Shown: one piece after another, positions 1-64,000 of the stretch | Position numbering within the stretch: the first letter of the stretch is position 1 | Layout: the number at the start of each line of letters is the position of its first letter | NCBI GenBank assembly: GCA_014871385.1 | Contig: CM026430.1 | Coordinates: 17,405,933-17,469,932, forward strand | Length of the DNA stretch: 64,000 bases | Direction of reading: 5' to 3' | Source: Ceratodon purpureus | Taxonomy: Eukaryota; Streptophyta; Bryopsida; Pseudoditrichales; Ditrichaceae | Program-made: the position numbers and the translations under genes | Notes under the pieces: generated by a model | The model's input: only the letters and a program-made list of their open reading frames with translations | Database searches by the model: none | What the model was told of the DNA's origin: nothing

Positions 1-345
1 TTTTTAATTTTTTTTATTTATCTTTTAATTGACGACCCCCAAACCTACTGTCGTCACATACAGTAGGTCGGGAGGTTTTTTAAAATGAGAGAATTTGTTT
101 GCTCACGAAGCTCCCTCCTTGAAGAGGAAGCATGCCTTGATGGTCATGTGCTGATTCCTTCTCGCTGCCGCAGCCTTGGGCTGCTGTGATCAAGGTCTGG
201 GTGGGGTTTTTTTTTTAATTTTTTTAATTTATTTTTTAATTGACGACCCCCAAACCTACTGTCGTCACAGACAGTAGGTCGGGAGGTTTTTAAAAATGAG
301 AGAATTTGTTTGCTCACGAAGCTCCCTCCTTCAAGAGGAAGCATG
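1..345. repeat. Two copies of a 211-bp tandem repeat with internal hairpin
   Basis: A block starting with gacgacccccaaacctactg at 31 recurs at 242, a period of 211 bp. The copies are nearly identical for over 100 bp, through the segment ending gaagcatgc. Each copy contains an inverted repeat, cctactgt followed by acagtagg with an 8-nt loop. The block sits just upstream of the exon at 462-521 in the outer element. The inner element has its 117-bp array in the matching place. More copies may lie before the window. Confidence 0.8.
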
Positions 346-461
346 CTCACAAAGTCTAATATGTTTTTATGTGTTTTTAAGATATTATTGGGAGCCCTGT
401 CTAGGTTGTGGTTTGATTCTTCATAGTTGCAATTTTTTCTAATAATTATCAATTTGCTTAG

Positions 462-1108
462 GACTCTGACGGTGATCATGTGGGGAGCGAACGTCAGGAC
501 CCTACGCCAGCAGAAACTGAGGTATTTCATTCAATTTACAATTTATAATCTTTTTTTATGTTAATGATTTTGAGTTCTATTCGCCGTCTTCCCTTCTTTG
601 TTTCCTACTCTTTTAATTATGGAAGTTAATCCTCTCTTCATTTCTCCTACTCTAGGTATCATCCGATGCTCCTGAGATGTCCGCCACCTCTCCCATTTCT
701 GTGATCAATGTTTCCGATCTATCAGATTCATTTGATCAGCCTTATTGTACCTGTGATGTAGCCAACCCTGTAGGTGTGGAAAGTGGACCTCTCGAGGTCC
801 ACTCTCCTCAGTACATGCCTACCTCGCCAGTGTACATGCCTACCTCTCCAGTGTACATGCCTACATCCCCGGTTTATGAGCCAACCTCCCCGGGCTATAT
901 GCCCACGTCTCCTCCACAGGGCTCCCCGCCGATGTCTCCACCCTCTCCTTCCTCGCCGATTAGAGTCAGGAGGCCAGCCCATGTGGTCTTTGCTCTGCCG
1001 GCTATTCTGCCGTGCCCTGTCCAACAGACCAGGCGATTTTGGAGGAGGCGCCGTCACTGGAACTGTAGACAGTCTAAGGAGTACTATAGTCGATCCTCAC
1101 GTAGATAG
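462..1108 (+). CDS. RNA polymerase II CTD-mimic protein, 3' exons, outer element copy (partial)
   Basis: Two exons are visible: 462-521 (acceptor ttgcttag, donor gtattt) and 656-1108 (acceptor ctactctag). Both are in phase 0 and align with 15492-15551 and 15656-16066 of the inner copy. The second exon encodes five heptads of the form Y-[M/E]-P-T-S-P-[V/G/P] (residues coded at 812-916). A proline/serine tail and a basic C-terminal segment with RRFWRRRRHWNCRQ follow. Most differences from the inner copy in that C-terminal segment are synonymous, so it is coding and was under selection. Earlier exons lie outside the window or in the repeat block. The stop codon is at the same place in both copies. 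Function is unknown; a nuclear, transcription-linked role is inference from the CTD resemblance. Confidence 0.75.
812..916 (+). repeat. Five CTD-like heptad repeats (outer copy)
   Basis: Five consecutive 21-bp units encode YMPTSPV, YMPTSPV, YMPTSPV, YEPTSPG and YMPTSPP. The canonical RPB1 CTD heptad is YSPTSPS. Tyr1, Pro3, Thr4, Ser5 and Pro6 are kept, while Ser2 is replaced by Met or Glu and Ser7 by Val, Gly or Pro. Confidence 0.9.
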
Positions 1109-1253
1109 TTTTATCAATCACAGATGATGATTGAGTTGTTAAAAGAGAGATGACAGTATGAAGATATATTGTTACTTTCTTTTACATACTTGTCAACTTT
1201 GCATGACTTTCTTCGATTGTGCTTGTTCTCCTAATTTGCGTACCTTCTGGCAG

Positions 1254-4021
1254 GTTACGCAAACACAAGATGTGTTGGTGAAACCATCTTGTCCGTTAAA
1301 CTTGAAGACTGCCACAGAAGGGGAATTGGAACATCAAACCAAATACAAGGTGAACACCAACGCCGTCATCAACAAGCTTAGGATCAAGCCATCGCAGAAG
1401 TCCCGAATGTCGGTGCCCCTGTGCAGGATGATCCCAATGGCAAAGGTCAGACCAGTGGGCGAAGTGGGTGTGCAGCATTTGGAGCGGGAGTTCGTCAAGG
1501 GGTATAGAGATGGCGACCGCGTCATGTACATCTCCATGTACAACAACGAGGAGCAGACACGAGATGTTACGGATGAGGTCATGGCTAAATGGAGCCCATT
1601 GTGGAGGGACGCGAATGATGCATTTGAATCTGAGCTTCTAAGTGACGAGGACTGGTCGCAATTCTCGGGGAAGATGTTTTTTGTCTGGGAAGGTAACCAT
1701 CGCCTCTCAGCATGGCTTCGTCATATCAACAAGCATCATGCAGAGGACCCGTCATGGCACATATCTGTGAACTGCATAGTACTCGATCCACGTGGCCATG
1801 TTGGCAATCTTCTTCACGCAATGCATGACATCAACTGGTAAGTACTGGTTTCTTTTTTCCTGTTTTTTTTTTGTTACTTTATCTCATCTCTTTTATTCAT
1901 CATACGGATTTTGGTTCATTTTCAGGTCGACTGAGAATGACCACGTCAAGAGTAATCTCCCTGCAAAACTATTTCAAATCCGCTCTTTCGGAATGATGAA
2001 GCTGGAGGAATTCAAAGACCTCCTCAGTCCTGAAGAGTATGACGCATGTTTGAAGAACAAGCCACCTAATCCCTCCTGGTTTCCCTTGACAACTAAAATT
2101 TTCATCGCATTTTTGTACCGAGTAAGTCCTACCTCCTCTCTCTATTTGCTTCTTATTATTCAATACTCATGAAATTTCCTAAGTCTGAATTCTCCTTCTA
2201 CAGCGGGAACTCGCTGCGGCCTCCGATGAAGCAGCCAATGCCTACCGCATGAAGACACCCGAGGATGAGCAGTCTGCAAGTGCAGTTTGGGATGTCATGA
2301 ATGAGGCATCAGAGAGAATGGTCGAAGCCATCAAGAAGAAGGACTTTACCAAGTACTTGGCCATTGCAAATCCCAAGAATGGTGACGACTTCCTCAACGA
2401 GGTGACTCACTGATCATTGTTCAATTCACTGTTTCCCATGACTTCCATAATTTCTGTATTTATCTTTTTCAAACTTCGGTGCTTCTTGCAGATTAATCGC
2501 CATTTCAGTCTCAACAGTAAGCCTGAGATGTCAGTGGATAAGCTTCAGAAGATTGTTCCTGCGGCCGTTGAGGCCAAATACAAGGCTCGTTGGTTGAAGT
2601 GGTGGAACTCATCCCCGAGTGCTCGAACGTCTTACAGATTTCTGCCATCTGAATTCAAGGACACCGAATTCGACCCATGGTTGAACAAAGCTTCATTCTG
2701 GGCTGGGGTAATTTTCATAAAAAATCCATTCCAATTCCTTGTTCCTTTGAATTTTTACCATATTCATTCTTCGATGCTACTTATATGAATTTTGTATTAC
2801 AGTTGGAGGAAGCCGTCATCCACGAAGTCGAGGACGTATTCAAGTCTGAGAACCTCGATATCAATTGGATGGCATTTCCTGATGTCCAACAGCCGGGCGA
2901 TTTTGTCGAGAGTTCACGTATTCTCTTGTGGGACAAGGCCTTCCCTACATTCATTGGAAAAAAAGCTGAGAAGCACTTCGACAAGAAGTCCAACTTCGCT
3001 AAATTCCCGGGAACCGCTGAAGTTGTCAAGCGGGTTACTTACCGGTACATTACCTTACTTAATCTCATTTCCATTTCATAGTTTTCTTTGTAATTGTTTT
3101 TTATACTTACCTCCTTCTTGTCTTCCCATAGGTACTTCAAGCGAGAGCTTGTTTTGAAGGGGGCCATCAGCGTTCAGCACCTCCCCAAGTACTTCAAGCT
3201 TTGGACGCAGACATCCTCGGACGAGTATATGTACTCTCCTCAGCAGATAAAAAGGTACAAACCTGCTCACCTGGATGCTGGATGCTGGTATCTTGATTGT
3301 ATTGGTGGTTTCACTATTGACTCCGAGGCGGAAGTCAAGATGCTGCACGATGGGGGTACGGTTGTGGTGGAGGACTCCGTGGATGATGCAGAAGGTCGTG
3401 AAGGAGAGCAGGATCAGTCTTCTGCTCCACCACCAAAGAGAGGGAGAGGAAGGCGACTGAAACCTTTGCGTTCTCGGTCAGAGGCATCACAGCAAACTGG
3501 TGCGGAGTCTTCCGCGCCAACTGAGAAGGCACCGGAGCCCTCTCCGGGTATTGTCGTTACGAACCCTTCTCCAGCTTCTTCGCCGGCTCCTTCATCGATC
3601 AGTGCTTCGGAGATCACCAGAGGTCTCCTTCAGCAGAGGAAGGCCAAACTATATCCTCAAACAACTTCTTCAGCTGGAGCTTCGATTTCCACACATGTTT
3701 CCGTCTTCAACTCATCTGTGGATTCCTTGTTACGGCGAAATAGGAGACAGGAGAGAAAAGGGGGCGACCCGGATTGGATCAAGACTCAAGACTTCATTCG
3801 CAAGGTTTGTTCCTATATTTTGACATCTAATGGATTCTGCCAACTCTACTCGCTATGTAGTTACTAACTCTCCTTTCTTGTTTCCTCTAGTTTGGAGCAG
3901 GCCGCGAAAACGAAGTTCCGGACCGGTGCAAACAAGAGAACCATCTGGGAGTCGACTTGATCATTGCCGACATCCCTGAGAATCTTCCCGTCCCATCCGT
4001 TTCCATTCCCCCCACGAGTAT
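1254..4021 (+). pseudogene. ParB/methyltransferase-like gene, outer copy, 5' part cut by the inner element
   Basis: Exons are 1254-1837, 1926-2121, 2204-2401, 2492-2707, 2803-3044, 3132-3804 and 3891-4021. All have GT-AG signals and matching phases, and exon lengths are identical to the inner copy (584, 196, 198, 216, 242, 673). The first exon carries the ParB-like segment FVWEGNHRLSAW. The exon at 3132 carries a basic AT-hook-like patch PPKRGRGRR. The last exon begins the methyltransferase-like domain (LIIADIPENLP) and is interrupted at cacgagtat by the inner element. Reading on into the insertion gives a stop after a few codons. The remainder of the gene resumes at 21834. Confidence 0.85.
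4013..4021. repeat. Target-site duplication, left copy (9 bp)
   Basis: The 9-mer cacgagtat directly precedes the inner element and recurs at 21826-21834 directly after it. A run of Cs next to it makes the exact border uncertain by a few bases. Nine base pairs is the typical MULE duplication length. Confidence 0.85.
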
Positions 4022-4230
4022 GAGGGAAGCTTGTACGTGAGCGGAGAGCGCAGAGCGGAGAGCGGTGAGCGCAGATTTGGAGAGCGGAGAGCACAGAATG
4101 GGGGACAGAACCTAAAAATAGCACTTTTTTTACTAAAAATAAAATATAAAATTAGAAGATTCGAATATACTTAGTATATTTTTGGAAAGTTACTAATTTT
4201 AGTAACTTTATTGACCCTATAACCGTGGAC
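4022..4230. repeat. Left terminal inverted repeat of inner element
   Basis: The first 80 bases are dominated by GAGAGCG, GAGCGG and GTGAGCG motifs. They match the reverse complement of 21758-21825. A second matching patch, accctataaccgtgg at about 4214-4228, is complementary to ccacggttatagggt near 21707. The inverted repeat is therefore about 120-200 bp with a diverged AT-rich middle. Confidence 0.85.
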
Positions 4231-4605
4231 TAATTACAGTATTTTCATTGAATTTGTAGTTCATATTCTCCTTTCTTGGTGATTAATTTTTTTAACGTGC
4301 ACCAATTACTATGCTCCAGCTCCTTCTAACTAGTTCAGGCATACAGTAATTCCCCTTATCTCCTTAAATTTATATGCAAATTACTACTTAGAATGTTTTG
4401 GTATTGAACCTGTGAACAGGGATCAAGTAACATTTAATTTCATAACATTGCTAGAATTCATCCACTATAGTCTACATGCCTTTCTCCTTTTTTTTTTTTT
4501 TTTTTTAAATTTTTTTGAAATTTGTTTTGTATTTTTTATAAAATTTTCTTTATTCTATCTATCTTGTTAGAGGGGTCAAAAGCCTCCTTGCATTTGATTC
4601 TCTCC

Positions 4606-4660
4606 TTCATTTTATTTTCACAATCATTTTATTTTCACAATCATTTTATTTTCACATTCA
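4606..4660. repeat. 17-bp AT-rich tandem repeat, three copies
   Basis: The unit attttattttcacaatc is repeated three times between the left terminal repeat and the first gene of the inner element. The surrounding 4230-4900 is AT-rich with long T runs and shows no gene. Confidence 0.8.
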
Positions 4661-4921
4661 ATTTGTTGATCTCCTTCATATTATTTTCAACCTTCATTTT
4701 AAATATTGCTATTCTTTTCTTTAATCTTTTTAATTTCAATTTATATAAATGTTTTTTTTTTTAAATTTTTTTTTTTTTTTTTTTTTCATTCTTTAATTTT
4801 TAAAGAAAAATTTAAATGCTAAATGACCTCTGCTAAACCTTCACATTCGGTTTAGGAGGATGACAACTTTTAAATGAATGAATAGCCGATTTTCAAGGGC
4901 GCCAAGCATCTTCTTCAGGGA

Positions 4922-4929
4922 TATTTAAG
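4922..4929 (+). promoter_or_regulatory. TATA-like box TATTTAAG
   Basis: TATTTAAG lies about 80 bp before the start codon at 5007. The same octamer precedes the next plus-strand gene of the element at 10234, which supports a shared promoter type. No transcription start can be read from the sequence. Confidence 0.45.
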
Positions 4930-5006
4930 ATAAGAGTAGGGAATGTCTCTGCCTCTTTTGTATTGGTGTTATGTGAAGCTCTTTTCCGTAGTGCGGGACA
5001 GCAGCT

Positions 5007-5459
5007 ATGGAAGACGTCAGAGATATTGTTGTTTCACTCGCTGACGATGTTTGTCCATTTCAACCATATGTTGAGGTGGAGGACGAAGAAGAGGTGATGG
5101 CCAACAGCCAAGGGCGTCCGTCGACATCGGATGTTGCGGTACAACCGGATGTAAGAGCTGACCCTCCACGTTCAGAAAATTCGGATGAAATCATAGTGCT
5201 AGAGAAGGACACAGATGTGCCTTTGCAACCACATGCATACTCGAGGGTTGGAAAGATCCCAAGGGGAACCTATTCCAGGGAATCAGTTAATCGGAGGCGG
5301 GGAGGTGGGCCATTGCTGAAACGATCATACCAAGGACATTTGCCAAGTGTGGGAACGAAAGTGAATGCGAATGTAGTTTCTCCTGTAGTACAGTCAGCGG
5401 CTGGCAGTCCTGCTGATAGTGTAGTGGGCAACCCTAAACGTGTTAGGTTCGAAGATTAG
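5007..5459 (+). CDS. Small acidic element protein with SUMO-interacting-type motif (150 aa)
   Basis: A single uninterrupted exon encodes 150 aa. It starts at the first ATG after a TATA-like box, and an AATAAA lies at about 5491. The N-terminal third is acidic (VEVEDEEEV). Residues 62-65 form a hydrophobic IIVL core flanked by acidic residues (SDEIIVLEKD), which fits the consensus of SUMO-interacting motifs. The C-terminal half is basic with SRESVNRRRGGG and a final NPKRVRFED. No enzymatic domain is recognised. It is the leftmost gene of the inner element and converges with the transposase gene, whose stop is at 5714. A role as an adaptor for SUMOylated host proteins is inference. It could also be an unrelated disordered protein. 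Confidence 0.7.
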   Translation: MEDVRDIVVSLADDVCPFQPYVEVEDEEEVMANSQGRPSTSDVAVQPDVRADPPRSENSDEIIVLEKDTDVPLQPHAYSRVGKIPRGTYSRESVNRRRGGGPLLKRSYQGHLPSVGTKVNANVVSPVVQSAAGSPADSVVGNPKRVRFED

Positions 5460-5713
5460 GACATCTAATAACAAGTATATGTTTGCCTTAATAAAGGGTA
5501 CATACCAGGGGATACGAGGTATATAGTGCACTTCTTCAAGATACAATGTATTGAAATAGAATGCAATCAATGTGAACGCCAAAACCTTTAATATAATGAA
5601 AAAGTCAATACAGCTTCTGAATAGCTGACTTAGTACATGGTATATTACTAAAATCATTCACTACGTGACAAATGGCCATTGTGGAAATGGAAGTTCTAAA
5701 GTAGGAGGGCTAC

Positions 5714-8700
5714 CTACTTCTTCGCCAAGGGGTGACGCAAGATTCCACTCTCTAAGAGTAGCTTGACCTCGTTGAAGCTGAAGGTAGGCGCATGGATGAA
5801 AAGCTCCGCTTCGGGATCACGGTTGCAGACCTTCAAGAATATGTAGTATAGGTGCTTACAATACGTGAACTGAGTCTTCCCACGGAACGTAGTCATTGTC
5901 TTCTTGAATGCTGGGCAAGTGCAACCAGGGTAAGAACTGATGGTAATCTGGTACCGTGTGATGTGTGGAGCGACGCCCGAATCCAGCCCAATGATGCAAC
6001 CGTGGCCCGGCTCAGGTATCATGGTGACGGAACGGAGGCGCGCTTTAAGAGATTCGGAGGAGCCCATGGAGAGTCGCTGCGCTTGATTGGGACGAGTGGC
6101 AGTGCGCTTCACCATCTTGCCGTCTCTCTTCCCAGGGTAGCGGTCAGCGTCTGCAGGGACTGGCACTGAGCTGAGATTTGCAGGAGGCGGGGCAGAGGAG
6201 AAGAGGCGTCTTGGGGAGACCGGTTTCTTCTGCGGAAGTTGAAAGCCCGCTGCTTCGAGGGCAAGAATCTCAGTCAGTTTTAGGTTAGTACCTAGTTTCA
6301 CTGGCCAGACCTCAGGAATGGAGGGGAATTCCTGGTCCTTCGAGTAGTGTGCTACCCACTTGCGCTTAGAGCCTTTCACGCAGCGTTCAATATCGTCGGA
6401 GCAGAAGAAGAACTCAGTCTTCTCCACTAGGTTCCTGCGATAGTTAGTCCAGAGCCCAGTGTAGGTCGGTGCAGCTGTGCAATGGGGCCCCCTGACGATT
6501 CTCTCAGTGCACTTCTTCTTCGTTTCAGCTCTTTGGGCCCAGCAGCACTTCGCAGAAAGTTTGTGAAGTCTCGAAATGTGCCACTCCTTCACGTCCACCT
6601 TGGTTTCTTCAACCGCGTTGACATGGCGAATGCCGCCCTTGTTCACAGGTGAAGGTAAAGGGGAATCAACTTCCTGGGCAGGAGGTTGCGTACATTGTAC
6701 CTCGGTGTCGTGTTCGGAGTCGTCTTCCACAATGACGGGCATCTGCATAGGGCGAGCCCTGACGGCACGTCTTGGGCCTCTTGGGCGTGAGAAGTTGGTC
6801 TTATCCGGGCGATGAGACTCTTCGTCAGCTCCGATAAGGACGTCGGCTTTTCGCTTCTGTGAACCGAAGACTTCCGCTCCTGGCATGATAGGCTGACGGG
6901 TGCAGAACTCATCCGCGCCTGGCATATCGAGCATGGGCTTGTCGAGCAGTGTAGGATTTCCCCATTTCTTCGCGTTGCGTTCAGCCATCCGAAGCCTGAG
7001 TTCCTTCTTGGATGGTCCTGTTCCGCCGACGTCACCTTTGAGGAACTGGTAGTAGTTGACAACCTGTAGAAATGCCCGAACGAAATCGTCCACGGTAGCA
7101 ACGTAGAGGTCGTTCCCGTTGTTTCCTGAAGCTTGGAGCCACTTGTTGTGAACTGTTTCGGCGAGGTTACAGGTAGGCATCTCTGTGAGTTCTTCTTTCG
7201 TGAATTTCTGCACATTTGACAGTAGGTGCCGTTAGATTCACGGATTAGACTTTTGTAGGTTAGGGCTACGAAACCAGTATGAAAAACATCAAAACAGAGT
7301 GCAGAGATCGTACCTCGGTCATGAATCCCCCCCACTGGCGGAAGCGGTGGTGCCAGAATGACAGCCACTGATCGAGTTTGATGAGCCCGCTCTCGCCAAC
7401 GACCCCGGTGGATGCCCACCATGCTCGCAACGCGTGGTACAGAGTTTCCGCCTCTGCCATGCTGGTCGCATTCTTGTACTGAGTGCACATCTTCTTGTGC
7501 TGTTCCCAGAGTTCTTCGGGGAAGTGCTTCTGTGTATACGCCACCATGTTCTAAGTCCAGTGGAACAAGCACGACCGCTCCCGGTCCTCCATTGGGTCCT
7601 CTTTGTTGCCATTGCCGTAAAGGATCCGCACTGCATTCCAATTGGCCTGTGCGTTATCCGCCATGAATCCCTTGAAGTTCGGCGCTGCAACGCCATTGAT
7701 CTCCATGACCAGGTTCAGGTTTTTCCAGAAGACGAGCTGGGCGTCCGTGTCCTCGGACTGCATGTCGCAAGTGGCGATTGTCATCACGCGGCAGTAGGTG
7801 GCGTCGTACACATGGCACGCCATCGTCGACCAATCTTTGACGCGTTTGACATGGTCGAACATGATCCATGCGTTCTCCAAATCGCCACCAGCTTGCATAC
7901 GGCTGACCAAGTCGACACCACTGCCCGGACCGACCTCCGACATCTTGAAGACAAAGACTTTGTCACGCATGGATCCCTGACCAGGAAACCTATTCTCCTG
8001 GACATACGCCCAGAGACTGTTACCACGGAGCTTGGTGATACCGTCCATGATTCCGTACCTTACGAATTTTTTGAAGGTGGCAACTTTGTTGCGGATGTTG
8101 GGCGACGCCATGTCTGGGCGACGCCATGTCTTTGCATCGATCCAGAACAGGAACCAGCTCCTCCATCGTCAGCTTCCTCGGTGGTGCATCCTCGGGCTGT
8201 AGAAGGTAGCTCCCGATGAGGAGTTTGCTCGCCTCCAAGACAACGGCGCTCTTTGTTGCTTTGTTGTTCATCTCTACCTGCTCTTCTATTAAGCTACTAA
8301 TCTCTGCTTTAGAGTCTCTGTAGTCTCCTACTTTCACTGGATGATCATGTGTTCCTATGTGAATACACGCTCTAGTCTGATTCGGTTTGCCCACAACGTA
8401 ATAAATCTTAGCCTCGCATGTAGCTACACATGATGGAGGTTCTTTACATACCTTGCACACCAGCGTGGAGTCAGATGGAGGAGGCTGGTCCATGACAAAA
8501 GCTTGCAGGGTACAGCCTTCGAACTCAGTCTCGTTGACCTCGAAGATCTTGGGAACACGCTTGAGGAAGTCACACTCCTGGTTGCTGCAGCGGAGCCATC
8601 CGACGCAGGTGGAACTTCGAAAAGAGAGTCCGAAGTCGTTTTTGATGTTTGTTGTGATGGTCTTCGTCCACAAGTGTCCGTCGTATTGTTTGTCCATTCC

Positions 8701-9408
8701 CTGCATAGACTTGGCGGCGAGCTTAGAGGATCCTGCAGTAGCTGGGGGCAACTCAAAAAGAACCGGACCATCAAACTTCGCAGGCAAGTACTCTACTCTG
8801 TCGTGTCTAATAGTGGAATAGTCTATCTTCTTCAAAATGTTTTTGGACCCACGCGTCTTAGCAATCTCTTTAAGGAGCGGAACAATGCTAACTGTGACCT
8901 GGGACAATGGAGGAGACACATTGGAAGGAGGAGCATCTGCGTGGACCTTAGGCACCAACTTGACGGGACTGACTTCGTCATCAGAAGAGAGAGATATGAC
9001 GGTCGGAGGAGGTTTCTCTACATCTGAAGTCTCGGTACCAGGCTCGACTTTGACTTTGACATCACGAGGTAAGGGAGTCTGAATTGTGCAAGTAGAAGAG
9101 CGACGGGGGGTGAGGATCTCAGTGGATGCAGCCATGAGAGAATCAGTAAGACCATAGACTCTATAGGATCCAGGGAGGAGTCTCCACTGCAACATGTTGT
9201 TCTCATCTCTCACCGAAGGTTGCCCGAGAGTGTGGGTAACCTCGGCAGTAACGTCATCAGAGATCTCCTCCTCTATACTGATGGAATCCTCACGAAAATG
9301 GAATCTGAGACTGAGGCGAAGGGAGGACACCGTAGCTAGACCATCGTCATCTACGCGAAACCTAAGAGGGATGCCCATGCCTTGGGCGTACAGACAGACC
9401 ATCCCCAT
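5714..9408 (-). pseudogene. Mutator-like transposase with FLYWCH/WRKY-GCM1-like finger, DDE core and SWIM finger; two lesions
   Basis: Exon 1 runs from an ATG at 9408 to 7314 and exon 2 from 7207 to 5714, with a 106-bp intron in phase 0. The order is: acidic N-terminus with VISLSSDDE; a zinc-finger-like part with CSNQEC, CKVC and HIGTHDHP; a MULE core with first Asp in HVYDATY, second Asp in FMADNAQ and SCLFHW; a helical segment with ALRAWW and NKWLQ; and a C-terminal SWIM finger CTCPAF...YCKHLYYIF. Two lesions break it. The 16-bp segment tgggcgacgccatgtc is duplicated in tandem at 8099-8130, shifting the frame. An in-frame TAG lies at 7551-7553 just after the CLFHW motif. Without the extra 16 bp the exon is exactly divisible by three, for a product of about 1190 aa. 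An upstream start in an earlier exon is possible. Confidence 0.85.
8099..8130. repeat. 16-bp perfect tandem duplication causing a frameshift
   Basis: tgggcgacgccatgtc occurs twice in direct succession. On the minus strand it duplicates codons for D-M-A-S-P, and because 16 is not a multiple of three it shifts the transposase frame. Confidence 0.95.
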
Positions 9409-9762
9409 ATTCGCAGGCAACTCAGAGATACTAGAAGAAGAACGGAGAAGAGTGAGTGTACTAGCCAAGCTGTATCGCGAGAGCAAAGTGAGAGGAATGA
9501 TGCGTCGCTGTTGATCATTTTATTCAAATTGGAATGTCCATGTGGACGACTAGGTAATGATTCATTCTGCTACGTAACGAATGTATGATTAAAGAGAGAC
9601 GGCGCTAACTAATTATGATGTTGCTTTTTGCAGGCCCATAAATATGTAGTAAGATTTTTAGAATATTGCTTCGCGTATTTCAACGGTGGAGCAGATTCTT
9701 TTTTTTATGGGGTGTGATTGGATTAAAAAGAGCCGTCTATTCCTTCTGCATTTCAAACAATA

Positions 9763-9852
9763 AATATATAGAATTTGAATTAATCAAATTCATGCATTAG
9801 TTATATATTTATAGGACTAATGCACGCATATGATTTATTCAAATTCTATATT
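9763..9852. repeat. Long AT-rich inverted repeat between divergent element genes
   Basis: Arms 9763-9801 and 9816-9852 are nearly complementary over about 37 bp (atatagaatttgaat...tgcattagt and its reverse) around a 14-nt AT loop. It lies in the 0.9-kb spacer between the transposase (-) and the CTD-mimic gene (+). The rest of the spacer also holds an imperfect direct repeat (gagccgtc...ctacatttaaaacaat at about 9730 and 9982). It could be a MITE remnant or a regulatory cruciform. Confidence 0.7.
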
Positions 9853-10233
9853 TTATGCAGTGTAAGGGTTCCTCAATTTTTGAAGATCTAAGTATATGAG
9901 GTCAAGAATTTTAGAACTGTACTTTAACAATTTGAATCGTGATGCGGATTCTGTTTAACATGATGTATTATAAGATTAGAATGAGCCGTCATTTTAATTC
10001 TACATTTAAAACAATGATTATAAAAAGGAGCATGATTAAAGTACTTGATATCAAATCTTTCAATTTAGAGTGCACTTAAATTTATTCCTTATAAATAAAG
10101 GTTGATATTTTAAATCTAGCTTCAATTAAAAATTGTTTTTGATATTCTTAATATAAAGTGGGCAGACAATCTGTCAGTTGTTGAGATTGTATATCAACTT
10201 AGGGTTTTTGGGTTCTTAGTTGGTTGTAATAGG

Positions 10234-10240
10234 TATTTAA
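10234..10240 (+). promoter_or_regulatory. TATA-like box TATTTAA
   Basis: TATTTAAG lies about 60 bp upstream of the ATG at 10300. It is the same octamer as that upstream of the 5007 gene. Confidence 0.45.
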
Positions 10241-10299
10241 GCAGGGAGAGGTTTTCATGAAAGTCTTTTTGTGAGAGAGTCCTTCCTTTGGTTAGACAC

Positions 10300-13200
10300 A
10301 TGAAGCAGAGTGGAGGGCCATCTCCCTCCACTTATGTTACTCCTAAACCTAGAAGAAAACCAGGTCGTACAGATTTTACGGATAGAAGAGCGAGAAAGAG
10401 AAGAGAGACTCGTAAGAAGTTATGCTTGAAAGGTGACCCTTTGAATGCACCCGTGAAAAGGAGAGGAGCAGGTGTGCCAGTAGCTTTGAAGTTTTCTAGC
10501 ATTCGCAAAGTTATTCTAGACTCTATAGAAGAGGATAAGGAAGATTTTTTACAGAACACCTCAATCGGTAATCGCGAGCAGGAACAGGCGGTACTAGTTA
10601 GTAGTGATGCACGTGAGGCCATGACGGAAGAATTAGTCTTTAATTGTAGTCAAAGAGCAGAGTCACCGCAACCTTCTATTCGTTTCAATGAATTTTCGAC
10701 AGAGGAGCCGGATTCTCAATCTGATCTATATTTCAACACTGAGCAGGTAAGCTTTTCTTTCACCGTCTTGAATGTTGTGCATTCTTAAAATGAACTAAAT
10801 GTTTTATAGAGTAGAATCATTCCTATTTACAAAATATATATTAATTTTAAAAAAGTACCAAATGATATGCTAAATGTTAATGTCGCGGAACTGAAATGGG
10901 TGATTTTTTTTAAAATAAATGCGTAGTGTAACCCAAGGGTAAGGTTAGACGGAAATTCGAGTAGAGACACTCATCCTGAGGAGGGTTGCGAAGTGGATCA
11001 TTTTCTTGCCATCGCGAGGAGAGCACGGTCGGGGATACTGGCAGCAGGTGAAGGAGGAGCAATGGCTGCGAGAGAGGAGCACGTGAGGGCAGCCCTTGGG
11101 GTGGAGGTCGGTGCAGAGGACTTGGAGCAGGCTCCTATCGACATGGCCGCGGATGACCTGACAGGAGGGGAGGAGCTGCCTGGGGATGCCACCGAGGAGC
11201 ATGAGACGACGGATGGGGAGAATGGCGTGGAAGACCAGGTACGGAATTTGTGTTCAATGATTGGGTTAATGATTAGAGACTGTACGGGTTTTGATGTTCA
11301 GATTGTTAGTGTTGTAAGATGTTTGGTCGCGGATTTAGACTTTGCAGTGTGGAGGAAAGAGATTACTTTGTTTGGGTTTGCGAATCCTTCTCCAACAATG
11401 GCAGCCAAGTGGGAGGTTGAGGATTCAATACATTGGGCCGCGAGGTGTGAGGTGCGGATCCTGGATCGAACTGCGGCCATGGCCGCATGGTGGGAGGGGA
11501 AGCATAGAGGAAGTGCCGCAGCAGAGCCTCCTGCACCAACCACGGACACCCTGGCCGCGAAGCAGGAGTTGGGGTTTACGAGGAATTGGGGGAGAGGCGC
11601 AGCGGAACCTCCTGCAGCAAGCTCCGACGCCATGGCCGCGAAGGAGGAGTTGGGGTTTACTGTAAATTACGGGAGAGGCGCAGTGGAGCCTCCTGCAGCA
11701 AGCTCCGACACCAAGGCCGCGAAGGAGGAGTTGGGGCTTACGGAATTTACTGCGGCCATAGCCGCATGGCGCCAGGGGAATGCCACTGAAGAGGAGGGGA
11801 AGCCTTGCGGGAGAGGCGCAGTGGAGCCTCCAACAGCAAGCTCCGACACCAAGGCCGAGAAGGAGAGGAGCCTCCCCATGAGGCATTCGGTGACGAATGC
11901 CACTGAAGCGGAGGGGAAGCCTTGCGGGAGAGGCGCAGTGGAGCCTCCTGCAGCAAGCTCCGACACCAAGGCCGCGAAGGAGAGGAGCCTCCCCATGAGG
12001 CATTCGGTGACGAATGCCACTGAAGAGGAGGGGAAGCCTTGCGGGAGAGGCGCAGTGGAGCCTCCAACAGCAAGCTCCGACACCAAGGCCGAGAAGGAGA
12101 GGAGCCTCCCCATGAGGCATTCGGTGACGAATGCCACTGAAGCGGAGGGGAAGCCTTGCGGGAGAGGCGCAGTGGAGCCTCCTGCAGCAAGCTCCGACAC
12201 CAAGGCCGCGAAGGAGAGGAGCCTCCCCATGAGGCATTCGGTGACGAATGCCACTGAAGAGGAGGGGAAGCCTTGCGGGAGAGGCGCAGTGGAGCCTCCT
12301 GCAGCAAGCTCCGACACCAAGGCCGCGAAGGAGAGGAGCCTCCCAATGAGGCATTCGGTGACGAATGCCACTGAAGAGGAGGGGAAGCCTTGCGGGAGAG
12401 GCGCAGTGGAGCCTCCTGCAGCAAGCTCCGACACCAAGGCCGCGAAGGAGAGGAGCCTCCCAATGAGGCATTCGGTGACGAATGCCACTGAAGCGGAGGG
12501 GAAGCCTTGCGGGAGAGGCGCAGTGGAGCCTCCTGCAGCAAGCTCCGACACCAAGGCCGCGAAGGAGAGGAGCCTCCCCATGAGGCATTCGGTGACGAAT
12601 GCCACTGAAGCGGAGGGGAAGCCTTGCGGGAGAGGCGCAGTGGAGCCTCCTGCAGCAAGCTCCGACACCAAGGCCGCGAAGGAGAGGAGCCTCCCCATGA
12701 GGCATTCGGTGACGAATGCCACTGAAGAGGAGGGGAAGCCTTGCGGGAGAGGCGCAGTGGAGCCTCCTGCAGCAAGCTCCGACACCAAGGCCGAGAAGGA
12801 GAGGAGCCTCCCCATGAGGCATTCGTTGACGAATGCCACTGAAGCGGAGGGGAAGCCTTGCGGGAGAGGCGCAGTGGAGCCTCCTGCAGCAAGCTCCGAC
12901 ACCAAGGCCGCGAAGGAGAGGAGCCTCCCCATGAGGCATTCGGTGACGAATGCCACTGAAGAGGAGGGGAAGCCTTGCGGGAGAGGCGCAGTGGAGCCTC
13001 CTGCAGCAAGCTCCGACACCAAGGCCGCGAAGGAGAGGAGCCTCCCAATGAGGCATTCGGTGACGAATGCCACTGAAGAGGAGGGGAAGCCTTGCGGGAG
13101 AGGCGCAGTGGAGCCTCCTGCAGCAAGCTCCGACACCAAGGCCGCGAAGGAGAGGAGCCTCCCCATGAGGCATTCGGTGACGAATGCCACTGAAGCGGAG

Positions 13201-16066
13201 GGGAAGCCTTGCGGGAGAGGCGCAGTGGAGCCTCCTGCAGCAAGCTCCGACACCAAGGCCGAGAAGGAGAGGAGCCTCCCCATGAGGCATTCGGTGACGA
13301 ATGCCACTGAAGCGGAGGGGAAGCCTTGCGGGAGAGGCGCAGTGGAGCCTCCTGCAGCAAGCTCCGACACCAAGGCCGCGAAGGAGAGGAGCCTCCCCAT
13401 GAGGCATTCGGTGACGAATGCCACTGAAGAGGAGGGGAAGCCTTGCGGGAGAGGCGCAGTGGAGCCTCCTGCAGCAAGCTCCGACACCAAGGCCGCGAAG
13501 GAGAGGAGCCTCCCAATGAGGCATTCGGTGACGAATGCCACTGAAGAGGAGGGGAAGCCTTGCGGGAGAGGCGCAGTGGAGCCTCCTGCAGCAAGCTCCG
13601 ACACCAAGGCCGCGAAGGAGAGGAGCCTCCCAATGAGGCATTCGGTGACGAATGCCACTGAAGCGGAGGGGAAGCCTTGCGGGAGAGGCGCAGTGGAGCC
13701 TCCTGCAGCAAGCTCCGACACCAAGGCCGCGAAGGAGAGGAGCCTCCCCATGAGGCATTCGGTGACGAATGCCACTGAAGAGGAGGGGAAGCCTTGCGGG
13801 AGAGGCGCAGTGGAGCCTCCTGCAGCAAGCTCCGACACCAAGGCCGCGAAGGAGAGGAGCCTCCCCATGAGGCATTCGGTGACGAATGCCACTGAAGCGG
13901 AGGGGAAGCCTTGCGGGAGAGGCGCAGTGGAGCCTCCTGCAGCAAGCTCCGACACCAAGGCCGCGAAGGAGAGGAGCCTCCCCATGAGGCATTCGGTGAC
14001 GAATGCCACTGAAGAGGAGGGGAAGCCTTGCGGGAGAGGCGCAGTGGAGCCTCCTGCAGCAAGCTCCGACACCAAGGCCGAGAAGGAGAGGAGCCTCCCC
14101 ATGAGGCATTCGTTGACGAATGCCACTTAAGCGGAGGGGAAGCCTTGCGGGAGAGGCGCAGTAGAGCCTCCTGCAGCTAGCTCCAACACCAAGGCTGCGA
14201 AGGAGAGGAGCCTCCCCATGAGGCATTCGGTGACGAATGCCACTGAAGAGGAGGGGAAGCCTTGCGGGAGAGGCGCAGTGGAGCCTCCTGCAGCAAGCTC
14301 CGACACCAAGGCCGCGAAGGAGAGGAGCCTCCCCATGAGGCATTCGGTGACGAATGCCACTGAAGCGGAGGGGAAGCCTTGCGGGAGAGGCGCAGTGGAG
14401 CCTCCTGCAGCAAGCTCCGACACCAAGGCCGCGAAGGAGAGGAGCCTCCCCATGAGGCATTCGGTGACGAATGCCACTGAAGCGGAGGGGAAGCCTTGCG
14501 AGAGAGGCGCAGTGGAGCCTCCTGCAGCAAGCTCCGACACCAAGGCCGAGAAGGAGAGGAGCCTCCCCATGAGGCATTCGGTGACGAATGCCACTGAAGC
14601 GGAGGGGAAGCCTTGCGGGAGAGGCGCAGTGGAGCCTCCTGCAGCAAGCTCCGACACCAAGGCCGAGAAGGAGAGGAGCCTCCCCATGAGGCATTCGGTG
14701 ACGAATGCCACTGAAGCGGAGGGGAAGCCTTGCGGGAGAGGCGCAGTGGAGCCTCCTGCAGCTAGCTCCAACACCAAGGCCGCGAAGGAGAGGAGCCTCC
14801 CCATGAGGCATTCGGTGACGAATGCCACTGAAGCGGAGGGGAAGCCTTGCGGGAGAGGCGCAGTGGAGCCTCCTGCAGCTAGCTCCGAAACCAAGGCCGC
14901 GAAGGAGAGGAGCCTCCCCATGAGGCATTCGGTTACGAATGCCACTGAAGAGGAGGGGAAGCCTTGCGGGAGAGGCGCAGTGGAGCCTCCTGCAGCAAGC
15001 TCCGACACCAAGGCCGCGAAGGAGAGGAGCCTCCCCATGAGGCATTCGGTGACGAATGCCACTGAAGAAGAGGGGAAGCCTTGCGGGAGAGGCGCAGTGG
15101 AGCCTCGTGCAGCAAGCTCCGACACCAAGGCCGAGAAGGAGAGGAGCCTCCCCATGAGGCATTCGGTGACGAATGCCACTGAAGCGGAGGGGAAGCCTTG
15201 CGGGAGAGGCGCAGTGGAGCCTCCTGCAGCAAGCTCCGACACCAAGGCCGAGAAGGAGAGGAGCCTCCCCATGAGGCATTCGGTGACGAATGCCACTGAA
15301 GCGGAGGGGAAGCCTTGCGGGAGAGGCGCAGTGGAGCCTCCTGCAGCAAGCTCCGACACCAAGGCCGCGAAGGAGAGGAGCCTCCCCATGAGGCAGTGGA
15401 GGGGGCATATTTGACTATAACTCTTGTTATTTTATTGTTATATGATGTTTTACTCTCAGTTCTTATAATTTGTATGTCGTATGTGTTGTAGGAGTTCACG
15501 GATCAACTCACGGGGACTGAAGCTGATGGCCCAACTCCTGCAGAAACTGAGGTAAGTTAGTCTTATTTTCTTTTTATTTTGAATATTGCAATGGAGATTA
15601 AAGTTCTTTAAGTAGTTTTGTATACTGAAATGGTGACTTGTCTCTATGCTCGTAGGTATTATCAGATGCACCCTTGTCCATCAGTTCGCCGATCTCAGTG
15701 ATCAATGTTTCTGACCTTTCGGATTCATTTGATCAGCCCCATTTATGTAGTTGTGATTTAGAGAACCCTGTAGGTTTAGGTAGTGGACCTCTGGAGGTCC
15801 ACTCCCCTCAGTACATGCCCACGTCTCCTGTCTACGAGCCTACATCCCCGGGCTACATGCCTACTTCTCCACGACTTGGTACCCCGCCGATGTCTCCACC
15901 TTCTCCTTCCTCGCCTATTACAGTGAGGAGGCCAGCCCATGTTGTCTTCGCCCTACCGGCAATACTGCCTTGCCCTGTCCAACAGACCAGGCGTTTTTGG
16001 AGGAGGCGCCGTCATTGGAACTGTAGACAGGCTAGGGAGTACTATAGCCGTGCTCCTCGTACATAG
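10300..16066 (+). CDS. Basic nuclear-type protein ending in RNA polymerase II CTD-like heptads (inner copy)
   Basis: Proposed exons are 10300-10746, 10927-11238, 15492-15551 and 15656-16066. All are in phase 0, giving about 409 aa. The N-terminus is strongly basic (KPRRKPGRTDF, RRARKRRETRKK), like a nuclear localisation signal. Exon 2 has MAAREEH and acidic stretches. The last exon has three heptads Y-[M/E]-P-T-S-P-x (about residues 326-346), a Pro/Ser tail and a conserved basic end. In this model the 117-bp array (11780-15395) lies in a 4.25-kb intron. However, exon 2 also stays open straight into the array, up to a TAA at 14128-14130, so a repeat-containing isoform cannot be excluded. The stop at 16064-16066 is shared with the outer copy. 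The ParB/methyltransferase exons begin 123 bp later with an acceptor in phase 0, so this may be one alternatively spliced unit or two genes. Confidence 0.6.
11512..11760. repeat. Diverged 81-bp precursor units upstream of the 117-bp array
   Basis: In the plus frame three units of the form GRGA-EPPAASSD-AAKEELGF recur with a period of about 81 bp. They share the first part of the 117-bp unit (gagaggcgcagtggagcctcctgcagc), so the main array probably arose from this shorter unit by gaining the ERSLPMRHSVTNATE part. Confidence 0.7.
11780..15395. repeat. 117-bp minisatellite, 31 units in perfect register
   Basis: The anchor ggggaagccttgcgggag first occurs at 11797 and last at 15307, exactly 30 periods of 117 bp apart, so there is no net indel. 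In the plus frame the unit encodes 39 aa (GKPCGRGAVEPP, AASSDTKA, ERSLPMRHSVTNATE and so on). Variation is limited to a few sites (EEE/EAE, AAK/AEK, PAA/PTA, CCC/CCA before ATG) and recurs in multi-unit blocks, pointing to homogenisation. Because 117 is a multiple of three and the unit is GC-rich, one plus frame and all three minus frames are open over long stretches. One unit has cacttaa in place of cactgaa (14128), a plus-frame stop. Confidence 0.95.
15812..15874 (+). repeat. Three CTD-like heptad repeats (inner copy)
   Basis: Three 21-bp units encode YMPTSPV, YEPTSPG and YMPTSPR. The outer copy has five, so heptad number varies between elements as it does in RPB1 tails. Confidence 0.9.
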
Positions 16067-16188
16067 TGGCCCCTGTGGCTTATGATTTATTATTCAAAGG
16101 ATATGTATCCGTACAGGAAGCTATTGCTCTACTACTCTTCATAATTGTTTGATTTCCTTTGATCCTCTGAATGTATGACTTATGGCAG

Positions 16189-19100
16189 GTAACCCAGACA
16201 CAGGATGCGTTGCCAGCGCCCTCTTGTCCTAGTGAATTGACAAATGTAGTTGACGGTGAATTGGGACATCGGGTACAACACAAGCAAGACTCCAATGGCG
16301 TCATCAACAAGCTCCGAATTCATCCAACGTCAAAGTCACGTATTCTAGTTCCCCTTTGCAGAATGCTCTCTATGGCAAAAGTGCGACCTGTGGGAGAAAT
16401 GGGAGTACAACATTTGGAGCGAGAGTTTGTGAAAGGCTACAGGGATGGAGACAGAGTCATGTACATATCCTTGTACAACCACGAAGAGAAGACAGCCGAC
16501 GTCACTGAGGAGACCAAGGCTGAGTGGAGTCCTTGTTGGCAAAAAGCGAATGATGCTTTCGAGAATGAGCTCTTGGCCGACTCGGATTTGAAGGAGTTTT
16601 CTGGGAAGATGTTCTATGTCTGGGAAGGTAACCATCGACTTGCTGCCTGGTACAGACATATCAACAACCATCACCGCGAAGATCCTGCGTGGCACATCTC
16701 TGTGCACTGCATTGTTCTTGACCCACGCGGACATGTGGGAAACCTTCTTCATGCCATGCACGACATCAATTGGTGAGAATATGAACCCCCTCTAATTTGG
16801 TCAGACGTCTTCATGTTCTTCCATTCTACTTACTACCGTCTATTCGTGCAGGTCTACAGAAAATGATCATGTAAAGAGCAATCTTCCGGCTAAACTTTAC
16901 CGAATTCGCTCCTTCGGTGTGATGAAATTGGAGGAATTCAAGGATCTCCTCACAGCAGAGGAATACCAATTATCTTTGAATCATAAACCAGCTATTCCAT
17001 CCTGGTTTACCTTGCCAACCAAAGTCTTCATCGCTTTTCTTTATCGTGTAAGCACTTGATCCATCCTATCTGACACTTCCATTCTACAATTGATTTTTTT
17101 GGTCTGTGAACTAAAAAGGGGGATAACTATGTTTTCCAGAGAGAAATTGTGGCGGCCTCAGACGAAGCTGCAAGAATGTACAAGGAGAAAACAGCCATTG
17201 AAGACCAAACAGCAGCAGGTGTTTGGGATGCCATGACTGCAGCTAGAAACAACATGGTCGAATCCATTAAGAAGAAGGACTTCACCAAGTACTTGACAAT
17301 TGCAAATCCCAAGAACGGTGACGACTTCCTCAATGAGGTTATACTCTTACCGTGGTAGACTGCAGAATGTTTATCTCTTGTTTGTCTTCGTATTCATATT
17401 CTCTAAATTCTCTCTACTTCTTTGAGATTAATCGCCATTACAGTGACAACTCTAAACCTGAGATGTCACTCGATAAGCTTCAAAAGGTTGTTCCAGCGGC
17501 CGTTGACGCCAAGTACAAGGCTCGTTGGTTGAGGTGGTGGAACTCATCTCCGAATTCTCGAAAGTCTTACAGATTTCCGCCAGCTGAATTCAAGGACACG
17601 GATTTCGACCCATGGTTGAACAAAGCTTCGTTCTGGGCCGGGGTGAGTTTCATTCATGAACCGTTTCAAAGACTTCATCCATTCCTCTGTCCCTCATTTC
17701 TTTGTCACTACTACTGATGCGTATTCTTTGTCACTACTACTGATACGTATTCTGTATATTAGTTGGAGGAAGCCGTCATCCACGAAGTCGAGGGCATGTG
17801 CAAGGGGGAGAACCTCGTTATCAATTGGAAGGCATTCCCTGATGTACAACAGCCGGGCGATTATGTCGAGAGTTCACGTATTCTGTTATGGGACAAGGCC
17901 TTTCCTACATTCGTTGGAAAGAATGCTGAGAAGGTGTTCGACAAGAAATCCAACTTTGCTAAATTCCCGGGAACCGCGGAGGTCGTCAAGCGGGTTATTT
18001 ACCGGTACGATACATTCCTTTGTCAAATTCAATTTCCATAATGAGCTCTACATATCTTTCTCATACAACCCTTCTTCTTATTGGTTTCCTTAGGTACTTT
18101 AAGCGAGAGCTTGTTCTGAAGGGGGCACTTAAAGTTCATCAACTGCCTGCATTCTTTACTGCTTGGACGTCGAGAACCTCGGACCAGTGTATGTACTCTC
18201 CGAAACAGCTGAAAAGGTACAAAAATCCTCACTTGCTTGAAGGATGCTGGTATCTTGACTGCTCTCGTGGTTTCACGATTGACTCAGAGGTAGACGTCAA
18301 GACTCTACACGATGGGGGTGAGGTTGTGGTGGAGGACTCCGTGGATGATGCAGAAGGTCGTGAAGGAGAGCAGGATCAGTCTTCTGCTCCACCACCAAAG
18401 AGAGGGAGAGGAAGGCGACTGAAATCTCTGCGTTCTCGGTCGGAGGCATCACAGCAAACTGGTGCGGAGTCTTCCGCGCCAGCTGAGAAGGCACCAGAGC
18501 CGTCTCCGGGTGTTGTCGTTACCAACCCTTCTCCAGCTTCTTCGCCGGCTCCTTCATCGATTAGTGCTTCGGAGATCACCAGAAGTCTCCTTCAGCAGAG
18601 GAAGGCCAAACTATATCCTCAACCAACTTCTTCCGCTGGAGCTTCGATTTCCACACATGTTTCCGTCTTCAACTCATCTGTGGATTCCATGTTACGGCGA
18701 AATAGGAGACAGGAGAGAAAAGGTGGCGACCCGAATTGGATCAAGACTCAAGACTTCATTCGCAAGGTTTGTTCCTATATTTTGACATTTAATGGATTCT
18801 GCCACCTCTACTCGCATTGTAGTTACTAACTCTGCTTTCTTGTTTCCTCAAGTTTGGAGCAGGCCGCGAAAACATAGTTGGGGATCGGTGCAAACAAGAG
18901 GACCATCTGGGAGTCGACTTGATCATTGCCGACATCCCTGAGAATCTTCCCGTCCCATCCGTTTCCGTTCCCCCCACGAGTATTCCGCCTTGGAACTCTC
19001 GCTACAAGGATTATTTGTACGACATCTTCCATTTTGCAGATGATTTCCTGCAGAAAGATGGTGCCATCTGCCTCATCTACAACACTGATCAGAAGCTGGC

Positions 19101-20169
19101 TAAGGATATCGAGGAAGAAGCTGCTAATGGTGGATACGTGCTGTTCAAGGACTGGTGGGGTATCAATGTACTCGGCCTGACTTCTCCTACGAACCCCGAG
19201 AACTTGGTACTTTTCCTGAACATGCCCTTCTCTTCGCTTACTGATAACCCTTCCGCTTCATTTTACTCACTTGTTTTGCTTGACTGCAGACTATGCGATT
19301 CTGGATTCGCGTCTACGTTCGTAGTGGCAGTACTTTCTCCTTCCAGACGAAGAAGGAAGACCTGATACATGGGCTCCTCAACATTACCGAGAGTGATGCC
19401 ATTTTCAACTTGACCGATGTGGATTCGCAGCTCATGAAGGGGGAGGTGCCGTGGAGAGGCCCAAGGGAGAAATCCGTAGAGATGATGCAGGGCATACTTG
19501 AGGAGCTGTCGAAGCCCGGCGACATAGTTGTTGATTGGAATGCTGGGACAGGTAACTCTTCATGCATATCTTTGCTGAATTATTCTTCTCGTTTTTACTA
19601 CAGTTTCTCATTTCTTTGTATCTCTCCGAGTTTCAGGAGCCTCCATCAAGGCTGCCCAGGCTACTGGTCGCCACATTCTCGCTTTTGAGGAGGACGAAGC
19701 CATATTCAACGCCCTTCTCAAACCATCCGCCATGGGCCCTCCTAAACATCCAAGGCCGGCAGCAACAGACGAAGCGCCTCCAAAGAGACCAAGACCTGAT
19801 AAGTGGTGTAAGTCTTCTATTCTTTGTTCAAATTATCCATGCGTTACTTGTCTTTGCAGCTCTACGTACTCGATGTAACCACATTCCGTTCTCTATTGCA
19901 GAGTAGTTTCAGCAACACCGCCACGTGGGCCAACATCAGTGTCCACTCCATCCTGGCGTCTTCATTCCAGCCCAATTCAGCCTTTCATACTTCCGGACTA
20001 CGCAGAGGACTTAGCACAGGCGTTTCAATCTGGAGCCCTTACATATGTTCCTAGTCGGCCAACTACTTTTGATCACAGAGCCCTTCTATTCGTCGATGAC
20101 GAGGCGGTAGAAGGAGATTCAGAGTCATCTAGTTCTGAGAGTGGAAGTAGCGATGGTAGCATGTTTTGA
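16189..20169 (+). CDS. ParB-like plus beta-class DNA methyltransferase-like protein (intact, about 1053 aa)
   Basis: Ten exons: 16189-16772, 16852-17047, 17140-17337, 17427-17642, 17763-18004, 18094-18766, 18853-19206, 19290-19551, 19637-19807 and 19904-20169. The summed length is 3162 nt with all phases matching. The N-terminal domain has a ParB/sulfiredoxin-like signature YVWEGNHRLAAW (near residue 145). A middle region without recognised domain and a basic AT-hook-like patch PPKRGRGRRLK follow. The C-terminal part has motif IV-like VDLIIADIPENLP (DIPE near residue 730), then motif I-like GDIVVDWNAGTG (Asp near 903) and motif II-like GRHILAFEED. That order (IV before I) is the beta class of N6-adenine/N4-cytosine methyltransferases, and ParB-methyltransferase fusions are known from phages. 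The usual DPPY is DIPE here, so catalysis is doubtful. The protein ends in an acidic Ser-rich tail (EGDSESSSSESGSSDGS). Its true 5' end may include the preceding CTD-mimic exons. DNA binding with or without methylation is inference. Confidence 0.8.
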
Positions 20170-20682
20170 GTTTGAAGGAGGCTCCGGTCTTTCATTGTTT
20201 TTATTGGATTTGCTTTGATTTAATTGGAGTTCATTGCGTAATCCTTCGTCTACTCTACTACCCTGAATCTATACTTGTTACGATTCTCATTTCCAAATCG
20301 TCTCCTCCTATGTAGAGGATGAAATGTCACAACTGTAATGCTCAAAATATAATATGAAGAATGAAATGTTACAAAAGAAATGCTCAAAATTTAAATTGCG
20401 CTGTAACTTATATTTTAACCATTCAAAATCCCACATTTCCTAACCATGTTACCTATTCTTGACTTGGTGTACATCTTGGTTTCTTCTACTCCATTATTCT
20501 ACAGGAACTCTGAAATATTCCACGAACTTTGAAGACCATCTCTTTTAGTTGGTTTCGAGTTCTCTTATTCCTAGAATCATCTATATCATCTAAAACCATC
20601 ATGGTGGAATACTCGTATCTAGATCCAATGAGGTACCACATCTAAAGTAATGTATTCGAACACCCCACTAGACTTCACAGTA

Positions 20683-21054
20683 CTAATCCTTCGAAGGATA
20701 TACAGTCCAACTCTTGTCCATATCAAACCAGCAAGTTTCGCCATCCGATATGATCACTTCGGGCAGCTGAACAACTGGATTCTCATCGACGTTCGATAGC
20801 AAGGGATACGGGATTAGGGACAACTCCATAATACGGAGAAGCTCATTGGTACAAAGCACTGTCCAACGCCATTCACCTTCACCAACATGGAGGCTTCCGA
20901 TGTGCCTAAACGGTGGCAGGTCCATGCCTCGTTCCCTGGCGCGCTCCACCTCCAGCAGCCACGGCCGCAGCTCCTCATAACTCGCCGGTGCCTTTGGGGG
21001 CAAACCTACAGCCGCTCTCGTCCTCCTGGATCTCGCATTACACACCTTCGGCAT
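20683..21054 (-). CDS. Small conserved element protein of unknown function (about 123 aa, inner copy)
   Basis: The frame from the ATG at 21054 to the stop at 20683 encodes PPKAPASYEELRPWLLEVERARERG, then FRHIGSLHVGEGEWRWTVLC, and ends in DGETCWFDMDKSWTVYPSKD. No known domain is recognised. The identical protein is encoded at 23533-23904 in the outer element. An upstream exon is plausible: a frame at about 21282-21125 ending CAVCEG before a gtagcg donor could join the acceptor gaattcag just before 21065. It is tail-to-tail with the methyltransferase-like gene and near the right end of the element. It could be a captured host fragment or an element accessory gene. Confidence 0.55.
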   Translation of the reverse strand: MPKVCNARSRRTRAAVGLPPKAPASYEELRPWLLEVERARERGMDLPPFRHIGSLHVGEGEWRWTVLCTNELLRIMELSLIPYPLLSNVDENPVVQLPEVIISDGETCWFDMDKSWTVYPSKD

Positions 21055-21705
21055 CGCGCAACACACTGAATTCTTGTAGTCTTAAAACGTTACAGGCAAG
21101 CTTGCAGATTGACATCCCCGAACTCCTACGCTACCTTCGCATACAGCACAGCATGCCAAGGACTGTGTCACTATCCAAATACGCCACCTACAGACAAGCT
21201 CATGAAACCAAGAGTGACCTCCTTCTCTGGAACCCAGCTTACCAAGTGTTGTTTGATGATGAAAATCTCCTACTTGTATCACTCAAATTCAGATGCTTTG
21301 CTGCCTAGGAAGAGAGAGTAATCTTCGATGAAGACAAGGACTCTGACAAGGTATATCTTGGTTTCAGCAGTCAAGATATTATACACGAATTTTGAAATAT
21401 TCTAGGAAGTTTTCAAACCTTGCCTCCTTTATGTTCTGTGATATTTGTTTTTTTCCTTGTGCATTTACATAATCCTATGAAAGAATTATTTGTTTGATCT
21501 AAAACTTAACGCCTGATCATTATATCTTGCCTAAATCCATGAGAATTATAACAAAATATATGCATGACGTCATCATGACATCAGCCCTAATTTGTATCTT
21601 AGAGAACAAACGTAATAAATTCTTACCAGAGATAACCCTAATTTCCACGGTAATATACTCTTTTCCTAAAAAAAGTGTCAAAATCAAGCCTTATTTTAGT
21701 AATTT

Positions 21706-21825
21706 TCCACGGTTATAGGGTCTACTTTGCTTTTGAAAATTTTCCTAATTCTCAATTCTGTGCTCTCCATTCTGCGCTCACCGCTCTCCGCTCTACGCTC
21801 TCCGCTCACGTACGAACTTTCCCCC
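21706..21825. repeat. Right terminal inverted repeat of inner element
   Basis: The segment holds the complementary CGCTCTC/CGCTCAC motif array (21758-21812) and ends cgtacgaactttccccc. It pairs with the left end at 4022-4230 and is nearly identical to the outer right end at 24556-24675. Confidence 0.88.
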
Positions 21826-21834
21826 CACGAGTAT
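21826..21834. repeat. Target-site duplication, right copy (9 bp)
   Basis: cacgagtat repeats 4013-4021 and is followed by tccgccttgg, the continuation of the interrupted exon as seen uninterrupted near 18980 of the inner copy. Confidence 0.85.
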
Positions 21835-23019
21835 TCCGCCTTGGAACTCTCGCTACAAGGATTATTTGTACGACATCTTCCATTTTGCAGATGAATTCCT
21901 GCAGAAAGATGGTGCCATCTGCCTCATCTACAACACTGATCAGAAGCTGGCTAAGGATATCGAGGAAGAAGCTGCTGCTGGTGGATACGTGCTGTTCAAA
22001 GACTGGTGGGGTGTCAATGTACTCGGCCTGACTTCTCCTACGAACCCCGAGAACTTGGTACTTTTCCTAAACATGCCCTTCTCTTCGCTTACTGATAACC
22101 CTTCCGCTTAATTTTACTCACTAGTTCTGCTTGACTGCAGACTATGCGGTTCTGGATACGCGTCTACGTTCGTAGTGGCAGTACTTTCTCCTTCCAGACG
22201 AAGAAGGAAGACCTGATACATGGGCTCCTCAACATTACCGAGAGTGATGCCATTTTCAACTTCACCGATGCCGAATCTCAGCTCATGAATGGGGAGGTGC
22301 CGTGGAGAGGCCCAAGGGAGAAATCCCCTGAGATGATGCAGAACATCATTGAGGAGCTGTCCAAGCCCGGCGACATAGTCGTTGACTGGAATGCTGGGAC
22401 AGGTATCTCTCTTACATATCTCTGCTTCATTTTTCCTCTCGTTTTTTCCAAAGTTTCTCATTTCTTTGTTTCTCTTCGAGTTTCAGGGGCCTCCATCAAG
22501 GCCGCCCAGGCTGTTGGTCGTCACATTCTCGCTTTTGAGGAGGACGAAGCCATATTCAACGCCCTTCTCAAACCATCCGCCATGGGCCCTCCTAAACATC
22601 CAAGGCCGGCAGCAACAGGCGAAGCGCCTCCAAAGAGAGCAAGACCTGACAAGTGGTGTACGTCTTCTATTCTTCGTTCACATTATCCAAGCATTACTTC
22701 TCTTTCCAGCTCTACGTACAAGATCTAACCACAATCGGTTCTCTATTGCAGAGTAGTTTCTGCATCACCGCCACGTGAGCCAAGAGCAGTGTCCACTCCA
22801 TCGTGGCGTCTTCATTCCAGCCCGATTCAGCCTTTCATACTTTCGGACTACGCAGAGGGCTTAGCACAGGCGTTTCAATCTGGAGCCCTTACATATGTTC
22901 CTAGTCGGCCAACTACTTTTGATCCCAGGGCCCTTCTATTCGTCGATGATGAGGCGGTAGAAGGAGATTCAGAGTCATCTAGTTCTGAGAGTGAAAGTAG
23001 CGACTGTAGCATGTTGTGA
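21834..23019 (+). pseudogene. ParB/methyltransferase-like gene, outer copy, 3' part
   Basis: The exon interrupted at 4021 resumes here and runs to 22057. Exons 22141-22402, 22487-22657 and 22754-23019 follow. They carry the motif I-like VVDWNAGTG, the GRHILAFEED segment and an acidic serine tail, matching the inner copy closely. The reading frame has no internal stop, so apart from the insertion the outer gene looks intact. Without the first exons it has no promoter of its own in this position. Confidence 0.85.
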
Positions 23020-23532
23020 GTTTGAAGGAGACTTCGGTCTATTGTTGTTTTCATTTGATTTGATTTGATTTAATTGGAGTTCATTGGGTAATCCTTCGTC
23101 TACTCTACTACCCTAAACCTAAACTTGTTACGATTCTCATATCCAATTTGTCTCCGTGTTTGTATAGGATGAAATGTCACAACTGTAATGCTCAAAATAT
23201 AATATGAAGAATGAAATGTTACAAAAGAAAGGCTCAAATATAATATTGTGCTGTTATTTATATTTTACTCATTCACAATCCCACATTTGCATAGCCATGT
23301 TACCTATTCTGGAGTTGGTGTACATCTAGGTTTCTGCTACTCCATTATTGTACACGAACTCTGAAATATTCCACGGACTTCTAAGACCATTTCTTTTAGT
23401 TGGTTTTTCTTTTCTTATTTCTAGAATCATCTATATTATCGAAAACCATCATGCTGGAATACTCGTATCTAGATCCAATGAATGACCAAATCTTAAGGAT
23501 TGTATTCGAACACCCCACTAGACTTCACAGTA

Positions 23533-23904
23533 CTAATCCTTCGAAGGATATACAGTCCAACTCTTGTCCATATCAAACCAGCAAGTTTCGCCATCCGATA
23601 TGATCACTTCGGGCAGCTGAACAACTGGATTCTCATCGACGTTCGATAGCAAGGGATACGGGATTAGGGACAACTCCATAATACGGAGAAGCTCATTGGT
23701 ACAAAGCACTGTCCAACGCCATTCACCTTCACCAACATGGAGGCTTCCGATGTGCCTAAACGGTGGCAGGTCCATGCCTCGTTCCCTGGCGCGCTCCACC
23801 TCCAGCAGCCACGGCCGCAGCTCCTCATAACTCGCCGGTGCCTTTGGGGGCAAACCTACAGCCGCTCTCGTCCTCCTGGATCTCGCATTACACACCTTCG
23901 GCAT
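23533..23904 (-). CDS. Small conserved element protein of unknown function (outer copy)
   Basis: The encoded protein is identical to that at 20683-21054. By eye the DNA is also identical from 23503 to 24010, compared with 20653-21160, while the flanks differ at many positions. The possible upstream exon differs slightly here (ccatctagagacaag in place of ccacctacagacaag on the plus strand). Function is unknown. Confidence 0.55.
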   Translation of the reverse strand: MPKVCNARSRRTRAAVGLPPKAPASYEELRPWLLEVERARERGMDLPPFRHIGSLHVGEGEWRWTVLCTNELLRIMELSLIPYPLLSNVDENPVVQLPEVIISDGETCWFDMDKSWTVYPSKD

Positions 23905-24555
23905 CGCGCAACACACTGAATTCTTGTAGTCTTAAAACGTTACAGGCAAGCTTGCAGATTGACATCCCCGAACTCCTACGCTACCTTCGCATACAGCACA
24001 GCATGCCAAGAGCTGTGTCACTATCCAAATACGCCATCTAGAGACAAGCTCAAGAAACCAAGAGTGACCTCCTTCTCTGGAACCCAGCTTACCAAGTGTT
24101 GTTTGATGATGAAAATCTCCTACTTGTATCACTGAAATGAAGATGCTTTGCTGCCTACGAAGAGAGAGTAATCTTCGATGAAGACAAGGACTCTAACAAG
24201 GTATATCTTGGTTTCAGCAGTTAAGATATTATACACGAATTTTGAAATATTCCAGGAAGTTTTCAAACCTTGCCTCCTTTACGTTCTTTCAAATTTGTTT
24301 TTTTCCTTGTGCATTTACATAATCCTATGAAAGAATTATTTGTTTGATCTAAAACTTAACGCCTGATCATTATATCTTGCCTAAATCCATGAGAATTATA
24401 ACAAAATATATGCATGACGTCATCATGACATCAGCCCTAATTTGTATCTTAGAGAACAAACGTAATAAATTCTTACCAGAGATAACCCTAATTTCCACGG
24501 TAATATACTCTTTTCCTAAAAAAAGTGTCAAAATCAAGCCTTAATTTAGTAATTT

Positions 24556-24675
24556 TCCACGATTATAGGGTCTACTTTGCTTTTGAAAATTTTCCTAATT
24601 CTCAATTCTGTGCTCTCCATTCTGCGCTCACCGCTCTCCGCTCTACGCTCTCCGCTCACGTACGAACTTTCCCCC
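24556..24675. repeat. Right terminal repeat of outer element
   Basis: The sequence is nearly identical to 21706-21825, including the CGCTCTC/CGCTCAC motif array and the terminal actttccccc. It is followed by unrelated AT-rich DNA from 24676, which marks the end of the outer element. Confidence 0.85.
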
Positions 24676-26116
24676 AATCCCTATACAAGAAAAAAATTGA
24701 TAGGAATTAAAATCCTCATATAGGATGCAAAAACAATTTTTCATATAATACATACAAAAATTCATAATGAAGAAATTTAACTGAACAATTATTTTCACCA
24801 ATACTTTCATATAAAGTGCAAATCTGAAATTCAAAGATTTTCTTTATATTTAGGAATAAATCAATGAAGATTTGAAGTATGGTTTTCAAAATATGATTGA
24901 AATGTGGCACTTCTATAAAATTTGATTGATATTTGGCTCTAATGTAGTATTTACTATTAAAGGTTTTCAATGTATTTTAAATATATAAATTTCAAATTTA
25001 TAAGACCACCTATGTACCTTTTTTTTTGCTTAGTATAGTTTTAGTTCATCAATTGTATGCAATTCAAACAATATGGTTTTAAAAAGATTGACAGTTTATG
25101 TCAAAACATTACAATATTATAATTTTTTTCAATTTTACAAATCAAGATTGCAAACAATTATGAAGAAGGCCAATGCTTAAAAATCTTTATATCATGTAGG
25201 TTTTTTTTAAAATAAAAGTTGTTTTTGAAAACACCATATTGAAGAGATAATTTTGGAAATTGAATGACAATATGGTTTATAAGAAGTCCAACAAATTGTA
25301 TGAAAACACATGAAAATTTTCATCAAATTTTGAAGGAATTGTGTACAAAAATGCCTTACCTTGAGGATAATTTGACAAATTGCAAATGAGTCAATAATTT
25401 CGTGGAGAGAACATTGGAAGTGGCATACTAGAATTGCTAGAAGTTTGATAACAAGATGCTATGTATCTATTTTGTGTGTAGATGTTGGGTGGAAGAGTTT
25501 AGATTGGACCATTGTACATTTGTACAATGGTGGAGAAAAGGCTCAGAAGAGGACGTGTGGGTGAAGCTCATAGGTTAACTTAGAACGTGAGCCAAAACTT
25601 GAAACTGAGTAGTGTTTGAGAGCATTATCAATTGAGCTGCAAAACTGAGACTTTGTAAAATAAAATATGAAGTGGCCGATCAACTGAGTTTTTGATTACT
25701 ATTTAAAGTAAAGGTAAAGGAGAGCCAATACATAAGTAGATGAAGGTCTACAAAATCCCTAATTTTTTTATTTTGATGATGGATTGGTTGGCATTGATGG
25801 AATAAATACAAAGTGTCAAAGCTTTGTCCAACTATATGCAATTTTGAAGTTTAGCCCTATACAATACTCTGCAAAATATATAGTGTGCAGGGGGGTTTCT
25901 GCCATGTCACGTACCCTGGATCTTGATATGGTAGCTGCGTTGGATTGTTTTAACTGTGAATCAAAGTGCCATCCAACACATATATAGCTTCTCTATCATT
26001 GTCTACGCTAGATTGATGATGTCTAAATGTGAGCCTAAGCTTGAGTTTGAGCCTAAGTCAGTTGGGGTGGAGGACCTTAGGAGGAAGAGAGAGCAAATGA
26101 AGAAGTGGAGCACATG
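24676..26116. other. AT-rich stretch without recognised gene
   Basis: AT-rich sequence with many stops in all frames. Short open stretches such as 25784-25987 have no recognisable content. No repeat structure or RNA gene was seen. Confidence 0.6.
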
Positions 26117-26348
26117 TTATAGTGATGGGTGATGGGGGCCGATGCGAGGCAACAAGTGAGTGAAGGAGTAGGATATGTAAGGGATAGGAATTATACCACT
26201 TGGAGGGATTAATTTCCATCTAACTGTAAGACATGTTCTGTGACCAAATATGTGTCTATTGAGCCATTTAGAGTCAAATGCTCTAAGTGCGCTCTGAATC
26301 TGTGCTTCTGACTGAGCTCTAGAAACTGCTTTCAAGGTGCATCTCCTA

Positions 26349-28319
26349 TCAATCCTTCCATAATCCAGCATTGATTTCCAAATGAATTGCCTGACTTAGT
26401 AGACTTCCATCTTGCACCCTCAAACACCTCGCTGTTACGACTTCTCCAAATTGTCCATGACCCCATCCCCTCAGCAAGGACCATAACTTCACAAATCCTA
26501 TACGTCTAAATCTTACAACATGTCCAAAGAGGCACTGGGCAAAGGTCATCTGTTGTGGAGGAGAGAGGTAACATCTTCCTTTTTGAAGTATGTGCATTAG
26601 GTAGAAGCACTAGTTTCAAACCTCCTTGGCGTTGTTGTAGTCATAAAAACAATGAATGTATGACTCCTTTGGCTTGAGTGGACAAATCTGACATGATTTG
26701 TCAATATTTGGATTATACTTTCCTCTCCATGAATTAGTGGCTACAGCTTGATGCCAGATTGACCACATGAACCCTGCTTCCTTCTTGCTCATGTTTGCCT
26801 TCCAAACCTCTTTCCACTATGGGGCAAATGAAATGTTCTATTCATGTTTCCATTTATCCTGAATTGATATATTTAGAGTCTCCCTGTTAGATAGCATCTC
26901 CTTTTCTTAGAGCTATATATGGAGAATGTGATATCACATGTCCATTTCCACAAAGTTGGTCTATTCCTGCTAATTGTCTTGGGATACTATAGTAAAGGAA
27001 ATACTTAGATTTAGATGATTGATGCTTATCAATCTGTGCCACCCCCACTCTCCTTAATCTGCCTGTCCAATTAGTAAACTTTTGCATGCCTTCCTCCATA
27101 TCTAACTTCTACAACATACAAGATCTGGGACCTATTGAGAATATGGGTATGGGCTCTATGGGGTTTTTAATTCTCTGTCTATCTTCAGTTGTGGCTAAGT
27201 TCCACTCAGTAATGGTTCTCATAATTGGCTCTGGCTCTTGATCCTTATCCTCTGAAAAGGCCTCTAACCAGTGCCCAAGTTTCAAGACATCATCTGATGA
27301 TTTTAGTGTATGTCCCAAGCTATCTTTTAGTGTATGTCCGAAGCTATCTTCCACTTTTGACAGTAGTTGTCTAAGTGAACCTCCTTCATCAACTGAGAGT
27401 TGAAAATCTGCAATCATCTCATCTTCTAATTTAACTCTCTCTTAATCACTATTCCACACATCATTTACTAATCTCACCCCTTTCCATTATAGTGAATAGG
27501 CTTGATTCTTAGAGATGTTGAGCTGACCTTCTTTGTACCTATGGTCCCACCATAGAGAAGATGACTAGGCTTCTGCTTGGTAATCTGGGGGGCAAACTCT
27601 TATCCTTCTATTTAGCTTCTTCCATACCAACTATATTTTACTCCAAAATTTAGACCTTGCCACAGATGTGTGTTCCTCCACCAACCCCCATTGTGGATTG
27701 GGGGCCAATTTCCATCTTTGCAGGGATGACATCTCTATAATTTACCACACATCATTACTTGTAAACTAGATTCTCTTCAACCATATGCCACTGTAATCCG
27801 TTTACAAAGTAAAGTATTGGTAGCCTCTTGGGGATCTAATAGGCTTAATCCTCCTACTTTCCTCTTGGCACAATAGTCCTCCCAACTCATTCTAGTCCTA
27901 GCAGTGTGCTCCTTCCCTGACCATAGGTAATTCCTAAGCAAGCCTCTAATTTTGGCAAGCACTTTGATAGATCCTTGCCAAATGGATACAAAGTACCATC
28001 GAGAAGATAGGAGAACTTCTTTAACAATCATGGTCCTACCTGCTAAAGATAGCCTTTGAGAGGTCCAATATCCTAGTTTTTTGGCAAATTTATCTAGTAA
28101 GAATTTAACTATACTTTCTGTGGATGGGTCTATACCAAAAGGGGTCCTTGATACTTTTAGGAGATTTTTCTCATTAGCCCACTGCCATCCATGGTTGTCT
28201 AGCCATCTTGGTTTACTAGTTGTGCTTAACCAATAAGCATGACTCTTGTCCTAATGAAATTCTAACCCTGAGACATTTCTAAAGGTTTCAAGTATGGATA
28301 TGAGGTTTTTAATACTATC
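26349..28319 (-). pseudogene. LINE reverse transcriptase C-terminal part and zf-RVT remnant
   Basis: At 27777-28319 the minus strand encodes GLEFHxDKSHAYW, then GYWTSQRLSLAGRTMIVKEV, then RNYLWSG...MSWEDYCAKRKVGGLSLLD. This is typical of plant LINE sequence downstream of the RT catalytic motif. Near 26650 a segment reads CQICPLKPKESYIHCFYDY, the zinc-binding zf-RVT pattern. In-frame stops (for example GLEFH followed by TAG) show decay. Confidence 0.75.
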
Positions 28320-28322
28320 AGG
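28320..28322. repeat. 3-bp target duplication (agg), left
   Basis: agg precedes CACTAGAAG and recurs at 30745-30747 after ...CTTCTAGTG. A 3-bp duplication is standard for CACTA elements. Confidence 0.85.
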
Positions 28323-30744
28323 CACTAGAAGAAACCTGTGTTTTTTGTTACATCCTCAATCATGTCATAGGAGACATGATGACATTTGGATTTACATCTT
28401 TTGGACGTACTAACGCGTGTAATACGCTATAACACGCGGGGACATCACAAAAAACGTGTGGACATGCGCATAACAAAGACAATTTTTGGTGATTTTGAGA
28501 GGCTGAAAACAGTGCCAACTAGGCACCACGTCGACGACACCTAAGCATCAAAATGATGGGCAGTGCCACATGGCCGGGAATCTCATCCCATCGAATGGTG
28601 ACGTGGAATCTGACATGGCGTCTGACCTGGACCCGAGAAAATTCGACGTAGACCGGGGAAAGAGTGACGTGATAGGTCACGTCTGCATGGTTTTTTTTCT
28701 TCCAAAATCATGTTTGCTAGGATGTCATTGGAAACATGGCTATGTTTTTAAAGACGTCCCGAGTTGACATGGAGATGTCCTGCTCAATGCCTACAACAAC
28801 GCTACCTGGATTTTGATGTTGATTTTGTTGAATGATTGCCATCTTTCAGAGGATGTGGTGATGGACATAACGGCTTCCTCCAATATGTCGCCGACTGATG
28901 GTCGTGGGCATTGAGGGTGTCATCGCAGACGTCTCAAAGAACTTATGCGTGTCTCACATGACATCCCATGATGCATGGTATTGCTGACGTTGTGTATGTG
29001 ATTGTATTTTGGAGTATGTTGTACAAGACATGAATACCTTATCATACATGTAACATGTACACTCATCCAAATTCATGCTGATTGGTGTACTTGCAAATGT
29101 GGTATTATGATATATATGCAATTTTAAATATAAATGCCTTCCATTTATAGTCATTACATAGACAAATACAACCTACATTGTACTCAAAATTGAACATCTC
29201 TTAGTGTCACAGTTGAAGATCGTAGCCTAAAACATTGCCGTATTCGTGAACATGTCCATAGATGTCTCAATAGACATTGGGATGTTTAAAAGACGTCCCT
29301 GCGTTTTCTAAGTGTTGCGACATACGTCTTTTACGACATGGTCACGTCTACATGTTGTTCACAGCGCATTGCATGTTCAACATGCCAACAACGCATGCGG
29401 TTAAACAAGGGATTTACAAAAGAGGGAAATTGCTATAAATCTAGTTAGTGGGACAGCCTATATATCCATGGTTTACATCCTAACGTCAATAAACTGTTAG
29501 CCTTAATGACAATACTATGTGAAAGTTCAACACGCCCCACAAAGTGCAATACAAGCTGCATCATGTGATAAGACGTCTCTTGGGATGTTCCACCAAACAT
29601 CTCTGACGCTGAAGGAAATGTCAACGCGTTTGACAGGACGTCTTCGAAGACGTCTTCCCAATTTTCCGTCTTTGTTCATATGTCCTGCAGTGGCTCACTT
29701 TAGTTTCATTTGGACCAGCATTATATTGTGCAATCACTCACCTACTTGTACACCTCTTTCTTCATTTCTTCTTTACTGCCTCTACACTCTAAACTCTACA
29801 CTCTCAAAGTCTAAATTCTAACCTCTAAACTCTACACTATAAAACTTTAACCTCTATCCTCTAAACTCTAAAACTCTAAAACTCTAAAATTTAACATCTG
29901 AACCACACACTCTTAAACTCTAAAACTCTAACCTCTACATTCTAAATTATAACATCCTAACTTGTAAACCCAGTCTACACTCTAAAACTCTAACCTCTAC
30001 ATTCTAAGCTCTAACCACTTGGAGAAATGAAGGCCAAACTGAGCTTTGTCCAACCTCAAATTCTACTTAAAGGTCTCATGACCTAACTATGGCTGCAACA
30101 ACTAATCCAAGCTGCCTCATGACCTAAATATGGGTGCAGTAGCTAACCCTTGCCGCCTTTGTTCATCCAATGAACTTGACGAAATTCATCCCACTTGATG
30201 GTTATGTTTTGCAAGACACGATGGTGTTTTCCACGACATGTCAATGTTTTGCCAAACACTGCTGATGTTTTCAGGGACGTCTCCATCGGATGTCCTCACT
30301 CCTCAGAGACATGTAGACATTACTCGAGACATCTTCAATTGGATGTCTAAATTGGAGACATCTTCAATTGGATGCCATTTTTTTTCTCCTCTTACATACC
30401 GCTTCCCGTTTTGCTGTTTTTTAAACTTTGGGCTGCTTTCTACCTTGCACATCAATAACTTTGATATTCTTACTCCAGGAGAAACCCTTGTTTGCTGCCA
30501 GCGTGGCAGTTTTGCGTCATCCAGGATGTCCTCAATGACTTCCTCAGAGACGGGCGCGTTGTAGGAGACATCGTCGCGTCTTTGGTTTCACACGCGCGTT
30601 TCAGAACCCTCCCACCTTCACTGTTCATTATTGACGCGTGGACATCCTCAAGTTTACGGGGATATTTACTAGCTAGCTCCGAGACATCAAAAAAACACGC
30701 TGACATGATTCGGATATAACAAAAAAGATGGGTTTCTTCTAGTG
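28323..30744. mobile_element. Non-autonomous CACTA element, 2.4 kb, inserted in the LINE RT
   Basis: The ends are CACTAGAAGAAACC...TTTTTTGTTA and its inverted match (right end read in reverse: CACTAGAAGAAACCCATC), about 33 bp of imperfect inverted repeat. The flanks carry the 3-bp duplication agg. The interior is rich in short gacgtc/gacatc/acatgtc motifs in both orientations, like subterminal binding repeats of CACTA transposons. No transposase was found. At 29785-30020 there is a degenerate (CTCTAAA)n-like tract that resembles variant plant telomere repeat. Confidence 0.88.
29785..30020. repeat. Degenerate (CTCTAAA)n tract inside the CACTA element
   Basis: Many imperfect copies of ctctaaa/ctctaaaa/ctctaca occur in a row. 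It differs from the telomeric ccctaaa by one base per unit. It has no coding content. Confidence 0.7.
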
Positions 30745-30747
30745 AGG

Positions 30748-31690
30748 GTTGCTTATGTTTAGAGTTATAGAAGTATCATCTGCAAACTGGAATATGATTT
30801 GGGTTTTAGTAGAGTGTGGGAAGCTAATACCTTTTATCTCACCACTACATCCAGACTCTTTTACTAATATGTTGAGGACCTCAACTACTATAATGGAAAG
30901 GGAAGGGGCTAGGGGGCATTCTTGTCTCACCCCTCTCTGAATACTAAAAGGCTTAGTACTTCTCTTGTTTATTAAAATTGCACATGTAGCTCGACTAAAT
31001 AGTAGTCTAACTAAGTTGGTAAAGTAGTCACTAAATCCAAACTTAGTGAGGCACTTAAAAAAAAATTCTCAGTCAACCTTATCATTGGCTTTTCTAAAGT
31101 CTATTTTATGGAACAAGAGTGGTTGTTTGGTCCTTTTAGCAATATTTATGGTTTCATGAGTAACTAGAACATTATCTAAAATAGATCTCTTTGGGATAAA
31201 TGTAGTTTGATCTAGGTCTATTACGTCACCTAAGATGGGTTTGATCCTCAACAGCAAGGCTTTTGCCAAAATCTTGTAAGAGGTATTTAATAGGGTGATT
31301 AGCCTCCAATTTTAGAAATCATCTTTAGGTCTTGGCTTGAAAATCAGAGAGTCCTTTTGTTATACCTTGGGGCAGTTTTCCTTGTATTAGACTTTGATTG
31401 ACCATCTGAACATATTTAGAGCCAATAATAGTCCAATGTTCAGTCCAGATCTAGATGCTGATGCCAAGCGCTTTTGAAACTGAACTAGTCCAAGCGCTTT
31501 TTTTTTTGGCTAAAAGCTTGGCAACTTTTAGCAACTCCCCACTTCTTAACTCCTTGCTAAGTAGGTTGTTCTTGTTGTCAGTTATTCTCTTTGGAATCTT
31601 GTCTAGAACTCTATTTACCAAATGAGCATCAGGTCTAGTTGAGGCCTCATATAAATTTCTATAGTAAGTGTGAAAACTCTCCCATCTCAT
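30748..31690 (-). pseudogene. LINE reverse transcriptase core remnant
   Basis: The minus strand encodes AKALLLRIKPILGDVIDLDQTTF, PKRSILDNVLVTHE and LLFHKIDFRKANDKVD (31069-31269). Next come RQECPLAPSLSIIVVEVLN and QIIFQFADDTSITLN (30750-30930). The FADD catalytic box and the palm motifs place it in the L1-type non-LTR RT family. The CACTA insertion follows directly after the FADD region, and RT sequence resumes at 28319. Stops and frameshifts between the blocks show that it is inactive. Confidence 0.85.
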
Positions 31691-32097
31691 CTCTTAACTC
31701 TGTAATGACTGTGGCTCTAAATTTTTCTTGGCCCAAGAGAAGAATTCAGCTATACAGTCATCTCCTTTCTCTTTCCACCTGGTACGAGCCCTTATCATTG
31801 CTCCTTCAGCCTAAACCTTGTCCAACCCTATTAGCCTTTCCTTGAAAATAGCCGCACTTTAAGATGCTTAGATCTGGAGAAGAGATCCTCCTATAGTTCT
31901 TGCTGGGCTTTCTCCAGCTCATCACACAATTCACATTCTGTTCTCCTAGCTTCCTTGGCCTTGTCTGTGCAATATTGCCTATAGTAGTGAATTATTCTTC
32001 TCATCTTTGAGAAGAAAGGAGTTGTCGATGGAAAATCAGTCCACATCTTCTTAACTTCCTTACTAGTCTCTTTGATGTACATGACATTCATGTTCTA

Positions 32098-32855
32098 CCT
32101 TGACTTCTTCGAAGTCTTTTCACCTAGTGTTATAATAATCTCAACTGGTATGTGTTCAAATAGGCCACAGTTACCATTGATAAGGTATAAGTCTATAGTC
32201 AATGTTGGATTAGATGGGTTGTCAAAGAATGTGTAAAACCTGTCTTATATGGCTAATATTCTTTGGCCATCTTGTCTCCCCTTATCCCAGGAGAAATGTA
32301 ACCCATTTCTAACCTCAAATGTGTCACATACACTAACATTTAGTTTAGCAGCTTCCTAGATTAGCCTCTCTGATGGGCTAATTAGTCTACTACAGTAGGA
32401 AGATTTATCCCTACCATGTTGAAATGTCCTCCAATTATCCATCTGATGTCTTTGGAGAGGGTTTCTTGAAGAGAAAGCCATAGTTTCTTTCTCTCATGTT
32501 GATTATTAAGGACATAGATATTTAAGATGCCTACATCACCTCCAGGGATACCATTTATAACTATCCAAATAACTCTACCCTTGAATAAGCTCCTTGAAGC
32601 TGCTATTTGGGGTTCCTGTTTTTGATGTATAAGGAAGGTTGTTCTTCTACAACATGCCCCATCTAAGGTTCTCTAACCAGGTTCTTCCCCATTAAATAAA
32701 TAAACATCAGATCTATCCAAGAGTCTACCTAAATCAGTTGCTTTCTCTCCACGCATTTTATGTTCTTGAACTAGAACTATGTTAACCTGTGGATTTATGA
32801 ATTTCAAATAACTCTTTAAGTAGTCAACTTTGTGAGAGTCATTCAGTCTTTTCAC
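32098..32855 (-). pseudogene. LINE endonuclease (APE-type) remnant
   Basis: At 32673-32855 the minus strand reads MKRLNDSHKVDYLKSYL...NIVLVQEHKMRGEKATDLGRLL. This resembles the N-terminal part of plant LINE endonucleases (LQEHK motif). Further fragments continue to about 32.1 kb in shifted frames. It is not functional. Confidence 0.65.
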
Positions 32856-33437
32856 ATTAAGACTCTAAGAGTAGATAGCTTCAAATCCATCATAAACATT
32901 TTGAAGAAATGGAGATTGTATGAGTAAGTCTTTTAACCATGAGCACTAGTCAGGTCTCACTCCTTGGCCTGATCTAGACGACGGTTGAGCTCTCGCCACT
33001 TGACCTTGTATACAGCTGCAATGCTCAAAGAACGTAGGCTTGAATTTTTAACTTCTGAGGGCTCTTGTGCATTCCCCAGTGAGCCATCCACTGAGCTGCT
33101 GTTGAGATTTACAACCTCCTCTCTTAACTCTGTAGATCCCTCCAAAGGCTATTCACCTGACTCTACGAAGTTAGCCTGATTTGGAAGGGATGGACAAGTA
33201 GGACAAGTAGAATATGGTTGTGATGAGCTCAAGGTCCCATTTGCTGCTTCACTTGTGGAGCCAAGACATGGGAACTCATCCGAGCTGGATAGGGTTAGGG
33301 TACCATCATCATCTAATAGTTTAAAAACCTCTTGTGGAGGTTTGTCCAAGATTATTCTAATCTTTGTTGGTGATTCCTTGACTCGTTTTGAAATAATGAT
33401 CACTTCTTTGGCTCCAATTTGGGTGTTGGGAATAGTG

Positions 33438-33839
33438 CATTAGTGGAAATTAAAATGGGGTCTTCAACGGGCCTTGTAAGACAGCCCGAAGGTAGGTGAA
33501 CTGCTGCCCGCTGACACCTCTCTGCGAAATCTCATTGGTGGATATCATGCCCGCTGACAACAAAATTCGCCCCGCTAACAATAGAATCCGCTACTGTCCA
33601 ATGGGATGACAACAGTGGGCACACGCTCGTTGACAGTGTCATTACTGCTCGTATTGTCCAATGAGGTAACAGCAGTGGGCAACGCCTTCGCTGCAAGCGA
33701 TTGGCTGGACCCCCCAAACGCCAATTTGGCGACCTGCTGGCACCATTGGTGCCAGCAGGTAAAGTGCACGGGCATGGCCAAATTTTGAGGCACGGATTCC
33801 GACCAAAGGCCCGTTGGAGACCCCATTTTTTTCCTAATG
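33438..33839. mobile_element. MITE-like element, about 400 bp
   Basis: The left end, cattagtggaaattaaaatg then gggtcttcaacgggcctt, matches the reverse complement of the right end, cattaggaaaaaaatggggt then ctccaacgggcctt. The inverted repeat is about 35 bp. The interior has scattered cccgctgaca and gtccaatg motifs and no coding capacity. A clear target duplication was not found, so the superfamily is open. Confidence 0.7.
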
Positions 33840-34486
33840 GGCTTTTGAATCATACCTCAAGGCTGCTTCCACTTGATTGTCTAGGAGGGAGTTCAAGGCA
33901 GCGTTCTACTGGCTGGCTGCCTAGTCAAACCCTAAGACAGCCTCCACTTATTGGTTGGGGGAGAGCTTCAGACAGCTTCCACCTGACTAGTGACTGAATC
34001 AACCCTTGGAGTTGTTACCACCTGGTTGATTAGGGCAAAGCATGTGTTTGTTTTCTTCTGACTAGTTACTGAATTAATTCTCTAAACTGTAGCCACCTGA
34101 TTGGCTCGAGAGGAGCTCAATATTGCATCCATCTGGCTAACTGTGTGAGGATTCTGATCAATGGCTGCTTGTATGGTCTGCTGTGGTCTATTTGTCGCTT
34201 TTTTCTTCCTTGAATCAGGTAAGTGGACAGCTCTCTTCATGCTAGGATACCTGCCATACTTGCCTGGAGACCATCCCATGGAGACTTCTTCCTCATTATC
34301 TGAACCTACAGGTGATTCCAACATTTATTGCACCTTCTGTGATGTAAGTATGAGTGGAGGAATACCTTGCATTCTATTAAATGAGGCCTGCAGCCATTGA
34401 GTCAATATTTGTGGCTGGGGCGGTGGCTTGTGATTTCTCTGTACACTCGAGTCTGTCGATGATGCCGTAGGTCCGCTCCTTGGCTC

Positions 34487-34497
34487 CACCATCAGTT

Positions 34498-34529
<32 letters not shown>

Positions 34530-34652
34530 AAGCAAATGAAGAGAAATTCATTGCAAGAAGAAACCAGTACAAACCCTCATCAGACGAAACGTCCAGGGTA
34601 GGGAGAGAGCCAAAGTCACCAATTCACAACAATCTGACACCATCAGTTGTTT
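34487..34652 (-). mobile_element. Short poly(A) retroposon (SINE or truncated LINE) with 15-bp target duplication
   Basis: The insert 34502-34637 reads on the minus strand as about 110 bp ending ttcatttgcttca followed by a run of about 28 A. It is flanked by caccatcagttgttt at 34487-34501 and 34638-34652, a perfect 15-bp duplication. No convincing pol III A and B boxes were seen, so a 5'-truncated LINE end is an equal possibility. Confidence 0.8.
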
Positions 34653-35803
34653 AGCCCCAACCCCAGCTGGATTCTTCTTTTTCCTGCAGTTCACTATTAC
34701 AAAGCCTTCTCTGTCTGGCCCTTCTATTGTTGCAACCAATTACCTAGCTCCATTGCTTGGGGCTCCCAATTGCTCTCCCTTCCTTTGGCAGGTGGCATTC
34801 TTTTGTGTCCCCTGCTGCATGGTCCGTACTCGCTGAGAGTAGTTCTGGATGGGCCGGTTGTTCCTCCTAGCCTGAATAGAGATTCCATTTGATTTTAACT
34901 CACGACAATCAGCAACTCTATGGTCAAGTGAAATGGTCAAGTGAAATGCAAAATTTGCATCTCACTGGGACATGATCATATAAAATGAGAATGGAATTTA
35001 TCACCCCCTAAAGTCCTTTGATGCATAAGGCAGATGGCCATCCCTGTGATGCATCAATTCCTACACAAAATCTAGAATCTCTAAGAGTTCTATTAAAGAG
35101 GTCAGCTGCATAGATAGGTTCAAAAGCTGATGCTATGTAGCCTTCTACTGGTTTAAACTCTTGGAGGAGTTTTACAAGGCTAATCCATGTAGGTATCTTT
35201 AACCATCCTAGGAATTTTGGATCAAAATTGGGAACTCACTTTTGATAGATGCAAGTTCCCTATGGTGTGGAGTGGGGTGTGAGGGTTAACACCTATCTAG
35301 TAATTTGCACATCAGGGGAAGATAAAAAAATGAAGCCTCTGCCCATGTCAAGTTTGTATGACACAACATCATATCCTGATTTTCTATCGATAAATTGGAT
35401 CCAGTAAGAGTAGGCATTGCATATAATTTTCTTACTCAAGAAACTGGCTACAATGGTGTGTTCCTCTAAGAAGGAAGCCTCCCTCTGAATCACGTTCATG
35501 TCCAGCTCTGGTGCAAGGCTAACATGTCTCATAAAGAGACCATGGTAGTTTCTTCCAAGGGCTTCTGGTAACACCTCTCATGGTTTGGTAAAATATGGAT
35601 TGATGGACCCATCTTTTTCAACTCTGTGGCTGAGTGGGGGATAAGCCATAACAAAATAAAAAACAGCCGTCTTTGAAGAGGATCTTGAGTCTAGGTCTGC
35701 GAGCTTTGGATCCTACTCTCCATGTCCTCCACTTGTGACCATATCTCATTATGTGTGCATTTGACCCTCCATACGTGACAATACTGGTAACTCCGTGACT
35801 CAA

Positions 35804-36840
35804 TCAACTAATCTCAGCATGAAAATTACTAGTCACCCATGTATTCTCTTGAGCACCGTGGCTCGTTGCCAACACAGATGCTCGCTATCTGCTCCGCTGC
35901 TCTTGTCGCTGAAATGAGCTTGCGTGATCGCTCGCAACTGAAAACCCTTGTGCGCAGAAGCTCGCTATCAACACCGTTACTTGTTACCTGCTTCGCAGCT
36001 CCTATCGACGCAGATAGTGACATGCGTACTAGCTCGCTCCTTAAATCCTTGATTGATCAATCACAGAGATGGTTTGGAACGTGATCTAACTAAACCCTAA
36101 CTCCGCCGCCTTAGGGTATCACAAGTTGCAACACAGATTGTAGCTAAGAACACACCGTATGTTGTTGCCAATCCAAATTAACAACTTACTACACAAGAGA
36201 TGCATTCTCCGAATTAAACCGACGAGTTGCCACAGGATCCGGCGTGCAGCGAGCCATACTCGCGTCTGGTCGTTCCGGCGCTGTTTAGAAGAAAAGTCCT
36301 CTTGATTAGTCACTCAAGGGTTGATTCCGTGTGTGAACACCATTGAACCGTGCAATGGTCCAATGAATAAAAAATAATTAAACACGACGAGGTTGCACTG
36401 TGAAATGGCGCAAATGGGCCCGTGTGGTTGCTGAAATACACAATCATTAATAGAAGGGGTCCGGGGACGAAGGCCTTCCGGGGCAGGGGGCAGAGGGCAG
36501 AGGGCAGAACGTACCGTTGCGTGGGAGGGAGGGAGTCGGAAGGGAGGGAGGGAGTCGGAAGGGAGGGAGGGTCCGCCACTCAGTGCAGTGCACTGATAGA
36601 TCACTCATCAGCACGGGTCTGCTTTTCTCAAAAGCACTCTCAGTGTAGAAATGAAAAAACAAATGCATAACTTATGATATGTCCCATCTGTCCCATCTGT
36701 CCCCTCTCCACTGAGGGACTAGAGTGCGCTGTGCGCTGTGCCATGTGCCAGGCTCCACCCCAACGCATCCATCGCATCGCCTAACTTAGTCACTTTAAAC
36801 TTTCTCTTGCTCAAGAGAGAGCGAGAGAGGCCCGACCGGC
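35804..36840. other. Region without recognised gene; short purine repeat
   Basis: No supported gene. At 36524-36570 an approximately 18-bp unit (gggagggagtcggaag) is repeated about three times. Open frames here are low-complexity artefacts. The segment 35830-36300 has many short direct motifs (gctcgctatc) but no recognised element. Confidence 0.5.
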
Positions 36841-36846
36841 GACCAC

Positions 36847-36932
36847 CCCTCTCCTCTCCTCTCCTCTCCTCTCCTCTCCTCTCCTCTCCTCTCCTCTCCT
36901 CTCCTCTCCTCTCCTCTCCTCTCCTCTCCTCT
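36847..36932. repeat. (TCTCC)n pentanucleotide microsatellite
   Basis: An uninterrupted pentamer repeat of about 17 units is followed by tccttcctt and ctccctccc runs and a 21-nt C tract at 37030-37050. It lies 0.8 kb upstream of the ankyrin gene, in a strongly pyrimidine-rich plus strand. This is typical of core-promoter or 5' UTR pyrimidine patches, although longer than usual. Confidence 0.9.
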
Positions 36933-37781
36933 GCAGCCCTTCCTTCCTTCCTTCCTTCGGCCGTGCTCCGACCCTTGGCCCTCCTTCGTCTGCCTTCCTC
37001 TCTCTCTCCCCCTCCCTCCCTCCCTCCCTCCCCCCCCCCCCCCCCCCCCCAAGGCTCTTGTCTCCCACTCTCTCCCGCACTTGCACTTCCCCCCCTTCGC
37101 TTGCACTTCCACCGTTTCGAGCCCTTCGTCGGCGTCCTCATTTTTGACTCACACATCCCTTAGCAACCTCCTCCTCTCTCCTCTCCTCTCCCCTTCCCCC
37201 CCTCCCCTACCTTCCCTCTGCCTGCCCCAGTTTCCTTTCTCCTCTTCCTACTGCGTCCGTTCCTCTACCTCATATCCTTTCCGCAATCCAGATTCCATTC
37301 TTTCATTTGTCCATTCATGATCACACCTTTGCTTGTGCCACTCCCCGGCTTGTTGCCAATTCACCACTCCACCAATTTCCCATCACTACCAGTTTGGCGG
37401 CGTCTCCAAAGAGAACGACAGCCCGCCATTCTGTGAACAGGTACGCCCTTCTGCTTTCCAATCTCCACTTGTAACAGGTACGCTGCTAGGTCAATATCAA
37501 TTATCAGATATCTTCTGCCATTTCCGTACGCGCCCACCAGGTGTTTTCATATCCCCTCACCCACGACGCCTTCATTATGATGTACCTGCGATGTTCCTGA
37601 CACCATTGCAAGAAATTTGTTCGGGCATTTTAAATTGGACCTTCCTCCACATTCCAAAACCCCGATGCCTTTGTGTAGAGACTCGTGGAATTAGGAACGT
37701 TTCCCTACTCAATAGAAAATCGAATTTATCCTGAAATTAGCACTCATATAGGCATGTGAAATTGTAGTGAGCGTTCAGGTG

Positions 37782-40070
37782 ATGGCCGAGGCGGAGGCGG
37801 AGGGAGCGTATGCATCGCAGCTACATTTTGCTGTCAAGGAGAACGACGTGGAAAGGGTGCGGAGTTTGCTGCAAGAGGGAAGCAGTGCGAAGGTGACTAG
37901 CCGGGATGCCGTTGGCCGGACGCCACTGCATTGGGCTTTAGTGTTCGGAAATGATGAAGCCGCCAAAGTGCTGATCATTAATACGCCACGACGGGCTCTC
38001 GATACACGTGACCAGCAAGGTTGCACACCTCTGCACTATGCCGCAGCTCGGGCCTATGCCACCATGGCCAGGGTGCTCATTGAGAGAGGAGCTTCCATTA
38101 ATGCTGTGGATGCGAAACAGAGGACTCCGCTGCATTACGCCGCTCAGCAGACTAGTCCTGAGATGGTCGAGCTTCTCGTCAGCCGGGGCGCTGAAAAAGG
38201 CCTTTCGAATGTGCAAGGGGAATTGCCTCTTGATGTTGCCCTCAAATGGGGCTCCCTCTCGTCCATTCCATGCTTGACACCTGATCCCGCTAATACGACG
38301 ACGACCACGGCCAGCGACAAGGTGAGAAAATCCTGGAACTACACTTTCTTAGGCATCAATTTTTCATTTAGCTTTTGATCCTCAATAAGTATATGCGGTT
38401 CGTTACATACATCTGAGTCTAGTTTATGACTTTCATGATAGCAGCAGCTGGTGGAGATCCAAAAGAATACCACTGTAAGCTCTGCTCCTGTCGAGGGAAA
38501 GCCATCCTCAAGGAAGGGTCCGTCACTTGAAAAACTATTGAGTGTGTGGAAGGCAGCGGAGACCGAGACTCGCAGGAAGAAAGAGGCCAAACTGGCGGCT
38601 GCCCACAAGGTACACTATCAAATTCTGGCATGGGACTACCCTGCCTCCTTCAGAACTGTTCATATTCTTAAGAGTTTGAATTATTTCCGATGTCCTTCGT
38701 ATCGTTCAACGAATTCGAGTAAACAATGCCTCTAGCATGGTGCACATGACTCGTGGAATGTCCCATTCCAAAATTCTTCCTGGATGGTTTGATTAATAAT
38801 GTGAGTGATTTTTCCAGAAGTCCTCGAAATAGAATGCCATGACGATTCTTCCCATTCAAGGACTGAAATTTTGCATTTCTTAACAGGCGAACGCTGCTTT
38901 GGAAGAAGCGCTGAGAGCATGGAGGGAGGTAGAGCATGCGAATAAGCCCCAAAGACGTTCAGATGAACCAAGCTCAAACTCTGACAAGGCTTCAACATCT
39001 ATGTCAGGGTCTAAATCCGGTGTTTTCACGGGTTTGTCAGTTGAAATTGGAAATGGTCCTTCATCATGTGACGACGACGACTCTGCCCTGACGTCGCGCA
39101 CTGTAAGAATTTTGCTTATCCTTATGATCACACCTAAAAAATTACTTAGTGTAACGATTTCATTATTGGAAAGTGGGGCGTAGCGAATGTAGCTATTGAC
39201 TATTAGCGCTGTCTTTGGCTCTTGCAGCAGAGGAGAGATCTATCTTGGTGCACAGAATGGGATGTGCAAGAGTGTGTATCGGAAGAGGCACAAGCCCAGT
39301 CGCCGAGGGAGAGGAAGCTGACATCCAGTGCATTGAAAGAAGAAACCCATCCCTGGGTACAGGTACCAACGTATAAACAGACGTTGGACATCAGTTTTGA
39401 TAACACTAGGATTCTTAGAAGATCAAATTCTTTTGATAGATCTCATTTTACCATACTGGTTGGGGGACTGGCCACTAAGTTGCCTTTCATGTCCAGCTTG
39501 GAGGTTTATTGAGCCTGCTACACATCATTGTATGTCTTTGTTGATAGTAGGAGATGTAGCATATTTTCACAGCGATGTGCTGCAATGATGGTCACGAAGT
39601 TAGTAAGGCCATGGCCTCCAATGTATCAATAATATTCTTGATAGATAGATCTTTGGTGCTGAAATATGCCCGCCTGTTGAACGCTCTTCTAACATGTTGA
39701 GACGTTCTTTGCTAACTGCATATGCAATTTTCGACAACATGGGTTTAGTTAATACCCGTCAACGTTGGTTCCTCAAGCTACTCTATCTATTTCCATCTAC
39801 TCACTATTCCTCGCTTTTGACTTTCATGACGCAGTTTCCTTTGATGAAACGATTGAGTAGCTAATGTCGATTGAAGAAATCCCTGTTGCCTAAACAAATT
39901 TGATTATTTGCGTACATTGTCAGTATATGCTTAGTTGTCCTGAATTATACCCTTGCTTAACACAAGGAAGGGAGATTCTGACCACGACAATCCCTCTGCA
40001 GGTGTGGCCTGCGCGCAAAGCAGATGGAGCCTCCTCATCTTCTGCTTTACCTGCTGTATCAACCGATTAA
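37782..40070 (+). CDS. Ankyrin-repeat protein (about 375 aa)
   Basis: Exons are 37782-38321, 38442-38609, 38887-39102, 39228-39362 and 40002-40070, all in phase 0 with GT-AG borders. The first exon encodes about four to five ankyrin repeats over residues 10-170 (GRTPLHWALVFGNDEAAKVL, GCTPLHYAAARAYATMARVL, RTPLHYAAQQTSPEMVELL). The C-terminal half is charged and partly helical (LEKLLSVWKAAETETRRKKE, LEEALRAWREVEHANK), then Ser/Asp-rich. There is no membrane segment or enzyme domain. The ATG follows ttcag|gtg, so a 5' UTR intron with donor at about 37441 (gaacag|gtacgcc) is plausible. It probably acts as a protein-binding adaptor; the partner is unknown. A possible alternative last exon begins near 40300. 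Confidence 0.8.
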
Positions 40071-40688
40071 TCAATCACCTGTTACACGACGTCGCATCCA
40101 CATTGGTTATGTAATACGCTCATTGACGTAGTTACTTCAAGGTAATACGAATCGACACATGCCTTGTGCAGGATAATTCTATTGAGTCATATCCTAATGG
40201 ATTTTCTCGAGTGGCTGTCAAATGTTCTAAATACTGTGTTTCTTAAGGAGTTGAAGGACGCAAAAGTACCTGCCCTTCCCTGATATTGCACTCTGCAGAT
40301 TGACAGACTCGCTTCCTCACCAGTTTTTGAGTACCAATCATATGCGTCGATTTGGACGAGCGTGCCCAAGCAGGCCATGATCGAGGCAGCTGCACGAGCG
40401 CAGACAAACCAGAACAGACGACGAAACAGATCTTCAAAGAGACATAGATTAATTCGCCTAAAAATCGTTTTTTCAGGTGCGGATTCGATACAAAGGCAAG
40501 CAAGAATTGCTCGATTCATCGCAACCAGAAGTGGTTTAAGCACACCTTACGAAAACATGGCGGTAATGTCGAGGGTCTGGATTAGCCCCAGATGTTACCA
40601 TGGTCTGCAGGTCAGAAAGGACATTGGTGTGTGAAAAGTGGATATTGCAACAGGCTAAGAGCGTTTGTAGGGGTTGGAGCATAATAAT

Positions 40689-41960
40689 CTAGATTGGGAG
40701 ATAGAAGCCGTTGACAGTCATGCCGCCATCAATGCTGATGATCTGACCAGTGATGTAAGCAGCGGCGGGCATGCAAAGGAAGGCCACCAAGCCGGCCACC
40801 TCATGGGGCTCGCCCACACGCCGCAAGGGGGTGCGACTCAATACTTCGGCTCTGAAGTCGGCATTGGCCAACACCTGCTGGGCAAGGTCCGTATTGATGT
40901 ACCACGGCGCAACACTGTTGACACGGATGCCGTCCTTGGCCCACTCGCACGCCAAATTTTTGGTGATCTGGTTCATAGCTCCTGCACAACACCCCACCCT
41001 AAGCCACCGTGAGGGGATGCAACTTGGCTGTCTTTCACTTTTGATATGTTTTCACGGGGCAGGCAGCAATCTAGACAAGCGTGCAATGGGAGAATTACGA
41101 GAAGCAGTCCCTTCCACACAAATACCTTTAGTGGCAGCGTACAGAGTACCACTCCGAATAGCGGTGACACCGGCGACGGAGGAAATGAACACAAGGGTGC
41201 CGTTCCCCGAGGCTTTGAGAAGGGGGTGCCCCAGCTGGCTGCAGTGATACGCCGACTCCAAATTGGTGGACATAAGAAACGAGAAATCCTCGCCCGTGTA
41301 GTCTACCGTAGGCTTCCGTACGTTCGTGCCCACATTGTTCACCTGCACCACCCAACCAGCTGACCTTAGGCCTGAAAGGAATAGAAGTAAGTACTAGTGT
41401 GATGCCGGAGGAGGGAGTAGGGTAATTCCAATTCATGGACATGAACAGCACGAGAGACACGGCCGGTTGCAGTGGAGTAATTATGATTGTATCACCATAC
41501 ATGAACTTACCAGAATGTCCAGAGCATCTCCGAAATGAGCACGCACACTGCGGAACAGCTCCTCGCGAGCTCCGCGCACCGACAAATCGCACACCGAGCC
41601 TTGCACTAGGAGGCCGGCTTGACGCCACGATTCCAAGCTGGATGACAGGCTCTCCTTGGACCTCGCGCAGGTGTACACGGACACCCCCAACCCTGCTAAT
41701 TCCTCCACAATGGCCCGCCTGCAACGCCGCCCACCGCACCACAATGTTGGAGCCACCGAGGAAAGAAACAGCACTGCGTCGCTGCAGCGATGGGAGAGGA
41801 GAGGAGAGGAGAGGAGAGAAGGGAATAGCAACACAAGTTACCCAAGGCCGCGAGTGCCACCGGTGACGAGCGCCGTCTTGCCCTGCAGGTTCCATCGGGC
41901 AGCCAGAGCGGAAGACGAAGGTGCGGAGGGGCCTTCTCCCGCTCCCGGTGACATCGCCAT
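40689..41960 (-). CDS. Tropinone-reductase-like short-chain dehydrogenase (278 aa)
   Basis: Exons on the minus strand are 41960-41842, 41718-41511, 41342-41126 and 40981-40689, with phases that match and a total of 837 nt. The protein has the SDR cofactor motif TGGTRGLG, the NNVG motif (about residues 111-114), the catalytic Ser in FISSVAG (about 163) and YAATK (Tyr about 177, Lys about 181). The C-terminus has [33 protein letters not shown] and [17 protein letters not shown], which are diagnostic of plant tropinone-reductase-like enzymes. These are NADPH-dependent carbonyl reductases, mostly cytosolic. The substrate cannot be inferred, and most family members do not make tropane alkaloids. 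It converges with the ankyrin gene. Intron 1 contains a GGAGA microsatellite. Confidence 0.93.
41791..41820. repeat. (GGAGA)n microsatellite in SDR intron 1
   Basis: About five units of gagag/ggaga occur within the 123-bp first intron. Read on the gene's strand it is the same TCTCC pentamer as at 36847-36932. Confidence 0.8.
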
Positions 41961-42129
41961 TGCCGCCCGCCCGGTGCCTGCCTGCTTGCCTGGCGCTCCT
42001 CAGCCTGCCTGCCTGCCTGCCTGCGAAAACGAGAATGCGCAGTCACTTCCTTGCCGAGCTTCAACTACCTTAGTTCCTCGATTGAGTTCACTTCCATGTT
42101 TGTTGGTTCAACTTAGTTGCAAGGGATGA

Positions 42130-44877
42130 GTCCCCCCCCCGCTCCCCGCGCCACGGCCTCCAGTCAGTCACAAGCCATCCAGTGAGAAAATCTTTTCATC
42201 TGCTCATTCTCATCTTGTATCACTCTCCTCTCCCCTAGGGCCTCTTTCCATATTGGACTAAGTTACTTGACCTGACATTTGGACCATCGGTTCACTGTTT
42301 CCTTACTGCTGTAACCTGTCACCCAACCTTCTTCACCCTTCAACGACAAATTCCTTGCCTGATACCACACCCAAAATCTCTTTTAAACTCCATTTTAAGC
42401 ACAATTATGTTTTTAATTTGCTTTGGCTCTATTCTGAAGAAGTATAGATCTCTTTAAGGTGCTCGGTTTGGCATTCTAAAAAATCCATTTGATACAATTG
42501 AGTGTAACTTATAAGCAAGATTCTTCCAAAATAAAACCAAGCCTGAGGGACTCGGGTGGTTGTTTAAGGGTTAACAACAAGGTTTCAACACAATAAAGAA
42601 TTCAATGCTATTGTTGTCCATGATGTCACCATGGATGTAACGGTGCCAATATGTCACAACTTGATCAAATTTACTACCATGAATTGTTTACTTGGACTTT
42701 GGCCACAAGACAACATTGGCCTACATGATTGAATGTTCATTATGTTAATGGCAATGAGAGTATGATCCTCTTTGGCTCAGATTAAATGAACAACTATATA
42801 AATATGAAAAGACAAGGAAAAAACCAATATTAGTTTGGAAGAAACTTACGATGGAGGCAAAGTTAATATGAGATGTGAAGTGAATTTGAGATGCTAGGTG
42901 TAGGATGACCTTCCATAATATCAACCAACATTAGGTCAACACAAGGGTGGTCCTTTGGTGTGCCTTTGTAACAACAAACTTTATCATTAGAGTGCTAGAA
43001 ACAGACTATCAAGATTAGAATGAGAGCTAAGAAATTATTTTGTAGAATGAAATCAATAACAACGATTGAAGATAAAAACAATGAAGGAAGGACTCTGAAA
43101 AACACCTTACCTTTGCTATAAAGCTAAGGAGCTCATTGTAGGCTAAAGTTAATAATATTGATTCATTGTCAAGGATTGCGTCAAGCAATGAATTCATTAA
43201 GAACTCATCTATTATAGTAACATTCACCATAATAGAAACCAAGACGGGTGCTTGAGTTAGAATTCCATAAGAAGAGTCCCTTTTGGTACTTTTGATTGAT
43301 TCCGTTCAAGCCTCGGATCCTGAGTCAACAATTGGAAAGCAAACTACTAGACTTTTACTTCCTTCTTCCATAGAAGTACCCTCTCTTTGGCCTCCTTAAC
43401 CTTCTGAGCTTTCTTCCAATCCTTCTAAATTTGTTCTTTAAGTACCTTTGCCCACTCCTGCTCATTCTCTATTTCCCTCAGATCATCCATCTCCTCGCTT
43501 GTCTCTCCTATTGCTTCACATGTCATCTTCATCTTCGCCTCAAAAGTTGGAGTAAAGTTGGTAAAAGAGTCTAAATACTAGGCTCCTGAAAAAGATGAGG
43601 AGTGGCCCAAGTTTGTTGTTGGGCGGCAAAAAACATACAAAATGCATTGGGCCAATCTATCCATGCAGCCAAGAACACGGAGAGGTCCTCCTTCTTGATA
43701 GCTTTCTTAAATAAGAGCTCAAACTTGAAGTACATAAATTGCATAAGCAAACATTAAACTAAAAAAATTCTAGAATAAAGAAAGCAATTTAAGTGTAAAC
43801 ATTTATAAGCAATCAAACAATTCAATGTGCACCAAAAAGACAAGAATAAACTTACATAAAGATGACTTTCCAAACAACAAAGTCAGCTCCCTTGAAGGCA
43901 AAGAAGTCATCAAGCATCTTAATGTTTTGTTGACCTCTAAAATAGCTTAAGAACACATGCTCCTATAATTTCATGCGGCACTCCTCTATATATGCGGGCA
44001 ACGCCAAAGGCTCTATGGCCATGTCAACGTTGATAGGAATCATGTCGTGGCGAAGAATTTTGTCAAAAGTACTCGTTGCTAGGTCCTAGACCTACAAACA
44101 CAAATTGAATATCTTTGTGAGAGGTCAAAAATATCGTGACCCTAAGAAAGATATGACATGAGTACAATACATTCACAATTTCTAGGCTTAGACATAACCC
44201 AAAGAACAATATATTCACAATTTCCAAGCTTAGAGAAGACATAGATTGGCAATTTCCGAGGTTAGATAGGTTGCATGACGTTAGCGTCCTTGCAAAATTT
44301 CTGCAACCTTGACTTCTCTCCCATCATGCACCAGATACAAGGCCAATTTGGGCGCAAAGATTAGAAGAAGCAAAGAAAATACGATCTCCAAACTTTAACT
44401 GCCAGCCTCCAGACTTTGTCTCCAAAAGACTCTTTCTTCATGCGAGAACGTACTGTCAAGTTGTGGAGCATGCTAACTCTGAAGATAGAATCTACGGACC
44501 ACGAAGAACAAAAGCTGAAGAAAATCATGGCGTTAAAAAAAAATCAAAATGAGCCTTAGTGGTTATAGATCGACCCCGATATTAATTTTTATGTCTCCAA
44601 TGGTAGACCTTGACGCACTAAAAGAATAACGCAAGTTTGCAAATAGATACTAAACATGACTAGAATTGAGTTGAATATAAGCTGCTGTAGGATGTGGTTC
44701 CGACATGTTGCTGGAAGTACATACAGATTAAGGCTAAAATTTGAAGAAAATAGATAGGTAGAAAAACTGGAAGTAGGGTAGAATTAGCAAATAAGAGATT
44801 GAGATGTTGACAACCGGTCCAGCAAGGAAGAAGCAGTGTAGGAAGACCACTTTTGGATGGATTCAAAATCCAAAAGT
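42130..44877. other. AT-rich stretch, possible transposon relic, no supported gene
   Basis: There is no gene that can be defended. On the minus strand, 43340-43640 holds short charged stretches (EEMDDLREIENEQEWAKVL, then a stop, then KDWKKAQKVKEAKERV) that resemble decayed coding sequence of a plant DNA transposon. The family is not recognised. Confidence 0.4.
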
Positions 44878-44880
44878 CAT
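44878..44880. repeat. 3-bp target duplication (cat), left
   Basis: cat precedes CACTATAAG and recurs at 46800-46802 after ...CTTATAGTG. Confidence 0.85.
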
Positions 44881-45910
44881 CACTATAAGAATCTCGCGTT
44901 TTAGGTGACGTTCTCCAAAAACATGGTCGTGTTTTTTTCATGTCTCTGTGTTAGTCATTCATGTCTTGAGGAACGTGAAGACGTTCACTTGTTTTTTGAG
45001 ATAAAGTGGGCTTATCGTCACCAGACACGAGCGCGCTATCCTAAAAACGCAAAGACGTTTGGAAAAACGTCCGCGTCTATGGGGACGTGGCAGAGGACAT
45101 CCTTGTAGACACGTAATTGCCACGTCAACAACGACCTCGTTTTGACGGACGGTAAAATGGGCGCGAAGTTACGGGGCTGCAAGGTAACTTTCTGCCCACA
45201 GTGAAAAAAACCACAAGAAGGGCAGGGTCAGCAAAGGGAGCAAAAAAAGGCCGAGAGGGATAGAAGAACCTTTTTTTTATTTTTTCTTTATAAATGAAAT
45301 TTACAATATCAAAGTTCTTCTCTCTTTCTTTTTTGGAGATGTCCGCCTGTCTCCAAAGATGTCGACAAAGACATCTGTCGAGACATGGTGATGTTCAATA
45401 ATCCATTTCTCATTCATTGGTGGCAACATTCATCCATCAAGGCTTTAGGTTAGGGTTTTCAGCCTTGGTAGGGTTAGGGTGAGCCGCCACTTCGGCGGCT
45501 TCTCACCTTGTATTTGAGAGCTTGTTTTCAAGCTTTTGGTGTTTTCTTCCTCCTCCATGGACTGTCTCCCATTGTTTTCCCTATCAGTCCCTTGTTTCTT
45601 CTCCAAGTAGAGTGAGATTCACCATAGTTGTAGACCTCTTGTAGGGCTTTCCAATGGTAGTTAGCACGTCCAATTCCGAGTTATAGGTAGTGAGATATTG
45701 CCTCCCAAAGTTGGGGTTGTCAAAGGAGTACGGCTGGAGGAAGGGTCTCGGATTTTTAGCAATCAGTCTGAGGATTTTGATCCTATGCTTTTGAGATTTT
45801 GAGGGTAGATGCACAATCAACTTAGCTTTCCAAAAAGCTAAGGCACGCCTAAGATTAAGCTAGAATGGAGAGATGGCGATCTAAAAACTGAAAGGTACTT
45901 CAAAAAAATC

Positions 45911-45956
<46 letters not shown>

Positions 45957-46799
45957 CTCCTAACTTCATTCTTGTTCTCCATCTTCTTCTTGTCTCCTTT
46001 CCTCCCTTGTTCCTTTCTTCATGTGATCTTCTTTCCTTAGTTTTCTTGTGATCAAATGCCACCATCATGGCTATCGAAACACCTTTGTGGCTGCAAAGAC
46101 ACCTTCATGTCTGCAAAAACACTCGCATGTCTACAAAAAACACCCTCATGTCTGCAAAACACCTTCATGTCTACAAAAACACATTCATCTTTGCAAAAAT
46201 ACCCTTCCACACATCACGTACACATTGACATGGCCATGTCAAGCATGGCAAATTCTTCAGCATGGGGATGTCCACTATAACAAATGTCGGACACAGTTCA
46301 CGTCCGCACAGACATCAACGTGGACATCATGTTGTCACCACATAGACGTCTCAAAAACCACGGTGATGTCCTCGATGACGTCTACAGTAACGCAGTTCTA
46401 ACTCAAAAATCAACGGAAACTATGCTTACGTGGCAAACCACGTCACTCCTTCGCGGCTGACACGTCAGAATTTCGCGCCGCCACGTCAGAAAATGGCGGG
46501 TCCACGTGGTCCGCTACGTCACCATGGCAGCGATGACATCCTCCTTCCATGTGGCACTGCCCGGAAAAAACTTTGCTGATGTGTCGTCAACGTGGTGTCC
46601 ACGTTGCATACTTCACTGCCCCTCAAAATCACCCGGAGACGCGCGTGCTACGGAGATGTCTGCATGTTTTTTAGGATGTCTGCATTTGTTTTTGCTGCGT
46701 CTTAGATGTTCTCATGTCTTCACAACATCCTTTACAACGTCCACTTGTTTTTTTAGACATGATTTGGGATGTCACCTAAAACGCGGGATTCTTATAGTG
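44881..46799. mobile_element. Second non-autonomous CACTA element, 1.9 kb
   Basis: The left end CACTATAAGAATCTCGCG followed by TTTTAGGTGACG matches the reverse complement of the right end (CACTATAAGAATCCCGCG followed by TTTTAGGTGACA). The inverted repeat is about 31 bp with a 3-bp duplication cat. The interior is rich in gacgtc, gacatc and ggacgtgg motifs near both ends, as in the element at 28323, but the terminal repeats differ after CACTA. No transposase is encoded. A 43-nt G run lies inside. Confidence 0.9.
45913..45955 (+). repeat. 43-nt homopolymer G tract
   Basis: An uninterrupted run of 43 G follows tccc, inside the second CACTA element. It could form stacked G-quadruplexes. Such a run may also be a sequencing or assembly artefact in exact length. 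Confidence 0.85.
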
Positions 46800-46802
46800 C
46801 AT

Positions 46803-49567
46803 TGTGCATACTAGCTATCTCTAGTAGGCATTGATCTAGAAAATATTGTCCTAAAATCTAGAAACTATTGGACGGATCTGGAAGTCACATAGTGCAGCAA
46901 TCATAACTCGGACACTTCGCGGAAAAAGTCTGTACGATGGGATGGATAAAAGAAGGGGCCGAAAGTTCAAGGTGGCTTCCCAGTTGTTTTTTGCTCCCTC
47001 TATTTTGCTTCCTATTCACTCTTGTCGTATTTGTTTGCTTTAGGTTTGCTTGTAGATTCCGGAAGTGTTTATGGTAGTCAAGGACTTGTTTGAGGTTGAT
47101 GATTGTAGGGGTTACCAAAGAGAAGTGTTAAAAATCAAAGTGATGGCAAAAAGAGGAGCTCACCAGTAACTTCGGTCCAAAGCAACTAGAACTGGACCGG
47201 TAGTCCAGAAGGTGCTTCCAGCTTTCCCAATCAAGATGGCGGAGCATGAGGTATTGAAGCAACACTTGGAGGCAATGGGGTGCAAACTTATGGTACACAA
47301 GCTGTAGACGTGGAAGGACAATAAGTTTTTATTGGAGTTGCTCAGGCCAAATAACCGGTATGACGGAAGTATGCGCTCTCATGTAGAAAGGTTGGAAGTT
47401 TAGGAATTGAGGAGGATCTATGACTTCCGGGTGGAGGAGGTTCTAGTGGCAAAATTGCGGGACAAATTCCTTAAAGGCGAGTTCAATTGATCGATGGATT
47501 TGATCATCTGAATGAGGAATTTAGTCTTGAGGATCTTTGAGATCCGGAAGTAAAATTAATAATAGGATTTTTGCTTATTTTCTACAATATTAATGTCTCA
47601 TTTGAGAATACATGCTTTCTTTTCAACAACATGAGATATTTTTTATTTTATTTTAAAGAGTAAAGAAATAGATCAAGTTTAGATGTTTAGATATCCAACT
47701 TGATTTAATCAATTGATTTCCAAAAGATTCTATTATAACACTTCTTGACCATTTTATAATGATTTGTATTTCTAGATCATCAATTTTGAATAGTGTCATC
47801 TTGTAGTAGCCAATACAAGCTAATTTTAAAATTTACAAAATATTTATAAAAATAAATAAATATTCATAATATTTTATAATGATTGATATTAATTTAAATT
47901 AAATATTTAAAAAACATATATTGTACAAATCGATTTTAAAGAAATCAGTGATTTTTTTCTATTTTATGTTAATTCACATCATCTACAAATTTGTTTAAAT
48001 GAAAAAAAATATACACAAGAAAACAACATATAGCATCAATTCAGATTTTTTTCCAAAATATCAAGAATTCATTTAATAACTTAGAGATTATTGACCTCAC
48101 ATAACTACTTAATATGATGGATGGATGGTTCTATTTTTAAAGAATATTTCATCTACAAAAAAAATTTGAATATAAATTTTAAAATATAATCTGATTTTCC
48201 ATTTTTCATATTCTATATATAATGAAAAATTTACTTCCATATGCTTGTACATAAAAAATGGTTTTTTGTACCATTACTTTATCAAGACCAAAAATACTTT
48301 TTCAATACTTAGAGAACATTTTAAGAAGATTTTTCAAAATATTGTGTAATTTTTATCTTACTTAACAGCATGAAATTTATTGCAGGATAACAAAGATGTT
48401 AAACATTATATCGTCTTTTGTACTGAAGCATTTGAAAACATTCATTTTAAAATATGAAATATTTTTATTGTTTAAATAATATATTTAAAAAAAATCCTAA
48501 AGTCATGTCTAGGTATATTATACATTTTATTGTTAATGCTGCTACAAGGATTATTATGTGTAAAATAACAAATCATACTAAAGGAAATAAAAATTCTGTG
48601 ATTGATTATTTGAAGCCATTTAACACATTTTATTGTGTAATTTCTGATAAAGGGAGGATTTGACCCTAAATCCAAACCCTCATAAACCCAACAAAATCCT
48701 TCAAAACCCAACTTCTCCAAGTGCCCAAAATCCTCGAACAGTATGGAAAACACATAAATACAATTGAAGAAAGTTCAAAACTGCATCATATAAGGCAAAA
48801 ACAGCCAATAGTCCAAATACAAATTAACCTAACACTTCTCAAACCCTCCTGATCCTACCTCCCATAATGTAGAATGAGCTCCAGAAACCCTAAAACTGCC
48901 TTTTAAACCCCTTGAAAACTGCCAAAATTCATCCAATTGGTTGTAACAAAGTTCATTCAGTCAGCTGATACAATTCATCCGTAAAAAGTGGATGAATGTA
49001 GGGGGACTACATGGATGAAATTGCGAGGGAAGTAAATGTAACTGAGGGGGAGAGACTGGTGGAATCTCCGGTTAACAATTTCATATAAAGTAAAATACAA
49101 CAAAACATATTAATCTAAGAAATTGGTTAAATCCACATTTGGTATTCTATTGAAATAGGACTTCCTTTTCATTACATCCATATTTAAAAGAAACAAATGT
49201 AATGCATCAATAATGTGTTTTTATTTTCATTTTAATTACACGGTCAAAATTTTAATTAATTGATCTAAATATTAAAAATAAATAAAAAATATATTTTAAA
49301 ATTATGTATGGATTTTAAAGCACTTTTGCAATCTTCTCATTATGGTGTGACACTAAGTGTTTTAACTACATCTATTAACTGGTTTTACTTGTCTACCTTG
49401 ATCAAATCAAACAACTTCATTTGGTACAATTTTATTGAAAAAATTAAATTCTAATAATTCAACCTTAAACAATCAGGAAAGTTATTGTTTTAAAAAAAAT
49501 TAAATAAATAAAAAATAAGACAAATATTTTTATCATGGTATGGATAATATATCACTATTGTTAAAAA
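46803..49567. other. AT-rich stretch without recognised gene
   Basis: Mostly A/T with many stops. A short open frame at 48454-48663 shows no recognisable features. No RNA gene or repeat family is evident by eye. Confidence 0.55.
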
Positions 49568-52303
49568 TCAGACAGAATTCCTTAATAAACAATCTGTTCG
49601 GATGTCTTGAATGACTTTGTATAGGACATCATGATGGACTTTGGGATTTAAGTCTAAATAGTATTGGAATAATTCTTCTAATTCTGCTTGTCGATTCTGC
49701 ACAAAAGAACATGTATGAAAATATATACAAATTTGTTATGATATAAAATTCAAAATAATAAAAACATTATTTTTTTATTTTAATTATTTCCAAAAAATAC
49801 CTGTAAGCCTTCTTCTTCAATCATTGTAACCATAGACAAACGAAAGTCAGAATAGGGATCTGATGAATGTTTAATGAGTACATTTGGATCATCTGCTACA
49901 ACAAGTGATGTATCATTCTGACTTATAAGTTGTTCTTCGTTGTCTTTCTCTTCAATATCAAAAGAGGACTCATTGTCAATTCTATCTACTTTTCTAAGCA
50001 ATGGAGTAACTGTCTTGTGAGCATGTGACTTTTGAGGAGTAGCTGTCAACCAACGCGACTCTGTAGTAGTAGTTGTTAAGGTAGTACTTGTTTGACCAAC
50101 AAATCCAACATTTTCATCCAACATAGAACATGGAGAATTAGAATCTGAATCGAGTGTAATGTTATGATTTGATGTTTGTTTTTTTGTATCATGTAAAGAA
50201 GAATTATGATCATTCTTCATTAAATCATCTTTAGCATCGATATTTTGTACATTCCGTTCATGTACACTATGGGTTGCACTGTATCCACCTTTTATTTTTG
50301 AAGGTTTGCTTTCATCACTATCAATGTGATTTACACCTAATGGCGGAGTAGAAGGTCTTTTGTGAAAGTTGTCATGATAATTAAATTCTTCTGAATCATC
50401 ACACACTAATCCTTTGAATAGTGGAGTTTTTAATGGAAATGAGTCTTGTGAATTATTCTTGGATTGAAAACATTTTTCGGTTGCTCCATTTAAAACACTA
50501 CAATAGTCAGATATGGGTCGAATGAAACTTGGCTTATCTCTTTCAATACCTAATACACAAAACAAACTATCTTCCTGATAAATTTATTGAATTGATTTAA
50601 TAAAAAAGTATTTTTTAATTTTTTATTTCGGAAAATAGTTGAAATTTAAGCAATAAGTATTAATACGCTAACAAAGAGATACAATCCAAAGAATACCTTT
50701 GAGATTAGAGGTGACATGAGTATCTCTTAAAGACAAAGAAAGACCACTAGTTTGAGATGTGCAGTTGAAAGTTGAAGTAGAGTAAATGTCAGAAGAGGCC
50801 ATCATATCATCATTAGTAGACCATCCACAATATGCAGAAGTGTTGAATCTTTCATTAGATTCTAAATTTGATATGTGAGAGTTGCAGTAATTGATACCAT
50901 TTGTTGAAGGTTCAGTTGTAGTGTTAATATTATTTTTTAATGATTTTGAAGATCTTGACAAAGATTGATGATCTTTGTTATTAGACATCTCAAAGTTTGA
51001 ATTAAGTCCTATTTGTCCATATGTTTCTATGTCTTCCGTGGATTTTGATGTTCTGGATAAATTTTGTTCGGAAGATAATGCACAACCTGTATGCATGTTA
51101 TGTCTGTATTAAAATATTTTATCTGTTAATTATAAATCAATATTATCACAGTTCAGTTTAAAATATAATTCTAAATTATGATGCATTAAATAATGGAAAT
51201 AATATACATTTTTGGTTAAAGTTAATTACGTGGAATAGGACAATTATTGGCAACATGAAGTTTGGAAGTTGTGGTGGAAGGACATTGATTATAAGTAGAT
51301 TGTTGCACATTATATGATTTTCGAGTTGAGCTTCGGGAAGTAGAACGTGATTTTTGTGTAATATCAAACAGAGTAGTGAGTTTTGGAGCTGCATATTGCA
51401 AAGGTACAGGGCCCAGATTAGGAGTTGAATCATTGTTGATATTTGGTATTGATATTGTAGGAGCAGAATATGGCCTGCCAACCTCAAATGGTGGTCGTTT
51501 GAATCCTCTTCTTTCTACACTTGCTGATGTCACTGGTCGTCGTAATAATGGTGGTCGACTTATAAGGTCTACATATTTTTTTCTCCTTTCCATTGGATAA
51601 TCCTACATTCGAAAAAATTGAATATCATCATTTTAAATTATAAATCTTAATTAACAATGATAAATCAATTATTCTATATTTAATTTATACTAAATATAAT
51701 GATGAAGATATATTAAGTATATATCATTTTATTCTTTGTTATTCATCATCCAAGAAAACTCTCATAAATTTTCAGGTCCATTGTATCATTTCATTTAACC
51801 CTAATCATCATTGTGTTCCAATTCCATTATATTTGAAAAAAAAAAAATCTTATTAAATTTATGTAAATAGATATAAAAATACATAATTTCCATAAAATAT
51901 TATCTTTAACATACTTGTTTACACTTAAGTACATTGTAAAATGATAGTGCAATATTGCAACACAGATATGGTGGTTGCAAGTTTATTTAATAAGATCATA
52001 TTATTTATGTAAGACCTGGCGTTGGATACGAGTACACATTCCGCGTATGTTTTGCAAATGATTCAAAGATTCAAAAGGAGCTTCTTTGTAATTTAAATGT
52101 GACAGTTCCACAGAACAAAGAGCACGGCGCCGTCGTAATCTATTTCTGCTCAATGTATCTGCAGATGGAGGAGGACTCTCCCACGTACTAAAACCAGTGA
52201 ATCTACTTTTGCGTACACGATCAACTCGTCGAAATAGCTCACGCACCTCCATCATCTCATCTTGCCAAATGAAGGGCTTCCGCAATTTTAAATTTGGCCC
52301 CAT
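49568..52303 (-). CDS. OVATE family protein, large five-exon form (about 642 aa)
   Basis: Exons on the minus strand are 52303-52016, 51602-51230, 51086-50697, 50549-49801 and 49696-49568, totalling 1929 nt with matching phases. The C-terminus is an OVATE domain split by the last intron. It has SSDPYSDFRLSMVTMIEEEGLQ before the intron and LEELFQYYLDLNPKVHHDVL then IQDIRTDCLL after it. This fits the family pattern of D-P-Y-x-D-F-x-x-S-M followed by a leucine-rich stretch and a paired His. OVATE proteins are plant transcriptional repressors and TRM/TALE partners acting on organ shape. The N-terminal 550 residues are Ser/Thr/Asn-rich and disordered, with an arginine-rich patch (RNRLRRRRALC). Most OVATE genes are short and intronless, so this gene is unusual in size and structure. 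The start is the first ATG (MGPNLKLRKPF) and could lie upstream. Confidence 0.8.
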
Positions 52304-55300
52304 TCCTATTATTTTGATGTGAAAGTAAAACTTGTTGTAGAAATTTCTCCACTCATAACACACATCAAATATTTGAAATGTATTAATATATTATTTTGGT
52401 ATTTTAATCCAAAAAGAGTTACATGAACTCATAAACCTACTAGTGTAACCATCATCTTTGAAATCGATGTCAAATTGAAAAGAATATGATACAAAATGAG
52501 AACAATTTTAGATTGAAAACAATTTCAGCCAAGGGATAGTAAAATCTTTTATACTTTCATCCATTGGACAATAATTACAATTACAATGACTAATAGAGCT
52601 TAAATTACGCAACGCAACCATATTGCAAACAAGAAAAAAGAATATTTTCAGATGATAGAAAGGACCAAAAGAAGTGGAAGATTATGAAAATGATTTTTCA
52701 AATTTCTTTTTTTGGCATAAAGTCCCATGAGGCAATCCATTGGGCTCATGTAACAGAATCAAAAACCAAAATACTGTGTAGTAAGTGTTTAAACGACACT
52801 ATGTATGTTGAATGTTATATTTATATCCAATGCAAAAATAATACATCAATTGGAGATAAAACAACTTACACAATCAAGACATTTATACACCTCTCAACTC
52901 TAAACAAATAACCTCAACTCACCGCAATTTAATTCCTTCAATTCTTTACAACATGCTTAAATCATTTCTATTACTATTTTGAAAGAAATCCTTTTACTTA
53001 AATATAATATAAAAGATGGGTTGTAAAGTAATTATCTTCAAATCGAACTACTCTAAAACAAGATGACTGTAACCAATTTGTTTTTAATATATTATATATA
53101 TGCAAAAAGATAGCCAATCATTTGTAATAAATGAATCCACACCATCTAAAGAAAATAATGATGTATTTCACCTTTTTCATTTCTAGAATGTATATATTGA
53201 TATTAATCAATTCAATCAACCACAAAAGTAATCACATGTTAAACCCTGAATATTACATATACCTAGGTCGGCCTTTAGCTTACTCTGAATTTAATTTATT
53301 TTTATTGAAAATGAATGTGGTTGAAATCTTTCTGTGGAGGGAATCTCATTTAGAATCCTCCAAAATTTACTTTTGAAAACTTGGATGTTGAAAATATCAA
53401 ACACTAGATGAAAAATATACATAAGAAAATTTGAACTTCAAAAAGTTAAAAAACTTTGATGACAATAAATCCACTAGCTTAGCCAACTATGATGGTGACA
53501 CTTTTGGTGCCAATAAACAATCATTTGTAAACAAGAAAAATTATTTATAGCTTTCAAATAAAGTATATTGTAATAGAATAATTATAAAACAAATAAAAAA
53601 TCCTTTAATTTTGTTTTTTATATGATTTTCTCCAAATATTTTAAAAAATATTGAATGCATGTTAAAGTTTACATTTTGTGGAGAATATATACATAAATTA
53701 ACTTTTATATAAGATTGTTTTTTTAGGATTGACTTGTAACTAGCAAAGCAATCTTGTGAGCATAGAGTATCAAGTGGCGTGCCTTCAATCGTGCATTCAA
53801 TTTTTTTTTAATTTTTTTTTGAAAACAAGTTTTTCTTAACAATATACTGAATTTGTTTTACAACAGTTCAAGCTAGATTTTAGAACTTTGAATGTACTTT
53901 TTAGTATCATTTTTCATCTTATATCTTTATGTATATCCATGTTTATGTTTATAACTTTGAAATATTTTTCATAATTATGTATAAATTTTGGAGGTTTCTC
54001 ATATGTGAAAATTTTTTTGTTTTGCCAAAAGAAGAGTCTTTTGGATATAAAAGACCGCCTTTGTTATCAAAGACATCCAAAATGTTCTACTTAAATGCTT
54101 AGGTGTTAGTGTGATCTAAACTCTTCTAGAAACCTTTGCATCGGAGGTTCCTTTTATTTGATACTAGAAGGCTTAGGATTTCTTAAACAATATCTTTGGG
54201 GAAAAACTAATGTGTAACATAGAATTTCAAATTATCGAATTGTCGGATTGTTCCAAATTTACTTTTATCAATTTTCAATTTGGATTTCATCGTTTGATCC
54301 AAATGGTCACTTCTCTTGAATGCAAAGGCTTGATTCTTTTAAGCAGGAAGGCTAGCAAATTGTAGAAGAAAGTTGTTGGATTTTAATATTTGGATCCAAG
54401 AAGCAATGCTTATCTTATAGTTTGCTCCTTCTAAATTTTATTTTTTTAAGTTAGTTAATTTTGAGGTTATTTTTTAAAATTAAAAGAAGGTTTTTAATTG
54501 CATGTAAATGAGGTATTTGTGTTGTCTTTGAACTTGAGTATTTCAAATACTTGAAGAAGGAAATTGACCAAAAGAGAGAATTAGATAGTATAATTTGTTT
54601 TTCTACTTGTCATCCTTACGGAGAGTTTTAGCTTCCATATCCAAGGGGATTGATTATATCCTATGTCAATGTAAATCTACAGTTGAATAGAAAGAATGAT
54701 GTTGACTCATGTTGAAGAAGAATGGACCCACAAACTCCAGCAGTGACCAAATCATCCAATTTGGTAATATGCCATTTGAGGAGCTATAACCATTGTTCAA
54801 GGAGCAAAGTTCTAAGTCCAATATTGGAAAAGCAGAATCATGTCATAGAGAAGAAGAATTAGTATCACATAATACAAGATGTATTGTACAATTTTCAGTA
54901 GCTACTAAGACTATTCTTCAAATGAGTTTCTAAACAGTGAATGCATTACCTATTGCAATTTGTAATCTTTTGATTTTTTAAATTTTTAGCATGATGTAGA
55001 GATTATTTAAAAAGTGACCATTTGGAAATACTTTGATTTTCTCATAGGGTTTAATAAAGTAATCGCCTTGTCAATATAAGCAAGTTCCATAAGAAGGTGA
55101 TTGATGCAATGAATGCTTGCAAAAAAGTTCTTAATACCAACATCAACTACATATTTGCAATAGAAAATATAGTAAATAGATAAGTTTAGTTATCTGAGAT
55201 ATATATTTATATTTTTAATTTTAAAAGACATGTTGAATAAAGTCCGAGATGTGCTTGTCACTAAAGTATTGTTAATTTTTTCATTCAAATTTTGTGTCTT

Positions 55301-56191
55301 AAATTTCTTCATCTTATCACAATACTGCTTTAGAGACGGGTTTTTTTCATCCATATGACTCATATCATCATATTGTTGTCGTCAACTCTTATCATATAAG
55401 TATACTAATTAATCCAAATATCATTGTTTTAATACCTCATTATTTTGTAGACTAGGATGATTTGAATTTAAGAGACTTTTATCTTTGGATATTTGATTAT
55501 TTGAATTAGAAGAACTATGATTATAAAGCTATCCATCATTCTAATTTTGGAAGAAAATATTTGTTAAGGCCAACATTCATTTAGATCCAAGAAACATTTG
55601 TAATCACAAGATTCTTCCATTCTTCTCTAAAGTAATAAGTATAATAGTTTTGGTAGATTTCACTATTATGGTACTTTATATTTTCAAGAAAAACATGTTT
55701 TGAATTCAAGAGAGACATTATTATTGAGTATATGATCTTCCAACTTGCAAAAAATGTGACCAAAAAGTACTAGAGAGTATAAGTATTAGCTCGTTTTTGT
55801 TGCAATATAGAAAATAAAATAAACAAAGCCATGACATTCTATGAATTATATTTTTCAACAAAGAAGATATTAATAGATCAAGTCCTTGTGAAGGAGTGAG
55901 CGTCGGATCCAAGAGTTGGGTCTTGGACTGAACAATCACTATTGAAGCACAACCTTTAAGCAACTTTGCACGCCAAGTTGAAACAATATAAAACAATATT
56001 TGTATCATATATTGCTTATCAGATCCAAGAGTCAAAGATATTGGTCGCAAATACGAAGAATAAAGCAATCTTTGGTTCTAGATAATTACCCCTGCTCAGA
56101 ATTCTGCAATTTCCATCTAAGGCCTAAGTGCTACTATGTGCCCAAAATTGCGAACCACCCAACATTCAATCAATTAATTAATGCTGGCTAA
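52304..56191. other. AT-rich stretch without recognised gene
   Basis: Dense in stops and A/T runs. Open frames at 52684-52911 and 53131-53376 have no recognisable domain or splice support. The first few hundred bases presumably include the OVATE gene promoter. Confidence 0.55.
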
Positions 56192-56468
56192 GGGGCATGA
56201 GGGGTGTGACGTGGAGGGGTCCACGTGGCATGGTGATGGTGGCATGATGTATGGCATGATGTATAGCATGATGTATGGCATGGTTATGGCATGGTGATGG
56301 AATTGGAGATTGTCCCATATTGTTTGGAGATGCAGAGATGAGGAAGTATAAGAGTGGGAGTTGAGGGCACAAAATCCAAATACATTTTATTGTGAGTTTT
56401 TTAGTGTTAAAAATAAATGCCATGTGGCACCTCCTCAAGGGGGTCCACGTGGCATCCCCTCATGCCCC
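56192..56468. mobile_element. MITE-like inverted-repeat element, about 280 bp
   Basis: The left end ggggcatgaggggtgtgacg and the reverse complement of the right end (ggggcatgaggggatgccac) form imperfect terminal inverted repeats of about 45 bp with ccacgtgg cores. The flanks are taattaatta on both sides. The interior has a run of atgtatggcatg repeats. Exact target duplication is unclear. Confidence 0.65.
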
Positions 56469-58736
56469 ATTAATTAATTAATATCAAAACAGCAGCATTA
56501 AACAGCTATCCCACTATCAGGGATAAACTGGAGTGCTACTATAGAGCATGAACTATTCAGAAATTGTATACATGTTTTCTGTCCTTGCTCATGGTTTGTC
56601 ACTTCAGCTGCCTTTGCTCGTACTTCCATACACTCTAGCTATTGCAATCAGCCAAGGCTTTTTATGTAGCATCTTTGGCCTTATGTGGAAGATGTCATAG
56701 TGGTATATAATCTCAGGCCAAGATCAATTTAAATATGTAGAATTTAGTAATATTAGAACAAATGTTAAGATACGCTCAATAAATGTGATTTTCCATTCCA
56801 GTATGGACAATATGGTAAATAACCAACAAATGCTTCTTTCCAGAAGCTAATATTACAAATAATTACAAAAAACTTCCCTTGAAACCATGACTCTTGGATC
56901 CAAGAATCATAAAACAAGACTTTGGGGGGTTTTCAAAATCTGGAAAAGAGAATTGAAATTGATGGTACAAAATAAAAAATTAAACGCTTTAAAGAACCAA
57001 GTTTTTTTCTCTCTCGAATGAGAGTGAGAGAAAACTTGACTTTAGAGATATTTTTCAATTAAAGAGAGGGTGATGAATATGATCATATATCTCAAAAAAT
57101 TAATACTTATAAATAAACCTAAGTTTTGTCTCTCAGATGAGAAAGAGAAAAAAAATTGACTCTAAAGCCATCTTGGAATCTAGGAGAGAAAGTAAAGATG
57201 ATGATATATCTTAGGGGTCCATGTTTCTCTCTTTTGGATCTGAGAGAGATGAAAATGGTCCTTGAAGAAGTCTTAGTATCTAGAAGGAGTGAATGTATGA
57301 ATTTATATTTGAAGCATGAAATTCTTGGATCCAAGACCCATGTTTAGTGATTGAAGTTATAAGAAATCCTTGCTTTGGTATCTGCACATGTTGAATTTTG
57401 GAGGAATCCTCTTATCTTTTCGTCTGTGAATCCTGGAAATGCGTTCTGATGTTCAATGCAAACAAACTCTGCAAATATGAGGAGTGAGGTCAATGCATGG
57501 AGCAACCAATGCCTTCGTCCGCGATGGTAGGTGAGTCCGAAGTATTTAATGTGGGCCACGAGATTTTACAGTACGTAATGTACATGTAGATCACGATCGT
57601 TCATGTTGAATGCTTAGAACTTGTGTAGAGACTATTCCTAGCTGTAAGGATGGGAGGAGGTAGCTGCGAAGGCCAGGTTTAGGTTGAGTTATTCAACAAT
57701 CAGGGGCTTATGGAGTCATCCCAAAAACTCTTGAGCTATGCCTGTAGGTCTGAGTCCTGCCAGGATTTTGAGAGTACTGGATTGTGTGACGTACTACACC
57801 GAAACCTCGAAAACAACTATTTCAAGTTAGTATTGAAAAGAGAGTGGTAGGATTGAAGTAACATTCTCAAGGTTAGACCTCTGATTACCATGAGATCCTA
57901 GCTTTTGGAAGAATCTTCAATGAAACCTTGGACCTGCAAGGTATCGGAGAATGGGCAGATACATGTCGGTCTCCCGTCGGACAAGTCGTAATGGGCAAAG
58001 TTGGTCTAATTGATGAGTGTTGCTTGCTGCTGCAATTGAGACAACAAAAGTCTGATGCCTTGTGAAGGGGAGTACCAATCCCTACCACCTACCAGGCTCC
58101 ATGCCAGGAAGCCGCCAACAACTCGCGTGAGCTCAATTTTAATTTAACTACTTTCTTGACATCCCTGGTTATCAGATGCAAGTTACAAAGCTTCCTCTGG
58201 TAGGAGCAAATTGATAAAGGCAACACTCACTGAACCAAACCCATGGCCAACTGTGGACGATTGCAGTAAAATAGACAAATACATTGGAGTGTTGATTCTT
58301 GGGGTGATTTTCATTAATTCATTTGACCAATTTGCGACAATATATTACTCTAGCCCACAGTATCTACGGACTTTGGTGTAGTTGGAGGTGATCGCCGCAC
58401 TGCAGGGACGTAAAATTGCGGCCTGTGTACGAAACCTTGGTCACTGAGGCGGCAGGCCCGCTCAATTTAACCTGAAGACTACAGCTGTCAGCTTCAATGA
58501 TTAACAGTTGGCGACCAAAGATCATTGGTTCTGATCCGCGTATGATTTACTGTTTGTCTGAAAAGGGTCTTAACTCTGCACTTTCGATTCAGAGTCCTTG
58601 AGAAGGTCGACAAAGTATTTTGGTGGCTGACCCCAAGGAACGAACCATATAGATCACGAACTGCAACATCCATGCCGAAAAAGAAGAACCTTGAAGTCGC
58701 AATAACCACACACATGGGAAATCTTCAATACAAGTC
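56469..58736. other. Intergenic, 3' side of EXO70
   Basis: No gene recognised. At 56880-57340 the phrase cttggatccaagaatc and ctctcxgatgagagag-like motifs recur, suggesting a diverged short repeat. The last several hundred bases probably contain the EXO70 3' UTR. Confidence 0.45.
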
Positions 58737-61700
58737 TCACCGCCTCGGTTCAGCACGCGACTTTCCCTCAAAGAATTCTCCTAGCATTCGTTCTAAATCC
58801 TCAGGAGTGTAGCGGATGTACTTTCCTTTGCTTCTGTCACTTTCAATGATAGAGCTGCAATCAGGAAAATAAATTTAATCAGACATGTTCTTAACAAGTC
58901 CATGAGATATCTTACGTGCTTATTCACATTGAACAAAAATTGTTCCGAAGATGAGGCATTGGTCTGAACTTCTGTGGAGGATAAGCACAATTGATGAATC
59001 AAAGAAGATAGGAGCACTTAGAGGCCGCACATCTAAAAAATCAGAAATGTGTATTACCTGTAGCGCTTTAAGAATGACCGATACGCTGGTAACAGCACCT
59101 CAGCAACCGCCAGCCGGACAGCTTCCCTGAGCTCAGTGTCTGGTATAGTCCACTGAGTTTGACGATTGTACAATTCCTCAAGTAGCAAGCTGAAATTCTT
59201 GAACCTGGTATAAAACAACCATAGGTCAGGTTCCCGATGCTCGGTGGTAGACTCCGACATGATCTCAGTACAAAAATACAAGTTCGTAACAGCGATAATG
59301 ACCATAATACAGTACTATTCTATGGAAATAGCCTTTGTATCATGGACCTCAAATCAGAAAGACAAGATTCATTAAAAGATGATTGTCCATGACAATCACA
59401 GAAAGTCTAGGCACGACGTCAACAGTTATAACGAGCTCAATTTGCATTCCAAAGAATTGACTTGCCTTTCTTTGATAGCAGATTTTGAAATACCACTACC
59501 ATCAGAAGACCCACCACTAAGTTGTCCACTTGAAGATGCAGACCCACTCAAATACGACAGGGCCTGCAAGGATAGAGGCAGCTCAAAATTAAAAACTTCA
59601 GAGAAATTTGCAAAATCCATGTAATGGTTCAAGCCCTCTAAGTATGTTCACCATAACAATAAGAAACAAGGTCGAAGAAGTGAAAGCAATAAAGAATGAT
59701 GTCCCATTGACAAGATCGATATTACAGAAAAATGAGATACAAAATGGTGGTCACCTTGCCCCAGGCAGCACGCTGATACGTATTTGCATGTTGCTGGACA
59801 ATACGTCGTTGTCTTTGAACCCAGTCATCTCCGAGTAGATCTTTAGCCTCTGACCTGTTAGAGAATAACATGTGTATGTCAGCGGAAAATTTCACATATA
59901 ATTAATAATAAATAGCCTCTTGTGCAACTTAGAAGGTTTAGGAGCGAAATACTATAAGGGAATGCCAACCATGATTATAATCAGTTGTTAGCAGCAACTA
60001 CGTCTCTGCATAAACCACTCCGTTTCCACTCAGATTTAATCATCATGAAACTAGGTAACATCTCGGACAAAAGAAAAAGCCACACATTTTGAAGTTTCAG
60101 TGCGAAGCTCAGTCCTAGATCCAGCGCATGCATATGATACCGGTACATTGGACAGCGATGACTTTGAAATTACTTACTTTCGTACAGAGCGGACCATGTA
60201 ATGTATATTATTCATGAGGAATAGCTGTGTCAGAGCAGGATCCCTGTATAATTTGGACTTCCCATCCAGATTAGTTTGCAGCACAAACATAATGCGCATT
60301 GTTGCTGCTGCCAAAGGTGAGGGGATATCGCCGGGTTGAGGTTGTCCACCTTCCAACAAATGGTTTAAAGTTTTTTGATAACTGCCATCACCACCACCCA
60401 CAAGGACCATGCAAACTGTTATACGGCATTTGCTCTGATCCATCAAAATGGTAGTCTGAAGTAGGATATACCACGTCATTGTGATGACAACAACAGCACT
60501 TGTGCAAGTAGATGAACAGCTAACAATAGAAGAAACAATGATAATCTAATACCGGATAAGGGATTTCCGAATGCACCTGAACCATAATACCTGAAAAGAA
60601 CATCCAAAAATTTGATAGAAGAAAATACTTACTCAAATAGAAACTTGACATAATTGATCACATAACTTGTGAGAGGGTGCACTGTTCCGTCCAAAACAGG
60701 AGTCTTAGTGGCATCTGTTGACACAGCATCTTCGAAATCACCAAAAGTATCTTTGGCTGTCTGAGCAAGACGATGTATCAAATCTTGTGCAGCTTGTCTA
60801 ATGCCAGTTGCAGACGTCGAAGAAAACACAATCTCTATCTGCAGATCACCAGGATATCCATTAGGACGAAGAGTCGGACCTATTTCAGACCTTGGCATAT
60901 AATGTCAGTAAGATTACAATACTGATGAAGTCAGACAGAAGCCTAAGTTCATACAAAGATTAACAGAAGTGATGAACGAAGCTCAACCTCTGGAAGCAGG
61001 TCATGCATGGTTTCATACATATCAAGTAGCACGAAGAGCTTCTCTGGCGACTTCTTGCTTCTCGCTATAGCTTCTCCAAAACTCAGGAGCATATGCACAC
61101 TGGAGTCGGCCACATCTGCAAAGCACTTCTCCCGGTGCGGATCCAGGTGGTACCATATCTGGTCACATAGTTTACGTTCCGCGGCAAATAATAGCTTCAC
61201 CTGAAATGGACATGTACATATGCATTGACAAAGAGCGAAAGATCATGCTCGGGACTATGCCCTCTTCTAACCTGAAGTAATCAACGCAATTAACAAGAGC
61301 AGATTCCTATCATCAGCAGCTGCTAATATTGACCACTACAGGATGTAGATTGTCGAATAAACAGAAAATGACTGTTCCTGAGAATTCACAGAAAATGCCA
61401 TTAAAACCTACAGATATCCGCATGTATTGAATCCAACTGCCAATCTTGACTTCCAGGGCTTCCCACTGCATCTTCTGCACATCCTCCTTGCTCAACTTCT
61501 CAACCCCAAGCGTTCTCAAACTTTGTTCCAAGGTCGAAGCCCTCACATCTCTTTTTCATGACAAGCAATATTTAGTAAGACAATAAGGTATCAAATCATA
61601 TACAAAACACTCAGGCAGGTAATGTTGCACCTCCGATTCCTCACCACCCAAGATTCTACCTAATCTCACCGGCTCATACAATCAGAATTTGGTATTCCAG

Positions 61701-63933
61701 TTGCAAATCACTACTATAAATACCTCGCTTCACATCCTGCCTCATTTCACAACCAATAATGAGTTCCTCGAAAGTCTCTCCGTCCCCCAATAAAAAGGTT
61801 GCCCATCGAAGAATACCTGTATATTTTGAGACACTGCGTATGATAGCCTGCAGCAACCAGCCTTTGAGCCATTTCACGAAGCTGTGGAACAACTCTTGGT
61901 GAAACCAGAACAGGAAGATCTAGAGGAACTTTAGCATTCCCATTAGAACCATCTGCCCTTCCTTCAACTCCCAGGTTCCCACCGTGTTTCCCAGAATTAG
62001 GTATCATCTCCTGTAGCCGCGCTGAATCAACAGGTTTGCTGAAAGATGGAAGCATTTGCAACTTTAACCTCACCAGCATATGTAGCATATCACGACTATA
62101 GCAACGTAAGAGTAAAAAGCAGAGTTGCGGACATCAGATTACTATGCAGGCACAGCAGACAACAGCCTCCACGTTGTCAATGCAGAGTCAGGAAGCGGAG
62201 AATCTCATGACAGATGATGTGTTGCTCGACGTTGTCAAAGAGAAAATGGAAAATGGTACCCAAAAGTTGATATTAATAACACAAAGCGCATGCTTAAAAT
62301 ATGTTTCTACACCACGTTCGACCCACCTCTGTTGGGTCAGAAGAGCTTTAAACTCATCTGCTAGACGATTCATGCCCTTGTTAAGTAGATTTCGAGCGTG
62401 ATTCAGGGCCCCATCGCTAGCCTTTAGACTACGATTCTGTGTAAAAAACTCCACATTATGCTGTAGCTGGTCCACAGCTGCTAAAAATCCGCCTAGGTCG
62501 TTGTTAGGGCCATTTAATACCTTGTTCTCCACCTTCATATACAAGACAAACATATGAGAGCTTCAACAAAACTGTTCAACCATACTTTTGAGTACGGAAT
62601 AATAAAGAATTGCCTCAGATAAAATCAGAAATTCAATCAAAAATCGATATGGAGTACAAAGCAGTCAGAGTATGAAAATAGGATTTTGCAGAAATGCCCA
62701 CCCATGGAGACACCAACACATACAAGACTACTAAACTTACTCAATGGCACTAAGGTAAGTACGTTAGCTATGTATAACAAAGTGATTGCGAAGAGAGTAG
62801 GTCCACCTGGCGGGAGACATCAAATTGCGTCAGCACGGATTCAGCTGCTTTCAGAGTATTGTCGATGTTTTCGTGTGCTTTTCTGAAAGCGTGTGTTCGT
62901 ACCTACAGGCAGAGAATGCACGAGCTAGAGTTAGACAAATATGCCAAGAATGAGGCAAGGAGTAAAAATTGGAGCATGACTAACCGAACAGGATTGAAAG
63001 ACCCAGGGTGCTAATCCAACATATGAATCATCAACAAAAGAAAGTACGACCAAAAGAAGAAGCTTCCACGACCAACCACACACATCCTGTACAAGTTCAT
63101 ACGACATGACTGCGGATTTAGCTAGGAACATCGTTCCAATTTAAGACAAAAATTACTCGTGGCCAGCCCTGCCAATAGACCACATCACATAATCTAACCC
63201 TATCTCGCAGTGATAACTTCTCACTTCCCTTCATACTACCATTTTCCCAGGTATCTTTGCAGAGAGATATTCGAATCAAACAGAGGAAGAACGGATTGGA
63301 GCAATGTGCGGCTATGCCAATAATAACGACAAGATCAATAACACTTGGCAAGTTCGAAAACATTTCATCTTTACTACTTTCGTGTTGCGCAAAATTTAAC
63401 GCAGGAATCTGAGAGCAATACAATGTGGGTGCCGTGGTGCCTGAAGGATCGAGCTGTGGTACGTCACAAATTACTTGGACAACAACTAGGAAGAATATGC
63501 TAGCTAGCGTACTGTCAGCGGATGTAGGGAAGGTGTAGAGCCAAGATGAATTGTAACTTTGCTGATTCTTTGATGGAGTAGGCAAAAACTAGAGCATGGC
63601 AACTAAATTGTGTACGTAGTTAGGGCTACAAATGAGATCTGAATGTGCGTCGGGACATTGTCATGGGCAAAGAAAAGGAAGGAGGAACACAATAAAGGAA
63701 ACTAACAACATAAAGGCAAGAAGAAACCAGGAGCATCACTGTAAGTAATTGTGGCAAAAGGAGGTGAGACAAACTTGAGTAGGCCGCATCGCGGTCTCCA
63801 AAGAAGAGAGCCGATTGTCGAAGGAGCCGAGAATGGAGATCATAGTTTCCGTCACACTCTGGCTCTTGCCCAGGCTTTCGCGCATGAACTGCGCACGGGC
63901 CCGCAGAATCTCGACCTCGCTTGCGGCCCCCAT
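58737..63933 (-). CDS. EXO70A1: Exocyst complex subunit EXO70, A1 type (about 635 aa)
   Basis: Twelve exons on the minus strand: 63933-63775, 62902-62807, 62532-62327, 62038-61817, 61550-61412, 61200-60988, 60838-60633, 60381-60178, 59854-59755, 59563-59466, 59204-59058 and 58854-58737. They sum to 1908 nt with matching phases. The N-terminus has ILGSFDNRLSSLETAMRPTQ and KAHENIDNTLKAAESVL. The Exo70 domain has LGVEKLSKEDVQKMQWEALE, MLLSFGEAIARSKKSPEKL, DGTVHPLTSYVINYVKFLF and FLMNNIHYMVRSVRKSEAKD. It ends in LAVAEVLLPAYRSFLKRY and PEDLERMLGEFFEGKSR. The length matches plant EXO70A1. The subunit tethers secretory vesicles at the plasma membrane through phosphoinositides and other exocyst subunits. 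The intron 59465-59205 has a GC donor (AG|gcaagt). The gene symbol is by family similarity. Confidence 0.95.
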
Positions 63934-64000
63934 TGCTGGCGTGGAGCCCGCGTTGCCCTGACGGTGTAACCGAAAGCACAAAGGCAACAAACTGACGGCT
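63934..64000 (-). other. EXO70 5' leader, to window edge
   Basis: Sequence upstream of the EXO70 start codon. The frame stays open upstream (a possible extension through GNAGSTPA), but the ATG at 63933 gives the usual family N-terminus. Confidence 0.5.

Follow-up and report, generated by a model that had tools for sequence, protein, structure and literature searches.

A land-plant family of Mutator-like DNA transposons in which a ParB/methyltransferase-like cargo gene and its tandem arrays appear to be exchanged between copies

Our data are best explained by a recently amplified family of Mutator-type DNA transposons in a land plant, and we consider this model as a whole possible, at slightly less than an even chance. 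The backbone of the family, made up of both ends, the small ORF and the transposase, is best described as fixed and the cargo block as exchangeable. At least 40 left-end copies with 98–100% identity are present in the 362-Mb genome. The copies have near-identical ends and the transposase in common, and their cargo blocks are strongly diverged from one another.

The window, the whole 64-kb stretch of DNA that was analysed, contains two nested elements of this family. The inner element, B (4022..21825), is 17.8 kb long and exactly bounded, and its last base is 21824 given the 10-bp target duplication. Its left terminal inverted repeat (4024..4075, plus strand), which carries GAGCGGA subrepeats, and its right terminal inverted repeat (21771..21822, minus strand) are 92% identical, and local alignment of the inverted ends extends over about 62 bp. 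The target repeat CCACGAGTAT is read in the sequence on both flanks, at 4012–4021 and 21825–21834. These ends and the repeated target site bear out the transposon that the first-pass annotation had proposed at 4022..21825; its transposase is on the minus strand. A duplication of the same size, 10 bp, was found in all seven other copies with both flanks read. B sits in a methyltransferase exon of the outer, older element, A, and splits the CTD-like and ParB-MTase gene of A into a left part (653..4021, plus strand) and a right part (21825..24675, plus strand), with the right end of A at 24621–24672.

The transposase gene (5714..9408, minus strand) has two exons, 9408–7314 and 7207–5714, and 61 homologues in the protein database. 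In the window copy the gene is disrupted twice, once by a stop and once by a frame shift that coincides with a short tandem duplication. Six of 11 elements have a transposase without stop or frame shift, as against an open cargo frame in 8 of 9, and with these small numbers the argument for cis-preference is suggestive. D531, D580, E606 and H612 are invariant among 24 transposase homologues, and the second exon contains a CxC...CxH pattern; these may represent a DDE core with a Cys/His motif following the second Asp, and a C-terminal SWIM finger. A Pfam search with the window's transposase matched no MULE model, and Transposase_mut was matched weakly by one of the 24 homologues (E 0.034). Mutator membership is supported by the ends, the target duplication and the motif order: terminal inverted repeats are present, and the 10-bp duplication lies inside the 8–11 bp range of MULEs. 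The first-pass annotation had also described proteins with SIMs. Within the cargo proteins such motifs were not above shuffled controls (P 0.05–0.23 where a SIM was found), but homologues of the transposase have a sumoylation-consensus and SIM pair far more often than chance would give (37 of 59; at most 3 in shuffles). A small plus-strand ORF of about 151 aa (4998..5456) was found in the window and in 10/10 other elements read, with 93–99% aa identity. For a second small ORF, on the minus strand (20683..21081), identity between A and B had suggested a kept gene; we reject this, since it is present in five of the nine elements read to the right end and was not found in the other four, and so does not belong to the family's constant parts.

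The first cargo exon (10300..10746, plus strand) encodes a basic N-terminus, evolves fast and belongs to the exchanged block. A linker exon read from the sequence (15492..15551, plus strand) is phase-compatible with both the CTD-like exon (15656..16066, plus strand), which contains three heptads of the form YxPTSPx and a stop codon of its own, and the ParB exon; its AG/GT splice sites are kept in 9/9 other elements compared. The ParB-fold and N6_N4_Mtase-like gene comprises ten exons (16189..20169, plus strand) with an open model of 1053 aa. This gene and the CTD-like exon are both under purifying selection. Between A and B the CTD-like exon has a dS of 0.73 and a dN of 0.074. The first-pass annotation was right that both are kept in two diverged elements and that change in the CTD-like tail is mostly synonymous. 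The CTD-like exon does not have to be a gene of its own, since its phase would let it use the same upstream exon as the ParB-MTase gene. The 1053-aa spliced protein had no match at E ≤ 0.01 among 5.8 billion proteins, presumably as the entries there are predictions of exon size, and searches of viral_contigs and genome_contigs found no relative.

The ParB exon (16189..16772, plus strand) has 92 homologues in the protein database (E ≤ 0.1), and its predicted structure shows the fold of a ParB/Srx N-terminal domain. A Pfam search with 90 members of the exon family at E ≤ 0.1 gave no ParB family among the matches, and nothing meaningful emerged when solved structures were searched with a profile of these exons. 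A two-sequence structure prediction was uninformative (pLDDT 36.2). The methyltransferase exons (18853..19807, plus strand) carry DIPE, resembling motif IV, in the first and DWNAGTG, resembling motif I, across the next two.

Between the first exon and the linker lies a tandem array of 31 copies of a 117-bp unit (11778..15395), with the palindrome GGCATTCG-gtga-CGAATGCC. Other copies have different array units at the same place inside the cargo gene, forming 12 array clusters, and several array types have one palindrome per unit. Coding of a 39-aa repeat by the 117-bp array was rejected, since the units at this place in other copies include lengths of 128 and 211 bp, neither of which is a multiple of three; the absence of a clear third-position excess among unit changes further disfavours it. 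The 180-bp units have no palindrome, the inverted-repeat score of the 127/128-bp and one 171-bp unit types was not above shuffles, and the 20-bp palindrome pattern fails in eight unit types. Within arrays, conservation of the palindrome arms did not clearly exceed that of the remaining unit positions. An imperfect palindrome (9760..9856) lies between the transposase and the cargo gene, and copy-to-copy identity collapses just to its right in three copies. Arrays differ even between copies whose first exon is 93% identical. The cargo block, gene plus array, appears to be exchanged between copies as a unit, and, as gene and array are physically linked, their co-variation may reflect this linkage and nothing more.

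By analogy with VANC and its repeat targets, the likeliest mechanism is that the cargo acts as a self-directed anti-silencing or activation system, a reading to which we give nearly, but not quite, an even chance. One cargo block would encode the ParB-fold methyltransferase-like protein and, probably via alternative splicing, a CTD-tailed protein from the same N-terminus. The ParB-type protein would recognise repeated palindromic sites in the noncoding array of its own element, load there, perhaps spread, and mark or open the chromatin of the element. The CTD-like form would tie the cargo system to transcription, and the transposase may be tuned by its sumoylation/SIM module. The anatomy, the copy number, the purifying selection, the predicted ParB fold, the methyltransferase homology, the modularity and the turnover of the arrays are observed; splicing, DNA binding and any chromatin effect of the cargo are what we infer from them. 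A more specific, ParB–parS-like form of self-recognition, in which each cargo allele would encode a protein matched to palindromes in that allele's intronic array, with the protein–array cassette swapped between fixed ends, would give one transposase backbone many specificities; we regard it as rather unlikely.

Other roles for the methyltransferase-like domain and the tail have to be weighed. The catalytic motif of β-class DNA methyltransferases is (D/N/S)PP(Y/F/W). Motif IV of the cargo protein is DIPE instead of DPPY in nine of nine alleles read there, the diverged C10b allele included, with Glu in place of the aromatic residue, and ordinary DNA methylation by this protein is therefore doubtful. 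Against this, the N6_N4_Mtase domain (PF01555, β-class DNA methyltransferase) scores 32.1 bits, above the curated cut-off of 26.7, the alignment with phage methylases runs through motifs IV to I, and the same role is proposed for algal ParB-methyltransferase proteins in the excerpted text of PMC12477816. A phage relative with DIPY has preserved the Tyr, unlike the cargo protein, and a working methyltransferase marking its own element with N6-methyladenine or N4-methylcytosine is improbable in our view. Of the DNA-modification fold with a ParB-like domain in the first-pass annotation, the domain homology and the predicted fold stood. As for its CTD mimic, the exon is real and kept, and mimicry of RNA polymerase II remains a resemblance. 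The heptads are YMPTSPx or YEPTSPx, without Ser2, and do not fit the YSPTSPS consensus; the Pfam heptad model gave 20.0 and 19.9 bits, just under its cut-off of 20.3; and the number of heptads varies from 3 to 5, with changed heptads in single copies. The tail may be simply Pro/Ser/Thr-rich and of low complexity, which we rate as a real possibility somewhat short of even. Strong purifying selection and in-register YxPTSPx heptads in all ten copies read speak against this, and two or more heptads occurred in none of 20000 shuffles of the A exon or of the B exon.

The protein and array might instead serve transposition, in synapsis, target choice or copy-number control, as a ParB-type partition factor and not through chromatin. 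The predicted fold and the inverted repeats in many array unit types agree with this, but the transposase lies outside the co-diverging block, with about 98–100% aa identity over both exons in ten other elements that carry different arrays. Strict immunity is opposed by nested self-insertions, B in A and copy C12 within the 117-bp array of another element. We think such a role quite unlikely. The cargo could also be a passive passenger without function for the element, as in Pack-MULEs, gene capture being common in MULEs according to the excerpts of PMC6446971 and PMC6431247. Of 20 additional short stretches, four did not have the cargo at its expected place; the other 16 had the first cargo exon. 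Set against this are purifying selection, the 92 ParB-exon homologues, and the CTD-like exon and ten-exon gene in every one of the ten elements with that region read, which make passive capture very improbable indeed. The first-pass annotation had named copies lacking the cargo as a rule, or dN/dS near 1 in all the genes, as evidence against itself; because the cargo is usually kept and under purifying selection, both tests mainly favour it.

Bacterial ParB has the motif GERR, and the protein described here has GNHR. It also differs from bacterial ParB/parS in its fusion to a methyltransferase-like domain and in sites that differ between copies, and no partner ATPase was noticed among the ORFs of the element. 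The KIU/Kaonashi MULEs have captured a ULP1 SUMO-protease domain (PMC13317346, excerpt) and have a tie to the SUMO pathway in common with our family, in which the sumoylation-consensus and SIM pair is in the transposase itself and no protease was seen; the pair connects to this known SUMO-related MULE cargo. Viral Mariner elements are likewise DNA transposons with a methyltransferase gene beside the transposase, but as described in the excerpt of PMC3627910 they have a transposase of another superfamily, separate restriction-type genes and no ParB domain, the term ParB not occurring in the text.

The first-pass annotation considered the system undescribed, which is not supported in the full sense: as excerpted, PMC12477816 describes a ParB-like and DNA methyltransferase accessory protein in Sola1-1_Ec32 of Ectocarpus and cites similar proteins of green and red algal transposons. 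Both are DNA transposons of about 20 kb with the accessory gene on the strand opposite the transposase, encoding a protein of about 1,100 aa with ParB-like and N6/N4-type methyltransferase domains. This likeness is one of description. Sola1-1_Ec32 belongs to the Sola elements and comes from a brown alga, ours is Mutator-type and from a land plant, and the CTD-like exon, the arrays and the apparent block exchange set our family apart from the element so described. Our family would extend such accessory proteins, published to date for algal transposons, to a land-plant Mutator-type element, and it makes recognition of the element's own repeats a testable candidate role for them. For a transposon, a CTD-like exon maintained by purifying selection would offer a direct grip on transcription in the host. 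The homogeneous backbone, in contrast to the diverged array-linked cargo, would be a natural experiment on escape from sequence-specific silencing. As in Arabidopsis VANDAL/VANC elements (PMC10398659; see also PMC5735166), a non-transposase gene is found in a MULE-type element together with rapidly diverging noncoding tandem repeats. Our protein is ParB/methyltransferase-like, unlike VANC, and anti-silencing would be by analogy, the likeness being one of description; the ParB-type gene with its fast-changing arrays looks like a self-recognition device.

The ends and flanks of B, the inner 17.8-kb transposon of the window (4022-21825), lie where the first-pass annotation had placed the element. 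Its inverted ends (4024-4075 and 21771-21822) are 92% complementary, and it is flanked on both sides by CCACGAGTAT (4012-4021 and 21825-21834). The duplication is also 10 bp in 7/7 other copies with both flanks read, including C1a. The target of B was the methyltransferase exon of A, an older member of B's own family, which occupies 653-4021 and 21825-24675 and has its transposase outside the window, upstream. A B-type end occurs for a third time at 24621-24672. A search of the genome (362,488,568 bases, 151 contigs) gave 1188 first-look candidates for the left end; all 40 copies scored were 98-100% identical there, which indicates recent movement of the family. The database transposase P0001 is 99% identical to that of the window and is open across both lesions, so intact copies exist. 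A second self-insertion, besides B in A, was seen in C12, which sits within the 117-bp array of another element (L023, 1-522 and 523 onward). In L044, positions 1-778 (reversed) correspond to both flanks of C10b joined without the element at 98%; this related empty site indicates that C10b inserted in repeated sequence. Related transposase fragments (44-59% at the amino acid level) beside C1a (L021/L022, C1a stretch 17007-19987) and C1b (L029/L030) show that related families are present in the same genome.

A land plant is the likely host. Host genes in the window carry Pfam matches to ankyrin repeats (37752-38378), short-chain dehydrogenase (40689-41393) and the Exo70 N-terminal domain (62188-62562), and a near-cut-off match to Ovate (49780-50583), a plant family. 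A minus-strand ORF at 27777-28250 looks, on inspection, like part of a plant LINE reverse transcriptase, with no Pfam match at E 0.01. The window also has degenerate CTCTAAA repeats similar to plant telomere-type repeats (29780-30014), a pure (CCTCT)17 microsatellite (36848-36932) and a run of 43 G (45913-45955).

Ten 20-kb stretches, from the left part of A and from nine other copies taken non-randomly from the top of the match list and for strand convenience, were compared with the window. Between 4022 and 9421 the nine copies share 96.5-99.2% identity with the element in the window, and all ten stretches have the small plus-strand ORF (4998-5456) and the minus-strand transposase gene (5714-9408). 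Downstream they diverge, with amino acid identities of 52-98% in the first cargo exon (tblastn matches) and 72-99% in the ParB exon (all but C9, whose stretch ends before it). In C12, C10b and C1b identity drops at about 9.82-9.92 kb, immediately right of a palindrome at 9760-9856; the drop is earlier in A and at the first cargo exon in C9. Identity resumes near 21.4 kb for those first three copies (C12, C10b, C1b), whereas for C1a it does so near 21.15 kb. The small minus-strand gene (20683-21081) had been counted among the kept cargo, but its region (about 20.4-21.15 kb) is unrelated to the window in these four copies, and this part of the claim is withdrawn. In the nested elements A and B, 510 bp at 20651-21161 are identical between flanking bins of 88-96%. 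Because four other copies lack it, this segment was likely either acquired recently or made uniform by recent conversion.

Both the element and its cargo are thus confirmed, and most copies retain the cargo. The CTD-like and ParB-MTase (ParB-fold/N6_N4_Mtase-like) region was found in all ten elements read there; in C9, the eleventh, the array occupies the remainder of the stretch. Among 20 further short stretches at the expected place of the first cargo exon, 16 have it, four of them in part. The other four lack cargo there: L033, L044 and L046 share no DNA with the element in the window, and L048 has transposase-region DNA, so the claim of retention across copies is limited by some copies that are truncated, rearranged or without cargo. 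The evidence for selection and modularity is independent of these four stretches.

The ParB-MTase gene (16189-20169) has ten exons, a 1053-residue open frame and GT/AG at all nine introns. Its splice borders are conserved in other elements, apart from one C10b exon unmappable by DNA alignment. Followed exon by exon, the frame stays open throughout in 8/9 elements (A, B, C4, C5, C1a, C8, C12 and C1b), the sole interruption in A being the insertion of B; C10b has one stop close to the ParB exon start, as mapped. In C13, all six exons read are open. With its end in phase 0, a 60-bp linker exon (15492-15551) can be read in frame into the CTD-like exon (15656-16066, which carries a stop codon) as well as into the ParB exon, and from this arrangement the linker may be alternatively spliced onto one or the other.

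The cargo dN/dS, which the first-pass annotation had proposed to check, indicates purifying selection on the CTD-like exon and the ParB-MTase gene. Mostly synonymous change in the CTD-like tail was borne out by values of 0.07-0.19 in all 15 pairs of six alleles. The first cargo exon is faster, with about 0.19-0.64 (66 pairs, 12 alleles), where 447 bases, which may include intron, were taken in 8/22 stretches without an exon end found. For the entire ParB-MTase gene, A versus B gives 0.25. In codons 1-300 dS is about 2 or more (saturated or nearly so) with dN of 0.15-0.24, whereas in codons 600-1053 dS is merely 0.02-0.14; this contrast indicates that the A/B pair is a mosaic. In one stretch of 100 codons (701-800), dN exceeds dS, with 9 nonsynonymous changes against 1 synonymous. 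In the diverged part, introns are 45-62% identical and adjoining exons 71-89%; the linker exon is just 61% identical.

The CTD-like tail itself is present in both A and B, with five and three heptads, respectively, and four in C12. The heptads are YMPTSPx or YEPTSPx, which retain Tyr1, Pro3, Thr4, Ser5 and Pro6 but not Ser2, and the Pfam Rpb1 repeat model scores 20.0 and 19.9 bits, below the cut-off of 20.3. One heptad is altered in each of C1a, C4 and C1b. The SUMO-interacting motifs (SIMs) proposed for the element's proteins are supported in transposase homologues but not in the cargo proteins, where counts are no higher than in shuffles. The scan covered 59/61 transposase homologues, two being uncuttable, from the database and not solely from this genome. 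The N-terminal linker has the sumoylation consensus ψKxE in 49/59 and SIM in 47/59; both occur in order, at most 45 residues apart, in 37/59, compared with a mean of 0.6 and a maximum of 3 in 500 shuffles. ψKxE is absent in ten, including the four most distant homologues (P0057, P0059-P0061). Since the homologues share descent, the pair reflects conservation and not independent gain.

Every copy has a long tandem array at one shared place within the cargo gene, and the units differ, with lengths of 117 (two unrelated kinds among fetched copies), 128, 171, 211 and 213 bp. A unit was obtained in 24/31 stretches, giving 12 clusters by blastn; the seven others include C5 and C1a, whose arrays begin past the stretch end. 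In 19 of these 24 the unit was set against the first exon (330 bases). First exons are at least 97.9% identical in all nine pairs that share a unit. In the other 162 pairs the units are unrelated or differently cut, with first-exon identity of up to 98.5%, which suggests a faster turnover of the array than of the gene. Several units contain an inverted repeat, namely GGCATTCG-gtga-CGAATGCC in unit 117-I, GGCATTCG-gtac-CGAAAGCC in 117-II (C5), CGCATTC-ggagca-GAATGCG in 117-III, GGCATTCT-gtga-AGAATGCC in 171 (L042), GGTGTCTGCT-ttcgg-AGCAGACACC in 213 (C9) and CCTACTGTC-n6-GACAGTAGG in 211 and 129. With 40 shuffles for each of 16 units, the inverted-repeat score was reached by none in seven units, by 1-4 in six and by 8-33 in three (C12, C10b, L043). 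A common palindrome pattern, spotted after inspecting the units and derived from 117-I, beats nearly all shuffles (0-2 of 200 reach it) in five unit types, 117-I included. It fails in eight other unit types (200 shuffles each), and L038 is borderline (22/200 shuffles, 5/200 host background). Within arrays, the arms show no clear excess of conservation over the remaining positions of the unit.

The protein database yielded 61 transposase homologues (E<=0.01) and 92 ParB-exon homologues (E<=0.1). The longest contigs of P0036 (transposase) and P0088 (ParB exon) are both 674,632 long, which suggests that the two are on one contig. VANC proteins attach to noncoding repeats in the VANDAL elements that encode them and clear silent marks there (PMC10398659; review PMC13317346), and methyltransferases carried by transposons have been described in viral Mariner elements (PMC3627910). 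The mechanism in our element is a proposal. In literature on ParB, MULEs and giant transposons, on transposon CTD mimics and on SUMO with MULEs, with preprints and most subscription papers outside coverage, the combination was not found for a land-plant MULE. The system had been called a candidate undescribed one; this holds for the rest of the set in the literature searched, but the cargo gene type is already known from algal transposons. What is new is that the host is a land plant, that there is a CTD-like exon and a SUMO module in the transposase and, most of all, that gene and array form an exchangeable block.
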